Positions 1-55,329 of a DNA stretch of 55,329 nucleotides are shown here, piece by piece (within the stretch, counting starts at the first letter, position 1; the number at the start of each line of letters is the position of its first letter). Both the position numbers and the translations under genes were made by a program. The notes beneath the pieces were generated by a model, which was not told the DNA's origin, searched no databases, and worked only from the letters and a program-made list of their open reading frames with translations. The stretch comes from a virus: IMG/VR virus record IMGVR_UViG_3300029199_000006, positions 1-55,329 of that record. One strand, 5' to 3'.

Positions 1-109
1 GCTCCAACCCGCGCACGAGAGCAGGCACAACTCGTTTCGGACGTACTGATAAAAATAGTCGGCACCGAAAAGGTTGGTGCCACTGGTTGAGGCCCCGTTG
101 GTGTCCTTC
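1..109. repeat. Terminal direct repeat, left copy (circular assembly overlap)
   Basis: Bases 1-109 are identical to 55221-55329. Because one reading frame (the DGR target) passes through the joined ends without interruption, this is best read as assembly overlap of a circular or circularly permuted genome, not a biological terminal repeat. Confidence 0.95.
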
Positions 110-1503
110 GGCAGGCCGAGACCGGCGAGTATCCAGCCACCTCCGGATTGATCGGCGGAGAGCACCTGGCTCGCGCCATTGCCGAAGCGCTGCGCGAAGC
201 CGTTACTCGGGTAGGTTGTTTGAAACACGGGACTGAACGGCTCCATCATCGCCCCTGCGCCGGTTGCTCCCCAGTGATCGGTGGCGGTGGCGACTCCGGA
301 GGTAAAATCCTTCATCGACGTGGCTTCCTTGGCGGCGCAAAAATCTCCGACCGTAGCCGCTCCTCCAGACGTATAGGCCGTGAAACCGGTGCTGTCCACG
401 CCGTCGAGGGTGATGGTGTTGGCATCGATGACGGTGAGCGTGTAGATTTTGTCGTTGAGCTCGGTCATGCCGCCCACGGAGGTAATCATTACCGGATCGC
501 CCGTGGTGCGGCCGTGACCGACGACCGTCAACTGGCAGGGATTACCCTGGGTCGCGGCGGTGATCGCCTTACTCGCGGCAACGCATGTGACGCCAAGGCT
601 GATCTCGTACATCAAGCCGTTCAGATCCGCCACTCCGCAGGCCTGGCCGTTGTGCGTGGTTTTCGCAAACGGTGCGCCGCTGCCGGTTTTGCCGCAGTCA
701 GAATAGCCGTCAGAGGTGTAACTAACTGCGCCGTCGTTGATATCTCCCAGGGCGTTATTGTTGCACCCCTTTGGGAAATTGCTGACGCCTGCGGCATCGT
801 ACCAGGCGCAATTGGTGGTGCCCGTAGCGGCTTGGCCGTGGGCGAGGGAGAGCATAGCCAGCGCCCCATAAATAAACCGGCTGCCGCAGAAAAATTGACT
901 TGAGGGATTGATCGCCCCGTCCACACCATCCCTCGCCTTGCAGGCATTGACAGCCTCGTAGTAGGCGTTAGCGCCGCATGCAGTCAATTCGGCTATCGGG
1001 TTATGGGCAGCAGATGTTGATAGTGGGAGACCTCCAGGGATGGCAGAGGCGACGAATCCAGAACCCAAGGCATTTTTGCTCGCCATGTATTTATCAACAA
1101 AAAAGCCGTCCTGCTCAACTCCGCCGTCGATAAACGCACGGTGCAGGGCGTAGCCCTGGGCTTCGGCGTCAAAGCGCGTGGGGTAGGTTTTGACTCCCCT
1201 TATGTCGATGGAGTTGACACCGTGGGCCGCGTAGGTGGGGTTATCGGCGTGGCCGACGCGGGAGTAGAATTTAGGCACCCAGACCATGATGGAGCCGTCG
1301 GCGTAGCGGTAGTTGCCGTGATTCTGGTGGGTCGGGTCGGTGTAGCCGTACATCGGCACCATGCCAGGGAGCAGAGCCTCGGGAGGCGCTACGCCAACGC
1401 CGAACCCTGCGCTGCCGGGGTCTCCGATGGAGTTGAGGACTCCGATAATTTCGCCGATGGCGGCGTCGAGTTGTGCGCCGGTGTAGCTTAGCTGATAGCC
1501 CAT
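1..1503 (-). CDS. DGR target: C-type-lectin-like receptor-binding protein (5' part; gene crosses the contig join)
   Basis: The frame is open from ATG at 1503 to base 1; I checked every codon and found no stop. It continues in frame across the join (base 1 equals 55221) to TGA at 55119, giving 534 aa. It is probably the receptor-binding tail protein. The C-terminal half looks like the formylglycine-generating-enzyme/CLec fold used by DGR targets: a GVADLNGLMYEISLG segment occupies the place of GLxGNVWEW, and the protein ends in GWS...GFRAAC. An FCCH-like module (GGMTELND...VDGVDSTGFTAYTSGG type, roughly bases 330-510) is inserted inside this domain, which is unusual. The first 75 residues may attach it to the tail. 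The gene follows a 47-aa ORF whose TAG abuts this ATG and precedes avd. Family and role are inferred from the DGR context and motif pattern. Confidence 0.93.
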   Translation of the reverse strand, partial: MGYQLSYTGAQLDAAIGEIIGVLNSIGDPGSAGFGVGVAPPEALLPGMVPMYGYTDPTHQNHGNYRYADGSIMVWVPKFYSRVGHADNPTYAAHGVNSIDIRGVKTYPTRFDAEAQGYALHRAFIDGGVEQDGFFVDKYMASKNALGSGFVASAIPGGLPLSTSAAHNPIAELTACGANAYYEAVNACKARDGVDGAINPSSQFFCGSRFIYGALAMLSLAHGQAATGTTNCAWYDAAGVSNFPKGCNNNALGDINDGAVSYTSDGYSDCGKTGSGAPFAKTTHNGQACGVADLNGLMYEISLGVTCVAASKAITAATQGNPCQLTVVGHGRTTGDPVMITSVGGMTELNDKIYTLTVIDANTITLDGVDSTGFTAYTSGGAATVGDFCAAKEATSMKDFTSGVATATDHWGATGAGAMMEPFSPVFQTTYPSNGFAQRFGNGASQVLSADQSGGGWILAGLGLPKDTNGASTSGTNLFGADYFYQYVRNELCLLSCAGWS

Positions 1504-1647
1504 CTATGTTTCCTCCCTTTTGACTTTTAGTGTAGCGCCGTCTGCCGCATATACTTTTTCGTGTGAACCTGCGCCGTTGGCGACATAAAGATTATATTTT
1601 CGACTGAAGTTGTTGCCGCCAAGATTTAAACCAAGTCCTAATTGCAT
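1504..1647 (-). CDS. Small conserved-looking protein, 47 aa, upstream of the DGR target
   Basis: The protein begins MQLGLGLNLGGNNFSRKYN and ends KVKREET. The start is supported by a strong ribosome site (GAGGAG, 6 nt upstream). The stop TAG directly abuts the ATG of the DGR target, so the two are probably translationally coupled. No domain is recognised. Its position suggests a small virion or tail accessory protein. The 172 bp between it and the next gene upstream (1648-1819) holds no well-supported gene; an ATG-initiated frame there has a poorly placed ribosome site. Confidence 0.7.
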   Translation of the reverse strand: MQLGLGLNLGGNNFSRKYNLYVANGAGSHEKVYAADGATLKVKREET

Positions 1648-1819
1648 AATAATCTCCTCTTGTTTGTCCCGACCGTGCCACCGGCTCTGATAAGCGACAA
1701 CGCGCCGCTGTGCCGGAAATCACCGCATCCACCTGGTCTCCTACTGTTGCAGTCGAGACGGCCATACTTACCGGTGGCGCTATCCTCTCAAATTCTCCGT
1801 TTGGTTTTTGGTCTGAGAT

Positions 1820-2050
1820 CTACCAGCGGAATACGAGTATCTCGCCGTAATTGTCGTGAACAAAAAACCCTTCGCTGTCAATTACCATAGCCACTCCCTG
1901 CGTCGCAGACAGGTCTATCGCGCACAGCGGGGCGTGGAAAAGGTCTGCCCTGGCTGCCAGCAAAGGTATTGCCGGCAGCTTCAATAGCGGCGTTGCCGTT
2001 AAATCCATATCTCCCAGTGCCGGCTTTAGCAGGGCCATACTCAGCCCCAT
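1820..2050 (-). CDS. Hypothetical structural-region protein, 76 aa
   Basis: This small protein is rich in Leu and Ala and ends in a GEILVFRW segment. The ATG at 2050 has a GGGAGG ribosome site 7 nt upstream and overlaps the stop of the previous gene (2041), so translation is coupled. I recognise no family. Its place between head-completion genes and the receptor-binding protein suggests a virion component, which is inference. Confidence 0.65.
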   Translation of the reverse strand: MGLSMALLKPALGDMDLTATPLLKLPAIPLLAARADLFHAPLCAIDLSATQGVAMVIDSEGFFVHDNYGEILVFRW

Positions 2051-2367
2051 GTCGGGCCTCCCGCAATGTCTGCCTGGCCGCTTTTAACCAATTTCACATA
2101 GTTGTCAGGATCAAGGGACAGCAGGAACCAAGTGACGCCAGAATCGGGCAAGGCGGTCAAATTGGCCTGTAGTTCGTTAAACCAAACACGGTTAATAATC
2201 GCGGCATCCGCCGCCCCGCTGATCGACAAGAGTTCGACGCCGTATCGGTCCAGCAGTTTGATCTTAAAGGACCAGCCGCTAACATCGAGCGCCGCACCTG
2301 CATCGAAGAAGTCCACGTATTCGTGAAAGTCGGTATTCGTGTTGATCGTGATCTTTTTCGTTGCCAT
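2041..2367 (-). CDS. Hypothetical virion-region protein, 108 aa
   Basis: The start MATKKITINTNTDF is followed by a hydrophilic, beta-rich sequence with no signal peptide or membrane segment. It is preceded by a ribosome site (AAAGGGG). The gene overlaps the next by 10 nt. The family is not recognised. The pattern of one Trp-rich beta domain resembles small tail or baseplate accessory proteins, but this is weak. Confidence 0.7.
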   Translation of the reverse strand: MATKKITINTNTDFHEYVDFFDAGAALDVSGWSFKIKLLDRYGVELLSISGAADAAIINRVWFNELQANLTALPDSGVTWFLLSLDPDNYVKLVKSGQADIAGGPTWG

Positions 2368-2379
2368 ACGGTGTCCCCT

Positions 2380-3066
2380 TTATTCTCGTCGGCTTTTGCG
2401 CGGCTCCACTTTCTGTTCAGCCAGGTCCAACACACCCAACCCCTGCCCGAAAGCCTGGAGATGAAATGCCGCTTTTTGAGTGCTGGCCGCTTCCGTTTCC
2501 TTGCTGTGCGCCCGATGCAGGACAAAATGGTACAGGTCGTTGGCGTATTCGTCGGGCAGCGAAAGGTTGCTGTCGGAATCGCCGGTCGAGGTCCCGTCAT
2601 GATCGGCCAGGGTGCAGTCCGTCGGATTGTCGGCCCGGACCTGCTCCACATAGCCCATTCCGGAAGCCGGTTGCGGGGGATAGACGTAATAGGTCTTGGA
2701 ATCGCGCTCGTCAAAGCAGAAGTGTAGCGCCGAAGCGGAAGGGATGGACTTGTGCCAGCCTGGCAGAATAGCGTCCAGCGTCTTCTTTGGGCATTCGTGG
2801 ATTATATCGCCCGGGGTTGCGCCATCGGCACCCATGTTGCGGGTCAAATCGATCAGGCAGACGGCGCCAGCCGGCAGTGTCTGCTTGGTCCCGGCCACCA
2901 GTTGCACCGATTCGTTGACCGTGTTCGCCTCTGGCTTGTACTTGACGATCTCCCGCTGTCCGTCGTTGAGATAGTCCAGCAGTTCCTTGTCGCCCCATCG
3001 CACCCCGGTTTCGTCCAGCAGGGCCGTTTTTGCATCATCCACTACCTGTCTTGCGGTTTTGGCCAT
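2380..3066 (-). CDS. Head-completion/adaptor protein (DUF6682-like), 228 aa
   Basis: The N-terminus carries a motif of the type LLDYLNDGQREIVKYKP, typical of phage proteins that sit under the portal and link head to tail. The middle contains TYYVYPPQP, also common in this group. No membrane segment is seen. It lies 12 nt downstream of another adaptor-like gene and in the same operon as capsid and portal. The DUF6682 assignment is from memory of the motif pattern and was not searched. Confidence 0.65.
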   Translation of the reverse strand: MAKTARQVVDDAKTALLDETGVRWGDKELLDYLNDGQREIVKYKPEANTVNESVQLVAGTKQTLPAGAVCLIDLTRNMGADGATPGDIIHECPKKTLDAILPGWHKSIPSASALHFCFDERDSKTYYVYPPQPASGMGYVEQVRADNPTDCTLADHDGTSTGDSDSNLSLPDEYANDLYHFVLHRAHSKETEAASTQKAAFHLQAFGQGLGVLDLAEQKVEPRKSRRE

Positions 3067-3078
3067 CGGTTATCCTTT

Positions 3079-3681
3079 TTAATAGTAAAAGCCGCTGGTC
3101 CGCCGTCGTCCGCTCTTGCGTCGGTACATCAAAGTGTCAATCTTCATGTTCGCGAGCATCCTCATACCGGCAAAGTCGTTGGCAGCCCCGGTCAGGTAGG
3201 CCGGGATCAGATCGAGGTAAATTTGATCCAGATACCCGCAATAGGGAAGATCATCGTCCATGGCCTCCACGGCGGCAGGGTATTGCCAATAGGGCACATG
3301 GACCGTTACGTCGCTGTCTGTCGCGGCGGGATAGGGGTAAATCGTCAGAACTGTCCCGCGCAGATCGTAAAACTCGGGGACCTGGCCGGTCTGGCCGGTG
3401 TACTCGCTGCGGTAGGTTTCGGTCATGGGCCTGAGTTGGCCCTGATCTTCGACCCAAGGATGTTCAGTAGCGCCTAGGAACCCTTCGGGGAGCTCGCCTT
3501 CGGGCGATCCAGCCACCACCACAACCTCCCCGGTCGCCTTGGCCAAATCACTTTGACGGTCAATCAGGGCCATAAACAACAGGTCGGACAAGCTGTTGAC
3601 CGCCTGAAAGATATCCATGCCATCGACCGCCGGGCCTTTAAGTCGGGGGAGAGTCTTGTGCAGCAGGTCTTGAACGGTCAT
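3079..3681 (-). CDS. Head-tail adaptor-like protein, 200 aa
   Basis: A soluble protein beginning MTVQDLLHKTLPRLKG, with a Tyr/Pro-rich middle and a basic, Tyr-ending tail (RRRTSGFYY). Its start codon overlaps the stop of a 44-aa membrane peptide (ATGA). It is probably a connector or tail-completion protein because it lies between capsid genes and another adaptor. No definite family is recognised. Confidence 0.6.
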   Translation of the reverse strand: MTVQDLLHKTLPRLKGPAVDGMDIFQAVNSLSDLLFMALIDRQSDLAKATGEVVVVAGSPEGELPEGFLGATEHPWVEDQGQLRPMTETYRSEYTGQTGQVPEFYDLRGTVLTIYPYPAATDSDVTVHVPYWQYPAAVEAMDDDLPYCGYLDQIYLDLIPAYLTGAANDFAGMRMLANMKIDTLMYRRKSGRRRTSGFYY

Positions 3682-3812
3682 GGCAACGCCTCGGTAATGG
3701 TAGTGAATGCTTTCTGAATAGCCCAGCAGAAGCAGATCGACATGAAAGCCGCAGCCGCCAGGACAACCAGACAGGCTTTGCCGCTCGGGTTATTGCGATG
3801 CCAAGGGGCCAT
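3678..3812 (-). CDS. Small single-pass membrane protein, 44 aa
   Basis: The protein has a short basic N-terminus (MAPWHRNNPSGK) followed by one hydrophobic segment from about residue 14 to 32. The ATG has a clear ribosome site (AAGGAG, 8 nt upstream). It overlaps the zincin gene upstream by 23 bp and the next gene by 4 bp (ATGA). Function unknown; N-terminus in and C-terminus out is likely from the charge pattern. Confidence 0.65.
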   Translation of the reverse strand: MAPWHRNNPSGKACLVVLAAAAFMSICFCWAIQKAFTTITEALP

Positions 3813-4134
3813 GATCCGTCTCCTTGTTGATTTTCGGCCAGAGCTTATCTACCGCCCACCCAACAACATATGCCTCGACCTCCCGGTTTTTATCCTCAAT
3901 GCCATGGTGTAGTGTAAACTCGTCAGCGTAATGGACCAGTTCGTGAACCAGTACCCCGAGATCCGGCTTGGCTATCCAGAGAATGGAACCACACTGTTTG
4001 CCGTCATAGCCTGGTGCTTCCACAGCCATGCCCAGGTGTTTCTTGCAGGCTCTGGCGAAACGGTCCTTCTCTTCTTCGCCGACGAAGAGCCAAAGAGGTG
4101 TGTTGAACATTGGGATACGCAGGGTTATTTTCAC
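3790..4134 (-). CDS. Putative zincin metallopeptidase-like protein, 114 aa, GTG start
   Basis: The motif LVHELVHYADE is an HExxH zinc-protease signature. Further downstream a Glu-rich EVEAYVVGW segment could supply the third ligand, as in small phage metallopeptidases. I chose the GTG at 4134 because it has an AAAGGAG ribosome site and overlaps the upstream stop as GTGA; an upstream ATG at 4173 lacks these. A role in virion maturation or host-cell digestion is possible but inferred. Confidence 0.7.
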   Translation of the reverse strand: MKITLRIPMFNTPLWLFVGEEEKDRFARACKKHLGMAVEAPGYDGKQCGSILWIAKPDLGVLVHELVHYADEFTLHHGIEDKNREVEAYVVGWAVDKLWPKINKETDHGPLASQ

Positions 4135-4295
4135 GCAGGCTCCTTTGCGTCCGTGGTCCAAGTTGCGCCGCACTCGGGGCAGGTTAAAACCGTATCGGCC
4201 CCGGAACCGGTCCCATGCAGCAGAGTATTGCAGGGAAGGCTTCGCTTAAACGGGCCGTCACCTTGCAGTCGATTCAGCGGGCAGCGGGTCAGCAT
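4131..4295 (-). CDS. Small zinc-ribbon protein, 54 aa
   Basis: The protein starts MLTRCPLNRLQ and contains a TCPECGATW zinc-knuckle near the C-terminus. A second pair of cysteines at residues 5 and 22 may complete the site. GAGG precedes the ATG by 3 nt. It overlaps the preceding gene by 38 bp and ends in a GTGA overlap with the zincin gene, which argues that it is translated. Function unknown. Confidence 0.6.
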   Translation of the reverse strand: MLTRCPLNRLQGDGPFKRSLPCNTLLHGTGSGADTVLTCPECGATWTTDAKEPA

Positions 4296-4668
4296 GTTCC
4301 TCAATTTCCCTTAAAACCAGCTCCAGCACCGCCAGATTGCCCCATGCTCGATGGGCGATATGCAGCAAGGCGGAATCTTTGTCGTACAGTTCCCCTTTGG
4401 CGTCGGCCAGATCGTGCCGCAAGCGGGCATCGTCGTAGCGGGCCACGGCGTCCTCGATGGTGTCCCAGGAATCCCACCCGTGGTTCTCGGCGCCATGCTC
4501 GTTGACCCGTGCAATGGCTTCCAAGGCTCGGGGGAAGTAGCGCAACACCGAATGCAGGCAAGGCTTGCCCTTGTCGTGCTTCGCCCCGGCGCCGCGATGG
4601 GAGGTGGTGGCCATATTGGTAATGGTTGGCGTCTTGATAGGTCCGTAAACCATAGGCCCTTCTCTCAT
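4258..4668 (-). CDS. dATP/dGTP diphosphohydrolase-domain (DUF5664-like) protein, 136 aa
   Basis: The core motif GAKHDKGKP...FPRALE...GAENHGWDSWDTI matches the all-alpha, MazG-related nucleotide pyrophosphohydrolase-like family (DUF5664, related to MazZ) seen in many phages. Such proteins may alter nucleotide pools. No PurZ or Z-genome polymerase is present here, so base replacement is unlikely. The ATG at 4668 overlaps the upstream stop as ATGA and has an AAGGGGGG ribosome site; a start further upstream is less likely. Confidence 0.7.
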   Translation of the reverse strand: MREGPMVYGPIKTPTITNMATTSHRGAGAKHDKGKPCLHSVLRYFPRALEAIARVNEHGAENHGWDSWDTIEDAVARYDDARLRHDLADAKGELYDKDSALLHIAHRAWGNLAVLELVLREIEEHADPLPAESTAR

Positions 4669-5087
4669 GAACCCCCCTTGAGAATCTTCACCCGGTTCGC
4701 CACCCATGACTTGCTGCGGTCCACCAGCTCGGCAATCTGCCCGTAAGACAAGCCCTGTTCATGCAGAGACAGCACATGCGCGTCCCGCTCTGCGTCGGTC
4801 ATTTCCGGCTCTTCGGCAGCGTCTTCCTCTTCGGTTTCGTCCTCAGCCTGTCCCTCATCAGGATCTTCGTCTTTCGGCAGCGGCTTCGGATCCGGGCTCA
4901 CGCTCGGCTTATCCCCGGCATACGGTCGGTATAGCCCCGTCGAAAACATCTGCTGCACATGCGCATCGTTGGTCACGTCGCAGACACACGCCCCGCCCAA
5001 ATCGGCGCGACAGGTGAATAAGTAATCATATTTGTCAATCGTTACGGGCGTCGCTCCATCCCGCTGTATCAGGCATTCCACCAACAT
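4665..5087 (-). CDS. Hypothetical protein with acidic linker and C-terminal HTH, 140 aa
   Basis: Three parts are visible: an N-terminal beta-rich part (residues 1-60), a very acidic linker (about 60-100, mostly Glu, Asp and Pro) and a C-terminal LHEQGLSYGQIAELVDRSK segment, typical of a helix-turn-helix of the Hin/sigma type. It could be a virion-associated protein with DNA contact. It follows the decoration protein after an 11-bp hairpin. Confidence 0.6.
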   Translation of the reverse strand: MLVECLIQRDGATPVTIDKYDYLFTCRADLGGACVCDVTNDAHVQQMFSTGLYRPYAGDKPSVSPDPKPLPKDEDPDEGQAEDETEEEDAAEEPEMTDAERDAHVLSLHEQGLSYGQIAELVDRSKSWVANRVKILKGGS

Positions 5088-5112
5088 TTGAGTCCTCCAG
5101 AACTGGTGTTAT

Positions 5113-5141
5113 AGGCAGGGCCGGTTTTCGCGGCCCTGCCT
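5113..5141. terminator. Strong hairpin after the decoration gene, possibly a weak terminator or RNA-processing site
   Basis: An 11-bp perfect GC-rich stem (AGGCAGGGCCG and complement) has a 7-nt loop. Neither strand has a U-tract, so full intrinsic termination is doubtful. Its place just after capsid and decoration genes fits transcript stabilisation. Confidence 0.5.
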
Positions 5142-5160
5142 GCTATTCAACCATCAATCG

Positions 5161-5610
5161 TTACGCCGGGACCGACAGCACCTTGAGTTTCAGGGTGCCA
5201 GCAGCCTTGGTGGCGGCCACGGTCGTGACCTTGACCCCGATAACCCGGTCCACGCTGGACGCGGCCAGTTGCAGCCCGGCCACGGTATCGGCCCTGGCGA
5301 CTCCACCGGTGCTCCCAACGGCCGAGCCGGTAATAAAGTTGGTCGAGGCCACCAAGTCATCCCCGTCCGAGTTGACCACCCCAACGGCCAGAGCAATGGT
5401 CGGGGTGCCGTTGGTGTCCAGGTCGTCCGCCTCAAGAATCACGTCTACAGGCTTATGCCCGGCGGGAAGGAAGGCGAGTTTGACAATATCGTTAGCGGCC
5501 AGAGTTACGGGCGCTTCATAGGCGCCCTCGTTGCAAACCACTACCCCGGCCTGTCCACCGGAAATAGCAGGCTGCTCCTGCGAGATATGGGTTGCGGTAA
5601 AAGTTGCCAT
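5161..5610 (-). CDS. Putative capsid decoration/stabilisation protein, 149 aa
   Basis: A small, beta-rich, cysteine-poor protein beginning MATFTATHISQEQPAIS, encoded directly after the major capsid gene with a strong AAGGAG ribosome site. Size, composition (Ala, Val, Thr and Gly rich) and position match head decoration proteins of podoviruses. No sequence-specific motif was used, so the assignment rests on context. Confidence 0.6.
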   Translation of the reverse strand: MATFTATHISQEQPAISGGQAGVVVCNEGAYEAPVTLAANDIVKLAFLPAGHKPVDVILEADDLDTNGTPTIALAVGVVNSDGDDLVASTNFITGSAVGSTGGVARADTVAGLQLAASSVDRVIGVKVTTVAATKAAGTLKLKVLSVPA

Positions 5611-5661
5611 GTCGTTCTCCTTTAGCTGAGCCCCGGCTTCCCGGGGATCAGTCGCGTGTTA

Positions 5662-6438
5662 TTAGGTGGGCGCAACGGCGGCTGTATCAATGGCGTAAGC
5701 GCCAAAGTCGAGGCCGTTGAACGAGCACTTCTTGAAGCCCCAGATGCACGACGTCGAAATGATAATCTCGTTGTCGTTGTCCTCAGTGCCTTCGTACCAA
5801 TCGAAGCGCAGACCCACGCCGCCCTTGCTGCCAAAGGCCACCGCACCTGCCTGACGGCCCAGGAACAGGGCACGGGCTGCGGCCACGTCGCTACCGCTGC
5901 CGTAGTCGTCGAAGCGGACAATGCCCTCTTCTTCCTGCAGCACGACGTTGTTGTACATGCCCAGGCCCCCTTTAAAAATGGGGTTGTCCTTGCCCTGAGC
6001 GGTCACAGCGGCTTTTTGCAGATCCAGCCAATCACCGGTTTCGGCGCTGGTCCGCAGGTCAGTTGCCTGCTGCGGATTCATCATGCAGACGAAGTGTTTC
6101 TCGCCGTTAATCATGATGGGCTGCAGTTTGGGAACGCCCTTGGTGCCGCCACCCATGAGCTTGACGGCAGTGACTACCGCGTCAATGTCTGCCAGGGTCA
6201 TCTTGTCGGTTGCGGCCAGTGTCGCCTTGGTGGTGCCGCCACCGTAGCGGATATGGTAGCTGTCCGGGGCGGTCAGGCTGTTGTTGGCGCGACCAGTCCA
6301 GTCCGTGCCATAGACAAAATCGTCATTTACACCGCGAGCGCCGGACAGGTACATGAAGATGCTTTCGGAAAAAGCCCGTGCCCACCATTCGGCCATCCGG
6401 GCCTTGGCCACCTTGCGCATCGAGTGAAGCGTCCGTTT
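5662..6438 (-). CDS. Major capsid protein, exon 2 (N4gp56-like family)
   Basis: The second exon encodes KRTLHS then MRKVAKARMAEWWAR and the family-typical SESIFMYLSGARG segment, ending in DTAAVAPT. After splicing the protein is 368 aa (110 + 258). In-frame codons before the first ATG continue homology-like sequence back to the intron edge, so the ATG at 6420 is internal and not a start. The protein forms the icosahedral shell. Family assignment is from remembered motif similarity to the N4gp56 capsid group. Confidence 0.85.
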   Translation of the reverse strand, partial: KRTLHSMRKVAKARMAEWWARAFSESIFMYLSGARGVNDDFVYGTDWTGRANNSLTAPDSYHIRYGGGTTKATLAATDKMTLADIDAVVTAVKLMGGGTKGVPKLQPIMINGEKHFVCMMNPQQATDLRTSAETGDWLDLQKAAVTAQGKDNPIFKGGLGMYNNVVLQEEEGIVRFDDYGSGSDVAAARALFLGRQAGAVAFGSKGGVGLRFDWYEGTEDNDNEIIISTSCIWGFKKCSFNGLDFGAYAIDTAAVAPT

Positions 6439-7380
6439 CCTTTATGTTCGGCGAGGGCCGCTAGTTCCTCGCCCGCCCAATCGGGCAGCTTACGGTTTCC
6501 CGTAAGAGCAGACTATATCTTGAACCTCTAAACAGTGAGGCTCCCTGGCACTTCGAGCCGCTTGGCTCTACTCCCTTGCGGGATAGTCGTTGAAGGTTCT
6601 TCCAATAGGTCTTGCCACCTCACTGCGTGGGCCGAACAGTCAAAACTTTCGTTCGATCCCTTGATGAGGTTGATCGTCGCAGGCAAATACTGAAGGTTTT
6701 CCGGCTTATGCTCCCCGCCCTTGTCCAGTGGCACGATATGGTCCACGTGGTACCCATCAGGACGGTGGAGATAAACAAGACGGATTTTTTTCAGGTCAGA
6801 AGGGCTGCAAGGCAAAGTGCTCTTCTTTAAAGCCCTTCTCTTCGCGTGGGCTGCTAAACGAGCAGCCCGACCTTCTTTCGTTTGCCGGTACTCCGCGTCG
6901 CAAAGAGCTTTCTTCTTTCTTGCGACGGGATCATTTCTCAGCCTGCGATTATTGGCCTGCACCTTGTAAGCCGTGTTCGCCGCCCTGCAAGCATCACACT
7001 TGCAATAGCGGTAACCGGTTTTGGTGCCGTGCGGGTACTCTGGATGGTCCAGCGGCATATCAAGAATTTTTCGGTATGCCGGAGACTTCACACCTTTTTG
7101 AGACAAATTGTAGTCGGCCTTTGCCCTGCGACAGTCGTAGCAGCGACAACCCTTCTGATATCCGCTCAGCTTTCCATGCGGATATTCCGGGTGGCTTGTG
7201 TCTCTGATGTAATTTCTCTTTCCCATTGGAAGCTTCCCTGCTGATTACCCAATCCGCGATATTTTCAGACCGTCACGATTGCCTTTACAGGCTGCGTTGT
7301 GGTTATCGCGGCTCTAAGGGCTTTCCAGCAATTCACCAGGTTTTCATCAACACATTGCTGTGTTAAGCCGCTATTTCATA
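6439..7380 (-). other. Group I intron in the major capsid gene
   Basis: Read on the minus strand, the 942-nt insert follows exon sequence CCCGT, whose CCGU pairs with an internal GCGG guide to give the required U-G pair. Conserved elements are in order: P (AATTGCTGG, about 7321-7340), Q (AATCAGCAGG, about 7238-7249), R (TTCAACGACTATCCC, about 6580-6596) and S (AAGATATAGTCT, about 6511-6522). The end GAACATAAAGG carries a terminal G. R to S and the tail closely resemble the T4 td intron. Removing it joins the two capsid parts in frame. Exact edges are inferred from frame and pairing. Confidence 0.88.
6528..7226 (-). CDS. Intron-encoded HNH homing endonuclease, 232 aa
   Basis: Two repeated N-terminal modules (HPEYPHGK...CRCYDCR and HPEYPHGT...CKCDAC) look like zinc- and DNA-binding repeats. 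A C-terminal HNH motif reads YHVDHIVPLDKGG...NLQYLP. It probably cuts intronless capsid genes to promote intron homing. The ORF begins just after the intron Q element, with only a weak ribosome site. Its last 20 or so codons overlap the R element and part of the ribozyme core, so coding and RNA structure share sequence. Confidence 0.88.
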   Translation of the reverse strand: MGKRNYIRDTSHPEYPHGKLSGYQKGCRCYDCRRAKADYNLSQKGVKSPAYRKILDMPLDHPEYPHGTKTGYRYCKCDACRAANTAYKVQANNRRLRNDPVARKKKALCDAEYRQTKEGRAARLAAHAKRRALKKSTLPCSPSDLKKIRLVYLHRPDGYHVDHIVPLDKGGEHKPENLQYLPATINLIKGSNESFDCSAHAVRWQDLLEEPSTTIPQGSRAKRLEVPGSLTV

Positions 7381-7710
7381 ACGGGTCATTCTGCCGCCGC
7401 CATTGACACCACCGCGCATCTGGTCGATATAGACCGAATCGCTGTAGAACTTCAGGGGTTCTTCGGTGCCGCGCTGCTTGTTGTCGCCTTCAATCGGCGC
7501 CTGCTTGAGCTGTACGCTCAAATCGTAGGTGATCTGTTCCCCCGCATCGTTCTGCAGTTCATCGAGCTGCACGATGGGGGCCTGAGCCTCTTCGCCCTTA
7601 CCGATGTACTTCCGGTTCCAGGGGTTTTGACGAGCGACGTCGATGGCCAGCATTCCGGAATAGCGCTTGACCGCCTTGGCGTCACCCAATCCAACAATCG
7701 TTCTTGCCAT
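7381..7710 (-). CDS. Major capsid protein, exon 1
   Basis: Exon 1 encodes 110 residues, from MARTIVGLGDAKAVKRYSG to QMRGGVNGGGRMTR. The ATG at 7710 has a GGAGG ribosome site. Without splicing, translation would stop after five intron codons (YEIAA). The GGRMTR-KRT junction with exon 2 matches the usual capsid pattern, which supports the splice point after the CGT codon at 7381-7383. Confidence 0.87.
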
Positions 7711-7779
7711 GGGTAAACCTCCATTCGTTGCGGCACTCCTGCGCCTTCATTTGGGTTGTGCGGGCCGTCCACGCCCGGT

Positions 7780-7947
7780 TTAGGTTTTGTCCTTGCCGCC
7801 GCGCTCAACGCGAATCGTTTTGCTGGCGGTAATCTGCAAGCGGGCTTTGCGCCCGGTTTTATCGGTCATGCGAACGCTGGCCCCACCGATAATCACGGTT
7901 TGTCCGGCTTCCAGGTCAATGTAGAGCCTGCGCTGATCGTCGGTCAT
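7780..7947 (-). CDS. CsrA-like small protein, 55 aa
   Basis: The sequence DLEAGQTVIIGGASVRM followed by RKARLQITASKTIRVER lines up with the CsrA pattern (GETLMIGDEVTV...VRIGVNAPKEVAVHR). CsrA dimers bind GGA motifs in mRNA leaders and control translation. The ATG overlaps the scaffold stop (TAATG), so it is translated after the scaffold and just before the capsid gene. It may tune capsid or host mRNA translation. The match is by eye only. Confidence 0.65.
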   Translation of the reverse strand: MTDDQRRLYIDLEAGQTVIIGGASVRMTDKTGRKARLQITASKTIRVERGGKDKT

Positions 7948-8840
7948 TATCTGCCTGCCAGGTAACGGTCCTGTTGTTCTGGAGACAGCTTCTCCAGGGC
8001 GGATTCCAGATCGCCACCGGACAATTTATCCAGGTGCGAAAACTCGCTGGTATTCGCCCGAGGGTTGTCCATTCCCGCTGCGGGAAGATCCCCCAGGTTC
8101 GGTGTCTGCGGACGCTGCGCTGCCGGTCTTGCCGGGGGCTTCGCGGGGGGGGCCTCGCCCTGCTTCTGCCCGCCAAACGCCTTCTGAATCTCCGCCTTAC
8201 CCTTGGCCAGAATCTCCCGAGGGCTCAGCCCCTCGATCTGTCCAGGCTCGTTGGTTGCCCAATGGCGCAACAGACCATCGAGGGCCACATGCTTGACCGC
8301 GTTGCCGTCCGCTTTAAACTCGGCATTGGCCGGATCCGCCATAAACCGCGATACCTCCCGGCTCCAGTTCGCGTCCTCCTGAGCCTGCAGGCGCTGCCGG
8401 TAATCGTTGGAGCGCACAACATCGGCCTGATCTTCGTACTCGGCCTGGCTCAGATCGCCGTCGGAGAGCTGTTCACGCAACGCTTTGAGCTGTTCCTTGG
8501 CCGCGTCCGTATATTCATAGGGATTGACCGGGGGCAACTTTTCTTCGCGGGGCTCCGGTTTGGGTTCTTCTGCAGGGGGTTCTTCCACAGGAGGGGTTTC
8601 AGCTTCTTCCTCCTTCGGCGGGTCATCCGTGCCGGGTTCCTCAACGGGCGGCTTGGCTTCCTCTTCGCCCTCATCGGTGCCCTCGTTCTCGCCCACTTCC
8701 TCTTCGCCCCCCTCATCGTCATCGGTGTCCACCGGGTTGGCCGTTGCCGTCAACTCTTCCGGGTCTACGTCCGCTTCAACGGCGGCCCTCTCTTCGGGGC
8801 TCAATGCGGCCAAATCTTCTTCGCTGTATCCGTGAGACAT
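7947..8840 (-). CDS. Scaffold protein, 297 aa
   Basis: A highly acidic N-terminal half (long Glu/Asp/Pro runs from about residue 20 to 110) is followed by a helical, charged C-terminal half ending LSPEQQDRYLAGR. There is no membrane segment or enzyme motif. Size, charge and location between portal and capsid are those of an internal scaffolding protein, which guides procapsid assembly and is then released or degraded. Confidence 0.8.
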   Translation of the reverse strand: MSHGYSEEDLAALSPEERAAVEADVDPEELTATANPVDTDDDEGGEEEVGENEGTDEGEEEAKPPVEEPGTDDPPKEEEAETPPVEEPPAEEPKPEPREEKLPPVNPYEYTDAAKEQLKALREQLSDGDLSQAEYEDQADVVRSNDYRQRLQAQEDANWSREVSRFMADPANAEFKADGNAVKHVALDGLLRHWATNEPGQIEGLSPREILAKGKAEIQKAFGGQKQGEAPPAKPPARPAAQRPQTPNLGDLPAAGMDNPRANTSEFSHLDKLSGGDLESALEKLSPEQQDRYLAGR

Positions 8841-8852
8841 TTCCTGTTCTCC

Positions 8853-11048
8853 TTATTGCTGCGGTTGCTGTTCCGGCGCTGGCATCAGCCGCGCCCCATC
8901 GTCCATCACTTCATCCGCCATCGGCCCGAGCTCCGGGGCAATCGCCAGAGCACCGGCAATATCCAGGCTCTGTTGCATGGCCTCCAGCTTTTCCTTCATC
9001 GCCCGGACCATATCCAAGTCACCCTTGGCCATGGCCGCTTTGGCCTTGCCTTCCAACTCGGTCAATTCAGCGGTGAGCTTGCGCATCTGCAGTTGCTGGT
9101 CCTGCGCCTGCTGCTGCTCAAACTCGGCCCGTTCCTCGTCGCTCAATTCCTCATCCGAAGGACGCTGGCCGGTAATCTTGCGCACCCGGCCCACAATCTC
9201 GTCGCGCATCGGGATATCGGTCATTTCCAGAGCCACGTCCAGCAGGGCCACGGCAATGTTGCCCATGCCGCCATTGGCCAGAGCGGTAATCAACTCCATC
9301 AGCGACTGGTACATGGCCTGCCGCACACTGGACTGATACGCCTGCTCATCAATGATAAAGTCGGCCTTGGCCCGGCTGATCGGGTTCAAAATCTCGCCCT
9401 CTTCGCCGGGCTCGTTGACCGCCACATATTCCGGGGTTCCCCGTTCGTTCAGAATCCGGAAGGTTTTTTCCTGGTCGTAATACTGCTCCACCAGCGCCAG
9501 TTGCTTCTCGCCGCTGATCTGTCGGGCCAGCCGCAGATTATCAAACAGGCCCAGGGTCGCCATGCTGCCCTGTTCCTGCCGGCGCTCGATCGCCGCACCC
9601 GACACCGCGTTGGTCCGGCGGCCCATCAGCTCATCCGTCACCCCGGAAACCTCCGAAATGTACTGAGCGTTTTGAGCCATGAGCTGCACATATTCCTCGG
9701 CCAGCACCTTATCGTTGCGGATTTCCAGGGCTTTGCCGGGGTTTTTGGTGATAATGCCGTCAGGCCGGGCGACTTCTTCGGCCAGCTCGTCCACGTCATC
9801 CACCGCGCCCTTGTCCATAATGACCTGGTTGGTGGCCAAGATGAATTGGGCCTTGGAGCGGCACTTGTTCAAATCCGATTGCGGGTCACGCAGGTTCCGG
9901 ACCTCACCATAAGGGCTGTTGTCCCGCTTCTTGCGATAAGCCCATACCGGCGTTAAGGGGAAGCGGTTGTGCCAATACGGCAGGGCTTCGTCATGCAGCA
10001 GGGTGCCGTCATAAGCCTTTTCGCTTTCCATGCCCGACGGCGCGGTAAAAATCATCTTGCGCATCACCATCAACAGCCGCTTGCCCACAATCGGGGCTTC
10101 ACCGCTTGCCACTGCCCAGGCCTGCACCTCGTCCTGTTTGTTGAACCAACAGCCCCGCCACGGACCGTCACCGCCCAAAATCTCCACCACTTCCGGCTGT
10201 TTGTACCAGCACTCCACCAACCGCACCCGTTGCCGCCGGTTGAAATCGTCGGCGGGGATATTGTCGATGTAGGCCGTGCGATATTCGCCGGGCAGCCGCA
10301 AATCGTCGTCATCCATCCCGGTCAGATACGCCTGATCCTCTGCCGCTGCCGCCAGTTCGTGTTTAAACTCGGGGAACAGGGTCTGCGCCACGTCAAGATC
10401 GATCGATTTCGAGCGGAACAGATAGCGGCCGTCGCTCATGTCCGGCTCGGTAGACAGATGATCGTAATGCACGTTGCGCCAGTTCTCGTAGCGCACCATA
10501 AGAGGTTCTTCCAGAGGGTTGGCGTTGGTGCCTTCTTCGACCCACCCCACGCCCGCCGTCACGGCATCATCAAAGGCCCGCGACCAGACCGAGCGTTGCC
10601 GGTTGGCGTCGTGGACATATTTCAAGACCTTGGTTTTGCTCTCAGAGGCGTCAGCATCTTCCTTGCCCCGTGGCACCACCTTGAAATCGACCCGCGCCCG
10701 CTTCTCGGCTCCGGTAATCCAGGCAATCGCCGGTTTGACCTTGTTGAACACCAACGGGGCCTGATTGCGGTCCTGAATCTCCCGCTTCTCTTCTTCGGTC
10801 CACTGATCACCGTCGCGGAAATCCTGATCCGTGGCCATTTCCACCCGGTTATCGGCCTGATAGTCCCGCTCATCGATGTAGCGGCAAAGCATCTGCTTAA
10901 ACCGCTCCTGCGTCTTCGGCTTGTTGAGCTGTGCCCGTGATCCGGGTTTAGGCGCCACAGGAGCGACAGCCCGCTGTTCGGCGGCTTCATCCACCCAGGG
11001 TTGCCGGGCTTTGACCGTGCGCACGTTTTCGATTTCAGCTTTGTTCAT
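8853..11048 (-). CDS. Portal protein, 731 aa (P22/BPP-1-like)
   Basis: The large acidic protein begins MNKAEIENVRTVKARQPW. It contains a DGDQWTEEEKREIQDRNQAP segment and the NKVKPAIAWITGAEKR portal motif of P22-type podovirus portals, plus a long helical C-terminal barrel region with Gln-rich end. It forms the dodecameric ring at one capsid vertex through which DNA enters and leaves. It lies between two small genes and the scaffold, in conserved order after terminase. Confidence 0.9.
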   Translation of the reverse strand: MNKAEIENVRTVKARQPWVDEAAEQRAVAPVAPKPGSRAQLNKPKTQERFKQMLCRYIDERDYQADNRVEMATDQDFRDGDQWTEEEKREIQDRNQAPLVFNKVKPAIAWITGAEKRARVDFKVVPRGKEDADASESKTKVLKYVHDANRQRSVWSRAFDDAVTAGVGWVEEGTNANPLEEPLMVRYENWRNVHYDHLSTEPDMSDGRYLFRSKSIDLDVAQTLFPEFKHELAAAAEDQAYLTGMDDDDLRLPGEYRTAYIDNIPADDFNRRQRVRLVECWYKQPEVVEILGGDGPWRGCWFNKQDEVQAWAVASGEAPIVGKRLLMVMRKMIFTAPSGMESEKAYDGTLLHDEALPYWHNRFPLTPVWAYRKKRDNSPYGEVRNLRDPQSDLNKCRSKAQFILATNQVIMDKGAVDDVDELAEEVARPDGIITKNPGKALEIRNDKVLAEEYVQLMAQNAQYISEVSGVTDELMGRRTNAVSGAAIERRQEQGSMATLGLFDNLRLARQISGEKQLALVEQYYDQEKTFRILNERGTPEYVAVNEPGEEGEILNPISRAKADFIIDEQAYQSSVRQAMYQSLMELITALANGGMGNIAVALLDVALEMTDIPMRDEIVGRVRKITGQRPSDEELSDEERAEFEQQQAQDQQLQMRKLTAELTELEGKAKAAMAKGDLDMVRAMKEKLEAMQQSLDIAGALAIAPELGPMADEVMDDGARLMPAPEQQPQQ

Positions 11049-11063
11049 GCCGTCAGCGCCTCT

Positions 11064-11462
11064 TTAGTCCAGCAGCTCGTGTTCAAACTTGCGCCCGTTG
11101 AGTGATCCATTGATCCGGCCCACCACCGTTTTCTCCCGTACCGGGACCCGGTAATCGACCAGAGCGTCCAGATGGTCCTGGATAAACATGGCGATCTGCG
11201 CCAGTGTGGCGTTATCCGTCGGGTAATCCAGAGCCAGAGCAATGTTGCGGCAAGCGGTCAGGCAATCGTATTGCTCGGCCCGACTCTCCGGCTCGTCGTA
11301 TTTCCATGCGCATTCCAGCGGGATAATAGCCGAACGGCCCAAACGTCCCGGACGATACAGGAACAGCGCCGGCTGTTCTTTGCCAGGCTTATCCGGATCG
11401 AGGGCCACCGAGGTAATCTGGTGAGCCAGGTCGCCTATCTGCTTAATCCCGATACCGATCAT
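11064..11462 (-). CDS. Hypothetical protein, 132 aa, between terminase and portal
   Basis: It begins MIGIGIKQIGDLAHQITSVA and has a basic middle (LYRPGRLGRSAIIP). Its start overlaps the stop of the previous gene as ATGA. There are no membrane segments, and no family is recognised. It may help packaging because it sits between terminase and portal genes. Confidence 0.65.
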   Translation of the reverse strand: MIGIGIKQIGDLAHQITSVALDPDKPGKEQPALFLYRPGRLGRSAIIPLECAWKYDEPESRAEQYDCLTACRNIALALDYPTDNATLAQIAMFIQDHLDALVDYRVPVREKTVVGRINGSLNGRKFEHELLD

Positions 11463-11911
11463 AACGACAACAGCTCCGTGCAGCGTTCGCGTGGAAAATC
11501 GAGGTGGCTTTGCGTGTGTCCGTCCACCGTGAGCTTGGTCCCGGCCTCTACCTGCGCCGACAGCCGCAGTTTGCCGTCCTGTTCCAGACAGACAAACGCG
11601 GGATTGTGGTTGTAAAGGAAGACCTTGGCCGCATGATCCTCCGTGGGTTGTTCTTCCGGACCTTCCAGCACATGCTCAAACCCCGGCACCGTTGGCACCA
11701 AAACCGCTGCAATCGCGCAATAGACCCTAGCTGACAGGGGTGCGTCATTGTCGGCGTAAATATTCCCGGCCTCTGCCGCCTTCTGCAGGGCTTCGGCATC
11801 GGCGATCTTCTGCGTTTTGGGCAGACGAGCCCACGGCGTAGACAGATCATCGTTCGGGTCCAGCTTGCGGACGGCTTCGTGGCAAATCTCGGCTATCAGG
11901 TCGATGGTCAT
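11459..11911 (-). CDS. Hypothetical protein, 150 aa, downstream of large terminase
   Basis: It begins MTIDLIAEICHEAVRKLDPND and is soluble, with a cupin-like or beta-rich second half. An AAGGAG ribosome site precedes the ATG. It follows the large terminase by 14 nt. Family not recognised; many podoviruses carry small unknown genes here. Confidence 0.65.
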   Translation of the reverse strand: MTIDLIAEICHEAVRKLDPNDDLSTPWARLPKTQKIADAEALQKAAEAGNIYADNDAPLSARVYCAIAAVLVPTVPGFEHVLEGPEEQPTEDHAAKVFLYNHNPAFVCLEQDGKLRLSAQVEAGTKLTVDGHTQSHLDFPRERCTELLSL

Positions 11912-11925
11912 TGCTGTTCGCTCCT

Positions 11926-13272
11926 TTACGCTGTTTTCCAGTTGCCGCTGCTGCGCTTGCGCCTTGCGGTTGTCCGGTGTGGCCCTTGATACCCCTGGGC
12001 GAATTGCCTGAATGCGTCAGAGCCGTTACTCGCCCAATCATGCAGCGGCTTCATGCGCCACGTCTGTGTTCTCTCGTCCCATTCGCGGCGATATGACCGC
12101 AGGGCTTTCAAGCCGTCCTTGCACCGCTCCCGATCAAACCAGCAGGCCCCTGATGCCAAAACCTGCCGGGTAACTTCGATTCCATCCTGCAGGTCATGCA
12201 CTCGCGGCACGACAACCAGTGGCCTTACCCCGCCCTCTTCCAAGGTTTGCTTGCGGCTCTTGTCGGTGGTCAACTCTGTCACCTCAACGTCGTGCGGCAA
12301 GTAATGCTCTCCGTAGATGTATCCACGGTCCTGCAAAACCTTGATGTAGTGAGCCAAGCCTTCGCCGTTTGTCTCGTAGTAGTCGATAAAGCGGTTTTCC
12401 TTGCCAATACGCTGATGGAACCAAATCGCCGTGGTGTCGTTGCGTCCCAAGTCCCAAAAGGTGTTAACCGGTATCGTTGGCTCTATCGGCACATTGCAGA
12501 TCCGGCCTGTCGGCACAAGCTCCGCCATTTCCTTGCCGTAAATCGCGCCTTCAATTTCCACCGAATCCCAACGGCCTTCCAGCAGCGCCTTTCGGTCCTT
12601 ATCCGACAGCAACAGCAGCCGCTCTCGGTACCCGGTCCCGGTCAGGTGGGGGTTGTCGGCCAGACTTGCAGGAATGAAGCGCCGGTAAATCTTCCGCCCT
12701 TCAACGTCGAGACACGAAAGTGTGGGGCTTCCTTCGTCGGGGACCTCCCACCTTGCCTTGACCCATTCGTGGCCTATCCCGCCAGGGTTGGTAGTCGCCC
12801 GGCAGTAGCACTTCAGGTCAGGGTCCGTTGTCCGCAGGCGCGACAGCAAGTATTCAAACGGCAGGGGGCTTGCCCATTGGGTTAACTCGTCCCACCCTAT
12901 GTACTGGAACTGCCTGCCTTGGTAACGGAACCGGTCTTTGTCCGACTCCAGATACCCGAACTCGATCTTTGCCCCGCTTGGGAACCGCCACTCTTTTGCG
13001 CTTTCGTGGTACACAGCTCCCGGAACGGCGCCCTGATAAAGCACCCGGCTGCGGTCGATCAACTCTCTGAGCTCCGGGAAAGAGCGCCTAAACAAAATCC
13101 CCCGGTAATGACTTTTGCGGATGGCTTCTTGCTGCAGGCTAAGGGCGTCGATCAGGATTGCGTCTGACTTCCCGCCTCCCGCCGCACCGCCATAAAGAAC
13201 CTCGTCCTCGTCGGCAGATAAAAATTCAGACTGTTTCGGCGTCGGCTGCCATAAAATGTTAGGCTCCGCCAT
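11926..13272 (-). CDS. Large terminase subunit (ATPase and nuclease), 448 aa
   Basis: The Walker A motif GGAAGGGKS lies at residues 28-36, following an adenine-binding QPTPKQSEF segment. A Walker B-like FQYIGWDELTQW is near residue 125. The nuclease domain begins with NTFWDLGRNDTTAIWF near residue 280, with the first metal-binding Asp. The protein pumps DNA into the procapsid and cuts it. I chose the ATG at 13272; a TTG further upstream would extend it by 10 residues without homology. It overlaps the small terminase gene by 14 nt. Confidence 0.93.
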   Translation of the reverse strand: MAEPNILWQPTPKQSEFLSADEDEVLYGGAAGGGKSDAILIDALSLQQEAIRKSHYRGILFRRSFPELRELIDRSRVLYQGAVPGAVYHESAKEWRFPSGAKIEFGYLESDKDRFRYQGRQFQYIGWDELTQWASPLPFEYLLSRLRTTDPDLKCYCRATTNPGGIGHEWVKARWEVPDEGSPTLSCLDVEGRKIYRRFIPASLADNPHLTGTGYRERLLLLSDKDRKALLEGRWDSVEIEGAIYGKEMAELVPTGRICNVPIEPTIPVNTFWDLGRNDTTAIWFHQRIGKENRFIDYYETNGEGLAHYIKVLQDRGYIYGEHYLPHDVEVTELTTDKSRKQTLEEGGVRPLVVVPRVHDLQDGIEVTRQVLASGACWFDRERCKDGLKALRSYRREWDERTQTWRMKPLHDWASNGSDAFRQFAQGYQGPHRTTARRKRSSGNWKTA

Positions 13273-13813
13273 CCCCGGCCCCTTGCTTTGCCGGAACGAC
13301 AATTACCCCAATAGGTGCCCCATCGGCCCCGGTGTGCTCTATCCGGTCCTTGAACATGCCGAGAAACTTCCCGATCAACTCCAGGTTCTTGGTCTTGTCG
13401 GCTACCTTGATTTTGACCTTCTTAACCTCTCGGCACTCTTCGCCTCGCCCTTCCGTGTACTCGTCTACCTGAATTTCGGTAAGTGCAGCGGCCTGCTCCC
13501 TGGTCAACTCAGACAAATCGACATAAGCCGTTCCGTCCGGCTGTACCGTGAAAAAGTCGGCCAAATTTGAAAAGGCGAGCTTGGACAATTCGGCCAGTAC
13601 CCGCTCTTGGGTTATTTCGGTCTTCTCCTGGATCTTGCGTTGACGCTTTGACACAGCTTCTTGAATTTCAACATTTCTCAACAGTCGTTCGCCCTGCTGC
13701 CCCGCTGTCTTTTTGCTGTACCCAGCACGGATAGCTGCCTGCGTGGCGTTCAGGTCCACCAGGTACTCATCCGCAAACCGCTGCTGCTTTGGTGTCAACT
13801 TCTTCACTGTCAT
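13259..13813 (-). CDS. Small terminase subunit, 184 aa
   Basis: The N-terminal motif LTPKQQRFADEYLVDLNATQAA and AIRAGYSKKTA is the Terminase_2/XtmA DNA-binding domain, which recognises the packaging site and recruits the large subunit. The C-terminal part is beta-rich. The ATG at 13813 is only about 5 nt from the U-tract of an intrinsic terminator, and its ribosome site is weak. This arrangement suggests that its expression is controlled by read-through. Confidence 0.9.
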   Translation of the reverse strand: MTVKKLTPKQQRFADEYLVDLNATQAAIRAGYSKKTAGQQGERLLRNVEIQEAVSKRQRKIQEKTEITQERVLAELSKLAFSNLADFFTVQPDGTAYVDLSELTREQAAALTEIQVDEYTEGRGEECREVKKVKIKVADKTKNLELIGKFLGMFKDRIEHTGADGAPIGVIVVPAKQGAGDGGA

Positions 13814-13817
13814 CCTG

Positions 13818-13860
13818 AAAAACAAAAAGCCCGATAAAGCCTAATTGGCTCTACCGGGCT
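13818..13860 (-). terminator. Intrinsic terminator immediately upstream of terS
   Basis: On the minus strand an AGCCCGGTAGAGCC stem pairs with its complement around a short AATTA loop, followed by a U-rich run (TTTTTGTTTTT). It ends only a few bases before the terS ATG at 13813. Confidence 0.75.
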
Positions 13861-14075
13861 CCGACCGCACCGTGAGGGGATCGTAGATTCCGTTGTTCTG
13901 ATTTTATCGGGGAGGCGGCAGCGCTACCAATAGGCCCGTCGGCCTACCATCCTTTTACAGATGACCTCCCCTTTCCTGGGGGGTGTTCTTAGCAAGCTTC
14001 GTCTCTCCGGCGCTAGACCCGTCACCCTAGGCATTAATGCGCGCCTCGCGCAACCGGAGAGACAAAACTCAAAAG
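13861..14075. other. Non-coding, structured region between early module and terS
   Basis: No gene is seen in these 215 bp. A 10-bp perfect inverted repeat (GTCTCTCCGG at 14001-14010, complement at 14054-14063) encloses a 6-bp hairpin TGCGCG-CCT-CGCGCA (14038-14052). A second small hairpin (TAGGCC-CGTC-GGCCTA) lies at 13931-13946. It may be a leader RNA, a packaging site or an operon-control region. It is not a tRNA by size and arms. Confidence 0.6.
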
Positions 14076-14315
14076 CTAATCATGCAGAGACCGGTACAGA
14101 ATGTCTAACGCCAGCATCGCCACAAAGCACAAGGCCGAATAAACCCACTGGCCATCAAGCGCAAAAACAATAGTGGCAAGCGCCAGCCCGGCAGAAGACA
14201 AGGTTATGATGGCCAACACAAGCCGACGCAGAGTCTTGAGGATTTCTCCCACCAGCAGCCCCGCAACAAACGAGACTCGTTTCCTCCCGCCGTTCCCGTA
14301 ATCGGTCGTAGCCAT
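14076..14315 (-). CDS. Small two-span membrane protein, 79 aa
   Basis: After a basic start (MATTDYGNGGRKR) there are two hydrophobic segments, about residues 28-48 and 54-72. It is the last gene of the early module. No family is recognised. An earlier start at 14339 would overlap the neighbouring gene with no clear ribosome site. Confidence 0.6.
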   Translation of the reverse strand: MATTDYGNGGRKRVSFVAGLLVGEILKTLRRLVLAIITLSSAGLALATIVFALDGQWVYSALCFVAMLALDILYRSLHD

Positions 14316-14328
14316 TCCGCCCTGCCCC

Positions 14329-14520
14329 CTAAAACTCAAAGGCCACTCGCGGCTTGTTCGGCATCCCGCCGCAATTCATCTGCACCCGGATGGTCAATTC
14401 CCCGGTAAAGTCCTCCCCGGCCATTTCGACGGCACGGGGCAGCAGGTCGCGGACTTTACCGCAAACCTGATCCACGGCCCGATCCACTGCGATCTGCGTT
14501 TTGACCTTCATTCCGCCCAT
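14329..14520 (-). CDS. Hypothetical protein, 63 aa
   Basis: It begins MGGMKVKTQIAVDRAVDQVC and ends in a basic/aromatic tail, with no membrane segment. The family is not recognised. The 139 bp upstream (14521-14659) contains only very short open frames with no sign of a gene. Confidence 0.6.
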   Translation of the reverse strand: MGGMKVKTQIAVDRAVDQVCGKVRDLLPRAVEMAGEDFTGELTIRVQMNCGGMPNKPRVAFEF

Positions 14521-14659
14521 GCACCCTCCGGTTTATTGTCCCTGTCCACCCGCATTCTCTCAGAAAATTCACGCAGATGCAATGATATGGGGGGTAAACG
14601 TTTGCCTCATGGTTGGCGCTCTCTTTCGTCCATCAATCCTCCTTTAAAAATATTCCTTT

Positions 14660-14980
14660 TCATCCATTGCCATTGCCTCCTATCACGGTTGCCTTCGGAA
14701 AAACCTCTTCGAAAAACATTGAGATATATTCCATTGACTCTCCGTCATCGATGCGGAACGGTATCTCTACCCCTGTTTCGTGTTTCAGAATCATGTCATC
14801 TTCGCTTGCGTCAAAATCAGAATCTCGCATCACGAGGTATATGCCGGTTTGCGGCCACCCTGTTTTCGCGGCTATCCGTTTCCACCATGCTATTTTGTTC
14901 CGCCGTTGCTCTGCTTCATATTCCCCGTCAGGGTAGCAATCTTCCGGCCCCCATCCCTCGTTTCTCAAATCTCTCACCAT
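14660..14980 (-). CDS. Hypothetical protein, 106 aa
   Basis: The ATG at 14980 has a GGAGG ribosome site 5 nt upstream. The sequence is acidic and Trp-rich (MVRDLRNEGWGPEDCYPDGE), with a WWKRI segment. Family not recognised; small accessory genes are common here. Confidence 0.6.
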   Translation of the reverse strand: MVRDLRNEGWGPEDCYPDGEYEAEQRRNKIAWWKRIAAKTGWPQTGIYLVMRDSDFDASEDDMILKHETGVEIPFRIDDGESMEYISMFFEEVFPKATVIGGNGNG

Positions 14981-15046
14981 AAAACCTCCAATAAAATCGG
15001 CTAACCAGCGGGTCAACGCGGAACGCCGAAACTGCCCGGCGTCCGG

Positions 15047-15247
15047 TTACCCTTGTCGTTGGGCTGCCCGTGTGTTCCAGTCAGCCACAACCTCATTCTT
15101 CGACCCGCGTCGCATGGACACGCAGTACTGGTTACACCGTATTTTCCAATTCGGTCGGCCCTTGCCGGGGTTTTCCAGCTCCGGTCCAACCGCAGGCATC
15201 CCGCAAAAGGGGCACGATAACAAGTCATTCAACTCGGATTCGTTCAT
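15047..15247 (-). CDS. Lar-family restriction-alleviation-like zinc protein, 66 aa
   Basis: The pattern SCPFCGMP...RCNQYCVSM...VADWNTRA is that of the Lar family: two Cys pairs, then a Trp-Asn-x-Arg end. Lar in Rac prophage modulates type I restriction. Here it probably counters host restriction or binds nucleic acid, inferred from family only. It sits among other small early genes. Confidence 0.75.
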   Translation of the reverse strand: MNESELNDLLSCPFCGMPAVGPELENPGKGRPNWKIRCNQYCVSMRRGSKNEVVADWNTRAAQRQG

Positions 15248-15283
15248 CCGCTTCGCTCCTTCACTCTCCGGTTAATTCAAGCG

Positions 15284-15514
15284 TTATCCCTCATATCCGA
15301 TAAATTTAACCCGCTTCCCCACTCTGCCCCATTTCGGCTTAGGCGCTGGCCGGACCTTTTGCCATACATAGCCCATGTGGATCATCTGGTCGGGCTGTTT
15401 CGCAAGGCCGCCTTGAACGTGCCCGTTGTGTCTGAGATAGCGGCCTGAGTCTATATGCCTGCCAAGGCACTTCCAGCACCAACATTGGACTATTCCGTTT
15501 TCAGAGTGAGCCAT
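15284..15514 (-). CDS. Hypothetical Cys-containing protein, 76 aa
   Basis: The protein has a CWCWKCLG zinc-knuckle-like start and a basic C-terminus (WGRVGKRVKFIGYEG). Its start overlaps the next gene's end by 14 nt. No family is recognised. Confidence 0.55.
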   Translation of the reverse strand: MAHSENGIVQCWCWKCLGRHIDSGRYLRHNGHVQGGLAKQPDQMIHMGYVWQKVRPAPKPKWGRVGKRVKFIGYEG

Positions 15515-15689
15515 CCCGCCCCCGATTAAATCCGCAAAAATATGCGGCTGTCCCAACGTCCTTTAATCTGTCAAGTTCTTCCCTCAGCCTTTGTACCTCT
15601 TTCTGTAGATCGTCAATTAAGCACAAGGGGCACTCTTCTGGATCTTCGTTTTTGTCGTGCTGGGCGCAAATCTTTATGTAATAACTCAT
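15501..15689 (-). CDS. Small coiled-coil protein with a zinc-knuckle-like start, 62 aa
   Basis: A CAQHDKNEDPEECPLC segment is followed by a heptad-like DDLQKEVQRLREELDRL coiled coil. It could be a small DNA-associated or dimerising regulator. The gene starts right after a repeated junction motif (GCGAGGGGATAATG) also seen before three neighbouring genes. Confidence 0.6.
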   Translation of the reverse strand: MSYYIKICAQHDKNEDPEECPLCLIDDLQKEVQRLREELDRLKDVGTAAYFCGFNRGRDGSL

Positions 15690-15705
15690 TATCCCCTCGC
15701 TTTCT

Positions 15706-15894
15706 TCAATTCTTTGAGCAGTGCGATTGCTGTTTGCTCCCTGTCCTGGTTGGAAACCTCTCTTTGCAGGTTACGCAATCGCACGACACACGGTAAAAAA
15801 CACCATCCTGGCACGGGCCAATGCGCTTATATCCGTTGCCTAAACAGCCGATCATCGTTGTTTGATATTTAGTTACATACTTACGTTCACCCAT
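15706..15894 (-). CDS. Hypothetical Cys-rich protein, 62 aa
   Basis: It contains CDCVTCKERFP near its C-terminus and a central GNGYKRIGP. Two adjacent ATGs exist (15897 and 15894). The second has better spacing from GAGGGA and is used here. It starts at the same repeated junction motif as its neighbours. Function unknown. Confidence 0.55.
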   Translation of the reverse strand: MGERKYVTKYQTTMIGCLGNGYKRIGPCQDGVFYRVSCDCVTCKERFPTRTGSKQQSHCSKN

Positions 15895-16121
15895 CATTCC
15901 CTCGCTTTCTGAAAATCTGCAGACCATGCCTCTGTAAAATTGTCTTCAAAATATTGTCGAGCTACATACCACTGGTCAGCATGATTCATTGGATTCCTTG
16001 CCACCATTCCCATATCGTTTTCTGGATCGTCAACTTCTGACACACTGATGTGGGTCAGGTCTTCTCCAGAAACATACGGACGCATTTCGGCAATATTCGT
16101 TCTTACGTATTTTTTAAACAT
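15894..16121 (-). CDS. Hypothetical protein, 75 aa
   Basis: It begins MFKKYVRTNIAEMRPYVSGE, is acidic, and ends DFQKARE, sharing its final KAR residues with two neighbouring genes because of the repeated junction. No family recognised; it resembles small uncharacterised phage early proteins. Confidence 0.6.
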   Translation of the reverse strand: MFKKYVRTNIAEMRPYVSGEDLTHISVSEVDDPENDMGMVARNPMNHADQWYVARQYFEDNFTEAWSADFQKARE

Positions 16122-16402
16122 TCTCCCCTCGCTTTCTGGAGTAAAAGATTGAGTTTGAAGTCATTTCGGTGGGTTCTAAGGCCGGAACAAACAGGGCAAG
16201 TAGGAACATACCTAATCTTCCAATCTTCGCCAATCGCCGTTGATGATTTACTAAATTCCAACTTTTCCAGCATAGCCAGCAGTTCAGGTGCGGTGGCGAT
16301 TAGTCTGGCGTTGGCCTCGCCTGGAACTGAAGCCACGAGATTGTTTACCTCGTAATAAATCCAGCAAGAGTCAGAATCGTCCTGATTGTCTATTCTCCAC
16401 AT
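16103..16402 (-). CDS. Hypothetical protein, 99 aa; paralogue-like to the next gene upstream
   Basis: The middle APELLAMLEKLE and the C-terminal CPVCSGLR...LLLQKARG block recur in the gene at 16402-16710 as AELLAMLEKLEW...CLICNEVYD...LLKKARG. The shared order suggests ancient duplication. The ATG at 16402 overlaps the upstream stop as TGATG. Function unknown; a small zinc site is likely. Confidence 0.6.
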   Translation of the reverse strand: MWRIDNQDDSDSCWIYYEVNNLVASVPGEANARLIATAPELLAMLEKLEFSKSSTAIGEDWKIRYVPTCPVCSGLRTHRNDFKLNLLLQKARGECLKNT

Positions 16403-16710
16403 CATCCCCTCGCTTTCTTCAACAAGCGACCCAATTTGCAGGTTTCGGCGTGTCTATCATAAACCTCATTACAGATGAGACAACGTAGGCTGATGCTTTT
16501 CCATTCCAGCTTTTCCAGCATGGCCAGAAGTTCGGCGTTAAGGGACTTCAACACCTCAATTTTTGCCGTCTTGTTGTAAAGGATCTCCACATATTCGGCG
16601 TTGGCTTCGAGTTTCCCACTCTCGTAGAAATGTTGCCGTTCGACCATCTTTCCAGCCAACCACCGACCATCGTGGCTTTCCCAGTCGTCTATTGCTTGTT
16701 CAAAGTCCAT
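16402..16710 (-). CDS. Hypothetical protein, 102 aa; paralogue-like to the next gene downstream
   Basis: An N-terminal WESHDGRWLAGKM block is followed by the shared AELLAMLEKLE and Cys-x2-Cys block, ending LLKKARG. The second of two adjacent ATGs is chosen for spacing from the GAGGGG site. The role is unknown. Confidence 0.6.
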   Translation of the reverse strand: MDFEQAIDDWESHDGRWLAGKMVERQHFYESGKLEANAEYVEILYNKTAKIEVLKSLNAELLAMLEKLEWKSISLRCLICNEVYDRHAETCKLGRLLKKARG

Positions 16711-16865
16711 CATCCCCTCCCCCTCTCCTGTTTGCCCCTCGCAGCGTCCCGCCATTCATCCCGCTGCTTCCTGAGTATGTTGTTGTCGATCTTTAGCTGC
16801 CGGATCTCCTGCAATAGCCGCCACTCTCGCATTAACTGCTCTGTTTGGCTCATATCGCATCTCAT
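16710..16865 (-). CDS. Small coiled-coil protein, 51 aa
   Basis: The start at 16865 has a GGAGG ribosome site. The sequence is a charged amphipathic helix (MREWRLLQEIRQLKIDNN) followed by a basic, Gly/Arg-rich tail. It may bind nucleic acid or dimerise. No family is recognised. Confidence 0.55.
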   Translation of the reverse strand: MRCDMSQTEQLMREWRLLQEIRQLKIDNNILRKQRDEWRDAARGKQERGRG

Positions 16866-16873
16866 GTCGCCTC

Positions 16874-17302
16874 CTACGGGTAGATATGCCATCCTTTGTG
16901 CTGTCCGATTTTTAATATCAACGTCTCTATCTGGTCTTTGTCTACCCATGCTTTCGCTAGAAGGTGGCGAACCAATCCGAGCAACAGCAGTGGCGTGTCG
17001 ATCTGCTCCCATGCGATATCATACGGCCATTCGCTCCAATGAAGCGTTACCCCGTAATCGTCCAGCACGATCTGGTCAAAGTCTTTTTGTTGCTTCTCCA
17101 TGAGGGCTAAAACCTTGGCCGTAGGATCGTTTAGAGCCTCTGCCAATTCCTCGCCTGTGCCCTGCTTGCCACAACCAAAACAGAAAAACCTGTCTTTGTC
17201 CGGGGCGTAAATACAGCTTGGCGTTTTCTCAGCGTGGAAAGGGCACTTGCCCAAAAACCTGCCGTTGCTTTGCTTGTTAAAGACCTCTTCGACAATGTTC
17301 AT
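16874..17302 (-). CDS. CHC2 zinc-finger (primase-type) protein, 142 aa
   Basis: The segment KCPFHAEKTPSCIYAP...FFCFGCGKQG is the DnaG-type CHC2 zinc finger that binds the priming site. No Toprim catalytic domain is present, so it cannot be a full primase by itself; it may partner with the helicase (adjacent gene, 4-nt overlap) or the host primase. The C-terminal half is helical and unrecognised. Confidence 0.8.
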   Translation of the reverse strand: MNIVEEVFNKQSNGRFLGKCPFHAEKTPSCIYAPDKDRFFCFGCGKQGTGEELAEALNDPTAKVLALMEKQQKDFDQIVLDDYGVTLHWSEWPYDIAWEQIDTPLLLLGLVRHLLAKAWVDKDQIETLILKIGQHKGWHIYP

Positions 17303-18609
17303 AACGTCCCCCTAAATTCGTCCAGATTCCCAAACCGTGAAAACTCCGGTAGCCATACCAGCTTAATCGTCCCGGTAGGGCCGTTGCGCTGTTTGCCGAT
17401 TATCACTTCTGACCTGCGTTTATGGTGGGCAATATCGCAGTTCCCTTGTTTGCATTTTTCGCAATACTCCGCTTCCCGGTAGGGGAAAATAACCACGTCT
17501 GCGTCCTGCTCGATGCTGCCAGAATCACGCAGGTCTGACATTAGCGGGCGTTTGTCGGTGCGCTTTTCGAGGTCGCGGGAAAGCTGGGACAGGCAGACCA
17601 CCGGCACGTTCAACTCCTTTGCCAGCGCCTTTAGCCGTCTGGTGATTTCTCCTACCGACAGATTGCGGCTCTCGGCCTTTGGCATCTGCATCAGTTGCAG
17701 GTAGTCAATCACGATCAAGTCAAGGCCGTGCTGCCTCTTGTGCCGCCGCGCTTTCGCCCGCAGGTCCATAACTCCCATCCCATACGAGTCATCAATCCAA
17801 ATTGGCATGTTGGCGATTTTCCCGCTGGCATCCGTCATGCGCGACCAATCACCTTCTTGAAACTGCCCCGTTCTCAACCGCTGCCCGTCAATCCTTCCGA
17901 CAGAAGATAGCTGCCTCTTAACCAGCTGCTCCTTGCTCATTTCCAGCGAGAAAATCAGACTCTTCTTCCCGCTTTCTGCGGCGTTCTCGGTGATGTTGAT
18001 GACGAAGGCCGTTTTCCCCATCGAAGGGCGGCCCGCTATGATTATGAGGTCTTTGGGTTGCAGTCCTGCTGTCATGGCATCCAGTTCCGTGTAGCCGGTT
18101 GGGATGCCGGTTATGTGGCTCTTGTTCTTCCCTAACTGCTCTAGCTCCTTAAACACCGGACCAAGCACAGCACGGACGCTGACTGCTGTTTGCTTGGCCC
18201 CGCTGCCCTCGCGGATTTCCATTATCTTGGCTTCGGCCAGGTCCAGGGCGTTATCGTCCTCAACTTCTTTTTGGATTTCCCGGCAGGCGATAATCAGTTT
18301 CCGAGCCGTGGACCTCTTGCGGACCTCCCGGCAGTAATGACCCGTCATGGAAGGGAAACCGCCCTCATCGACAAGCTCGTGAAGCGTTGCCGCCGAAACC
18401 TTGCCAGATAGCGCCGAAGTAACAGACACCAGATCGGGAGATACGCTTTTGTCGGCCAGTTCGCACATAGTGTCGAATATCTGCCGGTTGGTTTCGTTGG
18501 CGAAGTCCTCTGATTTCAAAAAAACAGCATCGAGGGTTTCAGGATCAAGAAGGATGTTGCCCAGCACCGCCCGCTCTGCTGTCAAGTCTGTGAGAAAATT
18601 TGTTGCCAC
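17299..18609 (-). CDS. Replicative DNA helicase, DnaB family, 436 aa
   Basis: An N-terminal helical domain (LTAERAVLGNILLDPETLDAV) is followed by the RecA-like core: Walker A GRPSMGKT near residue 190, SLEMSKEQLVKR, Walker B DLIVIDYLQLM and an arginine-finger region near the C-terminus. Length is near that of typical DnaB (about 450-470 aa). It unwinds the fork for phage replication and overlaps both the initiator upstream and the CHC2 protein downstream. Confidence 0.93.
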   Translation of the reverse strand: MATNFLTDLTAERAVLGNILLDPETLDAVFLKSEDFANETNRQIFDTMCELADKSVSPDLVSVTSALSGKVSAATLHELVDEGGFPSMTGHYCREVRKRSTARKLIIACREIQKEVEDDNALDLAEAKIMEIREGSGAKQTAVSVRAVLGPVFKELEQLGKNKSHITGIPTGYTELDAMTAGLQPKDLIIIAGRPSMGKTAFVINITENAAESGKKSLIFSLEMSKEQLVKRQLSSVGRIDGQRLRTGQFQEGDWSRMTDASGKIANMPIWIDDSYGMGVMDLRAKARRHKRQHGLDLIVIDYLQLMQMPKAESRNLSVGEITRRLKALAKELNVPVVCLSQLSRDLEKRTDKRPLMSDLRDSGSIEQDADVVIFPYREAEYCEKCKQGNCDIAHHKRRSEVIIGKQRNGPTGTIKLVWLPEFSRFGNLDEFRGTL

Positions 18610-19349
18610 TCGTCTTCGTCCTTTCGCTGGTTAGGGATAATCGTTGGCGTGATTTCTTGTGTCCTGTTTTTTTCCCAAGTCCTAACTGCGGCCCTCCAGT
18701 CCTTCATCTTGTTCTTGCCAACCATCCAACCCTTGGCCTCATAGAAGTTAACAAAGGTTTCAGCGTCTACAGAATTCCCCCTCTCTTGACAGTAGGCGGC
18801 AACGTCTGATATTGAAGGGTTTTTGAATCTCTTGCGGTTCTCTTTTTCACACTCCTGCGGGGCCTGGTTTTCTTTCCTTTCCTTTCCTTTCCTTTGTGCA
18901 CTTTCTGCGTCATTAACTCCCTCCACTTGGTTTGTTTCTGTGTGATTAACCCCGCTGTCACTGTTGTTTATGAGGCAGAAACAAGTAATCCCGTTGTATC
19001 TGGGTCTCTTCTTGGCTGCTTCATGGTATCGGCGTTGAATGCCGGGTGACGTAAGTACCTGATTTGCATCATAAACCAACTTCGAGAAAAGGTTTATTTC
19101 AAAAAAATCACTAAGTAAATTCCGCAGAAACTCCACATCAACCCCCCATTCTGAGGAATAAATGCACTCGTCAACGGGTTTCCAGTGGATGAAATACCCC
19201 TCTTCCCCATATATCTTCTCTAGTATCTTGAAATAAATCCCGTAACCCACCAGCCCATACTTTGACTCAATAAACCGGATGGCTCTCTCGTTACTGGTAG
19301 CTACATCATGAGTGAAATAGTCGAGTCCTTTTTTTATTGGTCGCGCCAT
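18582..19349 (-). CDS. Replication initiator-like protein (DUF4373/Lin1244-type N-terminus), 255 aa
   Basis: The N-terminus MARPIKKGLDYFTHDV...YGLVGYGIYFKILEKIYGEEGY is the winged-helix Lin1244/Lin1753 (DUF4373) domain of phage initiators and helicase loaders. A charged, low-complexity linker with an RKGKERKE stretch follows near residue 150, then a DnaD-like C-terminal (WMVGKNKMKDWRAAVRTW). It probably loads the DnaB encoded next. It overlaps that gene by 28 nt. Confidence 0.85.
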   Translation of the reverse strand: MARPIKKGLDYFTHDVATSNERAIRFIESKYGLVGYGIYFKILEKIYGEEGYFIHWKPVDECIYSSEWGVDVEFLRNLLSDFFEINLFSKLVYDANQVLTSPGIQRRYHEAAKKRPRYNGITCFCLINNSDSGVNHTETNQVEGVNDAESAQRKGKERKENQAPQECEKENRKRFKNPSISDVAAYCQERGNSVDAETFVNFYEAKGWMVGKNKMKDWRAAVRTWEKNRTQEITPTIIPNQRKDEDEWQQIFSQT

Positions 19350-19351
19350 AC

Positions 19352-19810
19352 TTATGCCGTCGCCCCCTTGCCCCTATTGCAGTTAAAGCACAGAGTTTGC
19401 AGGTCTTCCATTCCGCTACCTCCTCCGGCAGAAACAGGAACCTTGTGGTCAATTTCGAGCCGTGCAGCCTTCCCGCTAGCTCCGCACAAGACGCACTGGA
19501 AGCCGTCTCGTTTTAAAACTTGGTAGCGCTTAGATAGGCCAACCGGCTCTCTCTTCTCACTCTTTGCGCCAATCGGTTTATATTCAATCAGTCGTGTCAA
19601 AAGGTAGTCGTCGTCACACTTCGCAAACTGCATGCTGGTGCCGGTCCTCAAACAGTCTTTTTTGCTCAAAAAACAACATCGGATACGGTCTGATCCATCA
19701 CTAAAAGCCAGTTCAACAACCTTGTCATTCTTTTTGCCGCAAACAGAACACGTCTGTTTTTCGTTGGAAAACCACACTGCATTTTCAGATTCTTGCCATA
19801 AAGTTTCCAT
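19352..19810 (-). CDS. HNH endonuclease, 152 aa
   Basis: The C-terminal FQCVLCGASG...LEIDHKVPVSAGGG...LQTLCFNCNRGKG is a complete HNH nuclease with zinc-binding Cys pairs; an N-terminal CSVCGKKND...CCFLSKKDC adds another zinc site. The ATG at 19810 has an AGGAGG site. It is likely a free-standing homing-type nuclease. It is not IscB, since no RuvC domain is present. The leader upstream is highly structured. Confidence 0.85.
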   Translation of the reverse strand: METLWQESENAVWFSNEKQTCSVCGKKNDKVVELAFSDGSDRIRCCFLSKKDCLRTGTSMQFAKCDDDYLLTRLIEYKPIGAKSEKREPVGLSKRYQVLKRDGFQCVLCGASGKAARLEIDHKVPVSAGGGSGMEDLQTLCFNCNRGKGATA

Positions 19811-19827
19811 GCAAACCTCCTGAACGC

Positions 19828-19901
19828 AAAAAGCCCCGGTCACTGGTCCTTATCCGCTGATTGTCTAGGTCAGCAAAACAGGTCGTCCAGCAACCGGGGC
19901 T
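19828..19901 (-). terminator. Terminator-like stem with long loop upstream of the HNH gene
   Basis: AGCCCCGGT (minus, 19901-19893) pairs with ACCGGGGCT (19840-19832), followed by TTTTTGCG. The 52-nt loop contains the other arms of inverted repeats described separately. It ends 18 nt before the HNH ATG. Confidence 0.6.
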
Positions 19902-19973
19902 ATCGTGAACGCAATTATCGCGTTACTTTCCCGTATTGTGCGGATAAAAAAACCTGTTGATGCTGACCTAGAC
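19850..19973. promoter_or_regulatory. Interlocking inverted repeats: putative attenuator or origin
   Basis: GTCTAGGTCAGCA (19863-19875) is perfectly complementary to 19961-19973. AACAGGT (19877-19883) pairs with 19952-19958 to extend this stem to about 20 bp. TTATCCGC (19850-19857) pairs with 19940-19947, and AACGC (19908-19912) with 19920-19924. The long stem and the terminator stem are nested so that both cannot form except as a pseudoknot, as in attenuators. An AT-rich phage origin is the other explanation. Confidence 0.6.
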
Positions 19974-19979
19974 CCCTAC

Positions 19980-20008
19980 AGCATATCTATTATTGTCAAC
20001 TGATGCAA
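19980..20008 (-). promoter_or_regulatory. Candidate sigma70-like promoter for the structured leader
   Basis: On the minus strand TTGCAT (20008-20003) and TATGCT (19985-19980) are 17 bp apart. The match is moderate (three and four of six). A TTGACA also lies between them, but no good -10 follows at 17 bp. Confidence 0.3.
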
Positions 20009-20043
20009 CCCCTTTTCTCGCACTTTCGGCCATTTTCCACCGC

Positions 20044-20505
20044 CTACGCCTGCTGTGTCGCCTGCCAACTCGATTCGCCGTACAACTCGATATGCCGCTG
20101 TTGCACCTTCTTCTGCCGGGCCAGATCCTTGGCCTTGAGCCAGGACCCGAACCGGTCAAACACCGTGACAGCGTTGTAAGGGGATTTCTCGTTAAACTCC
20201 CTGGTGGTGCGGCACTGGCCGACCCACAGGAGTAATTCGTCATCGGTGTATTTCTTGTCGCTTCCATGCCGTAACCACGGAGCGCCACCCTTTCTGTGCC
20301 CAGGCCGGCACTCAGGCAGCATCCGCTTAGGGTCTTTGGTAAACAGCCCTTCCAAACGAAACCGCCGCAGGGTGCGCAGAAAATGCCGCCGATCCATTCC
20401 CAGGGTCTTGGCCGTCAGCCGCTGGCTACAACCAATCTCGGCGTAGTGAGCCACCGCCTCTTTGAACGATCCGTATTCCTTTTGTATTTTCTGAACTTTG
20501 GTCAT
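20044..20505 (-). CDS. Putative HTH DNA-binding protein, 153 aa
   Basis: It begins MTKVQKIQKEYGSFKEAVA. The GCSQRLTAKTLGMDRRHFLRTLRRF segment looks like a helix-turn-helix, and the rest is basic with a Trp-rich C-terminus (FDRFGSWLKAKDL). A GGAGGG site precedes its ATG. It could be an early regulator or replication accessory protein. No family was firmly recognised. Confidence 0.6.
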   Translation of the reverse strand: MTKVQKIQKEYGSFKEAVAHYAEIGCSQRLTAKTLGMDRRHFLRTLRRFRLEGLFTKDPKRMLPECRPGHRKGGAPWLRHGSDKKYTDDELLLWVGQCRTTREFNEKSPYNAVTVFDRFGSWLKAKDLARQKKVQQRHIELYGESSWQATQQA

Positions 20506-20535
20506 TTAACCCTCCGAACTTCAATAGAAAATGTG

Positions 20536-20892
20536 CTATGGGTGAACGATCCTGATTTCCCCCTTATGGCCCCACAGCTTGGTGACTCTGCTGTCCCATA
20601 TATGGCTGTCGTCATCCTGGAACAGCGCATCGAGCAATGCCTTTTCAAGGTTGTCTTTGTCCGGCGTCTGCTGGTGCGGTTTCCCGTCCATTTCCGCCCG
20701 TTTCTTTTTTGACCAGCTTGAAGGCATGGGCAGGATGAAAAAAATGTGGCAACCGGCTTCCTTGAGCTGCACCTTGCGTAAGCGAACTTCGTCGCAGAAG
20801 GCCCGGTAGCGAAGAACAGCGGGGCGTTTTGCCCATTGGTCCCTTCGCGTCATGCGAGGCTTAGGAACTGGAACGATTGGGTAGGTTTTCAT
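20536..20892 (-). CDS. RusA-family Holliday-junction resolvase, 118 aa
   Basis: The motifs KPRMTRRDQWAKRPAVLRY and TPDKDNLEKALLDALFQDDD are the RusA signature; the Asp cluster binds the catalytic metal. RusA cuts four-way junctions made in replication and recombination. The ATG at 20892 overlaps the upstream stop as ATGA; the longer open frame upstream overlaps a small gene and is not homologous. Confidence 0.85.
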   Translation of the reverse strand: MKTYPIVPVPKPRMTRRDQWAKRPAVLRYRAFCDEVRLRKVQLKEAGCHIFFILPMPSSWSKKKRAEMDGKPHQQTPDKDNLEKALLDALFQDDDSHIWDSRVTKLWGHKGEIRIVHP

Positions 20893-21035
20893 CGCCCCAC
20901 CTCTCCCCCCGCAAACGCCACCCGGATCAACCGGTTCCATTCCTCTGCCGGCAGCCCGGCCTTCTCCGCCAACGGAATCAAATAACTGCTGCAGGGGTTC
21001 TTGCGCATCCGCTGTATCAGTTCGTGCTCGCTCAT
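20889..21035 (-). CDS. Small protein upstream of rusA, 48 aa
   Basis: The protein begins MSEHELIQRMRKNPCSSYL and is a short helical sequence with an ALAEKAGLPAEEW-like core (helix-turn type). Its ATG overlaps the previous stop (21032) and its stop overlaps rusA, so it is embedded in a coupled operon. Function unknown. Confidence 0.6.
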   Translation of the reverse strand: MSEHELIQRMRKNPCSSYLIPLAEKAGLPAEEWNRLIRVAFAGGEVGR

Positions 21036-21550
21036 GGGGTCGCCTCCTTAAAGTCATACCTGCGGTATTCCCCGGTCTTCCACCCCGTCAGCCGGGTACG
21101 TTTCGTAAACAACCGTTCAGCCACCGTCGCGGACGTTGCCCAAGGCCCTGCCGTTCCACATCCGGCACAACACAGTCGCGTCTCTCGCCTATGCGTCTGC
21201 CGGCTGACCGGGCCGTGACAACGGGGGCAGGTTGGCGTGGCTGCCAGCTTCCATATTTTGATTTCCCGTGCGTGGTTGCTGGTCAGGCGGCTTTTCGTGC
21301 GGCCTATGCAGCAAAATTCCTTGCTCTTAAAAACGGCCCCGAAAGAATTGCAGTGCCGCGGGGCAATAGCGAGTTTGTCAAACACCTCCCGCACATCGTC
21401 CATCGTGACCTGGCCGTTCATTTCCGCCAGTTTGCGGGCGATATTGCGGGCCGATCGCACAAAGTCCTCGTTGTGCAGTTCCACCGATTCCAGGCCCATG
21501 TCCCGCAGGATTTCGCCTTGGGTCTTGTCGTATATGGATAGTTGGCTCAT
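21032..21550 (-). CDS. Hypothetical protein with C-terminal zinc ribbon, 172 aa
   Basis: The first 100 residues (MSQLSIYDKTQGEILRDMG onward) are a helical domain. The second part has a zinc ribbon (CPRCHGPVSRQ...CCAGCG). The start at 21550 overlaps the stop of the previous gene. It could be a DNA-binding recombination accessory protein, as it lies between DUF968-like and RusA genes. Confidence 0.65.
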   Translation of the reverse strand: MSQLSIYDKTQGEILRDMGLESVELHNEDFVRSARNIARKLAEMNGQVTMDDVREVFDKLAIAPRHCNSFGAVFKSKEFCCIGRTKSRLTSNHAREIKIWKLAATPTCPRCHGPVSRQTHRRETRLCCAGCGTAGPWATSATVAERLFTKRTRLTGWKTGEYRRYDFKEATP

Positions 21551-22227
21551 TGGCGATACTCCTCTGGCAAATAACGATCGATTCCTTTCTTCTCCGCCCA
21601 TGCCAGCAGTTCAATCGGCGGCAGTTCGTTCAAATGCTCGTAGCCCGTCGCGGTCTTGATCGACAGCTTGGCCCACGATTCCACCGTTTCCACCGCCCAC
21701 CGGTTCAACAGTTCCCGTGCTTCGTACTTGTCTGCCTTGCCGGTCAGAGCACATATTCCCTGATCGTGCTGCACCTGGTTGTGGTGGTGGTCGCACAAGG
21801 GTAGGGAATGGTAGGGAGGCTTGATCCCGGTCCCGCTACCAGCCGCCACGCTGCGCACATGAGCGGCCACGTTTGGCGGCTCGGCTTTGCACTTGCGGCA
21901 GGGCTGTGTGCGGACCCACTTTAGAAATGTTTCGTCGGTGCCCACCGCTCTCCATACTTCCGGGTTGCGGAAAAAGCCGGATTCGTGAAGGCGCTTGGCC
22001 TGTTGCCCGTAGGGGGCTGATTCCTTGATGAAATCGTTTTGCTGCTGCCTTCGGGCAACGTCCTTCGGCATCAGCGCCATGGCGCCCACGGTGCCCTTCC
22101 TGCCGAAAAGCCGCATCACGTCAATGGCGTCCTTTGGCTCGATATCAATAGTCAAGCGGACTGTTGAATCCACCAGCGTTTTCAGCGTGTGTGTCGTGAA
22201 GGCTATTGCAACGGTTTGGTTGCTCAT
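21547..22227 (-). CDS. DUF968-like HNH-fold protein, 226 aa
   Basis: The C-terminal part has CRKCKAEPPNVAAHVRSV and PLCDHHHNQVQHDQG, the Cys/His pattern of the DUF968 family, which often replaces HNH nucleases in lambda-like recombination regions. The N-terminal part begins MSNQTVAIAFTTHTLK. It probably acts on recombination or replication intermediates. The start at 22227 overlaps the preceding gene (22224). Confidence 0.75.
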   Translation of the reverse strand: MSNQTVAIAFTTHTLKTLVDSTVRLTIDIEPKDAIDVMRLFGRKGTVGAMALMPKDVARRQQQNDFIKESAPYGQQAKRLHESGFFRNPEVWRAVGTDETFLKWVRTQPCRKCKAEPPNVAAHVRSVAAGSGTGIKPPYHSLPLCDHHHNQVQHDQGICALTGKADKYEARELLNRWAVETVESWAKLSIKTATGYEHLNELPPIELLAWAEKKGIDRYLPEEYRQ

Positions 22228-22619
22228 GTCGGCCTCGCCAAAAGCTGCTTCCGTGTAGTCTCGAAATGCTCGCACGTCTGGCAGCCCGTTATGTTTTTAG
22301 AATCACCGCTATAATCAAGACAGTCTTCCCGAGAAACAACCAGCCCCCCACGCATATTGCAGCAAACGGCTCTCGCCTCTTCAAGCATGATCGCGTCAGA
22401 GGGGCCGGACAGGTTCAGACTGTCCATTCTTTTCCAAGATCCGTCGCGCTTGCTGTTCTTCAAATTCATGGCCTCTATTTTCAGAAGCTGCTCAGTTCTT
22501 TTATGTATTTGCCCGTAAACCGTCAAAATGCTGTTAACCTCTTCAGGCTTAACCTTCCCGCCCTTTATTTCCTTTATTAAATTGCGAAGCTCTAAAACTT
22601 CTTGCTGAATCAGACCCAT
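22224..22619 (-). CDS. Hypothetical protein with C-terminal Cys/His cluster, 131 aa
   Basis: An N-terminal coiled-coil (MGLIQQEVLELRNLIKEIK) is followed by a C-terminal CQTCEHFETTR zinc-like site. It is an early-operon gene with overlaps on both sides. No family recognised. Confidence 0.6.
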   Translation of the reverse strand: MGLIQQEVLELRNLIKEIKGGKVKPEEVNSILTVYGQIHKRTEQLLKIEAMNLKNSKRDGSWKRMDSLNLSGPSDAIMLEEARAVCCNMRGGLVVSREDCLDYSGDSKNITGCQTCEHFETTRKQLLARPT

Positions 22620-23137
22620 TTTTCACTCCTTGTAAATGCTTGCTCGTTGTTGACAACGCTCAACAAAATACCAAAATCATCAGTCACCCCGACCTTCGCC
22701 ATTCTTTTAAGATACTCACCCTTGACAACCAAGACCTGTACGCCGGCACAGCTTCTGTCATCATCGTCAATGCTTATAACAACACAGTCACGAAAAGTTT
22801 CTGGGAACCGGAAGTTATGGCAATTCCGGCCCTTGTTGATTTTTTCGACAAATGGCCTCATGTCTCGGGGGAACAAGACCTTTTTCCTCAACAATAGTCT
22901 TACGAAAATAGCCCTGGCCGCGGCATTCCTTGCTCCGTGCTTCCAGACGAGGTACTCAAAAAATGAACAGAGCCCTTCCTGCCATGCTTGTTTTGGGGAA
23001 AGTTTAGCCACTCTGCGCGATTCTTCGTATTGTTTGTCATCTTCCTCTACGAGACGATCAATAATCTGTTTAATTTTCTCGGCATCGATCCCTGTTTCGT
23101 CTGAAATTGCTCTGGCAAGATCTTCAACGCGAACCAT
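22610..23137 (-). CDS. Hypothetical protein, 175 aa
   Basis: The first 60 residues are helical (MVRVEDLARAISDETGIDAE), and the second half is beta-rich (CVVISIDDDDRSCAGVQVLVV). Its ATG at 23137 is followed by overlap with the gene at 22619. No family is recognised. It sits in the recombination operon. Confidence 0.6.
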   Translation of the reverse strand: MVRVEDLARAISDETGIDAEKIKQIIDRLVEEDDKQYEESRRVAKLSPKQAWQEGLCSFFEYLVWKHGARNAAARAIFVRLLLRKKVLFPRDMRPFVEKINKGRNCHNFRFPETFRDCVVISIDDDDRSCAGVQVLVVKGEYLKRMAKVGVTDDFGILLSVVNNEQAFTRSEKWV

Positions 23138-23366
23138 AAAACCCCCATAAGCGTCCATCAAGGCTTATCTCACAGCGTCGCCATGCCGAATTTAACCGAT
23201 TGCAATCAGCCCTCGGGGTCATCTTCTTGCGCACCAAATACGGTCGAGACGCTCTCATCAGCTCCGCTAGGGCATTTTGGAGACGCATATTTTCGGCTTC
23301 TAGCGAGGCACGATGGGTGCTCATTTCGCAGGGGGGCTCTCCATCCGTGCATTGTCTTGGTGTCAT
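23124..23366 (-). CDS. Hypothetical protein with predicted coiled coil, 80 aa
   Basis: The start at 23366 has a GAGAGG site. The segment RASLEAENMRLQNALAEL is a likely coiled coil, followed by a basic tail ending in LWGFYGSR. No family recognised. The 225 bp upstream (23367-23591) holds only a very short open frame. Confidence 0.55.
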   Translation of the reverse strand: MTPRQCTDGEPPCEMSTHRASLEAENMRLQNALAELMRASRPYLVRKKMTPRADCNRLNSAWRRCEISLDGRLWGFYGSR

Positions 23367-23591
23367 GAATCCCTCTCTGAAAAATTCCCCGGCGGCGTCA
23401 GGAGGATTCCACCGCCGGGGCATGGTTGCTGTTATTATTGGCGCGGCTAGTTCGGCCCTTTTCCGTTGCTGCTTCGGAGTGCCAGCCGCCAACACATCTA
23501 TCCGAGAAAGGATCGCCCGTATTATCCGCTTGCGCGGGGCGCCCGGGCGAACCCCTGTGCAGGGCCAAAGACGCGGGGGAGTATGCGGCGC

Positions 23592-23672
23592 CTAATCTGT
23601 TCCTGGGCCACCGATCACCACGGCCACGGCTATCAATCCGACCAATCCGCAAAGAATAAGTATGAGTCCCAT
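23592..23672 (-). CDS. Very small membrane peptide, 26 aa
   Basis: Almost the whole peptide (MGLILILCGLVGLIAVAVV then IGGPGTD) is one hydrophobic helix. An AAGGAG site lies 7 nt before the ATG and the gene fits between two operon genes. It could be a toxic or regulatory membrane peptide, or a chance open frame. Confidence 0.4.
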   Translation of the reverse strand: MGLILILCGLVGLIAVAVVIGGPGTD

Positions 23673-23683
23673 TGTTTTGCTCC

Positions 23684-24304
23684 TTATGCTGCTATCGCGT
23701 TTTCAAGTTGGGCTACCATTTCAGACACCTCTTCCAATAGAGCAATGACCTCGTACCGGATTTTCTCGATAGCCGCTTCATCCCGCACAAGCCGGACAAT
23801 GAACAACTGCAGAGCAACGGGCATCCTCGGGTCGTAACTGACAAAATCGCACCATTGCCTCTTGCAGCAATCCATCTGGAAAAGCATCTGATTGAGGTGT
23901 TCCGAAGGCACAGACTTGGCAAGCAACCACTCAACGTGGGTCGAGGTGTTCGGGCATTTTATCTCTATCATCCCATCCGCCCCGACAAGCCCGTCCGGCG
24001 AGCACCCCGCCATTTCAATGTGGGCGTGGTCAACAAACCCGACCTGCTCTACACTGCGCCCGGTGACAAACTCATACGCTTCGCGGGCGAACGGTTCTTT
24101 TTCAACCCCCCACTGCATAGGCCCGCTGCAAAAGGTTTCGGCCTTCTGCCCGGTCATCCTCTCCACGGCCAACTGCACCCGGTAATTCCGTCGGCCTGCA
24201 GCCTCGCCGCCACCCTTGAGCCGGGCCATGACGTCGTTAATTTTTGAGGCGGTACACTTGCCCACTCTGGCCGCGAACCACTCTTCGCTCATCTGTTCCA
24301 TCAT
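23684..24304 (-). CDS. YqaJ/lambda-exonuclease-type nuclease, 206 aa
   Basis: MSEEWFAARVGKCTASKIND and the catalytic block GCSPDGLVGADGMIEIKCPN match the YqaJ family (Asp...Glu-x-Lys). It degrades one DNA strand so that the partner annealing protein (next gene upstream, 4-nt overlap) can recombine ends. This is a standard two-gene recombination system. Confidence 0.85.
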   Translation of the reverse strand: MMEQMSEEWFAARVGKCTASKINDVMARLKGGGEAAGRRNYRVQLAVERMTGQKAETFCSGPMQWGVEKEPFAREAYEFVTGRSVEQVGFVDHAHIEMAGCSPDGLVGADGMIEIKCPNTSTHVEWLLAKSVPSEHLNQMLFQMDCCKRQWCDFVSYDPRMPVALQLFIVRLVRDEAAIEKIRYEVIALLEEVSEMVAQLENAIAA

Positions 24305-25095
24305 TTCCCCCTTTTCGCTTCAAGCGCGGCAACGGCAGTGCTGTACTGGCTGGCCGGAATGTCCGCGATAAACTTCACCTTCATGTAGGTCAAAAACTTT
24401 GGCAGATCGGCACCCACATCGTCGGCAAGAGCCCCCAAATCTGCAGCCTGGGAATCGGTGATCGTAGGCTCTCTTGTCGTGTCGGCGGTCGCGACTCTCT
24501 GCTCTACATACTCCGCCGGCAAATCTTCAATATCCTGATCGAACACGTCCGAGGCTCCGGTCGCAGTCAGGGTCAGGTCGATCTGCGCCCGTTTTTTTGC
24601 CATCTTCAAAACCGTGTTGGCTAAATCGGCGGGCTCCGTCCTGACCTGCTTGATTTTTGACATTTCCTTTTTTCTGGTTCTGTCGTTCCACTTCGACCCG
24701 TACTTGAGCCGGCGCCTGTTTTCTGGCGTATCGTCAAACTCTTCATCGCAGACAGCGCCCCGCCACTTGTACTTCTCTTCATTGGTGGAACACTCCCCTA
24801 AGCCGCAGCCCACAACCGTCCCGTCAGGCAGCACACCTTTAGCCAGTACCCGATAACGGATTTCGTCGCCGGTAGAAAGGTCTTGAATCTCCGGCATGAT
24901 GGCAATGCGAAAGGTGGATAAAATCGCTTCGCTGCCGGGCTTATAAAGAGAGGGCTTTTTCGTCCCTGGGATAATCCCGTAATGAACGTCTTTCTTCATC
25001 ACGGCAGCCATGACCCGCTGGATTAGTGCCTTGTTCGCTCCCACTTCCTGGGCGGTCAACGGCTTGTTGTCGAGAACGGTCAAAGAGTTACTCAT
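24301..25095 (-). CDS. Single-strand annealing-type recombination protein, 264 aa
   Basis: The pattern MKKDVHYGIIPGTKKPSLYKPGSE is common in phage proteins partnered with YqaJ exonucleases. A KKRAQIDLTLTATGASDVF segment follows near residue 190. It probably anneals complementary DNA strands (RecT/Erf/Sak class; exact family not settled). It is coupled by overlap with both neighbours. Confidence 0.65.
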   Translation of the reverse strand: MSNSLTVLDNKPLTAQEVGANKALIQRVMAAVMKKDVHYGIIPGTKKPSLYKPGSEAILSTFRIAIMPEIQDLSTGDEIRYRVLAKGVLPDGTVVGCGLGECSTNEEKYKWRGAVCDEEFDDTPENRRRLKYGSKWNDRTRKKEMSKIKQVRTEPADLANTVLKMAKKRAQIDLTLTATGASDVFDQDIEDLPAEYVEQRVATADTTREPTITDSQAADLGALADDVGADLPKFLTYMKVKFIADIPASQYSTAVAALEAKRGK

Positions 25096-26270
25096 TGTTC
25101 CCCCTCGGCCAATTTCTCGGCCTGTTCGTTGGCGAAGGTTACGAGGGCGCGGATCTTCGCCTTGATTTTATCGGCGGCGTTCAGCCCCTCTTTGCTGTTC
25201 AGGGAAGGCACTTGTAGAGCGGCCACGGTTCCCGCAAAGGCCAGGATCTTTTCCTTGTCCGGGCGCAGACTGGCTTCATATTCCGCCCTGATTCGTTCGG
25301 CCTCTGCTCTTTCGGCTTCCTCGCGGGCTTCGCGCTCCAGCTTCTCTTTGGCTTCAATCTCGGCCTGTAGGCGGGATTCTTCGGCGCGAATCTTGGCCAG
25401 GCGTTCGGCTTCAATCCGGTTTTTTTCTGCGGCCATAGCTTCCTGCTCGCGGCGGATGGCTTCGCGCTCGGCTTCCAGCTTCTCCTGCTCGGCCCGCATG
25501 GCTGCTTCAATCTCAGCCTTCCTTTGATCGCGTTCTTCCTGCTCCTTGCGCAAAAGCTCTAGCCGCGCCCGCTCTTCGGCTTCCGCCTTCTCTCTGGCAA
25601 GGCGCTGTTCTTCTTCAAACCTTTTCCGTTCTTCGGCTAATCTCTCGGCCTCGATCCGCTGATTCTCGGCGGCTTCCTCAGCCTGAACTTTGTCCGCCAG
25701 CAAAATTGCTGTCCTGTCGCAAAACTCGGCCTGCCTGCGTTGGGCTTCTTCGGTGAACTCGGCAAACCCGTCCGCTTCGGTTACGTCGGTTTCGCTTTCC
25801 AGCCGGGCCTTCACGCCTGTTGAGGGGAGAGAGTGCAGAGCTAAAATCTCCGAATCTCCATACCGCGCCTCAATTCTCCCCCTGATCGCATCAACCCTCG
25901 CCCTCTCTGCCGCCTCCGCCTCTGCAATCTCCCGCAATTTGGCTTGCCGCAGTTCTTCCTTGCGGGCCTCTTCGGCCTTTATCAGTTCGTCAAGCCGGGT
26001 TTCTGTTTTGGCCAACTCTGCGGCAATCCGTTTTGCTTCTGCGTCCACTTTGCGGCCAAACTCCAGCGCGTCGGCTTTCAGCTCCTTCCTCTTGTGTTCG
26101 ACTTCAACCCTCAGTTTCCGATGCTCCCGCCGTCCGGCCACCGCCATTTGCATCGAAGCGGTATCCTTGATGGCCGTAAGGTCGGCATACTTGTTGGCAA
26201 GCTCCTGGATTTTCTGATCGGTTATGCCGTACTCCTTCGGCAAATTCACTTCTCTGACTATTAATTCCAT
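25092..26270 (-). CDS. Long coiled-coil protein, 392 aa (recombination-operon)
   Basis: Residues about 90-350 are almost entirely charged heptads (Glu, Lys, Arg and Ala), forming a long coiled coil. The N-terminus resembles DUF1351-type proteins that precede annealing proteins in phage operons. It may organise recombination complexes. The length of the helix makes structural domains hard to place. Confidence 0.65.
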   Translation of the reverse strand: MELIVREVNLPKEYGITDQKIQELANKYADLTAIKDTASMQMAVAGRREHRKLRVEVEHKRKELKADALEFGRKVDAEAKRIAAELAKTETRLDELIKAEEARKEELRQAKLREIAEAEAAERARVDAIRGRIEARYGDSEILALHSLPSTGVKARLESETDVTEADGFAEFTEEAQRRQAEFCDRTAILLADKVQAEEAAENQRIEAERLAEERKRFEEEQRLAREKAEAEERARLELLRKEQEERDQRKAEIEAAMRAEQEKLEAEREAIRREQEAMAAEKNRIEAERLAKIRAEESRLQAEIEAKEKLEREAREEAERAEAERIRAEYEASLRPDKEKILAFAGTVAALQVPSLNSKEGLNAADKIKAKIRALVTFANEQAEKLAEGEQ

Positions 26271-26310
26271 TCCCCCTGCTCCTTTCTACGAAACCCCTCA
26301 GTTATGGGCG

Positions 26311-26544
26311 CTACCAGTAAAAGCGGCGCCCGGTTAAGTGTTGATGTTGGTACTGCATGGCTTCCAGCTTGGCCGTGGTGTCCCGAATTTCCAGCCGCAG
26401 CCGGTCAACAGGATCTTCATATAACGCCGCCCCGATCTGCCGCGCCCCTAGTTCCTCCATAAGGCCCTGCAGTTTCTTTTCATCGTTGGCCGCATCCGCG
26501 TCACGCCAGTCCTCGTACAGTTCATCCAGTTCCGTCAGTCCCAT
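26311..26544 (-). CDS. Hypothetical small helical protein, 77 aa
   Basis: It begins MGLTELDELYEDWRDADAAN and is acidic and helical, ending LTGRRFYW. It lies at the start of the early operon between the AlpA-like regulator cluster and the coiled-coil gene. No family recognised. Confidence 0.6.
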   Translation of the reverse strand: MGLTELDELYEDWRDADAANDEKKLQGLMEELGARQIGAALYEDPVDRLRLEIRDTTAKLEAMQYQHQHLTGRRFYW

Positions 26545-26558
26545 CGCAACCCCCTTCC

Positions 26559-26720
26559 TTACGGCGTCCTGGCATAGGTTTGCCTATCAACCTCGATTTG
26601 CTTGTCGATCCCCTGACCCAAGGACACCGCCATCGCCACAAACAGGGCCAGCAGGATAACGGCAGGTGCATACTTCCGGGCCAACTCGCTTAAACATTGT
26701 TTACGCCTTGGCAGCAGCAT
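26559..26720 (-). CDS. Small single-pass membrane protein, 53 aa
   Basis: The basic N-terminus (MLLPRRKQCLSELARKY) is followed by one hydrophobic helix (APAVILLALFVAMAVSLG). The ATG at 26720 has a GGAGG site. It overlaps the AlpA-like gene by 20 nt. Function unknown. Confidence 0.6.
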   Translation of the reverse strand: MLLPRRKQCLSELARKYAPAVILLALFVAMAVSLGQGIDKQIEVDRQTYARTP

Positions 26721-26901
26721 TGGGCACCTCCCTGCTAAGACCGTTGATCCAATCTTCCACCTCAGACTCCACCCACCCTTTGCCCCCGGCAGGAAATTGC
26801 ACCGCCCGAGGAAACGACGGGTCTTGCCGCATCCGCCAGAACGTCGCCGGACTGACTCCGCCCAGCTTCGTCCGCACTTCTTTGTTGCCAATAACTCTCA
26901 T
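26701..26901 (-). CDS. AlpA-family transcriptional regulator/excisionase, 66 aa
   Basis: The core RVIGNKEVRTKLGGVSPATF then FWRMRQDPSFPRAVQF is the AlpA-type winged helix. It is the first gene of the leftward early operon, with a GGAGG site before its ATG. AlpA proteins activate excision or prophage genes, but no intact integrase is found. Operator-like repeats lie just upstream. Confidence 0.8.
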   Translation of the reverse strand: MRVIGNKEVRTKLGGVSPATFWRMRQDPSFPRAVQFPAGGKGWVESEVEDWINGLSREVPNAAAKA

Positions 26902-26940
26902 GCCATCCTCCGTGTTTTGTGCTATAGTTTTACCTTGCAG

Positions 26941-26993
26941 GGTACGGTCAGCCTCGAAACCGTGCTGTACCGTGCTTGCAATTAACTTAACCG
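26941..26993. promoter_or_regulatory. Operator-like repeats upstream of the early operon
   Basis: The sequence ACCGTG occurs three times in direct orientation (ACCGTGCTG, ACCGTGCTT and AACCGTGTT), with an inverted copy (TACGGT) beside them. It lies 40-90 bp upstream of the AlpA-like gene and may be its operator or promoter. No clear -35/-10 pair was found. Confidence 0.35.
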
Positions 26994-27138
26994 TGTTTTG
27001 GTTCAAGGTCAAGTGTTTCTTTGTGATTTATTTTCTTTCAGGCGTTTTCTTTGTGATTCATCGCGGGGAGGCAAAGCGGAGCGAAGCATGGAATTTGAAA
27101 CCAAGGCAGAACAGAGGGAGTACCAGGGGCGGGTAATT

Positions 27139-27187
27139 GAACAAAACAGGAGCGCAATCCCCTGGATTTATCCATGGGGAGGTTCAA
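27139..27187 (+). mobile_element. 49-bp non-autonomous hairpin element (MITE/PATE-like)
   Basis: The plus strand reads GAACAAAACAGGAGCGC, ATCCCC, a TGGATTTATCCA palindrome, then GGGGAGGTTCAA. Both arms are identical to the two ends of the 28.2-29.3 kb TnpB element. It looks as if one hairpin with both outer tips was retained and the tnpB body was lost. It interrupts or abuts the integrase remnant. Confidence 0.7.
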
Positions 27188-27296
27188 CCATGTGCTGCCG
27201 GGGGTAAGGGGGATTTATGTTCGATACAGCTACGACGCGGAAAAGAAGGCGGCTATGCAGGCGTGGGAAAAAAGGTTGCGGGAGATTGTCGAGTAA
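27174..27296 (+). pseudogene. Tyrosine integrase C-terminal remnant
   Basis: The plus frame encodes FNHVLPGVRGIYVRYSYDAE then KKAAMQAWEKRLREIVE and TAA. This is the typical C-terminal tail of phage tyrosine integrases, containing the nucleophile region IYVRY. The rest of the gene is missing upstream, where the hairpin element and unrelated sequence lie. It is the only phage-derived coding trace on the plus strand. Confidence 0.65.
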
Positions 27297-27315
27297 AAAA
27301 AGCGGCCCCTGCCGC
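27295..27315 (-). terminator. Intrinsic terminator of the late operon
   Basis: On the minus strand GCGGC-AGGG-GCCGC is followed by seven Ts. It lies after the last lysis-cassette gene (27360), ending the late transcript. Confidence 0.8.
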
Positions 27316-27359
27316 AAGGGGGGTGCGACAAGGGCCTGGCAACAGGTGGAGCGGACCTG

Positions 27360-27563
27360 CTACCGTAATGTTTCAAACTCTGTCTGACACTCTACGCAGC
27401 GGTGACAGGTCGGGACCGCCCGCCGTCGCGCTTCGGGTATCGGCTCGTCGCACTCGATACACACCGCTGTGCCCGTGCCGCTTCGCTGTTTTCGGCGCCA
27501 GTCGGCCAGGGCATCCGCGTGATAGTTGTCCGTCACTTCTCCCGCTCGATCCAGATCATCCAT
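27360..27563 (-). CDS. DksA/TraR-type C4 zinc-finger protein, 67 aa
   Basis: The pattern CIECDEPIPEARRRAVPTCH then RCVECQ is the C-terminal zinc finger of the DksA/TraR family. TraR-like phage proteins bind the RNA polymerase secondary channel. The short N-terminal helix (MDDLDRAGEVTDNYHADA) matches the size of TraR. The ATG at 27563 was chosen because the longer version adds only five residues. Confidence 0.8.
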   Translation of the reverse strand: MDDLDRAGEVTDNYHADALADWRRKQRSGTGTAVCIECDEPIPEARRRAVPTCHRCVECQTEFETLR

Positions 27564-27587
27564 TCCAAAAGCCTTCACGTCAACGGG

Positions 27588-27773
27588 TCACTGACAGTTT
27601 CGGACCCATGTTTCATTATGCACAATGATCTGCTCCAGCGTCTGCCGGGTTAATTGGTCCTCGGTCTGCATCCAGATCGGACGCACCCACGAACACCCGT
27701 TACCGGCTCCACTTGTCGCGCAACCGCTCAAGGTCAGCAGCAGGCAGGCCATAAGTATTGATTTCAACGTCAT
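27588..27773 (-). CDS. Rz1-like outer-membrane spanin lipoprotein, 61 aa
   Basis: The signal peptide MTLKSILMACLLLTLSGC has a lipobox (LSGC) at Cys18. The mature part is short and contains a WVRPIWMQTEDQL motif typical of spanin Rz1. It overlaps the Rz-like gene in a different frame (27700-27773), as in lambda. Together they fuse inner and outer membranes at lysis. Confidence 0.75.
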   Translation of the reverse strand: MTLKSILMACLLLTLSGCATSGAGNGCSWVRPIWMQTEDQLTRQTLEQIIVHNETWVRNCQ

Positions 27774-27921
27774 CACGCACCTGCCTTGCTTTGTCGGCGC
27801 TCTCCGTTTGTTTCTGCAGCGCGGCGGCTTCGCCTTTGGCCCTGGATAGCCGGGCAATAACAACGACCAGGCCGGCCAGAGCCGCCAGGCCCCCGATACT
27901 GACCCCGAGAGCCCACCACAT
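27700..27921 (-). CDS. Rz-like inner-membrane spanin, 73 aa
   Basis: An N-terminal membrane helix (MWWALGVSIGGLAALAGLVV) is followed by a charged helical periplasmic part (AKGEAAALQKQTESADKARQ). Size is small for Rz, but position and overlap with a lipoprotein gene support the call. Its ATG overlaps the holin-like stop. Confidence 0.65.
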   Translation of the reverse strand: MWWALGVSIGGLAALAGLVVVIARLSRAKGEAAALQKQTESADKARQVRDDVEINTYGLPAADLERLRDKWSR

Positions 27922-28142
27922 CAGTCCTTGGCCTTCTTCTGCTCCCGCACCTTGGAGGTGATCGCCAGAACACCGGCCACCCCGGCCAGCAAAGACGAAC
28001 CGATTTCCACCAGGGCGCTTTGTTCTTCCGGCCCCAACTGATAGCCCAACAGGCCAAGGATGAACGATACCAGCGCCAGAACTGAGGCACCGACGCGGCC
28101 CCATACCAGGGACGCTTTGAATGAATCTGCTGTGTACGCCAT
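27921..28142 (-). CDS. Holin-like membrane protein, 73 aa
   Basis: Two hydrophobic helices (about residues 17-37 and 47-62) flank a short polar turn, with a charged C-terminus VREQKKAKD. The lysis-cassette position, between amidase and spanins, supports holin. The ribosome site is AAGGAG. The TnpB element lies only 25 bp upstream. Confidence 0.7.
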   Translation of the reverse strand: MAYTADSFKASLVWGRVGASVLALVSFILGLLGYQLGPEEQSALVEIGSSLLAGVAGVLAITSKVREQKKAKD

Positions 28143-28166
28143 GATTTACTCCTTTTTGGATGATGT

Positions 28167-29337
28167 TTGAACCTCCCCATGGATAAATCCAGGGGATTCC
28201 GGTTGTGAGTCATCAAGCGACTCTCCGTTCGAGGGTCGCTCCGACCCCAGCAATGAGGGTGTTGATCGCGGCATTTACGTCTCGATCATGGTGCGTTCCA
28301 CACGCTAAACACTCCCATTGCCTTACTGACAGCCCTGCTAGACCTTGTGGCCCGGATAGGCATCCACAACCCGAGCAGGTTCTGGTGGAATTACGACTGG
28401 CAACTTCGAGATACTGCCTACCGCCTGTACGGCACTTGTAGTCGAGCATTGCTCTAAGCTGTCCATGACTAGAACTAGCCACTGACTTGCCAAAACCCGC
28501 ACGGGATAATCCCCGCAGGTTGTCTTTACTAAAGACTATGACGGCGTTTTCTGATACCAGCCGTCTTGATAGTTTATGGTTCCGATCTTTGCGCTGATTC
28601 GCTATCCTCTCGTGTAGTCGAGCTACCTGCTGACGGTTAATTCCCCGCTGCGCCTGACCTAACCGCTGTAAGCTTTTCTGCAGTTCCCGCGGATGGTCTA
28701 TCTTTTCTCCACTGGAAAGGGTCAGCAGATGTTCATATCCAGGATCGATTCCGACCGCCGCATCTCCTGTTTGTGGAATAGCATTAGGCTCTGCATCAAT
28801 GAACAAGCAGAGATACCATCCCGAAGCCTTGCGCACGATCCGTCCACATTTTATCCGCCCTTCGGGCAACTCCTGCTTGTGATAACGGACGGATTTTAGT
28901 CCTGGGAGCTTAATTCTGAAATCCACAGGTCTTCTGATCGGATCAGGGAATGGGATACTGTTGAGCCTGTTTCGCATACCTTTTAACCTTGGCTTCCTGC
29001 GGACCTTCTTGAAACATTGCTTCCAAGACTGATGAGCGAGAGACAGCATACCTTGGATAGTATGGGATGGTATTTCCAAGGTTCCGCTAGTCCCGGCTAG
29101 TAGGTTCTGAAAGTCCTTCGGGGAGTAATACTGACCCCCCTGAGAATCCAATTCGATCTTCCGAATAGCCCAGTTCCAGATAGAAGTGAGCGTTGGCAAC
29201 CACCCCAGCAAGGAGGCTTCTTGCTTCTTCGTTAGTTTTAACTTGAGTTGTCGTTGAATCATGAATTCCTCCTTCCTGTCGGAATTGGTCGCTAGACCCC
29301 ATAGTTAAAACTAGGGGATTGCGCTCCTGTTTTGTTC
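28167..29337 (-). mobile_element. TnpB-only IS200/IS605-type element (1,171 bp)
   Basis: The ends are TTGAACCTCCCC with a CCCC-ATGGATAAATCCA-GGGG hairpin at the low end, and a CCCC-ATAGTTAAAACTA-GGGG hairpin followed by ATTGCGCTCCTG then TTTTGTTC at the high end. A single minus-strand tnpB fills it; there is no tnpA. The element lies inside the lysis cassette, next to the amidase gene. The guide RNA should run from the tnpB 3' end through the low end into 28160-28150. Confidence 0.85.
28213..29262 (-). CDS. tnpB: TnpB-family protein, 349 aa, RuvC-II Glu apparently replaced
   Basis: The RuvC-I Asp is in AVGIDPGYEHLL. The C-terminal zinc finger is CSGCGC...CLACG and RuvC-III is HDRDVNAAINTL. 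The usual IxxEDL/IVLETL motif is replaced by VIVFSKDNLRGL, so the catalytic Glu is not in its usual place. TnpB normally cleaves DNA guided by the element's right-end RNA. This copy may have a rearranged active site, as some TnpB clades do, or be nuclease-dead. Confidence 0.85.
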   Translation of the reverse strand: MIQRQLKLKLTKKQEASLLGWLPTLTSIWNWAIRKIELDSQGGQYYSPKDFQNLLAGTSGTLEIPSHTIQGMLSLAHQSWKQCFKKVRRKPRLKGMRNRLNSIPFPDPIRRPVDFRIKLPGLKSVRYHKQELPEGRIKCGRIVRKASGWYLCLFIDAEPNAIPQTGDAAVGIDPGYEHLLTLSSGEKIDHPRELQKSLQRLGQAQRGINRQQVARLHERIANQRKDRNHKLSRRLVSENAVIVFSKDNLRGLSRAGFGKSVASSSHGQLRAMLDYKCRTGGRQYLEVASRNSTRTCSGCGCLSGPQGLAGLSVRQWECLACGTHHDRDVNAAINTLIAGVGATLERRVA

Positions 29338-29466
29338 TGGGGGCAGACGGTCTGTCGGCCAGCCGGGGCAATCGGTCTTGACGCATAATCTCACGTTGCC
29401 GGCAGCCGGGCAGGTTTTGGTTGCGTTACGGCTGTTACCGCAGCGGCCCCACTTATCGGGACTCAT
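29311..29466 (-). pseudogene. Small Cys-rich gene truncated by the TnpB element, 51 aa as it stands
   Basis: The ATG overlaps the amidase end. The sequence MSPDKWGRCGNSRNATKTCP ... NVRLCVKTDCPGWPTDR runs into the element end (EQNRSAIP) and stops inside it. The original C-terminus is lost. The repeated Cys pattern suggests a small disulfide or zinc protein. Function unknown. Confidence 0.55.
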
Positions 29467-30019
29467 TGCGGCCCCACAGCAACAGCGCATCGGCAATCGC
29501 CAGCGCCATCCGGTTCTGGTTCCACTCATCAGACAGCCAGCGGGCGTCGTCCGCATTGCTGATAAAACCCATTTCCACCAGCACCGCAGGGCTTTTCGTA
29601 TTGCGAAGCACATAAAACGGGGCTTCCTTGTCAGGATCACCGTCGCTGTAATCAGCCCGGAACAACAGACAAGAGAACGACCGCCGCAGGGCCTGGAAAA
29701 TCTCTGTGGCCAAGGGGTCCGCTGCCGTCTCCCCCGGCGAGGTCCAGACTTCCACGCCACGGGCCGTGATATTGACTGCCGCGTTGCAATGCAGGGAAAT
29801 AAAACAGTCCGGGGCCAGTTGCCGCTCAAGAGCGCAACGTCCCGCCAGGGTCGGGTAAACATCCCCTACCCGTGTCGCAGAAACCGCCACCCCCATGGCC
29901 TGCAGGATGGCGAACAGTTTATTACTCACGGCCAGGGCTATGTCTGCCTCTCGCAATCCGTTGGCGGAAACCGCGCCGGGATCTTTCCCCCCATGTCCGG
30001 GGTCCAGCAAAACTTTCAT
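29453..30019 (-). CDS. N-acetylmuramoyl-L-alanine amidase endolysin, 188 aa
   Basis: The Amidase_3 zinc site begins LLDPGHGGKDPGA, followed by LREADIALAV, SLHCNA and VEMGFISNADDARWL. The family cleaves the lactyl-peptide bond of peptidoglycan. There is no signal peptide, so it depends on the holin. It is the first gene of the lysis group after a TM/coiled-coil gene. Confidence 0.9.
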   Translation of the reverse strand: MKVLLDPGHGGKDPGAVSANGLREADIALAVSNKLFAILQAMGVAVSATRVGDVYPTLAGRCALERQLAPDCFISLHCNAAVNITARGVEVWTSPGETAADPLATEIFQALRRSFSCLLFRADYSDGDPDKEAPFYVLRNTKSPAVLVEMGFISNADDARWLSDEWNQNRMALAIADALLLWGRNESR

Positions 30020-30031
30020 AGAAACCTCTCG

Positions 30032-30355
30032 CTATCGGTAAATCTTTGGGTATTCGTTGGGCTTTCGCTTGGTGTAGCCGTGGTTCTGTTCATGCTGAGC
30101 TTCCAGCCATGAGATTCGGCTTTCCGCGCCCCGCACCCACATGAACACCTCGTTGGCCGTGTCTTTCAGTGACTTCTTTAGGTCCTCAAGGGCTTCGGTC
30201 AATACCGATACCACCTGGCTTGTGGCCTTTTGTTCAGCCGCTTGCTTCGCACGGTACAGCCAGGACACCAAGCCCGCCATGGCGACAATCAAGGACACCA
30301 GCAGGCCGATCAACGCCCACGCAACCCCTGGGTTCTCTGCGATGAAGTTTTCCAT
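30032..30355 (-). CDS. TM plus coiled-coil protein of the lysis region, 107 aa
   Basis: An N-terminal membrane helix (MENFIAENPGVAWALIGLL then VSLIVAMAGLV) is followed by a coiled coil and a basic C-terminus (YTKRKPNEYPKIYR). It may be a holin/antiholin-like or spanin-like protein. The ATG at 30355 has a GAGAGG site. An intrinsic terminator is directly upstream. Confidence 0.6.
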   Translation of the reverse strand: MENFIAENPGVAWALIGLLVSLIVAMAGLVSWLYRAKQAAEQKATSQVVSVLTEALEDLKKSLKDTANEVFMWVRGAESRISWLEAQHEQNHGYTKRKPNEYPKIYR

Positions 30356-30373
30356 GCGCCTCTCTTCAAAAAC

Positions 30374-30413
30374 GAAAAAAGCCCGGCGCGAATCGTTAAG
30401 ATTCAGGCCGGGC
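30374..30413 (-). terminator. Intrinsic terminator upstream of the lysis operon
   Basis: The minus-strand stem (GCCCGGC...GCCGGGC, extended by GAATC/GATTC) is followed by TTTTTTCG. It ends about 18 nt before the ATG at 30355. Confidence 0.8.
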
Positions 30414-30553
30414 CTCTGGCTCACCGCAAGGGGCCATTGGGTTCCGAAGGTTATTAGTTGCTGTTATCTTGGCACGTTATGCGCTGTAGATCAAGTCCTT
30501 TGATGGGCTTTTGACATCCTCCCCGGCCTGAAGGCCGGAGATTCCTACGACGC

Positions 30554-31774
30554 TCAGGCGCAGCTCAATGCCGCGCCTGAGCCGTTTCGGCGAGTTCCTG
30601 CTGCTGGCGGTATTGCTGCACCGCTCACTTCACAGGCGAACCGGGCGTGTCCCGCCCTTAGAACATTGATCGCGCCGACCAGATCGGCGTTTTCCTCGAA
30701 GCCGCACTCGACGCACGCAAACTGCGCCTGCGTCTTGCGGTTGTCCGCGCTGACGTGCCCGCAGCACGGGCACGTCTGGCTGGTGTAATGCGGTGGCACA
30801 GCAACGAGCCAACCGCCGTTCCACGCCAGCTTGTAATCAAGTTGGCGGCGAAACTCGAACCAGCCTTGGTCGAGGATGGATTTGTTCAGGCCGGATTTGG
30901 CCCGAACGTTTTTCCCAGGCGCTTCGGTTGTGCCTGCCGCCGACTTGGACATATTCCGAACCTGCAAGTCCTCGATACACACCATCGCGTGGTTTTGGCT
31001 GATCGCGGTCGAGGTCTTGTGCAGGTAGTCGCGGCGGGCATTGCCGATGCGGGAATGGATACGCTGGACTCGGGCCTTGGCCTTCTTCCAGTTGTTGCTG
31101 AACTTCACCTTGCGGCTCATCGCCTGCTGCGCCTTGCGCAAGGCAGACTCATGCCGCTTGAAGCTGTTGAGCGGCGCATAGACGGTGCCGTCCGAGAGCG
31201 TGGCGAAGCGGGTCACGCCCATGTCGATACCGACGGCATCGCCTTGCGGTACGGGTTGCTCGACCTCGCGTTCCGTCTGGATCGACACGAACCACTTGCC
31301 GCACGACTGGCTCACGGTGACGTTCTTCACCGCTCCGAGTACGTCCCGGCTGCGGCGATAACGCAGCCAGCCCAGCTTGGGCAGGAAGATTCGGCTGTTG
31401 GACTGGTCGAGCTTGATCTGCTTCGGGTCGGGGTAGCGGAAGCTGTCGCGCTGACCCTTCTTCTTGAAGCGCGGGAAGTCGGCCCGCTTGGCAAAGAAGT
31501 TGGCGTAGGCCCGCTCCAAATCCTTGAGCGTCTGTTGCAAGGGATGCGTTGGTGCATCCTTGAGCCACGGCGTTTCCGGGCCATTGCGCCACTCGGTGAG
31601 CAGCTTGCACAGTCCCGCATAACCAAGCTTCTTCTCGCCGCGCTCGTAGCGTTCCTTCTGCAACGCCAGCGCCTTGTTGAACACGAACCGGCACGATCCA
31701 GCGAAGCGGCGCATCTGCCGCTCCTGCTGGCCGTCTGGGCGTAGCTCAAACTTGAAGGCTTGAAGTCGTTGCAT
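30554..31774 (-). CDS. tnpB: TnpB RNA-guided nuclease of IS605 type, 406 aa
   Basis: Catalytic residues appear intact: RuvC-I Asp in AVGIDMGVTRFATL, RuvC-II Glu in MVCIEDLQVRNM, and RuvC-III Asp in NADLVGAINVL. A zinc finger CPCCGHVS...CVECGFEE is present. Divergent from tnpA, whose ATG is 22 nt away. It is probably an active guide-RNA-directed nuclease that helps the element persist. Confidence 0.92.
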   Translation of the reverse strand: MQRLQAFKFELRPDGQQERQMRRFAGSCRFVFNKALALQKERYERGEKKLGYAGLCKLLTEWRNGPETPWLKDAPTHPLQQTLKDLERAYANFFAKRADFPRFKKKGQRDSFRYPDPKQIKLDQSNSRIFLPKLGWLRYRRSRDVLGAVKNVTVSQSCGKWFVSIQTEREVEQPVPQGDAVGIDMGVTRFATLSDGTVYAPLNSFKRHESALRKAQQAMSRKVKFSNNWKKAKARVQRIHSRIGNARRDYLHKTSTAISQNHAMVCIEDLQVRNMSKSAAGTTEAPGKNVRAKSGLNKSILDQGWFEFRRQLDYKLAWNGGWLVAVPPHYTSQTCPCCGHVSADNRKTQAQFACVECGFEENADLVGAINVLRAGHARFACEVSGAAIPPAAGTRRNGSGAALSCA

Positions 31775-31796
31775 GGATCAATGATACTCTTGGTCT

Positions 31797-32210
31797 ATGA
31801 GCGATGACAACGATATTCGACATGGACGGCACTGTGTTTTCAAGATGCACGTTCACTTGGTCTTTGTGGCGAAGTATCGCCGCGCAGTGTTTGATGGCGA
31901 CGCCATCGACCGCTTGCGCTTGATCTTCGCCAAGATCTGCGCCGACTTCGAGGCGCGGCTGATCGAGATGGACGGCGAGGACGATCATGTTCATCTGCTG
32001 GTCGAATACCCGCCGAAGGTGGCGGTGTCGAATCTCGTGAACAGCCTCAAGGGCGTGTCCAGCCGCTTGCTTCGGAAGGAGCGGCCCGACATTCAGAAAC
32101 GCTACTGGCGCGGCGTCCTGTGGTCGCCGTCATACTTTGCGTCGAGTTGCGGCGGCGCTCCAATCTCCATCGTGCGCCATTACATCGAACAACAGCAGAC
32201 GCCACACTGA
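31797..32210 (+). CDS. tnpA: Y1-type IS200/IS605 transposase TnpA, 137 aa
   Basis: The HUH motif appears in DDHVHLLVEYPP and the catalytic Tyr in IVRHYIEQQ. This is the normal length for TnpA, which moves single-stranded DNA circles. It is one of the few plus-strand genes in the window. Confidence 0.92.
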   Translation: MSDDNDIRHGRHCVFKMHVHLVFVAKYRRAVFDGDAIDRLRLIFAKICADFEARLIEMDGEDDHVHLLVEYPPKVAVSNLVNSLKGVSSRLLRKERPDIQKRYWRGVLWSPSYFASSCGGAPISIVRHYIEQQQTPH

Positions 32211-32282
32211 AGCACCAAGGACGGCTACGCCGTCCGCGCTATCCTTCCCCGCCCTGAACGGCGGGGCTTGTCGCGCACCTGG

Positions 32283-32387
32283 TCAGGATTTCAGGCACCA
32301 GGCCACAAGCCCCACCACGCCTACGACAGCGCACCACCCGCCCATCAGAACCAAACACCCTGTTGCCGTGCCTACTCCCAGGTGCAT
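32283..32387 (-). CDS. Very small membrane protein, 34 aa
   Basis: Nearly all hydrophobic (MHLGVGTATGCLVLMGGWC then AVVGVVGLVAWCLKS), forming one or two short helices. AGGTGA lies 7 nt before the ATG. A GTG at 32408 would overlap the giant gene's stop. It stands directly before the IS605 element. Function unknown. Confidence 0.5.
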   Translation of the reverse strand: MHLGVGTATGCLVLMGGWCAVVGVVGLVAWCLKS

Positions 32388-32404
32388 CCATATTTCACCT
32401 GCTT

Positions 32405-35400
32405 TCACAGCTTGATCCTTTCATATGCAAACTTGTAAATCTCTTTGCGCTGTAAACTCAACTGGTCCAGCCTCCGCCGCTTCTCTTCGGCACTCATGCG
32501 GGCGTCCATGTAGATCAACCGTTCTTGTTTGCGCAACAACGAAAGCCTGCTGTTTACCATATCGATGAATCGACGATAGCGCATCGGCGGGCTCATGGCC
32601 AATTTTCTGGCCTGCTGGTAATCCCCGAGCTGCTTATAATGGCTGATCGTCGCCGCCAACTCGTTCACTTCGCTGGCAAATTCATAATACCGGGTCGCGT
32701 ATTTGGTCCGGCCTATCTCACTCCGGACAAAGCGCCCCAGGCCGGGCAGGTCGTTAATGGTTTTGGCCGGGCGGGAAGGCGATTCGTTGCCCCACCGGTA
32801 AGCGGCATCGGCAACCCCCAAAAGGGTGGAGCCCAAAACCGCGAAGTGCCCCTGCACCATGTGCTCCATCTTGATGGGCGAAACGCCCAAAGTCCGGCCC
32901 ATGTCTTTTAAGATTTCCGGGGTCCACGGGTTTGCCCGTTCACCTGCAGGCAGCCGCTGCAATGACATGCCTTCCAAGGGCCTGCCGGTAAACGCACTCT
33001 TGTTGGCGTAGACCTCCAGAGACGGAGCGACGGCAGCCGGGGCGCCCACTGAAAACGTCTCAGTCAGGGTGTGGCGCAAGAACCGCAAGAAGAAATCATA
33101 TTCTTCATCCCCGGTCAATACTGCTGCGGCACTTTCGGCCAGGGTCGAAAACAGCGCCCCGACCTCAAAGGCTTTCGGGATGCGGAAATGTTGGTCCCCG
33201 ATCCAGAAATGATGGTACTGCCACTTCTCCCAATCTTCAAGGTCTTTATACCGATCATCGTCATGGTACAGGCTCCACAGCAGCAGAGAGGCCGCCGACA
33301 CCAGAGCCCCTTTAGCGAGAAACGCTTTCGGGTCGGCCTTAGCCCCACGGTACATCCGGTCCATGCCCTGAATACGAGCGTTCAAGAACGGTGTCACCAT
33401 CGACAACACCCGCACCGCATTGCTGGCGCCGGTACGGTAGAAGTCCAGCAGGTCCCGCGCTTCATAGGCCGCCTTGAGATTGCTTTCCCCCTTAACCTTG
33501 AGGTTGGTATAGAGTTGAACGCGGGCCGCCATTTCCGACGCATGGCCGGTGCGCTCCCAAAACTCCAGCATTTTGCGCGGGGTGTCCAACAGGGTGCCCT
33601 TGCTGCCCTTGCCTTCGCGCTTAACGATCTTGTTGATATGCCGGGCCATAGCTCGGGGGTCGCCAGAATCCACCCACCCTTGCCCAAACCCGCCACCGGA
33701 CGCCATCAGGGCGATATAGTCCGGAGACTCTTTCCAGACCTGAACCAAGCCCCTGCCGGTATCCACAAACGGTGCAAAGGACTTGGAAACAACCGCCGTG
33801 TGCAGGGTGTCGCGAAGCATGTTGGCGATTCGGAACGAGGGCGAAATGGTGGCCCCCACAGTCAGCCATCGTTTCGGCGCCCCGAGCATCTTCAGGACCA
33901 GCGAATTGAAAGACTTCGCGTTGGTTTCGGCCAGGGCCTCGAATAAAAGCTCGTCGCTTACCTTTAAGAATACCGCTTTGCCGTCCTCTTGAAAGCTGAT
34001 AACCGAGTTTTCTTTTCGTGCGCCGGGCGACTTAAAGAGTTCGTTGCCAGCCACCCTTTCAGCCAGCCCCATGTCAACCGCCACTTCGGCAGCCGTAGCG
34101 CGGGCCACGTTGCGCTGGCTCTCCTGGATCAGGTGCGACCAGTTGCGTAAAATGTTTTCAATCGGATCGCCGATCTTTTCCGTGCCGCCCTCAAGCCGTT
34201 TGATCTGCGCCGAAATGTGCTTTTTGCTTTTCTGTGGAGAACTGATAAATTCGTCCTGGCTCAGCGGGTCTTCCATGATGCGGTAGAAGGGCAGATAAAA
34301 ATCCCGCATCCAGGCGTCTACCTGTTGCTGAGAAACAAGCCCGGCCTCCATGGAAATGTCGATGATGTTTTGGTTGTAGGCCTGAAACTCCTTATTCAAC
34401 TGCTCAAAGGATTTCTCTTTTGCGGCCCTCTGCTCAGCGGTCAGCCCGGCAAACACAGAATCAAGGACCCCTTGCCGCTTCTCTGGAGTCAGCCAGTTCT
34501 CCCGGCCCTCTGCTTCCAGTTTCTCCGCTCGTTTAACAGCGATCCAGTAAAACAGGTTGCGCCCGTCAGCCCCGATCTTGTGCAGCCATGGAAGGAACCC
34601 TTGCCCCTTCTCTTTGACGGAAAGAACCCCTTGGTCCCATGACAGCCGCCCGTGCTGCAGAAACGTGGAAATCGTTGCATGGGCGTTTCCGAGCAAGCGG
34701 TGTTGCATGTAGGCGTCCTGCCCCAACTGCTCGATGGGGTGCATCCGGTCCACCAGTTTGGTCCGTGCCGCGCTGATCGACTCTTTGCGGTCAACCTCTT
34801 TGGCCTTCCGGAACACCCCTTTAAGGGCGCTGAGATAGGTGTGCTGCTCGGGTACGTCGAACACGTCCGAGATAGCCATGGCCACGGGTCTTGCTGGCGG
34901 TGCAACCTTCGGTGCTTGTGGTTTGGCTGCCGGTTTGGCTGCCGCTGGCTTTACTGCTGCCCTCGGCGCTTCTGCAGGACTTGCCGCAGGCTGCGGAGGT
35001 GGCTCCACGTCCACCTCACTTCTCAACTCCTGCACCTTGGCCAGCAGGGCGGTCTTTTCGGCGCTGTTTGGCATGGCGTCGGCCTTGGCTTGCAAGGCGG
35101 CGATTCGGGCCGGGGTGGTTTTGCGGGCGTAGGATGTAGGCTCATAGACTCCGGACCTGTCGAATGTTGCAAGATTGAGCGACTTAACGGCCTCTTTGCT
35201 TAGCCCAAGAGACTCCCGCTTCTCATAAGCAAGTGCGTCAAATTCTTCTCTCAGATCTTCAAAAGAGCGCAGTTTGCCTACCGGCCTAGCCGTTCCTACG
35301 TCAATGATTGGCTCGCCGTCAGTGCCATCAGCTATTTTCTCGCCAGTCACGAAATAGGCGTACTTCGCCGGGTACTCAGGCTTGTCAGCTACCGAAAGAC

Positions 35401-38400
35401 CGTATTCAGTCTCGCCGTTGGCGTGATTCATGGACCCGCGATGGGTGCCGTTTTTTAAATGGTTAAAATCCTCCTTCTGGTTGGTGGTGCGGACATAAAC
35501 ATTTTCATCCAGCGGCGACAAAAACCTCTGTACTGCGCGGGGCAGAATCCGGCTGTTCACCAAATCCGGGTCCTTGAGAAACACTTTGTCGGCGAACAAA
35601 ACCGCTTCCCCGTCGATGATCTGGATGTTGGCCGGGCCGTCATGTGGGGCAATTTTGACCGCTGCGCCGCCGAAGGAACCGCGCTTATTCTTTAATTCAT
35701 CCTTCCGCTGAAACGCCATCGCCTCGCCTCCGTGAACAAAGGTAACTTCTTCACCAGAAGTTATATACTTGTCCACGTTCGCAATCAAGTTCCGCAACTC
35801 GGCTTTCGACAATTCGAGATTCGAGAATACCGAACGCACCCACTCCCGCACCTTGGCGATTACGCTGTCGATAAACTTGTGCGCCTTGTTCTGCCGCACC
35901 ATATCGACCAGCACTTCCTCTGCGGCCATCAGGCGGCTTGCGTGGGTGTTCTCGATCTTGTGGGCCTTGAGATAGTCGGCCACGTCCTTATTGAACAGCA
36001 TGGCCGCCTGCGCCAGTACCGGCTTCTTGTTGCCGCCCAGGACGTGTTCTAAGCCAAGGTGCCGGGTTTCGTGGATCAGCGCCCGTTGTGCGTCTTCCAT
36101 GCTGGTCAGGTTATCCGCGACCAGATGGACGTTGCCCTTCCAGTATACCCCGTCAAAGGCTCCGTTCATCTGCTCGCGCTCGATGGCGGCTTGCAGGTCC
36201 TGGGGTAGTTGCGTTTCCGACTGGACCAGATTGACCTTGCCGAGTGCGCCGGGGAGTTTGGTCAGGCTGTCTTTCAGACCGGCAGAGAGGTCGGCAAGGG
36301 GAAGACCGGTGCCGGTGTTGCGGGAGAATCTGGTGTTTTTCCCGCCCTTGGCATACTCCGTCAAAACCTCGGCGGCCACAGATTCGGCCTTATTCGCGTT
36401 CTTGAAGAAAATATCCAGATTGTAATCGGCGCCCTGGATCTTTTGCACAATGCGCTTCACCGCATCGAAAGCGGCCCTAAATAACTCCGGGCTTTTCGCG
36501 TAGAGTTTCTGCCAAAAACTCTTGTCAGTGAGCTTGCCGCCGATAAACTCCGCTGCGTATTCCTCCATCAGTTCAGCGTCTGTTATCTCCACGCCATAAC
36601 TATCTTCGACAGCTTGCCGCATTGACTGGAAGTGCGGCTCGTTCACCGCCACGGCTTCAAGGAACTGCTCGTACAGGTCGGGGCGGTCCTCCTTTATGGC
36701 GTGAGTCAGTTCATGCCCGAACAGGGTCAGGTGCGGGACCGGCGTCGAGACGTTGACGAAAATTGTGCCGGGAAGTTTCGGGTCAAAAAAGCCCGGCAGG
36801 CCCGATAAATCTTCTCTCGTCGTCTGAAACACCACGATCTTTTTCTGAAAAACTCCCGCCAGTTTTCCAAGGTCGTCCAGGTCAGTTCGTTCCCATAGAT
36901 CGACACTTGCGGGTTCAACTTCTCTACCAGCCGCACGAGAAAGGGAGGCCGTGAGCTCTTCCACTCTTTTTTGGTCTGTAACAGGTGCAGATGTCTTGTC
37001 ATCGGCCATTCCTTTGCCTTCGGGGGAGAGATAGCCTGCCCCGCGATGCGGGAACAGGGCGGGCTTGCGGGAGAAGGCCGGAGCGTCTTTGTTGATAACA
37101 ACCAAACTTGTCGCCACCCCGGTCGGACGCTCGGCGCTCTTGAAAGATCCGTCAGGCAGTTCCTGCACCTCCCCACCAACGTCTTCAATCCACTGGCGGA
37201 ACTCTGTAGATTGCCGGTCGTTACGGAAGAACGGACCCCGGCTCATAATGGCGACCACTTTCCCGTCCTGTTTCAACAGATCGTAAGCATGGCGCACATG
37301 GGCCATATCCTGCCCGTTCTCAAAGGGCGGGTTCATCAAGATGCGGTCGTATTCCCCGGACTGCTCCAAGAAGTCCTGCCCCACAACGTCATAACCTTTT
37401 TGCTGCAACAGATCGGCCAAAGTGCTGTTGTATTCCACCACTTCCGGGGTGAAGCCTGCTTCGCGGATAGCGTCAGCAATATTCCCTTTGCCTGCGGACG
37501 GTTCCAACACCTTCAGGCCTTCTTGAAGGTCGGCCAACTCGATCATATCCTGCACGATATTCTTCGGTGTCGGGAAGAACCCCGGAATGGGTTTTAACGA
37601 AACTTCCCGCTCCAACTGCTTAATTCGGTCTGCTGCTGGCTTCTTGCCTCGATAGTTCAAGTATTCCCGCAGGGCCGCCCGCAAGGAGGGCAGATCAGTA
37701 ATGCCCATTTTCTGCCAGCGACCATAGGCTTGCAGTTGCTCTTTGATATTTTGAGCCGCGTAGGCGTCCAGCCCATTCGCCACCGCCTTGGATAAGGCGC
37801 GTTCTAACAAGGTAATATTCTCTGCCGTGGCAAAGGACACCACCGAGGTTCTTTCCTTATCGGTAGCCTGCCACAGTTTCCGCAATCTGGCGGCGTCCTG
37901 TTTACCCCCGGATTTCCGCTCCAAGAAGGTGAACAACTCCCGGACGTGGGACTCGTGAACGGAGGGATAAGGATATTTGGCGTTCTGGATATCTTCTAAG
38001 GAAACTTCCCGCTCTTGCGATTGGGCATAAGAGATATTATTGGCCCGCTCGTATTCCCGCTTGGCGGCTCGCAGTGCTTGGTCAAGGGCTTCAATGTGCG
38101 TCTTAGCCCGCACCCCGTCAAGGTGGGTGGCTTCTCCGCTTTCGATGGCCGCCGAAAGGTTCCTCATGGTCTGCGCCATCGCTACATCAGCGCGGGCTGC
38201 GGCTTCGGCAGAACCGGCCATTCGGGCCATGCGGTGCGTGTGGGTCTTGCGGTCCTGATTCAGTGAGGCGTTGGCTTTTTCTTCCAGCGCGGCGGCCATC
38301 TCAGCGAGGTTGGCAGCGGCGTTCTGTTTGACCGACTCCTGCCGGTCCTGTACCCTGTCGGCCTTTGAAACATCACCCTCTTTGAGAGCCATAAAACTTT

Positions 38401-41400
38401 CGGCAGAGGACTGTTCTTTGAATTGGAATCCGGGAACAGCTCCATTGGCGCGATACGAGGAATACCAGCCGCCTAACTGTTTGGCTTTTTGCAGCAGGTC
38501 TTTGTAAACGTCTTTATCCACCTTGTCGGTCAGTTTTACCACCCACAGCGGATAGCCGTTCTTGGTGTGAGTGGTTTCCACCATCTCCATGCCGGTGTCG
38601 CCCAACTCTACACCACGAACAACGGCCTTGGCTTCCTGCTCGGCCTGCCGCTGTTCCTTGTTGGCGAGGGCGCGGAGTTCGTCATAACGGGCTTGCTGCT
38701 CGGCGGTCAGACTTTTAGCCCCACGGACCTGAACGAGTCGTTTGAAATCGTCCAGCGTTTCCGGGTTCTCAAGCGACTTTTTCCAGAGATCGACCTTCTC
38801 TTTATTTTTGGCTCTCGCCTCTTTGACTCGCTCGGCGAAGGCTTGCAGGAGTTCTTCGGTCATCCCGTCAACCTTGGCGCGGATGGCCGCTTCCGGGCCG
38901 TCCATGCCATAGGAATAGCTTTGCCCGGCCACAAAGTCGCTGGTCATTTCGCCCAAAACCATCTTAACGATGGCCGCCTTGCGCTCCCCTCTGGCCCTAT
39001 CTTTGCCGAGAGAGCCCAGCATCTTGGTCAATTCCTTGACCGTCTTTTCTCCCAGTTCCTTGGAGAGAGCTTCACGGCTGTCCATGAATTGCGCGAAGGC
39101 GGATTGCAGGTCGGCCACGGAGAGTTCCCCGTCGTACATGCGGGACATTATGGCCTTGTGGTTATCGACGGTGTAGCCGGAGGATTCGGCGGACGGGGCC
39201 GGAACGGTTTTGCTGTCAGTCAAGTAGACCGGCGCCAAACCGCCGTTGACGATCATCGACCGATAGCGATAGGTGCCATCCTGAGAGACAAGGATGCTCT
39301 TGTAATCGTTGGGTGCCTTCGCCCACTTCTCTTTTGTGACAGCGACAAAATCAAGGCCTGGATCGTTGACGATGGGGAGTTTATTCTGCTGCTGTTTAGC
39401 GGATTTTTCGCGGCGGTCGGCTTCTTCGCGGGCCTTCTGCTTGTTTTCGTCGCTCGCCTGCTTGCGCTGTTCGCGCACTTCGGCCACGCCGGTCTTTGCA
39501 GCGGCTTCCGCTTCGGCCTGTTTCGTCCATTGGGCGAAAGCCTCTTCCGCCCGATCCAGGGCGCTGTTTCTCTGCCCCGCCTGTTTAGCGTTAAAGTTGC
39601 TTTTCCCGGCGACATGGGCCGATACGGTGTTTTTCCGCACGTCAAGGACGCGATAGCGGCGGTCAACGTATTCTGCCCTTACCCGCTCCAGTTCGTCGGC
39701 CAAACTTTGTTCGTTGCCTTCTGGAAGGTCTTTGCGCAGATCGGCTTCCAATTCCTGCATAAAGCTATCGAACTGCGACAGTTCCACGTCTGCGGCCCGC
39801 ATCGGGCTATTGCTGGTCCCAGAGTAAGCGGCGGCCACACGTTTTCGGTCCAAACCGTCTGCAGGCCCTCCCTCAAACATCCCCGTCTGTTTGGCGTCAT
39901 CAGCCGCCACGGCCATTTCGGTTTCCATGGCAAGTTCGGTGACGTTGGCCCCTTCCGGTTTTGGTTTCTTGCCAAAGGTCGGGGGAGTGGCAAAGAGTTT
40001 GCCGTCCTCCCCTACTTTTTGGCCGGGGCGGGTTGTTCCTTCTTCTTCGGGACGAACCCGGTTTCCTTGTCCTTCAGTTTGCGTGTCAGCACTTTCTGTG
40101 CGGCTTTGCCCATCGGTTTCCCTTTCCGAAAGTTCGATCAGGCGGCGCAAGATTTCTGCGTCGGTTCCTTCTTTCTCCATGATAGCGAATGCGGCATCTT
40201 CGTCAACCTGTTTTGCGGCTTCAAACGCATCGCTCAACTTCCGTTCCATCACGCCCCAATCGGGGTCATAGGTGGATTCCTCAAAGGCGTTCCCGGTCAC
40301 GGCGTTCTCGATCCTGCGGTTGTTCTCCTGCCACGCCTCGACGATCCCCTGCTGTTTCTCGGTCAACGCCTTCCCTTGCGCGTGTTTCCGCAGGGCGGCT
40401 GTGGTTTCTTTGGCCGAATAGCCGCCGTCGATATACCAGCGGTGCGCCAGGCTGTTGGCGCTGACCGTGGCGTTCTTTTTGAATCCGTCCGCCACCAGGG
40501 TTTCCGAGTTCTTGGCATTGCGCTCAATATCCGTTGCGTCGGCTTCGGCGGCGGTGCGCTCGATCTCTTCGGCGGTTGGCTCTGCGAAGGGGTCAAAATC
40601 TTCGGCAAGGGCCGCTTCCTGCTCCCCAAACACCTGCTGCGCGTATTCGCGGGCGTAGTTGTCCACCTGAGCGTCGGCAGCATATTGGGCCTGTACGGCT
40701 TCGAGGCTGCCAAGCTCCTGCACCTTGCTCTCGATGAAGGCGCGGCGGTTGGGGTCAAGCTCCACCCTTTCCATGGCGTCACCAGCGGGGGCCTGCTCAA
40801 CTTGCTCTACCGGCGCTTCCAGCAAGTCCTGCAACGCCTCGCGCACCTGGGTCTCGCGCTTCTTCGGGAACATCCAGCCGCCGTGCTTTGCGTTCCATGA
40901 TCCCTTGAGGGCCTTGATCCGGTCCTTATGGGCCTTGGTGTCGCCCTTGACCAGAATGGCCTTCTCCGACAGCGGGGCGATCTGGAGCGGGGCTTGAGGT
41001 GTAAAGGATTCCTTTACAACTTCGCCTTGATTCTCAGAGTTTATGTCGTAAGCTGTTGATTCTGCAATGGTTTCTTGGTTGACGGGTAATTGATTGACTG
41101 GCTCAATCTGGCCCTCCTGCACCGCCTCTGACATCACCGGGGCGGTAATGTTCGGAGCTTCCACCGGAATGTTCACAGCTTCCGGCGTAATGCTCGGAGC
41201 TTGCAAGTCTTCCCGGCTGCCTTTCGGATCGTAAGCGTTCGGGCCGCGCATGGGGAAAGCCCCCGGCATCTGCATGGATTCCGGGGCAGACAGCGCCAGG
41301 CGCGACGGTGCGGGAAGAGCCCGAAGGCCCTGCTTGGCAGCGATCACCCCCAGGTTGGACACCCGGTTCGGGTCCGCCTGCGGTATCGGGGGTTCGTTGA

Positions 41401-42469
41401 TGTTCTGCTGCGAGGCCGCTACCTGCTCGTCCGTCATCCCGGTATTGAGCCCACGGTTGATGATGGTGTTCTTTTGCTCGGGAGTAACAGCGGCCCCTTC
41501 CGGAGAAACTTCCACGGCAGGAGAAGGCAGCAGGCGTGATTCGTCGGTAATAGGCCCTTGCTCTGCGGCGGGCTCTACCGGGGCTTGGACTGCTTGTTCT
41601 TGGGTGGCAACCGTGGGGTTCCCGGACAGGACGGCAGCGGGGCCGCCGACCAGACCGCCGATAACCGATTCAATGATGTTGTCGAAATAGCCCGCGGCCT
41701 CGTCGTAGCCGTGCTTGGCAATAGCGTTCTGCGCAATGGTCTGCGTCGCTTCCGTGCCGGATTCGCCGATAGCGCCCACGATAAAGCGCCTTGCCGCAGG
41801 ACCCGTGGTTTTCAAGATAGAGTCCAAGCCGAATTTTTCCAGCATGAACGTCACGGTTCCGGCCTTCATGGCGAAGTCCAGCGCCTCCTTTGGCGTTTTC
41901 CCTTTGGCCTTTGCGTCCTCGTAAATCCCGCCCGCTTCGGCCCCGGACAGAATGGCAGCGCCACCACTTGGCCCGGCAATGATTGAGACAGGGACAGCCA
42001 CCCCAAGCGAGACACCCCCTTGAACCAGAGCCGACACGCCCCGTTTGACGCTCGGGTTTTCCAGAAAGGTGCCGCTGTATTTAGGGGCATACTCCTGGGC
42101 AACGCCCCCCCAATAGTCGGCGGTTTCTTCTAAAACCTGCTCCGTCCCTTGGTTGGCTGCATCAAAGCCCCGGTCAATCTTGCCCAATAACCCGCTTCGA
42201 GGGCCGGACGGCGTAATCCCTTGGCGTTCGTTCCGTTCTTCAATGCCTTGCTTGTAGGCTTCACGGGAAGCCTTGGCGAGGCCAAAGATCCCGCTGACAA
42301 TTCCGGTCCCTGCCGACACTGCCGCCTCTCCCGTCGCTTCCCACCAGGAAGGATCTTGCGGCGGCTGGTCTGCGGCCACCATGTCAAAAATATCCCCGGC
42401 CGCCTCTTCCCCTTGCGGTTTGGCGCTGGTGGTTTCTTCCATGTCGATCAGGTCAAAAATGTCAGGCAT
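32405..42469 (-). CDS. Giant polyvalent ejection protein, 3,354 aa
   Basis: One of the longest phage proteins seen in such genomes. Near residues 500-560 is a small KGDTKAHKDRIKALKGSWN domain found in large polyvalent proteins. An N6-adenine methyltransferase-like domain (EPSAGKGNIA then MNPPF) lies near residues 1640-1760. Two zincin motifs follow, HELTH near 1918 and HETRHLGLEH near 2136. The C-terminal 800 residues resemble LPD38-type regions. It is probably injected with the DNA to protect or cleave host targets (DarB-like logic). It is the largest gene by far, flanked by other internal-virion genes. Confidence 0.85.
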   Translation of the reverse strand: MPDIFDLIDMEETTSAKPQGEEAAGDIFDMVAADQPPQDPSWWEATGEAAVSAGTGIVSGIFGLAKASREAYKQGIEERNERQGITPSGPRSGLLGKIDRGFDAANQGTEQVLEETADYWGGVAQEYAPKYSGTFLENPSVKRGVSALVQGGVSLGVAVPVSIIAGPSGGAAILSGAEAGGIYEDAKAKGKTPKEALDFAMKAGTVTFMLEKFGLDSILKTTGPAARRFIVGAIGESGTEATQTIAQNAIAKHGYDEAAGYFDNIIESVIGGLVGGPAAVLSGNPTVATQEQAVQAPVEPAAEQGPITDESRLLPSPAVEVSPEGAAVTPEQKNTIINRGLNTGMTDEQVAASQQNINEPPIPQADPNRVSNLGVIAAKQGLRALPAPSRLALSAPESMQMPGAFPMRGPNAYDPKGSREDLQAPSITPEAVNIPVEAPNITAPVMSEAVQEGQIEPVNQLPVNQETIAESTAYDINSENQGEVVKESFTPQAPLQIAPLSEKAILVKGDTKAHKDRIKALKGSWNAKHGGWMFPKKRETQVREALQDLLEAPVEQVEQAPAGDAMERVELDPNRRAFIESKVQELGSLEAVQAQYAADAQVDNYAREYAQQVFGEQEAALAEDFDPFAEPTAEEIERTAAEADATDIERNAKNSETLVADGFKKNATVSANSLAHRWYIDGGYSAKETTAALRKHAQGKALTEKQQGIVEAWQENNRRIENAVTGNAFEESTYDPDWGVMERKLSDAFEAAKQVDEDAAFAIMEKEGTDAEILRRLIELSERETDGQSRTESADTQTEGQGNRVRPEEEGTTRPGQKVGEDGKLFATPPTFGKKPKPEGANVTELAMETEMAVAADDAKQTGMFEGGPADGLDRKRVAAAYSGTSNSPMRAADVELSQFDSFMQELEADLRKDLPEGNEQSLADELERVRAEYVDRRYRVLDVRKNTVSAHVAGKSNFNAKQAGQRNSALDRAEEAFAQWTKQAEAEAAAKTGVAEVREQRKQASDENKQKAREEADRREKSAKQQQNKLPIVNDPGLDFVAVTKEKWAKAPNDYKSILVSQDGTYRYRSMIVNGGLAPVYLTDSKTVPAPSAESSGYTVDNHKAIMSRMYDGELSVADLQSAFAQFMDSREALSKELGEKTVKELTKMLGSLGKDRARGERKAAIVKMVLGEMTSDFVAGQSYSYGMDGPEAAIRAKVDGMTEELLQAFAERVKEARAKNKEKVDLWKKSLENPETLDDFKRLVQVRGAKSLTAEQQARYDELRALANKEQRQAEQEAKAVVRGVELGDTGMEMVETTHTKNGYPLWVVKLTDKVDKDVYKDLLQKAKQLGGWYSSYRANGAVPGFQFKEQSSAESFMALKEGDVSKADRVQDRQESVKQNAAANLAEMAAALEEKANASLNQDRKTHTHRMARMAGSAEAAARADVAMAQTMRNLSAAIESGEATHLDGVRAKTHIEALDQALRAAKREYERANNISYAQSQEREVSLEDIQNAKYPYPSVHESHVRELFTFLERKSGGKQDAARLRKLWQATDKERTSVVSFATAENITLLERALSKAVANGLDAYAAQNIKEQLQAYGRWQKMGITDLPSLRAALREYLNYRGKKPAADRIKQLEREVSLKPIPGFFPTPKNIVQDMIELADLQEGLKVLEPSAGKGNIADAIREAGFTPEVVEYNSTLADLLQQKGYDVVGQDFLEQSGEYDRILMNPPFENGQDMAHVRHAYDLLKQDGKVVAIMSRGPFFRNDRQSTEFRQWIEDVGGEVQELPDGSFKSAERPTGVATSLVVINKDAPAFSRKPALFPHRGAGYLSPEGKGMADDKTSAPVTDQKRVEELTASLSRAAGREVEPASVDLWERTDLDDLGKLAGVFQKKIVVFQTTREDLSGLPGFFDPKLPGTIFVNVSTPVPHLTLFGHELTHAIKEDRPDLYEQFLEAVAVNEPHFQSMRQAVEDSYGVEITDAELMEEYAAEFIGGKLTDKSFWQKLYAKSPELFRAAFDAVKRIVQKIQGADYNLDIFFKNANKAESVAAEVLTEYAKGGKNTRFSRNTGTGLPLADLSAGLKDSLTKLPGALGKVNLVQSETQLPQDLQAAIEREQMNGAFDGVYWKGNVHLVADNLTSMEDAQRALIHETRHLGLEHVLGGNKKPVLAQAAMLFNKDVADYLKAHKIENTHASRLMAAEEVLVDMVRQNKAHKFIDSVIAKVREWVRSVFSNLELSKAELRNLIANVDKYITSGEEVTFVHGGEAMAFQRKDELKNKRGSFGGAAVKIAPHDGPANIQIIDGEAVLFADKVFLKDPDLVNSRILPRAVQRFLSPLDENVYVRTTNQKEDFNHLKNGTHRGSMNHANGETEYGLSVADKPEYPAKYAYFVTGEKIADGTDGEPIIDVGTARPVGKLRSFEDLREEFDALAYEKRESLGLSKEAVKSLNLATFDRSGVYEPTSYARKTTPARIAALQAKADAMPNSAEKTALLAKVQELRSEVDVEPPPQPAASPAEAPRAAVKPAAAKPAAKPQAPKVAPPARPVAMAISDVFDVPEQHTYLSALKGVFRKAKEVDRKESISAARTKLVDRMHPIEQLGQDAYMQHRLLGNAHATISTFLQHGRLSWDQGVLSVKEKGQGFLPWLHKIGADGRNLFYWIAVKRAEKLEAEGRENWLTPEKRQGVLDSVFAGLTAEQRAAKEKSFEQLNKEFQAYNQNIIDISMEAGLVSQQQVDAWMRDFYLPFYRIMEDPLSQDEFISSPQKSKKHISAQIKRLEGGTEKIGDPIENILRNWSHLIQESQRNVARATAAEVAVDMGLAERVAGNELFKSPGARKENSVISFQEDGKAVFLKVSDELLFEALAETNAKSFNSLVLKMLGAPKRWLTVGATISPSFRIANMLRDTLHTAVVSKSFAPFVDTGRGLVQVWKESPDYIALMASGGGFGQGWVDSGDPRAMARHINKIVKREGKGSKGTLLDTPRKMLEFWERTGHASEMAARVQLYTNLKVKGESNLKAAYEARDLLDFYRTGASNAVRVLSMVTPFLNARIQGMDRMYRGAKADPKAFLAKGALVSAASLLLWSLYHDDDRYKDLEDWEKWQYHHFWIGDQHFRIPKAFEVGALFSTLAESAAAVLTGDEEYDFFLRFLRHTLTETFSVGAPAAVAPSLEVYANKSAFTGRPLEGMSLQRLPAGERANPWTPEILKDMGRTLGVSPIKMEHMVQGHFAVLGSTLLGVADAAYRWGNESPSRPAKTINDLPGLGRFVRSEIGRTKYATRYYEFASEVNELAATISHYKQLGDYQQARKLAMSPPMRYRRFIDMVNSRLSLLRKQERLIYMDARMSAEEKRRRLDQLSLQRKEIYKFAYERIKL

Positions 42470-42483
42470 CTGCCGCCCCTTTA

Positions 42484-43944
42484 TTAAAATGAATACCCGG
42501 CTTGCTGTGCGAGTTGCCGCGCCTTGGCCTTGTCACCCTTGGCTTGCTGGAGAAACTGCCGGGCCAGGGTCGCGTGTTCCGGGTTCTGCGGGTCAAGCTG
42601 CTTCGGTCCCTGCTGCGCCACGTCCAGCCCCCGCGCTGCCGGGCTCTGTCCTGCTCCACCTTTGAGCCGTTGGTAAAACTCCATGGTCTTTTCAGCAATC
42701 GCCTGTTCCCGGTTGCCGCCGAACTCGGCAAAATCCTTGCTGTCAAAGTTCCACGCCTTGGCTTGACTCTTTACCCAATCTTCTGCTTGCTTGCGGGCTG
42801 TGGCATAGATCGGATCGTATATGTCAATGCCCTGCGGCTCTCTTTCCTCCTGCATAAAGACCGGCTCAGCGGCTTGCTCATTGACCCATTCTTCAAACGA
42901 CTTCGCATCCCCGTAGGTTGTAACACCAGTGGCAAGGTCTTTGGTTTGCCTTGGTTTAAGGTACGCGGCATAACCCTGTCGCAACTCACTCAGTTGAACC
43001 GGGATACCGGTCTTGAGCATAATCGGTTCAGACTTACCCGTTGCCCCGCTCCCCTGCGGCTTGACATAGCCCGTCTTAGCCACTTCGCCGGTCTTCTTGT
43101 TCATCCGCAGCGAACCATCCGCGCCAAAGGTCCAATCGTTTTCCGGTTCCTTGATCTTGCCCCGCGCCTTCAAGTAGGCTTCGGCCCCCTGCAAGGTTTG
43201 CAGTTGCCCGGCCAGATAGGGGAATACCTCTTCGAGACGGAAGTTCTTCACCTCATTATCCCCGTCTTCCACCGTGCCGCCGCCCACCGTCGCCGGGGCG
43301 CGGTACTTGCTGCCGTCCGGGCGGGTAATTTCAAACTCCGCCATAAACCCGTCGCCTTCGGGAGAAGGGGCCAGCAGGCTGAATCGCACGTCCTTGGCCC
43401 CGTACTTCTTGCCCCGTTCGGCCAGTTCATCGGCAAAGGCAATGTTGCCGTTTTCCACCAAAGACTTTTGATCGAACTCCCCGGTGTAAAGCTGTTTCAG
43501 GATATTCTCCGTTGCCTCTTTGCGCTCCGTTACCTTGCCCGGATCGTACAAAGCCGACAACTTGCGCTTGAGCCCATGCTGAACCGGCTCCAGCCTCTCC
43601 AGCAGCAGACCAATATCCTCTTGGCCAAACTCCTGCTTGCCCTGCGCCTTCATCTGCCCGGTAAACTCCAGCAGAATCTGGTCCGCCTGGTTTCGGGCTG
43701 CGGCAATGTCCTGCTCCCGATAGTCCGCCACCTTGCGCCCGCGCTCCATGCGGGTCCATTCGGCGTTTTCCTGGTGGGCCTTTTGGTTTAAGGCAAACTG
43801 TTCATCGGCCCGAAGGTCCTGCTTTTCCAGCATCCGGCGCTGATATTCGCGGTCCTCCTTGCGATCTTTGGCCGCTTGACTTTGCAACTCCAGGCCCTTG
43901 AGCGCCCCGTAAGTCTGAATGGCGCGGGCTATCGGGTCCACCAT
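42484..43944 (-). CDS. Internal virion/ejection protein, 486 aa
   Basis: A highly charged, helical protein (MVDPIARAIQTYGALKGLE) with long Gln/Arg/Glu stretches, no membrane segment, and a repeated QQAKGDKAKARQLAQQAG tail. It lies directly before the giant protein and after the glycine-zipper gene, as do internal core proteins of podoviruses. Confidence 0.65.
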   Translation of the reverse strand: MVDPIARAIQTYGALKGLELQSQAAKDRKEDREYQRRMLEKQDLRADEQFALNQKAHQENAEWTRMERGRKVADYREQDIAAARNQADQILLEFTGQMKAQGKQEFGQEDIGLLLERLEPVQHGLKRKLSALYDPGKVTERKEATENILKQLYTGEFDQKSLVENGNIAFADELAERGKKYGAKDVRFSLLAPSPEGDGFMAEFEITRPDGSKYRAPATVGGGTVEDGDNEVKNFRLEEVFPYLAGQLQTLQGAEAYLKARGKIKEPENDWTFGADGSLRMNKKTGEVAKTGYVKPQGSGATGKSEPIMLKTGIPVQLSELRQGYAAYLKPRQTKDLATGVTTYGDAKSFEEWVNEQAAEPVFMQEEREPQGIDIYDPIYATARKQAEDWVKSQAKAWNFDSKDFAEFGGNREQAIAEKTMEFYQRLKGGAGQSPAARGLDVAQQGPKQLDPQNPEHATLARQFLQQAKGDKAKARQLAQQAGYSF

Positions 43945-43953
43945 GATATCCTC

Positions 43954-44211
43954 CTAAAAAAGGTCTGCGCCGAAGTAGCCGGCCATGCCGCCAACGACGG
44001 CACCAATTGCCGTTCCCCATCCCGGCATGATCTTTGACCCGATCATTGCCCCCGTCACCGCGCCGCTTCCCGCCGTGCTCGTCTGCATCTGCTTCTTCTG
44101 CGCCTTGAGCTGGTCGTTGGCCATATCCCGTTCCAGGCCAAGCCGGGCGGCCTTCTGCATTCCCTTTAGGGCCTGATCCTTAACCGAATTGCCCGTGGCT
44201 AAAATACTCAT
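43954..44211 (-). CDS. Glycine-zipper internal protein, 85 aa
   Basis: A C-terminal glycine-zipper (SGAVTGAMIGSKIMPGWG then TAIGAVVGGMAGYFG) can insert in membranes. The N-terminal half is helical and charged. Small glycine-zipper proteins of this type help DNA pass through the cell envelope in podoviruses. It overlaps its upstream neighbour by 4 nt. Confidence 0.7.
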   Translation of the reverse strand: MSILATGNSVKDQALKGMQKAARLGLERDMANDQLKAQKKQMQTSTAGSGAVTGAMIGSKIMPGWGTAIGAVVGGMAGYFGADLF

Positions 44212-44594
44212 TGGTTCATCTCCTTGACCATCCCGCCCGTGGTAATGCCGCCGCCGAGAATCGCCTGATCCCGCTCCAGCAGGGCTTGCCGGGTTCGGTT
44301 TTTGGCATCCACCACCGCCGTGGTCCGAGCCAGGTTAAACGATCGATCGGTTTCCTGTTTCACCTGGGCGTCCTGATTCAAACCGAATCGCGCCATCGAG
44401 CGGCCAAACGACCCTTGAGCGGCATCCATCCCGGCCATGGTCTGATCCACCGCCGAGCCGATAATCCGGTTATGCACGGTAGGGTTGTTGTAGGTATCGA
44501 CCAGTTCATTCTCCAAAGGGAAGAACCGCTTTACATAGTCCGACCACTGATCCCGGTAAATCTGCGCAAGTTGGTTGTCCGCCTGGCTGCCCAT
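44208..44594 (-). CDS. Internal virion protein, 128 aa
   Basis: Helical protein beginning MGSQADNQLAQIYRDQWSDY, with an RIIGSAVDQTMAGMDAAQGS segment. Position between two alanine/glycine-rich internal proteins suggests an ejection-machine part. No family firmly recognised. Confidence 0.6.
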   Translation of the reverse strand: MGSQADNQLAQIYRDQWSDYVKRFFPLENELVDTYNNPTVHNRIIGSAVDQTMAGMDAAQGSFGRSMARFGLNQDAQVKQETDRSFNLARTTAVVDAKNRTRQALLERDQAILGGGITTGGMVKEMNQ

Positions 44595-44609
44595 AGATAG
44601 CGCCTCCGC

Positions 44610-45281
44610 TTAAAGGTTCAAGTTCAGGCTATAGCGATTGGCTGCCGGTTTGGCCGTGCCCCGCATCAGACTATAATTGGTGCCGTTATAATCGGTCCCG
44701 GTCCACTGCGGGGCGGCTACGCCCTCTGCTGCTGCCGGTGCTGCCGTACCGATCTTGCCCACCCCGTAAGCCGCCGCGCCTGCCGCCGATCCGACCAGCC
44801 CCGCTGTAGCTGCCCGGTCAGATTGCTTGTTAAAGGCCTTGTTGATCGCTCTGGAGGTCGCCTGCCCGGCCATATCTTCCATTCCGGCCTGCGCTTCAAT
44901 CGCCTGCCCACGCCCGAGCCGAATCCCGCTCATCAAAGCGGTCACGTCGGCGTTTTCGGCCTGCATGTTGCCTTCTGTGGCACCTCTGCCCAAGGCCCTG
45001 CCCTTGCCGACCGCCAGGTCCCGCGCCCCGGCAGTAAAATTGCCGCTGGCCGGGCTCATGCCCACCATCTGCTTTTCGTGCCCGGCAACGTCCTGCGACA
45101 CATCCCCGGCAATATGCCCGGCCAGCAAATCCTTCTCGCCTCCGGATACCCGCGATTCCTTGAGCCACTTATCTTCCAGCGGGGCAAAGGTGCTTTGGTA
45201 GCGGGCGAACTGCTTTTTGGAAATGTCGGCGAGTGCTATTTCCTGTTGCGTCGGTTTTACCTTGTCGGATTTTTTACCCAT
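44610..45281 (-). CDS. Internal virion protein, 223 aa
   Basis: The N-terminus MGKKSDKVKPTQQEIALADIS is charged. The C-terminal 80 residues contain AATAGLVGSAAGAAAYGVG, a short glycine/alanine-rich membrane-active segment. It resembles podovirus inner-core proteins by composition and location. Confidence 0.6.
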   Translation of the reverse strand: MGKKSDKVKPTQQEIALADISKKQFARYQSTFAPLEDKWLKESRVSGGEKDLLAGHIAGDVSQDVAGHEKQMVGMSPASGNFTAGARDLAVGKGRALGRGATEGNMQAENADVTALMSGIRLGRGQAIEAQAGMEDMAGQATSRAINKAFNKQSDRAATAGLVGSAAGAAAYGVGKIGTAAPAAAEGVAAPQWTGTDYNGTNYSLMRGTAKPAANRYSLNLNL

Positions 45282-45660
45282 CGTTCACGTCCCTCCGGTA
45301 ACAGACATATTCCACCGTCCACCCTGCCCGCTCGAATCCGCGCCGGGGAGAAAAACACTTCACTGCCTTGCACCCGGCGTCCGTTGCAATCTTTTGAATC
45401 TGCGGCCAATACCTCTCCTGCACATTGCCCTCGCCATGACAGGCCAGCGCCAACAGGTACGGCTCCCCGGTCCACTCGTTTTCCATCCGCACCAGAATGG
45501 CGAACCCTTCCGGAACCGTATAAAGAGACGCTTTGCCAAACAGGCAGAGCGAATAAATATCCTCCAGCCGCCAATCGGCCTGGGTCGCGGTCTTGATCTC
45601 GGCAAGCCCCGGACGAATCGCGTCCCATGCCGTGCGAATGTCAGCCGGTGTCAGTTCCAT
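45274..45660 (-). CDS. GNAT-like acetyltransferase-fold protein, 128 aa
   Basis: The sequence (LTPADIRTAWDAIRPGLAEI...LLALACHGEG...CYRRD) resembles small phage acyltransferase-like proteins found before internal-virion genes in BPP-1-like podoviruses. The start at 45660 is just after an intrinsic terminator. Assignment from position and remembered pattern; weak. Confidence 0.5.
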   Translation of the reverse strand: MELTPADIRTAWDAIRPGLAEIKTATQADWRLEDIYSLCLFGKASLYTVPEGFAILVRMENEWTGEPYLLALACHGEGNVQERYWPQIQKIATDAGCKAVKCFSPRRGFERAGWTVEYVCYRRDVNDG

Positions 45661-45676
45661 TGAAGTCTCCAAAACG

Positions 45677-45717
45677 CAAAAAGCCCGGCCACCCCCGCTA
45701 TGGGTATTGGCCGGGCT
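45677..45717 (-). terminator. Intrinsic terminator upstream of the ejection-protein operon
   Basis: Perfect 10-bp stem AGCCCGGCCA/TGGCCGGGCT on the minus strand, then TTTTTGCG. It ends about 17 nt before the ATG at 45660. Confidence 0.85.
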
Positions 45718-45809
45718 ATCAGGCGTTCCGCTGGTCGCGGGTCCGTCAGTCACCGATTCGGGCTATAGAATTTTCCTATTTTCCCACGAATACACTCCAA
45801 AGTAAACCG

Positions 45810-45919
45810 TCAAATCAACGGCTTGCGATAGATGGCGGGCATCTGTTTTCGGTACAGTTCCGACTCAAACGAGCCCTTGCAATGGTCCTTCTGCCAGAAG
45901 AACAGAGCGTTGTTGACGT
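45810..45919 (-). pseudogene. 3' fragment of a gene interrupted by a TnpB element
   Basis: The minus frame reads DVNNALFFWQKDHCKGSFES then ELYRKQMPAIYRKPLI and stop, with no start codon of its own. The 5' part may be ATGATGCGCCGTAAA at about 47196-47210, on the other side of the element, so the insertion split a small tail-associated gene. Confidence 0.55.
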
Positions 45920-47192
45920 CTCCCCACGGATGAATCCGGGGGATTCCTAATTCGCAGAATCTAGCCCGACTGTGTTTAGACACAGACAGGACTTACGGAC
46001 TCTCCAAAGGCTGACACCGCCCGCCCGGCGGCCAAGATGTTAATTGCTGCGTTGACGTCCCGATCGTGTTCTGCCTTGCAGTCGGGACACGACCAGCTTC
46101 GGACAGAAAGAGGCAGCTTGTCCATGACAAAGCCACACGCCGAGCATCGCTTGCTCGACGGGTACCACTTGTCGATACCGACAAGTTCTCTGCCGTACCA
46201 GCGTGCCTTGTATTCCAGCTGCCGGACGAACTCCGACCAGCTGGCGTCGGCGATGGATTTGGACAGACAGCCGTTGCGCAGCATGTTCTTGATTGAGAGT
46301 GTTTCGAGAACGATCGTTTGGTTCTCACGGATCGTCCGGGTCGAGAGTTTATGGAGGAAGTCACGCCGGGTGTCGGCGATTTTCGCATGAAGCCGGGCGA
46401 CCTTGACCCTGGCCTTAGTGCGGTTGCGTGAACCCTTTTTCTTCTTCGCCAGCCGCCTCTGGAGCTTCGCAAGCTTTTTCTCGTTGCGGCGAAAAACGTT
46501 CGGAGCAGCCACCTTCTCGCCCGTGGAGAAAACGGCAAAGTGTGACAGCCCCAGATCGACGCCGACTGCGGCCTCAACTTTTGGAAGAACTGCCACCGCA
46601 TCGTCGCACAGCATAGAGACGAAGTATCTGCCCGCTGCATCCTTGGAGACGGTCACGGTTGTGACCTTGGCCGCCTTGGGGAGAGTGCGGGAGAAGCGAA
46701 TCTTGAGCGGCTGCTTCATCTTCGCCAGGGTCAACACCCTGCCATCCCACTTAAAGGCGGAGGACGCATAGGTGGCCGCCTGACGATCATGCTTTGAGCG
46801 AAAGGATGGATAGCGTGTCCGGCCTGCGAAGAAGTTGCTGAATGCCTGTTGCAGGTGACGAAGGGCTTGCTGGATGGGGACACTTGAGACGTCGTTGAGC
46901 CAGGCGTACTCGGGGTTTTTCTTGAGCTGTGTCAGTGCCGCAGACGTCTCGTTGTAATCGAGGCGCTCACCCTTCTCAAACCAGGCATCGGTGCGTAGGC
47001 GCAGCATGTGGTTGTAAACGAAACGAGCGCAGCCGAACGTCCGGGACAGGACATCTTCCTGCTCGGGTGTTGGGTAGAAGCGAAATTTGTACGCTCGTTT
47101 TATATCCATAGCTTACAGTGTACCGCACTTTCGTGTAAAAACCAAGCCAAAACCTGCGCCTTATATCCCCATAGATGAATCTAGGGGTTTTA
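45917..47192 (-). mobile_element. TnpB-only IS200/IS605-type element, second type
   Basis: Flanking hairpins CCCC-ACGGATGAATCCGG (about 45922-45941) and CCCC-ATAGATGAATCTAG (about 47167-47187) are similar to those of the 28-kb element but the tnpB is different. There is no tnpA. Ends are approximate. Confidence 0.8.
45976..47109 (-). CDS. tnpB: TnpB RNA-guided nuclease-like protein, 377 aa
   Basis: RuvC-I Asp in AVGVDLGLSHFAVF, RuvC-II Glu in TIVLETLSIKNM, a zinc finger CSACGF...CPDCKAE, and RuvC-III Asp in HDRDVNAAINILAAG. All catalytic residues present, so it may be active. It separates the ejection operon from the tail genes. Confidence 0.92.
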   Translation of the reverse strand: MDIKRAYKFRFYPTPEQEDVLSRTFGCARFVYNHMLRLRTDAWFEKGERLDYNETSAALTQLKKNPEYAWLNDVSSVPIQQALRHLQQAFSNFFAGRTRYPSFRSKHDRQAATYASSAFKWDGRVLTLAKMKQPLKIRFSRTLPKAAKVTTVTVSKDAAGRYFVSMLCDDAVAVLPKVEAAVGVDLGLSHFAVFSTGEKVAAPNVFRRNEKKLAKLQRRLAKKKKGSRNRTKARVKVARLHAKIADTRRDFLHKLSTRTIRENQTIVLETLSIKNMLRNGCLSKSIADASWSEFVRQLEYKARWYGRELVGIDKWYPSSKRCSACGFVMDKLPLSVRSWSCPDCKAEHDRDVNAAINILAAGRAVSAFGESVSPVCV

Positions 47193-47199
47193 CGGCGCA

Positions 47200-47496
47200 T
47201 CATATAAACCAAACGGAACCCATTGCCAGCATTCCCGCCTTGGCTGCCTGTTTCATTTCCGCAGGAGTCACCAACTCATCTTTTGTTTCGTGGCAGTCGG
47301 CCATGTTCCAGCGGTATTGCTCCACGCCTTCATCCTGCATGGCATCGGCAATAATATACAGGCGCATCCAGCTCTTTTCATCGCCGTCAAACCAAAGCTC
47401 CTTGTCGCCTCGCATAACTTTGACAACGATTTGATTGACCTTTCTTTCTCTGACCACTTTCTTTTCTTCAATTGGTGCTTCGTAGTTGATTATCAT
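47200..47496 (-). CDS. Tail accessory protein, 98 aa
   Basis: The protein begins MIINYEAPIEEKKVVRERKV and ends in MGSVWFI; the last third has a MADCHETKDELVTPAEMK segment resembling DUF4376-like tail-fibre adaptors. The start at 47496 overlaps the previous stop (ATGA). Confidence 0.55.
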   Translation of the reverse strand: MIINYEAPIEEKKVVRERKVNQIVVKVMRGDKELWFDGDEKSWMRLYIIADAMQDEGVEQYRWNMADCHETKDELVTPAEMKQAAKAGMLAMGSVWFI

Positions 47497-47882
47497 TCCA
47501 CAGCCTCCACGGTAAAGAATGCGTCCAGATGCGGCCAAGCTTCCACCTTCACTTCATAGGTTCCCGGCAAATCCGCCGTGAAGCCGAAGCTGCCATCAGT
47601 GACTTCGTATTGTTGATTCTTGAAAGTTATGGCGCAAGGTTTCGGCAGATTGCTGATTATGGCCGTGTCCATCTTGTCGGCGGTGATGGTGGTCTTGTTG
47701 ATAGTGCAGGGCATGGTCGGGCGGTTCACAATCAAACCGCCATCAACATAGTGAATTAAGTCGTCAGAATGCCCACCTACCCAAGACTCTCCTTCTTGCA
47801 CTTGGTCTTGAGCAACGCCAAATGGAGCTATAATTACTCGATTTATCTTACCGCTTCTTGGATCGAATATTGTAATATTCAT
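47493..47882 (-). CDS. Tail-region protein, 129 aa
   Basis: Beta-rich sequence beginning MNITIFDPRSGKINRVIIAP and with GTYEVKVEAWPHLDAFFTV at the end. It overlaps the long tail protein by 4 nt and probably is a small fibre or assembly partner. Family unknown. Confidence 0.55.
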   Translation of the reverse strand: MNITIFDPRSGKINRVIIAPFGVAQDQVQEGESWVGGHSDDLIHYVDGGLIVNRPTMPCTINKTTITADKMDTAIISNLPKPCAITFKNQQYEVTDGSFGFTADLPGTYEVKVEAWPHLDAFFTVEAVE

Positions 47883-50176
47883 CGTTTCATTCCTATAAGG
47901 CCTAAGTATCTATAAAAAGCATTCTTATTTGCAGTTAAATAAGACGTTGTGTTGAGCCTAAGCTGCAAATACACGGTTACTGATCCTGCCGGAAAAATCA
48001 TGGTGCTAAAGGAAACTGCCCCCCTTAGTGTTGCAGTTGAAGACCCGAATTGTCTCTCTACCATATACTCTGGAATGATTTCGGTTCCTGTGCTGTAAAC
48101 CAAACGGCAGTACAGTTCTCCGGTGACATACCCAGTCGAAGACCATGAAATATAGTAAGCAGACGCATAGTCAATGCTGACAGGCTGGCCGAGAGCATTA
48201 ATGGTGGCTTGTTGTATAGTAACCCAAGATGTTCCTAATGCTATATTGCCGGCTGTATATGCGCCAACCGGCACCGTGACCGCGTTCGGACCAATCTTCA
48301 GCGTCGTTACCGCTGCATTCCCCAACAACGCTTCACCAATGGCCGCATTCTCAAAATAACTGCTGATGTTGGCAACGGTAAATCCATTAAGGGTTGACAG
48401 AGAACCGAGCCCGGTAACCGCCGTTGAGGGAACGCCTCCACCGGCACTGACAATGGTATTCCCCGCTGCATCAAAGATTTCAATAGCCCAGTCAGTGCCG
48501 ATTTTCCCGAGCCGCACCCGCACCCGATTCCCGTCACTGACAGTAATCTGCTCATTGGTCCCGTCGATATGGATCCGGCTGGAAGCACCCACAAAAACAT
48601 TGGACACGGAGATAACCCCGGCCAGTATCTTCGACGCCGACAGTTGAAACGCTACCGACGCTTCATCGGCGACAATCTTCTGCCCGACGAAGTTGGTCGC
48701 GGTCAGGTTCTTTACCAAGGCGGTATCCATGTATACCGAGCCATCCTGCACCACAAACGGGATCATCGCCTTGGCACAGCGCAAACCGGGAAAGCCTTCC
48801 GCTACCGTTGCTGGTGTTACCGGAGTGCCCGTGATGGTGTAGGTAAACTGCGTGGTACTGAGCACCGTTGCTACCTGATGCCCGCCGTTATATTCCCGCT
48901 GATCCGCCCCGGTCATCACAACCCGGTCCGATACCGCCAATCCGTGTGCGGTACTGGTGGTTACGGTAACTGTCGAACCGGAGCGGGTAATCGAACTGAC
49001 AGTCCGCACGTCCGCTGCCGGATTGATAATGGCAAACCGATCGACTAAAGCTAGGAACTCGCTGAACGGTACTCCGTTGATCGGCTCAGAGGCCAGTCCA
49101 TAGCCCGAGGGAAAGCCGTTGTTATCGATCTTGGTCGTAATCTGCGCTTCCAGCCCGTCCACACTGGTCTGTTGGGTTTGAATGCTGGTGGTGTTATCCC
49201 CCACGGTGGTCTGCAAAGTCGAGACGTTTTGTGCGATGGTGCTGTCTGCGTCAGCTCTTGCCGTGGCTTCGTTCTGTACCGCACTATGGGCTGCTGACAG
49301 GCCCGTGGCGGGGTCGTTAATCGTTGACGTAACCGTGGTGATGTCCTGCGCCAGTGCGCTATCCGCATTGGTTCTGGCCTGCGATTCCGACACCACCGCT
49401 GAATGTGCGGCAGCCAAACCAGTAACGGGGTCAGCTACTTCGGCCTGCACCAAATCCAGGCTTTCCGCCAGCGCCCCGTCTGCGGTTTGCCGCGCCTGGG
49501 CTTCCGACGCCACCGCCGTGCCTCGATCTAGTATCTCCTGCGCCAGACCATCAACCAGCCCGGTTCCCGGAGTATCAATCAAATCAATCCGGTCGTTCAA
49601 AACGCTATACAACTGGCTTTCAGTAATCTGCTCCTGTAGCAAGCTCAGCACATAGCCGGGGTCGGTCGCCGTGGAGCCCGGTGTGCCTTCCACGGCGTTG
49701 AAGGCCCCGACGTCCCCGTTCTTGTTGACGTGACGGCCCCAATAATAATAGGTTTCCGACGCCAGACTGGAAGGCAGGGTATCGTCGGTCCAGAGATAAA
49801 AGGCTTCGCGGCCCACCTCCACCGCCTGCCCCAAGTCGTTGACCTGCGCCCGCCAGATTTCCGTATAAGCATGGCCCAGATAACTCGGCGGCAGCCACTT
49901 GGCCATGATCGCCGAAAAAGCCCCGATAATCTCCAATCCCTGCAAGGTTTCCGGCGCCTCGATCACTTCCGTGGTGCCGTCCCCGGTGCTGCCGCTCGGG
50001 CTTTGCGAGATGCTATCCACCACGCTGGACACCTGTTTCGAGATTTCCACCACCTGCGCCTGCACAGCGGTCAGACCGGTTACAGCCGCCCGCACCGCCA
50101 GGGAGAACTCGCGCAACTCTGCCGGGGTCGGCTTGGCGGATAAAGGTTTGATCTGCGGAAACAATGCCTGGGTCAT
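47879..50176 (-). CDS. Tail fibre/tip protein with coiled coil, 765 aa
   Basis: The N-terminal 180 residues may attach to the tail. Residues about 200-360 are heptad repeats (SEAQARQTADGALAESLD type). A DUF1983-like, C-terminal-J-type region (SASKILAGVISVSNVFVG then GKIGTDWAIEIFDAAGN) follows, then a jelly-roll-like end. An FCCH-like module (TAHGLAVSDRVVMTG...YNGGHQVA) lies near residue 410. It is likely a trimeric central fibre. Confidence 0.75.
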   Translation of the reverse strand: MTQALFPQIKPLSAKPTPAELREFSLAVRAAVTGLTAVQAQVVEISKQVSSVVDSISQSPSGSTGDGTTEVIEAPETLQGLEIIGAFSAIMAKWLPPSYLGHAYTEIWRAQVNDLGQAVEVGREAFYLWTDDTLPSSLASETYYYWGRHVNKNGDVGAFNAVEGTPGSTATDPGYVLSLLQEQITESQLYSVLNDRIDLIDTPGTGLVDGLAQEILDRGTAVASEAQARQTADGALAESLDLVQAEVADPVTGLAAAHSAVVSESQARTNADSALAQDITTVTSTINDPATGLSAAHSAVQNEATARADADSTIAQNVSTLQTTVGDNTTSIQTQQTSVDGLEAQITTKIDNNGFPSGYGLASEPINGVPFSEFLALVDRFAIINPAADVRTVSSITRSGSTVTVTTSTAHGLAVSDRVVMTGADQREYNGGHQVATVLSTTQFTYTITGTPVTPATVAEGFPGLRCAKAMIPFVVQDGSVYMDTALVKNLTATNFVGQKIVADEASVAFQLSASKILAGVISVSNVFVGASSRIHIDGTNEQITVSDGNRVRVRLGKIGTDWAIEIFDAAGNTIVSAGGGVPSTAVTGLGSLSTLNGFTVANISSYFENAAIGEALLGNAAVTTLKIGPNAVTVPVGAYTAGNIALGTSWVTIQQATINALGQPVSIDYASAYYISWSSTGYVTGELYCRLVYSTGTEIIPEYMVERQFGSSTATLRGAVSFSTMIFPAGSVTVYLQLRLNTTSYLTANKNAFYRYLGLIGMKR

Positions 50177-52581
50177 ACGTTCCTCAACTCGGCCATGGTT
50201 TCGGCCAGCACAAGGGTTTCAATCTCGCCTGCGGCGCTTCCGGCCACTTCAATCTCTATCGTTTCGGTCACATACCCGCCCGGCAAGCGGAAGGGTTTGG
50301 CGTTGGCCACCGTCACGGTACGGCTTACCGTCTTGCCGCTGGCCACCAGCCGTCCACCAGAGGCCGCAGCAATGGCGGTCGCCGTGGCGTCACTGCCAAA
50401 GGTTGCAACCATCTTGAAAGTGAAGGGGTAGGCGGTCGCCTTGAGCTGTCCCACGCCAAAGCAAACCGGGTACGGCAGATCGTGGCGCTTGCCCTTGCGG
50501 GTCAAGGATAGATTCGCCCCACCTTCCCACTGCACAATGTCATCACCTCGTTGCAGGTAGAGGATGTCGGTCAACAGATCCACATGCACCGCCGTGGCAT
50601 AAATATCGGCAAAGTCCACCGAACCGTCCGTCAGGTTCAGGATCAAACAGCCCTGAGCCGCGCCGTTGTCGTAGAAGGCATAATATTTGCCATCATGGGC
50701 AGCCGAAATGAAGGATGAGGGGTTCAGCGCCTGCCAGTCCTGCCGCCTGAATAGCTGCTGCGTGGCATTCTCGGCCACGCCACTGCCGATAATCATCAGC
50801 CCGTCCGGAGAAGGATAGGCCACCGCGCTGCCCAAGTCCGCCATGCCGCGCCGTGATACACAGGCCTGGTTTATTTCGGTACGGTCCATGGTCATGTAAC
50901 CTGGAATCGCCCCGGTCGCCACATAGGGAACGCCCTTGGTCGTGACCAGCACCGACGAGCCGAACACCTCCAGCCCGACAATTTCAAAATCCGTCGGCAG
51001 CCGGTAGCGGGTCGGCCAGGCATGGCACTGAAACGGTTCGCTAAAACAAACGTTCTTGCCGGAGAAGCCCACCAATACCCCGTTGGGCATGGCCCGGACC
51101 CCCTTTAAATCGTCGGGCGGAGCGGTATAGTCTTCGGTCTTCAACAGTTCGTTGGAGCCCACCACCGAGGGCAGGGCATTGTCCGTGTAACTGGAGGCCG
51201 CCACCGCCACCTCAGCGACGAAATGAAAGGCGCTGTCGCCCGCCGTGTTTAATCGGTAAATCCGCCGATGGGTAATGTTGTAGGCCCCGGCAGGAATGGA
51301 GCTGAGCTGAGACACCAGAACCCCTTGGCCGTTGGAGAAATCCACATCCACCAAAGCAGAGGCAGAGGATGGCGGACCTTCTTCGTCGATCCCCGACCAG
51401 CGCCGGACAAAGGTTTCCACATAGGCGGTTGTGGTCAGGCCGTCACCATCTTTGGGGTCGGCCCCCGGTTCCCATCGGGTCAGTCGGGTATAGGTTCCGG
51501 ACGTGAACGCCCCGTAAAGCGTCGAATCCACATCCACGCCGTCCAGGCTTTGCAGGGTGAAGTTGTTGGCGTCCACTTTCACGATCTGGCCAATCCAACT
51601 GTCCAGCTCCGTCATTCCCGTCGGCATGGCCAGCGATACCCGCTCGCCTGTCAACAGACCATGGGCCGTGCGGGTAATCTTTGCCGGGTTGGCGTTGGTT
51701 AGGCTGGTAATGGCGACCGGGCTGTAGGCAATAGAGCGCTGCAGCAGTTCAAAGTTGCCCGAGGTGAACGTAGCGTAGCCGGTGCTATCTACCCCGTTGA
51801 GGGTGAAGCGGTTGGCATCTACACGGGTAATGGTCGCCTGAGTGTTGTGCAACTGCGTCATGCCGTTAATCGACAGGTGAACTGTATCGCCGGTTTGCAG
51901 CCCGTGACCGGCTGAATAAGCACTGGCCGGGTTGGCCTTGCTGATACCGGTAATCGCGGCCATGCGCAGTGAGGCCAGCCCTGAGACAAACAGGCTGTCG
52001 GCATCCCGCACCGTCAGGCAAAACCTCTGCCCGTCCAGCGCCGTTACGCCTGTGCCGTAGATTCCGCCGTAATATGTCAGGTTCGAGGCCAGACCATGCC
52101 CGGCCAGGGTAATCCAGACGGTTCTGTCCGTTGACCAGTTCACCGCTGTGATTGGTTTCGGCAGCACCCCGGCCACACTCACCACGGTAACGGTCGGCTC
52201 ACTGACTGGCGCCGGCAACCCGAGCAGATAACTGTTGTTCGGGTACAGCACTCCGCCGCCCGCCGTGGCAATCGAGGCGTCCGTCACCTTCGGCACCCCG
52301 TCGCCGGTAAACACCGTGCGTTCCTGGGTATCGTTGGGAATCGGCGCCCGCACCACATCCACCTCATCCAGCCAGTGAAACCAGAAGGTTTTGGCGAACA
52401 GGTGAATACTTTTCTTGGTCCCGACCTTGGCGGGGGTTGCCACTACCGCCGTGTCTTTCAGCGGACGCAGATTGCCGTTGTCATGCACGGCGTTGTGCGA
52501 TACCTGAGCCGCGCCTTCGGGCAGGTATTGCGGAGCTATGGCCGGGATCTGGCCCCGGAAGGCGTTTTCTCGTATCAGCAT
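50173..52581 (-). CDS. Tail protein with FCCH-like repeats, 802 aa
   Basis: Residues about 200-340 contain two clear FCCH-like modules (GMTQLHNTQATITRVDANRF, with GVDSTGYATFTSG; and GMTELDSWIGQIVKVDANNF) and a third degenerate one. The same module is found within the DGR target. The N-terminus (MLIRENAFRGQIPAIAPQYL) is typical of phage tail hub or nozzle proteins. The ATG at 52581 is preceded by AAGG. Confidence 0.75.
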   Translation of the reverse strand: MLIRENAFRGQIPAIAPQYLPEGAAQVSHNAVHDNGNLRPLKDTAVVATPAKVGTKKSIHLFAKTFWFHWLDEVDVVRAPIPNDTQERTVFTGDGVPKVTDASIATAGGGVLYPNNSYLLGLPAPVSEPTVTVVSVAGVLPKPITAVNWSTDRTVWITLAGHGLASNLTYYGGIYGTGVTALDGQRFCLTVRDADSLFVSGLASLRMAAITGISKANPASAYSAGHGLQTGDTVHLSINGMTQLHNTQATITRVDANRFTLNGVDSTGYATFTSGNFELLQRSIAYSPVAITSLTNANPAKITRTAHGLLTGERVSLAMPTGMTELDSWIGQIVKVDANNFTLQSLDGVDVDSTLYGAFTSGTYTRLTRWEPGADPKDGDGLTTTAYVETFVRRWSGIDEEGPPSSASALVDVDFSNGQGVLVSQLSSIPAGAYNITHRRIYRLNTAGDSAFHFVAEVAVAASSYTDNALPSVVGSNELLKTEDYTAPPDDLKGVRAMPNGVLVGFSGKNVCFSEPFQCHAWPTRYRLPTDFEIVGLEVFGSSVLVTTKGVPYVATGAIPGYMTMDRTEINQACVSRRGMADLGSAVAYPSPDGLMIIGSGVAENATQQLFRRQDWQALNPSSFISAAHDGKYYAFYDNGAAQGCLILNLTDGSVDFADIYATAVHVDLLTDILYLQRGDDIVQWEGGANLSLTRKGKRHDLPYPVCFGVGQLKATAYPFTFKMVATFGSDATATAIAAASGGRLVASGKTVSRTVTVANAKPFRLPGGYVTETIEIEVAGSAAGEIETLVLAETMAELRNV

Positions 52582-52591
52582 GGTGCCATCC

Positions 52592-52924
52592 TTACATGCC
52601 CTGCACAGAGGCCGTAGCGGTGCCGAGTACAAGTGTCACAGACTCGCCAACGCCAAGCTGGCCGACGATGATGAGGTTGTCTGATTCAGCCCGAAGGGGA
52701 TAGGTTTTCGTCGTGTCGCCGTTAAAGTAATAGTATCCGTCTACGGTAGGGTCGATACGCAGAATCATTCTCCCCATAATATCCACATCACCGCCCTCCC
52801 CTTTTTTAAAAACGACTGTGCCGGTCATGGCAGTGTTGACCTGGCTAAATCTCGGATCAGGAACGAATGCCGGCACAGGGGTCCCGATGTAATCACGGAG
52901 CAGTTTTGCGTTCGTTGCGTCCAT
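52592..52924 (-). CDS. Tail-region protein, 110 aa
   Basis: Beta-rich; starts MDATNAKLLRDYIGTPVPAF and contains VDGYYYFNGDTTKTYPL. Upstream 132 bp (52925-53056) is non-coding. It probably binds tail or nozzle proteins. No family recognised. Confidence 0.55.
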   Translation of the reverse strand: MDATNAKLLRDYIGTPVPAFVPDPRFSQVNTAMTGTVVFKKGEGGDVDIMGRMILRIDPTVDGYYYFNGDTTKTYPLRAESDNLIIVGQLGVGESVTLVLGTATASVQGM

Positions 52925-53056
52925 TGGTTAATCTCCTATTGGTTAGAAATTTGCCAAGCAGTTCCTTCGTTATCCGGATGTAGCAGTCAACCCACCAAAC
53001 GATCCTGCTGAAATAAGCCTTGCGCAAGCGCCTCCTTGCCTGGCTTCGGTCCTTTT

Positions 53057-53485
53057 TCACAACCCCAACATCGTTCTCTGCCCTCTGCCCCAGGCCCTTA
53101 CTTCCTCGATAAACGCCTGATACTCTGCGATCAGGGCCGGTTCGTGCGGTTCCATCGCATATGCGCCGGACAGAGCGCCGACGGCAATGCGCGTCAGATA
53201 CATCTCATCCTCGCTGCAATACTTTTCGCGGATTTTGTCCTGCATCCGTTGATAGATTAGTCTGCACTGTGGGCTTGCGGTTTTAATCTGCTCTCGCAGT
53301 TCGGGGGTCAGGTCTGCCGGCTCCACGGTGATTTGTGGCGGCTGAGGCGGTAGTTCTTCGGGACCGCAAAAATAGACGTAACCGTCCTCAAGTGTGCAGA
53401 GCTCCTGCACCGGTGCTTCTTCGCTTCCCTGGGCGCGGTAAATCGTGTAGGCGTCGGATACGGGCTGGTAGCGGTAGATTGTCAT
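53057..53485 (-). CDS. Tail-associated hypothetical protein, 142 aa
   Basis: N-terminal beta-rich part (MTIYRYQPVSDAYTIYRAQG), middle Pro-rich linker and C-terminal helical part with a KIREKYCSEDEMYLTRIAVG segment. Its 5' 98 nt overlap the reverse-transcriptase C-terminus in another frame. A role as fibre-assembly partner is possible. Confidence 0.6.
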   Translation of the reverse strand: MTIYRYQPVSDAYTIYRAQGSEEAPVQELCTLEDGYVYFCGPEELPPQPPQITVEPADLTPELREQIKTASPQCRLIYQRMQDKIREKYCSEDEMYLTRIAVGALSGAYAMEPHEPALIAEYQAFIEEVRAWGRGQRTMLGL

Positions 53486-54437
53486 GGGGGATCTCCTTTA
53501 GGTGATCGATCAAGTGCGGCAGGCTGGCGGTGTCCTTGGCGTGGCCGAGCAGGGACGCCACGGCGCGGGCGTTGCCCCGCTTGGCCCTTCGGCGGAACTT
53601 GTAGAGGCTATGCTTGCGGATCAGGCGGTGGCTGCGCCAGGTACGGTAGCCAACAAAATTGACACCATGTTTAACCTTTTGGATGGTCGACTTGGAAAGC
53701 CCCAGCCGGAGATTGTCGGCCAGAAACTCCACTAATCGTTGGCGTAAATCTAGGCACTGCTTACGGGTCAAGCCGAAGAGGATAAAATCATCCACATAGC
53801 GGACATAATATTGGGCCTTGAGCGAGCGCTTAACGTATTGATCCAGGGGGTTAAGATAGACTAGCGCATAGAGCTGGCTGAGTAAATTTCCGATCGGGAT
53901 GCCCACCGGGCCGTCTGCATCGGCAAAACGCATCATGATGTCTGTAAGTTTCCAGTCCTTTATTTTAGACTCGACCAGCAGCCGCAGAATGTTGCGATCG
54001 ATGGAGTAGAAAAACTTGCGGATATCAAGCTTTAGGGTGTAGCTATCCGGGTCGCAGTCTCTTAACGCCTGCTGTGTGTAGGTGCTGGCTTTGTGAGTTC
54101 CGTAACCGATCCGACAGGCGAATGACGTGCTGATGAAGGTTCGGTCGAAGATCGGATAGACTGTGCGATAGATGGCATGCTGCACAACGCGATCGCGAAA
54201 ATGCGGTGCGTGGATCAATCGTGGTTTTGGTTCGCTGACCCAAAAGGTGCGGTAGGGCCTCGGGCGATAAAACCCGCTGTGGATCTCCCAGAAAAGTGCG
54301 TCCAACTCGCCGCCGAGATTGGTTTCGAAATTGAAGCAGGCCCTTTTTTTTCGCTTACCGCTTCGGGCATCGAGATAGGCTTGATACAAATTATCGCGAG
54401 TAAATGTTTTGGCAAATAAGTTGCCGTGGCGTTTCAT
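53388..54437 (-). CDS. DGR reverse transcriptase, 349 aa
   Basis: Key motifs are present: LKLDIRKFFYSID (motif 3, about residue 135), GIPIGNLLSQLYALVYLNPLD (DGR-type I/LGxxxSQ, about residue 183) and YVRYVDDF with the catalytic DD near residue 212. The IGNxxSQ form separates DGR RTs from group II and retron RTs. ATG at 54437 has a GGAGG site 5 nt upstream; an ATG at 54536 is less suitable. It copies TR RNA with adenine infidelity. Confidence 0.95.
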   Translation of the reverse strand: MKRHGNLFAKTFTRDNLYQAYLDARSGKRKKRACFNFETNLGGELDALFWEIHSGFYRPRPYRTFWVSEPKPRLIHAPHFRDRVVQHAIYRTVYPIFDRTFISTSFACRIGYGTHKASTYTQQALRDCDPDSYTLKLDIRKFFYSIDRNILRLLVESKIKDWKLTDIMMRFADADGPVGIPIGNLLSQLYALVYLNPLDQYVKRSLKAQYYVRYVDDFILFGLTRKQCLDLRQRLVEFLADNLRLGLSKSTIQKVKHGVNFVGYRTWRSHRLIRKHSLYKFRRRAKRGNARAVASLLGHAKDTASLPHLIDHLKEIPHDNLPLPARIRRLHDLPRPGKRRSTGAGALHT

Positions 54438-54559
54438 TTGGCCTCCGGTCTTCGGCTTAAGCCTACCAAAAGGAGGCTGATATTCGATTTCGCGTAACGC
54501 GGGACAGCGCATCCCTGAGACTTCCACTGCACGCATCTAGCGTCTTGAGGATGAAAGTG

Positions 54560-54675
54560 TCAGTCCGCCCGGAACCCGACATTGTTGTTCGAGTTCGTCC
54601 GGTTGTTGTTCCAATTGACCGCCGACACGCCCGCGTTGGAACTAGTGCTCCAACCCGCGCACGAGAGCAGGCACA
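54560..54675 (-). repeat. DGR template repeat (TR)
   Basis: 116-bp sequence between avd and RT. Read on the minus strand it encodes CAGWSTSSNAGVSAVNWNNN then RTNSNNNVGFRAD and TGA, full of AAC/AAT codons as usual in a TR. It matches VR (55134-55249) except at T positions of the plus strand. No ribosome site is present, so it is non-coding template. Confidence 0.95.
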
Positions 54676-54697
54676 CGCTGAGGCACTGCCCCTTTGG

Positions 54698-55096
54698 TTA
54701 CCACCTATTTTCTTCTTTGATTTTGCGGATCCAGGCACCAATCATCCGCCCCAGTTCGTCAACCAGGTTGCCCAGAGTGGCGAAACGGCGGGCCTCTAAC
54801 TGTTGCGGTGTCTTATTTAAGACGCGGCCGTCCTTGAATCGGAAATATCCCAATTCGTAGGCCAGATAGAGCTGCATCCGCAGCCTTTGATGGGCAATGT
54901 CCAGATTGGTCAGGGTGGTCTTCTTGTGGTAGCGTTTTTCCGCCTCGGTAATATAGTCATACACCTCATAGGCACAATTCCTGATACGGTTGACCAGAGC
55001 GAATTTCTCTGCCCTGGGAAAATGGTTGAGATAGATATTGAGCAGTTTGGCAAACTCAATAAATTTTCGATTCAATTCAACTTCGCCGTCTTTCAT
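54698..55096 (-). CDS. avd: Accessory variability determinant (Avd), 132 aa
   Basis: Basic helical protein (MKDGEVELNRKFIEFAKLLN ... EKRYHKKTTLTNLDIAHQRL). Length and four-helix pattern match Avd, which forms a pentamer and binds RT and TR RNA for mutagenic homing. A GAGG site lies upstream of its ATG. It sits between VR and TR in the usual DGR order. Confidence 0.9.
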   Translation of the reverse strand: MKDGEVELNRKFIEFAKLLNIYLNHFPRAEKFALVNRIRNCAYEVYDYITEAEKRYHKKTTLTNLDIAHQRLRMQLYLAYELGYFRFKDGRVLNKTPQQLEARRFATLGNLVDELGRMIGAWIRKIKEENRW

Positions 55097-55118
55097 TTTG
55101 TTAGGTCCTCGCTATCGC

Positions 55119-55329
55119 TCAGTTCGCAGGGTAACAGGCCGCCCGGAACCCGACAGAGAAGCCCGAGGACGCCCGGCTGTGGAGCCAATAGACCGCCGAC
55201 ACGCCCGCGTAGGAACTAGTGCTCCAACCCGCGCACGAGAGCAGGCACAACTCGTTTCGGACGTACTGATAAAAATAGTCGGCACCGAAAAGGTTGGTGC
55301 CACTGGTTGAGGCCCCGTTGGTGTCCTTC
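55119..55329 (-). CDS. DGR target: 3' part of the receptor-binding protein
   Basis: This is the end of the gene that begins at 1503; bases 55221-55329 repeat 1-109. It holds the VR, encoding CAGWSTSSYAGVSAVYWLHS then RASSGFSVGFRAACYPAN and TGA. The stop codon is 22 nt before the avd start. Confidence 0.93.
   Translation of the reverse strand, partial: KDTNGASTSGTNLFGADYFYQYVRNELCLLSCAGWSTSSYAGVSAVYWLHSRASSGFSVGFRAACYPAN
55134..55249 (-). repeat. DGR variable repeat (VR)
   Basis: Aligned to TR, there are 17 differences, all at template adenines (minus strand); the other 92 positions and 7 adenines are identical. Variant residues cluster at Y, L, H, S, A, S, G and F positions of the lectin fold. 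GC-rich GTCGGGTTCCGGGCG near the 3' end resembles the initiation-of-homing region. The last 29 bp also appear at window 1-29. Confidence 0.95.
55221..55329. repeat. Terminal direct repeat, right copy (circular assembly overlap)
   Basis: Identical to bases 1-109. It begins about 10 bp beyond the last variable VR position. Confidence 0.95.

Follow-up and report, generated by a model that had tools for sequence, protein, structure and literature searches.

The window analysed here (the whole 55,329-nt stretch, positions 1–55,329 of the IMG/VR record IMGVR_UViG_3300029199_000006) almost certainly carries a canonical phage diversity-generating retroelement (DGR) on its minus strand, and the fuller reading of this element, in which the 5′ part of its template repeat (TR) has been overwritten by its own variable repeat (VR) through gene conversion, is probable. 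Such a VR-to-TR event would be unusual, since information is accepted to pass only from TR to VR, whereas the DGR itself is ordinary—a retroelement that is one among tens of thousands known.

On the coding strand, the DGR runs from the target gene with its terminal VR through a hairpin, avd, TR and a 122-nt spacer to the reverse transcriptase (RT) gene. A preliminary description had proposed a complete element at 53388–55329 with VR, avd, TR and RT in canonical order; all parts of a DGR were tested and found, and the proposal stands except for its extent, as the target gene is not ended by the contig but wraps around its ends. The RT (349 amino acids; 53388–54437 (−); PF00078; phrog_1423, 4e-103) starts at the ATG at 54437 and not at position 54536 of the longer open reading frame. 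Its best match among PDB structures was the 8ub7 series, annotated as ‘Reverse transcriptase’ (6e-55), which we take to be the BPP-1 bRT–Avd–RNA complex. The motifs IGNLLSQ (motif 4, at 182) and YVDD (motif 5, at 214) place the enzyme in the DGR clade, whose RTs have the signature (I/V/L)GxxxSQ plus YxDD (PMC3521204). The avd gene (accessory variability determinant, 132 amino acids; 54698–55096 (−)) matched PF22296 (bAvd; 7e-17), exceeding the Pfam cut-off, and phrog_3206 (Avd; 2e-23), and gave 4e-20 with NF033474 (DivGenRetAVD), where its 72 bits lie slightly below the cut-off of 80. The spacer between TR and the RT start (54438–54559 (−)) occupies, by its coordinates only, the position of the BPP-1 ‘Sp’ element.

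Just 3′ of VR, the hairpin CTGAGC-GATA-GCGAGG (55107–55122 (−)) has a GRNA loop and overlaps the stop codon of the target gene. Phage DGRs have GC-rich stems of 7–10 bp with GRNA loops (PMC3240598), and we took a GC-rich stem of 7–10 bp with a GRNA loop at 4–34 bp after VR as the criterion; the window hairpin agrees with it in loop and in position, lying 17 bases 3′ of where the GCC mark described below starts. Its stem consists of C-G, T·G, tandem G·A/A·G, G-C and C-G, not of 7–10 Watson–Crick pairs. A GRNA-loop hairpin with at least 2 flanking Watson–Crick pairs was present at 70 of 70 loci, with the tandem G·A stem form (core GAGC-GRNA-GCGA) at 32 of them and fully Watson–Crick forms at other loci; the tandem G·A hairpin looks like a variant of the phage-DGR GRNA-loop element. 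Gene order and adenine bias were alike at about 80 related loci.

The two repeats lie 574 bases apart on the minus strand (TR, 54675–54560; VR, 55249–55134), and the pair was confirmed as a repeat over 54561–54675 (TR) and 55135–55249 (VR). TR (54560–54675 (−)) is non-coding, lies between avd and RT and contains 24 adenines (28 in L002, introduced below), and VR (55134–55249 (−)) forms the C-terminal end of the target gene, ending directly ahead of the stop codon. Across the 116 aligned bases, TR and VR differ at 17 positions, all of them among the 24 TR adenines, with 0 differences at the other 92 positions (hypergeometric P = 3.4e-15 for 17/116; 1.6e-14 for a 16/115 repeat). This minus-strand alignment, proposed earlier as a check, confirms the adenine-only pattern and reproduces the count of 17 exactly, but two of the 17 differences are not hypermutation. 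At position 112, VR has GCC where TR has GAC, and since every one of the 69 related VRs that share the landmark also has GCC, the A-to-C change is a fixed IMH/IMH* difference and not a random mutation; at the other TR adenines, the related VRs have A, G, C and T in 871, 535, 315 and 293 cases. Position 116 lies past the point at which VR and TR part, that is, at the end of homology. Fifteen sites within positions 1–111 are left, and these are genuine hypermutation sites. The VR codons are mainly AAC or AAT, with changes at the first two bases. The terminal GAC of TR against GCC of VR is invariant across 69 pairs of this DGR clade and forms a one-base IMH*/IMH mark. No further TR/VR copies or extra VRs were found elsewhere in the phage genome.

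The target gene begins at the left end of the window (1–1503 (−), the N-terminal 501 amino acids) and continues across the contig ends into 55119–55329 (−), which encodes the C-terminal part with the VR half of the lectin domain; joined, it has 535 codons including the stop (534 amino acids). The window has an exact 109-bp terminal repeat (1–109 is identical to 55221–55329), and because of these identical ends and the frame that stays open through the join, the contig is closed and the phage genome is circular, at 55,220 bp. The contig break lies inside VR, adjoining VR position 30, which is a TR adenine; this placement is only suggestive of a branch in the assembly graph caused by a mixture of VR alleles in the sample.

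A profile built from 27 related target proteins matched TaqVP (5vf4) at 7e-5 in two pieces, one of which is the VR half, and this split match to a solved DGR lectin backs the earlier description of the target as lectin-like. The two TaqVP-matched pieces are separated by an insert in the lectin fold, an E1_FCCH-like beta domain at about residues 308–386 (346–582 (−); PF16190, 5e-9), for which Foldseek returned Uba6/Uba1 and the phage T1 tail tube. The top Foldseek matches concerned this insert and not the lectin core, and TaqVP was found weakly. In the AlphaFold model of the target (the L002 protein), mean pLDDT was 61 and the VR region fell below 50, for which reason its VR geometry was set aside. 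An Mtd_N domain (the N-terminal domain of Mtd) occurs in two relatives (L067 and L076). There is good support for the target as a lectin-type tail protein, putatively of C-type lectin (FGE/CLec) fold with VR in its binding face, and by analogy we infer a role in receptor binding. The FCCH-like domain is also present twice in the neighbouring 819-amino-acid virion protein (50173–52632 (−)), at about 46% identity, which may reflect module sharing between tail and virion proteins.

Evidence of activity comes from a second contig, IMGVR_UViG_3300018405_000831 (4,041 bp; L002), which has in common with the window a block of 3,044 bp reaching from within the target gene to within the gene after RT (the larger part at 53187–55220 (−), continuing at window 1–1010). 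Outside the block, nucleotide identity drops to 73% and 78% in the two flanks. Within it the two contigs differ at 24 sites, of which 19 lie in VR (each at a TR adenine), 4 lie in TR and the last falls in the other 2,812 bp (VR versus the rest of the block, Fisher P = 1e-26). The VRs of these related phages thus differ as the preliminary description had predicted, and its reading of mutagenic homing is supported by a divergence confined to TR adenines. Because a near-identical block lies inside diverged flanks, these contigs give strong evidence for a recent exchange of the cassette between phages followed by VR diversification; the divergence between the assembled contigs likewise speaks strongly for DGR activity in nature. 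In four other groups of contigs with identical avd (L007–009, L032–035, L068/070 and L076/077), the VRs again diverge almost exclusively at adenines. Two pattern scans of IMG/VR for further near-identical cassettes yielded only L002 as a match over the TR/VR 5′ half, plus the L067/L115 group. The window and L002 form a rare natural experiment, in which the backbone is almost constant and VR has changed at 19 sites.

The four TR differences lie in a tract at 54645–54665 (−). Positions 11, 21, 22 and 31 of the window TR (54665, 54655, 54654 and 54645) read C, G, G and C, as in the window VR, whereas the L002 TR has A at each. Of 61 other TRs, all have A at positions 22 and 31 and 60 have it at position 21 (the exception being L043), and position 11 is A in the nearest relatives L067, L072 and L115; these outgroup TRs show A to be the ancestral base at all four positions, with the window TR having lost four adenines. 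The changes convert one AAT codon to GGT (Asn to Gly) and another to ACT (Asn to Thr), and a further one is silent; the GGT codon is no longer diversifiable and the ACT codon is only partly so. That TR stays unchanged while VR diversifies is typical of a DGR, though not required, and it holds in the four other identical-avd groups, whose TRs are identical while their VRs differ, but it fails for the window against L002, a change of the template that the preliminary description had no means of seeing. A replacement from another phage’s TR was considered and rejected, as 0 of 61 TRs have C, G, G and C and VR was the sole donor found. A non-exhaustive literature search found no published report of VR-to-TR transfer. 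In a separate locus, L044, TR and VR (5705–5818 and +575) show some non-adenine differences, and at one of these, position 105, the L044 VR equals the TR of the related L048, suggesting that the L044 TR changed after the last homing.

Agreement between TR and VR alone gives no direction, as homing after a TR change would put C, G, G and C into VR. The most likely reading of this one pair of assembled metagenomic contigs is nevertheless that VR rewrote TR. A doubtful alternative, although the strongest of those considered, is self-homing, in which TR itself took up a mutagenized cDNA and then passed its new sequence on to VR in subsequent rounds of homing, which would account for four TR changes that are all at adenines and all agree with VR. 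The changes are however confined to the first seven adenines (4 of 7, against 0 of 21 others; Fisher P = 0.0017): TR 1–38 is identical to VR and the 21 adenines from position 33/39 on are untouched, which at the L002 VR rate (13/28) has a probability of about 2e-6. Homing in BPP-1 moreover begins at the 3′ IMH, with a TR that ‘remains unchanged’ (PMC3240598), and the window TR has the GAC (IMH*) form and not the GCC of VR. Confinement of the changes to a 5′ tract agrees with conversion of TR by VR, and not with a cDNA that is started at the 3′ end and mutated at adenines throughout.

It is improbable that TR changed by ordinary point mutation, with selection perhaps favouring fixed Gly and Thr residues as the better ones. 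Point changes do occur among the TRs of more distant relatives, mostly at non-adenine positions. The window TR has 4 changes in 116 bp against 1 in the 2,812-bp backbone (P = 1e-5); each of the four replaces an adenine (P = 0.003) by the base that VR carries, and one is silent. Equally improbable is an assembly or PCR chimera in which VR sequence was stitched into the TR of the window contig. The two repeats are near-identical and the contig ends within VR, which would favour such an artefact, but an ancestral-type TR, differing from the window VR at positions 11, 21, 22 and 31, has no 21-mer in common with it over bases 1–38, the link from the TR 5′ flank to the C at position 11 would have to be present in real reads for a graph assembler to make it, and the 109-bp terminal overlap suggests that long k-mers were used. 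A non-functional DGR, whether chance repeats or a decayed element, can be dismissed for practical purposes, as the adenine restriction (P = 3e-15) refutes a chance pattern, RT, avd, hairpin and IMH mark are intact, and VR has diverged since the cassette exchange.

In the preferred reading—a working DGR whose template was partly converted by VR—the RT, together with Avd, would copy TR RNA into cDNA with errors at adenines (a route modelled on BPP-1), and this cDNA would replace VR at the C-terminal end of the lectin-fold tail protein, presumably altering phage binding if the receptor role known from BPP-1 applies. In the window lineage, a TR segment that starts no later than position 11 and ends between positions 31 and 39 would then have taken on VR sequence by gene conversion, through ordinary homologous recombination of the two repeats. 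This would have fixed C, G, G and C at four sites that were adenines before, leaving the template with a piece of an earlier VR product. The phage encodes a recombination module, comprising a YqaJ/RecE-like exonuclease (23684–24304 (−)) and the resolvase RusA (20536–21057 (−)), so that an exchange between repeats offset by 574 bp is plausible. Whether DGR information can flow backwards, with a selected VR copied into the template and future diversification narrowed, seems to us evenly balanced. If so, part of a successful binding site would be hard-wired into the template, and a conversion that is real and recurrent would provide a mechanism for DGR template evolution and for locking in tail specificity obtained by random search.

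The genome also encodes three different TnpB proteins (IS200/IS605 OrfB, an RNA-guided nuclease family; 28213–29262, 30554–31774 and 45976–47109 (−)), three distinct genes within a single 55-kb phage genome, and a 3,354-amino-acid polyvalent protein with LPD38 and methyltransferase domains (32405–42469 (−)). The closest cellular RTs, from Geobacter and other proteobacterial genomes, were too weak a basis for naming a host.

The element resembles the DGR of Bordetella phage BPP-1 (mtd-avd-TR-brt) in gene order, bAvd-type Avd and adenine-only mutagenesis, with 38.6% identity between Brt and the window RT; both also have VR at the extreme C terminus and, 3′ of it, the stop codon together with a GRNA-loop hairpin (PMC3240598). 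They differ in the target, which in BPP-1 is the beta-prism/beta-sandwich trimer Mtd and in the window a lectin of about 534 amino acids with an FCCH-like insert, and in the hairpin, with a 7–10 bp GC stem in BPP-1 and tandem G·A mismatches in the window. The rewritten 5′ tract also sets the window TR apart from that of BPP-1, which is said to stay unchanged under unidirectional homing (PMC3240598); hankyphage TRs likewise have no substitutions (PMC6199706). The DGR of Pseudomonas phage Bise and the IMG/VR relatives L002–L064 have the same order and GAC/GCC mark, with RTs 49–100% identical, but their TRs keep the conserved adenines at 21, 22 and 31 (except L043 at 21). TaqVP, the Thermus aquaticus DGR variable protein, matches the target profile in both pieces including the VR half; the window target differs in its long N-terminal tail part and in the FCCH-like domain, which probably lies at TaqVP insert 2. 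Transfer of a core DGR cassette between phages has been described for the kappa-like prophage of V. cholerae HE-09 (PMC3521204), where, as here, a unit of roughly 3 kb (RT, avd/atd, TR, VR and target end) moved by recombination in the target gene; the 3,044-bp block of the window and L002 differs in being still nearly identical, and for this reason the VR change since their exchange can be counted.
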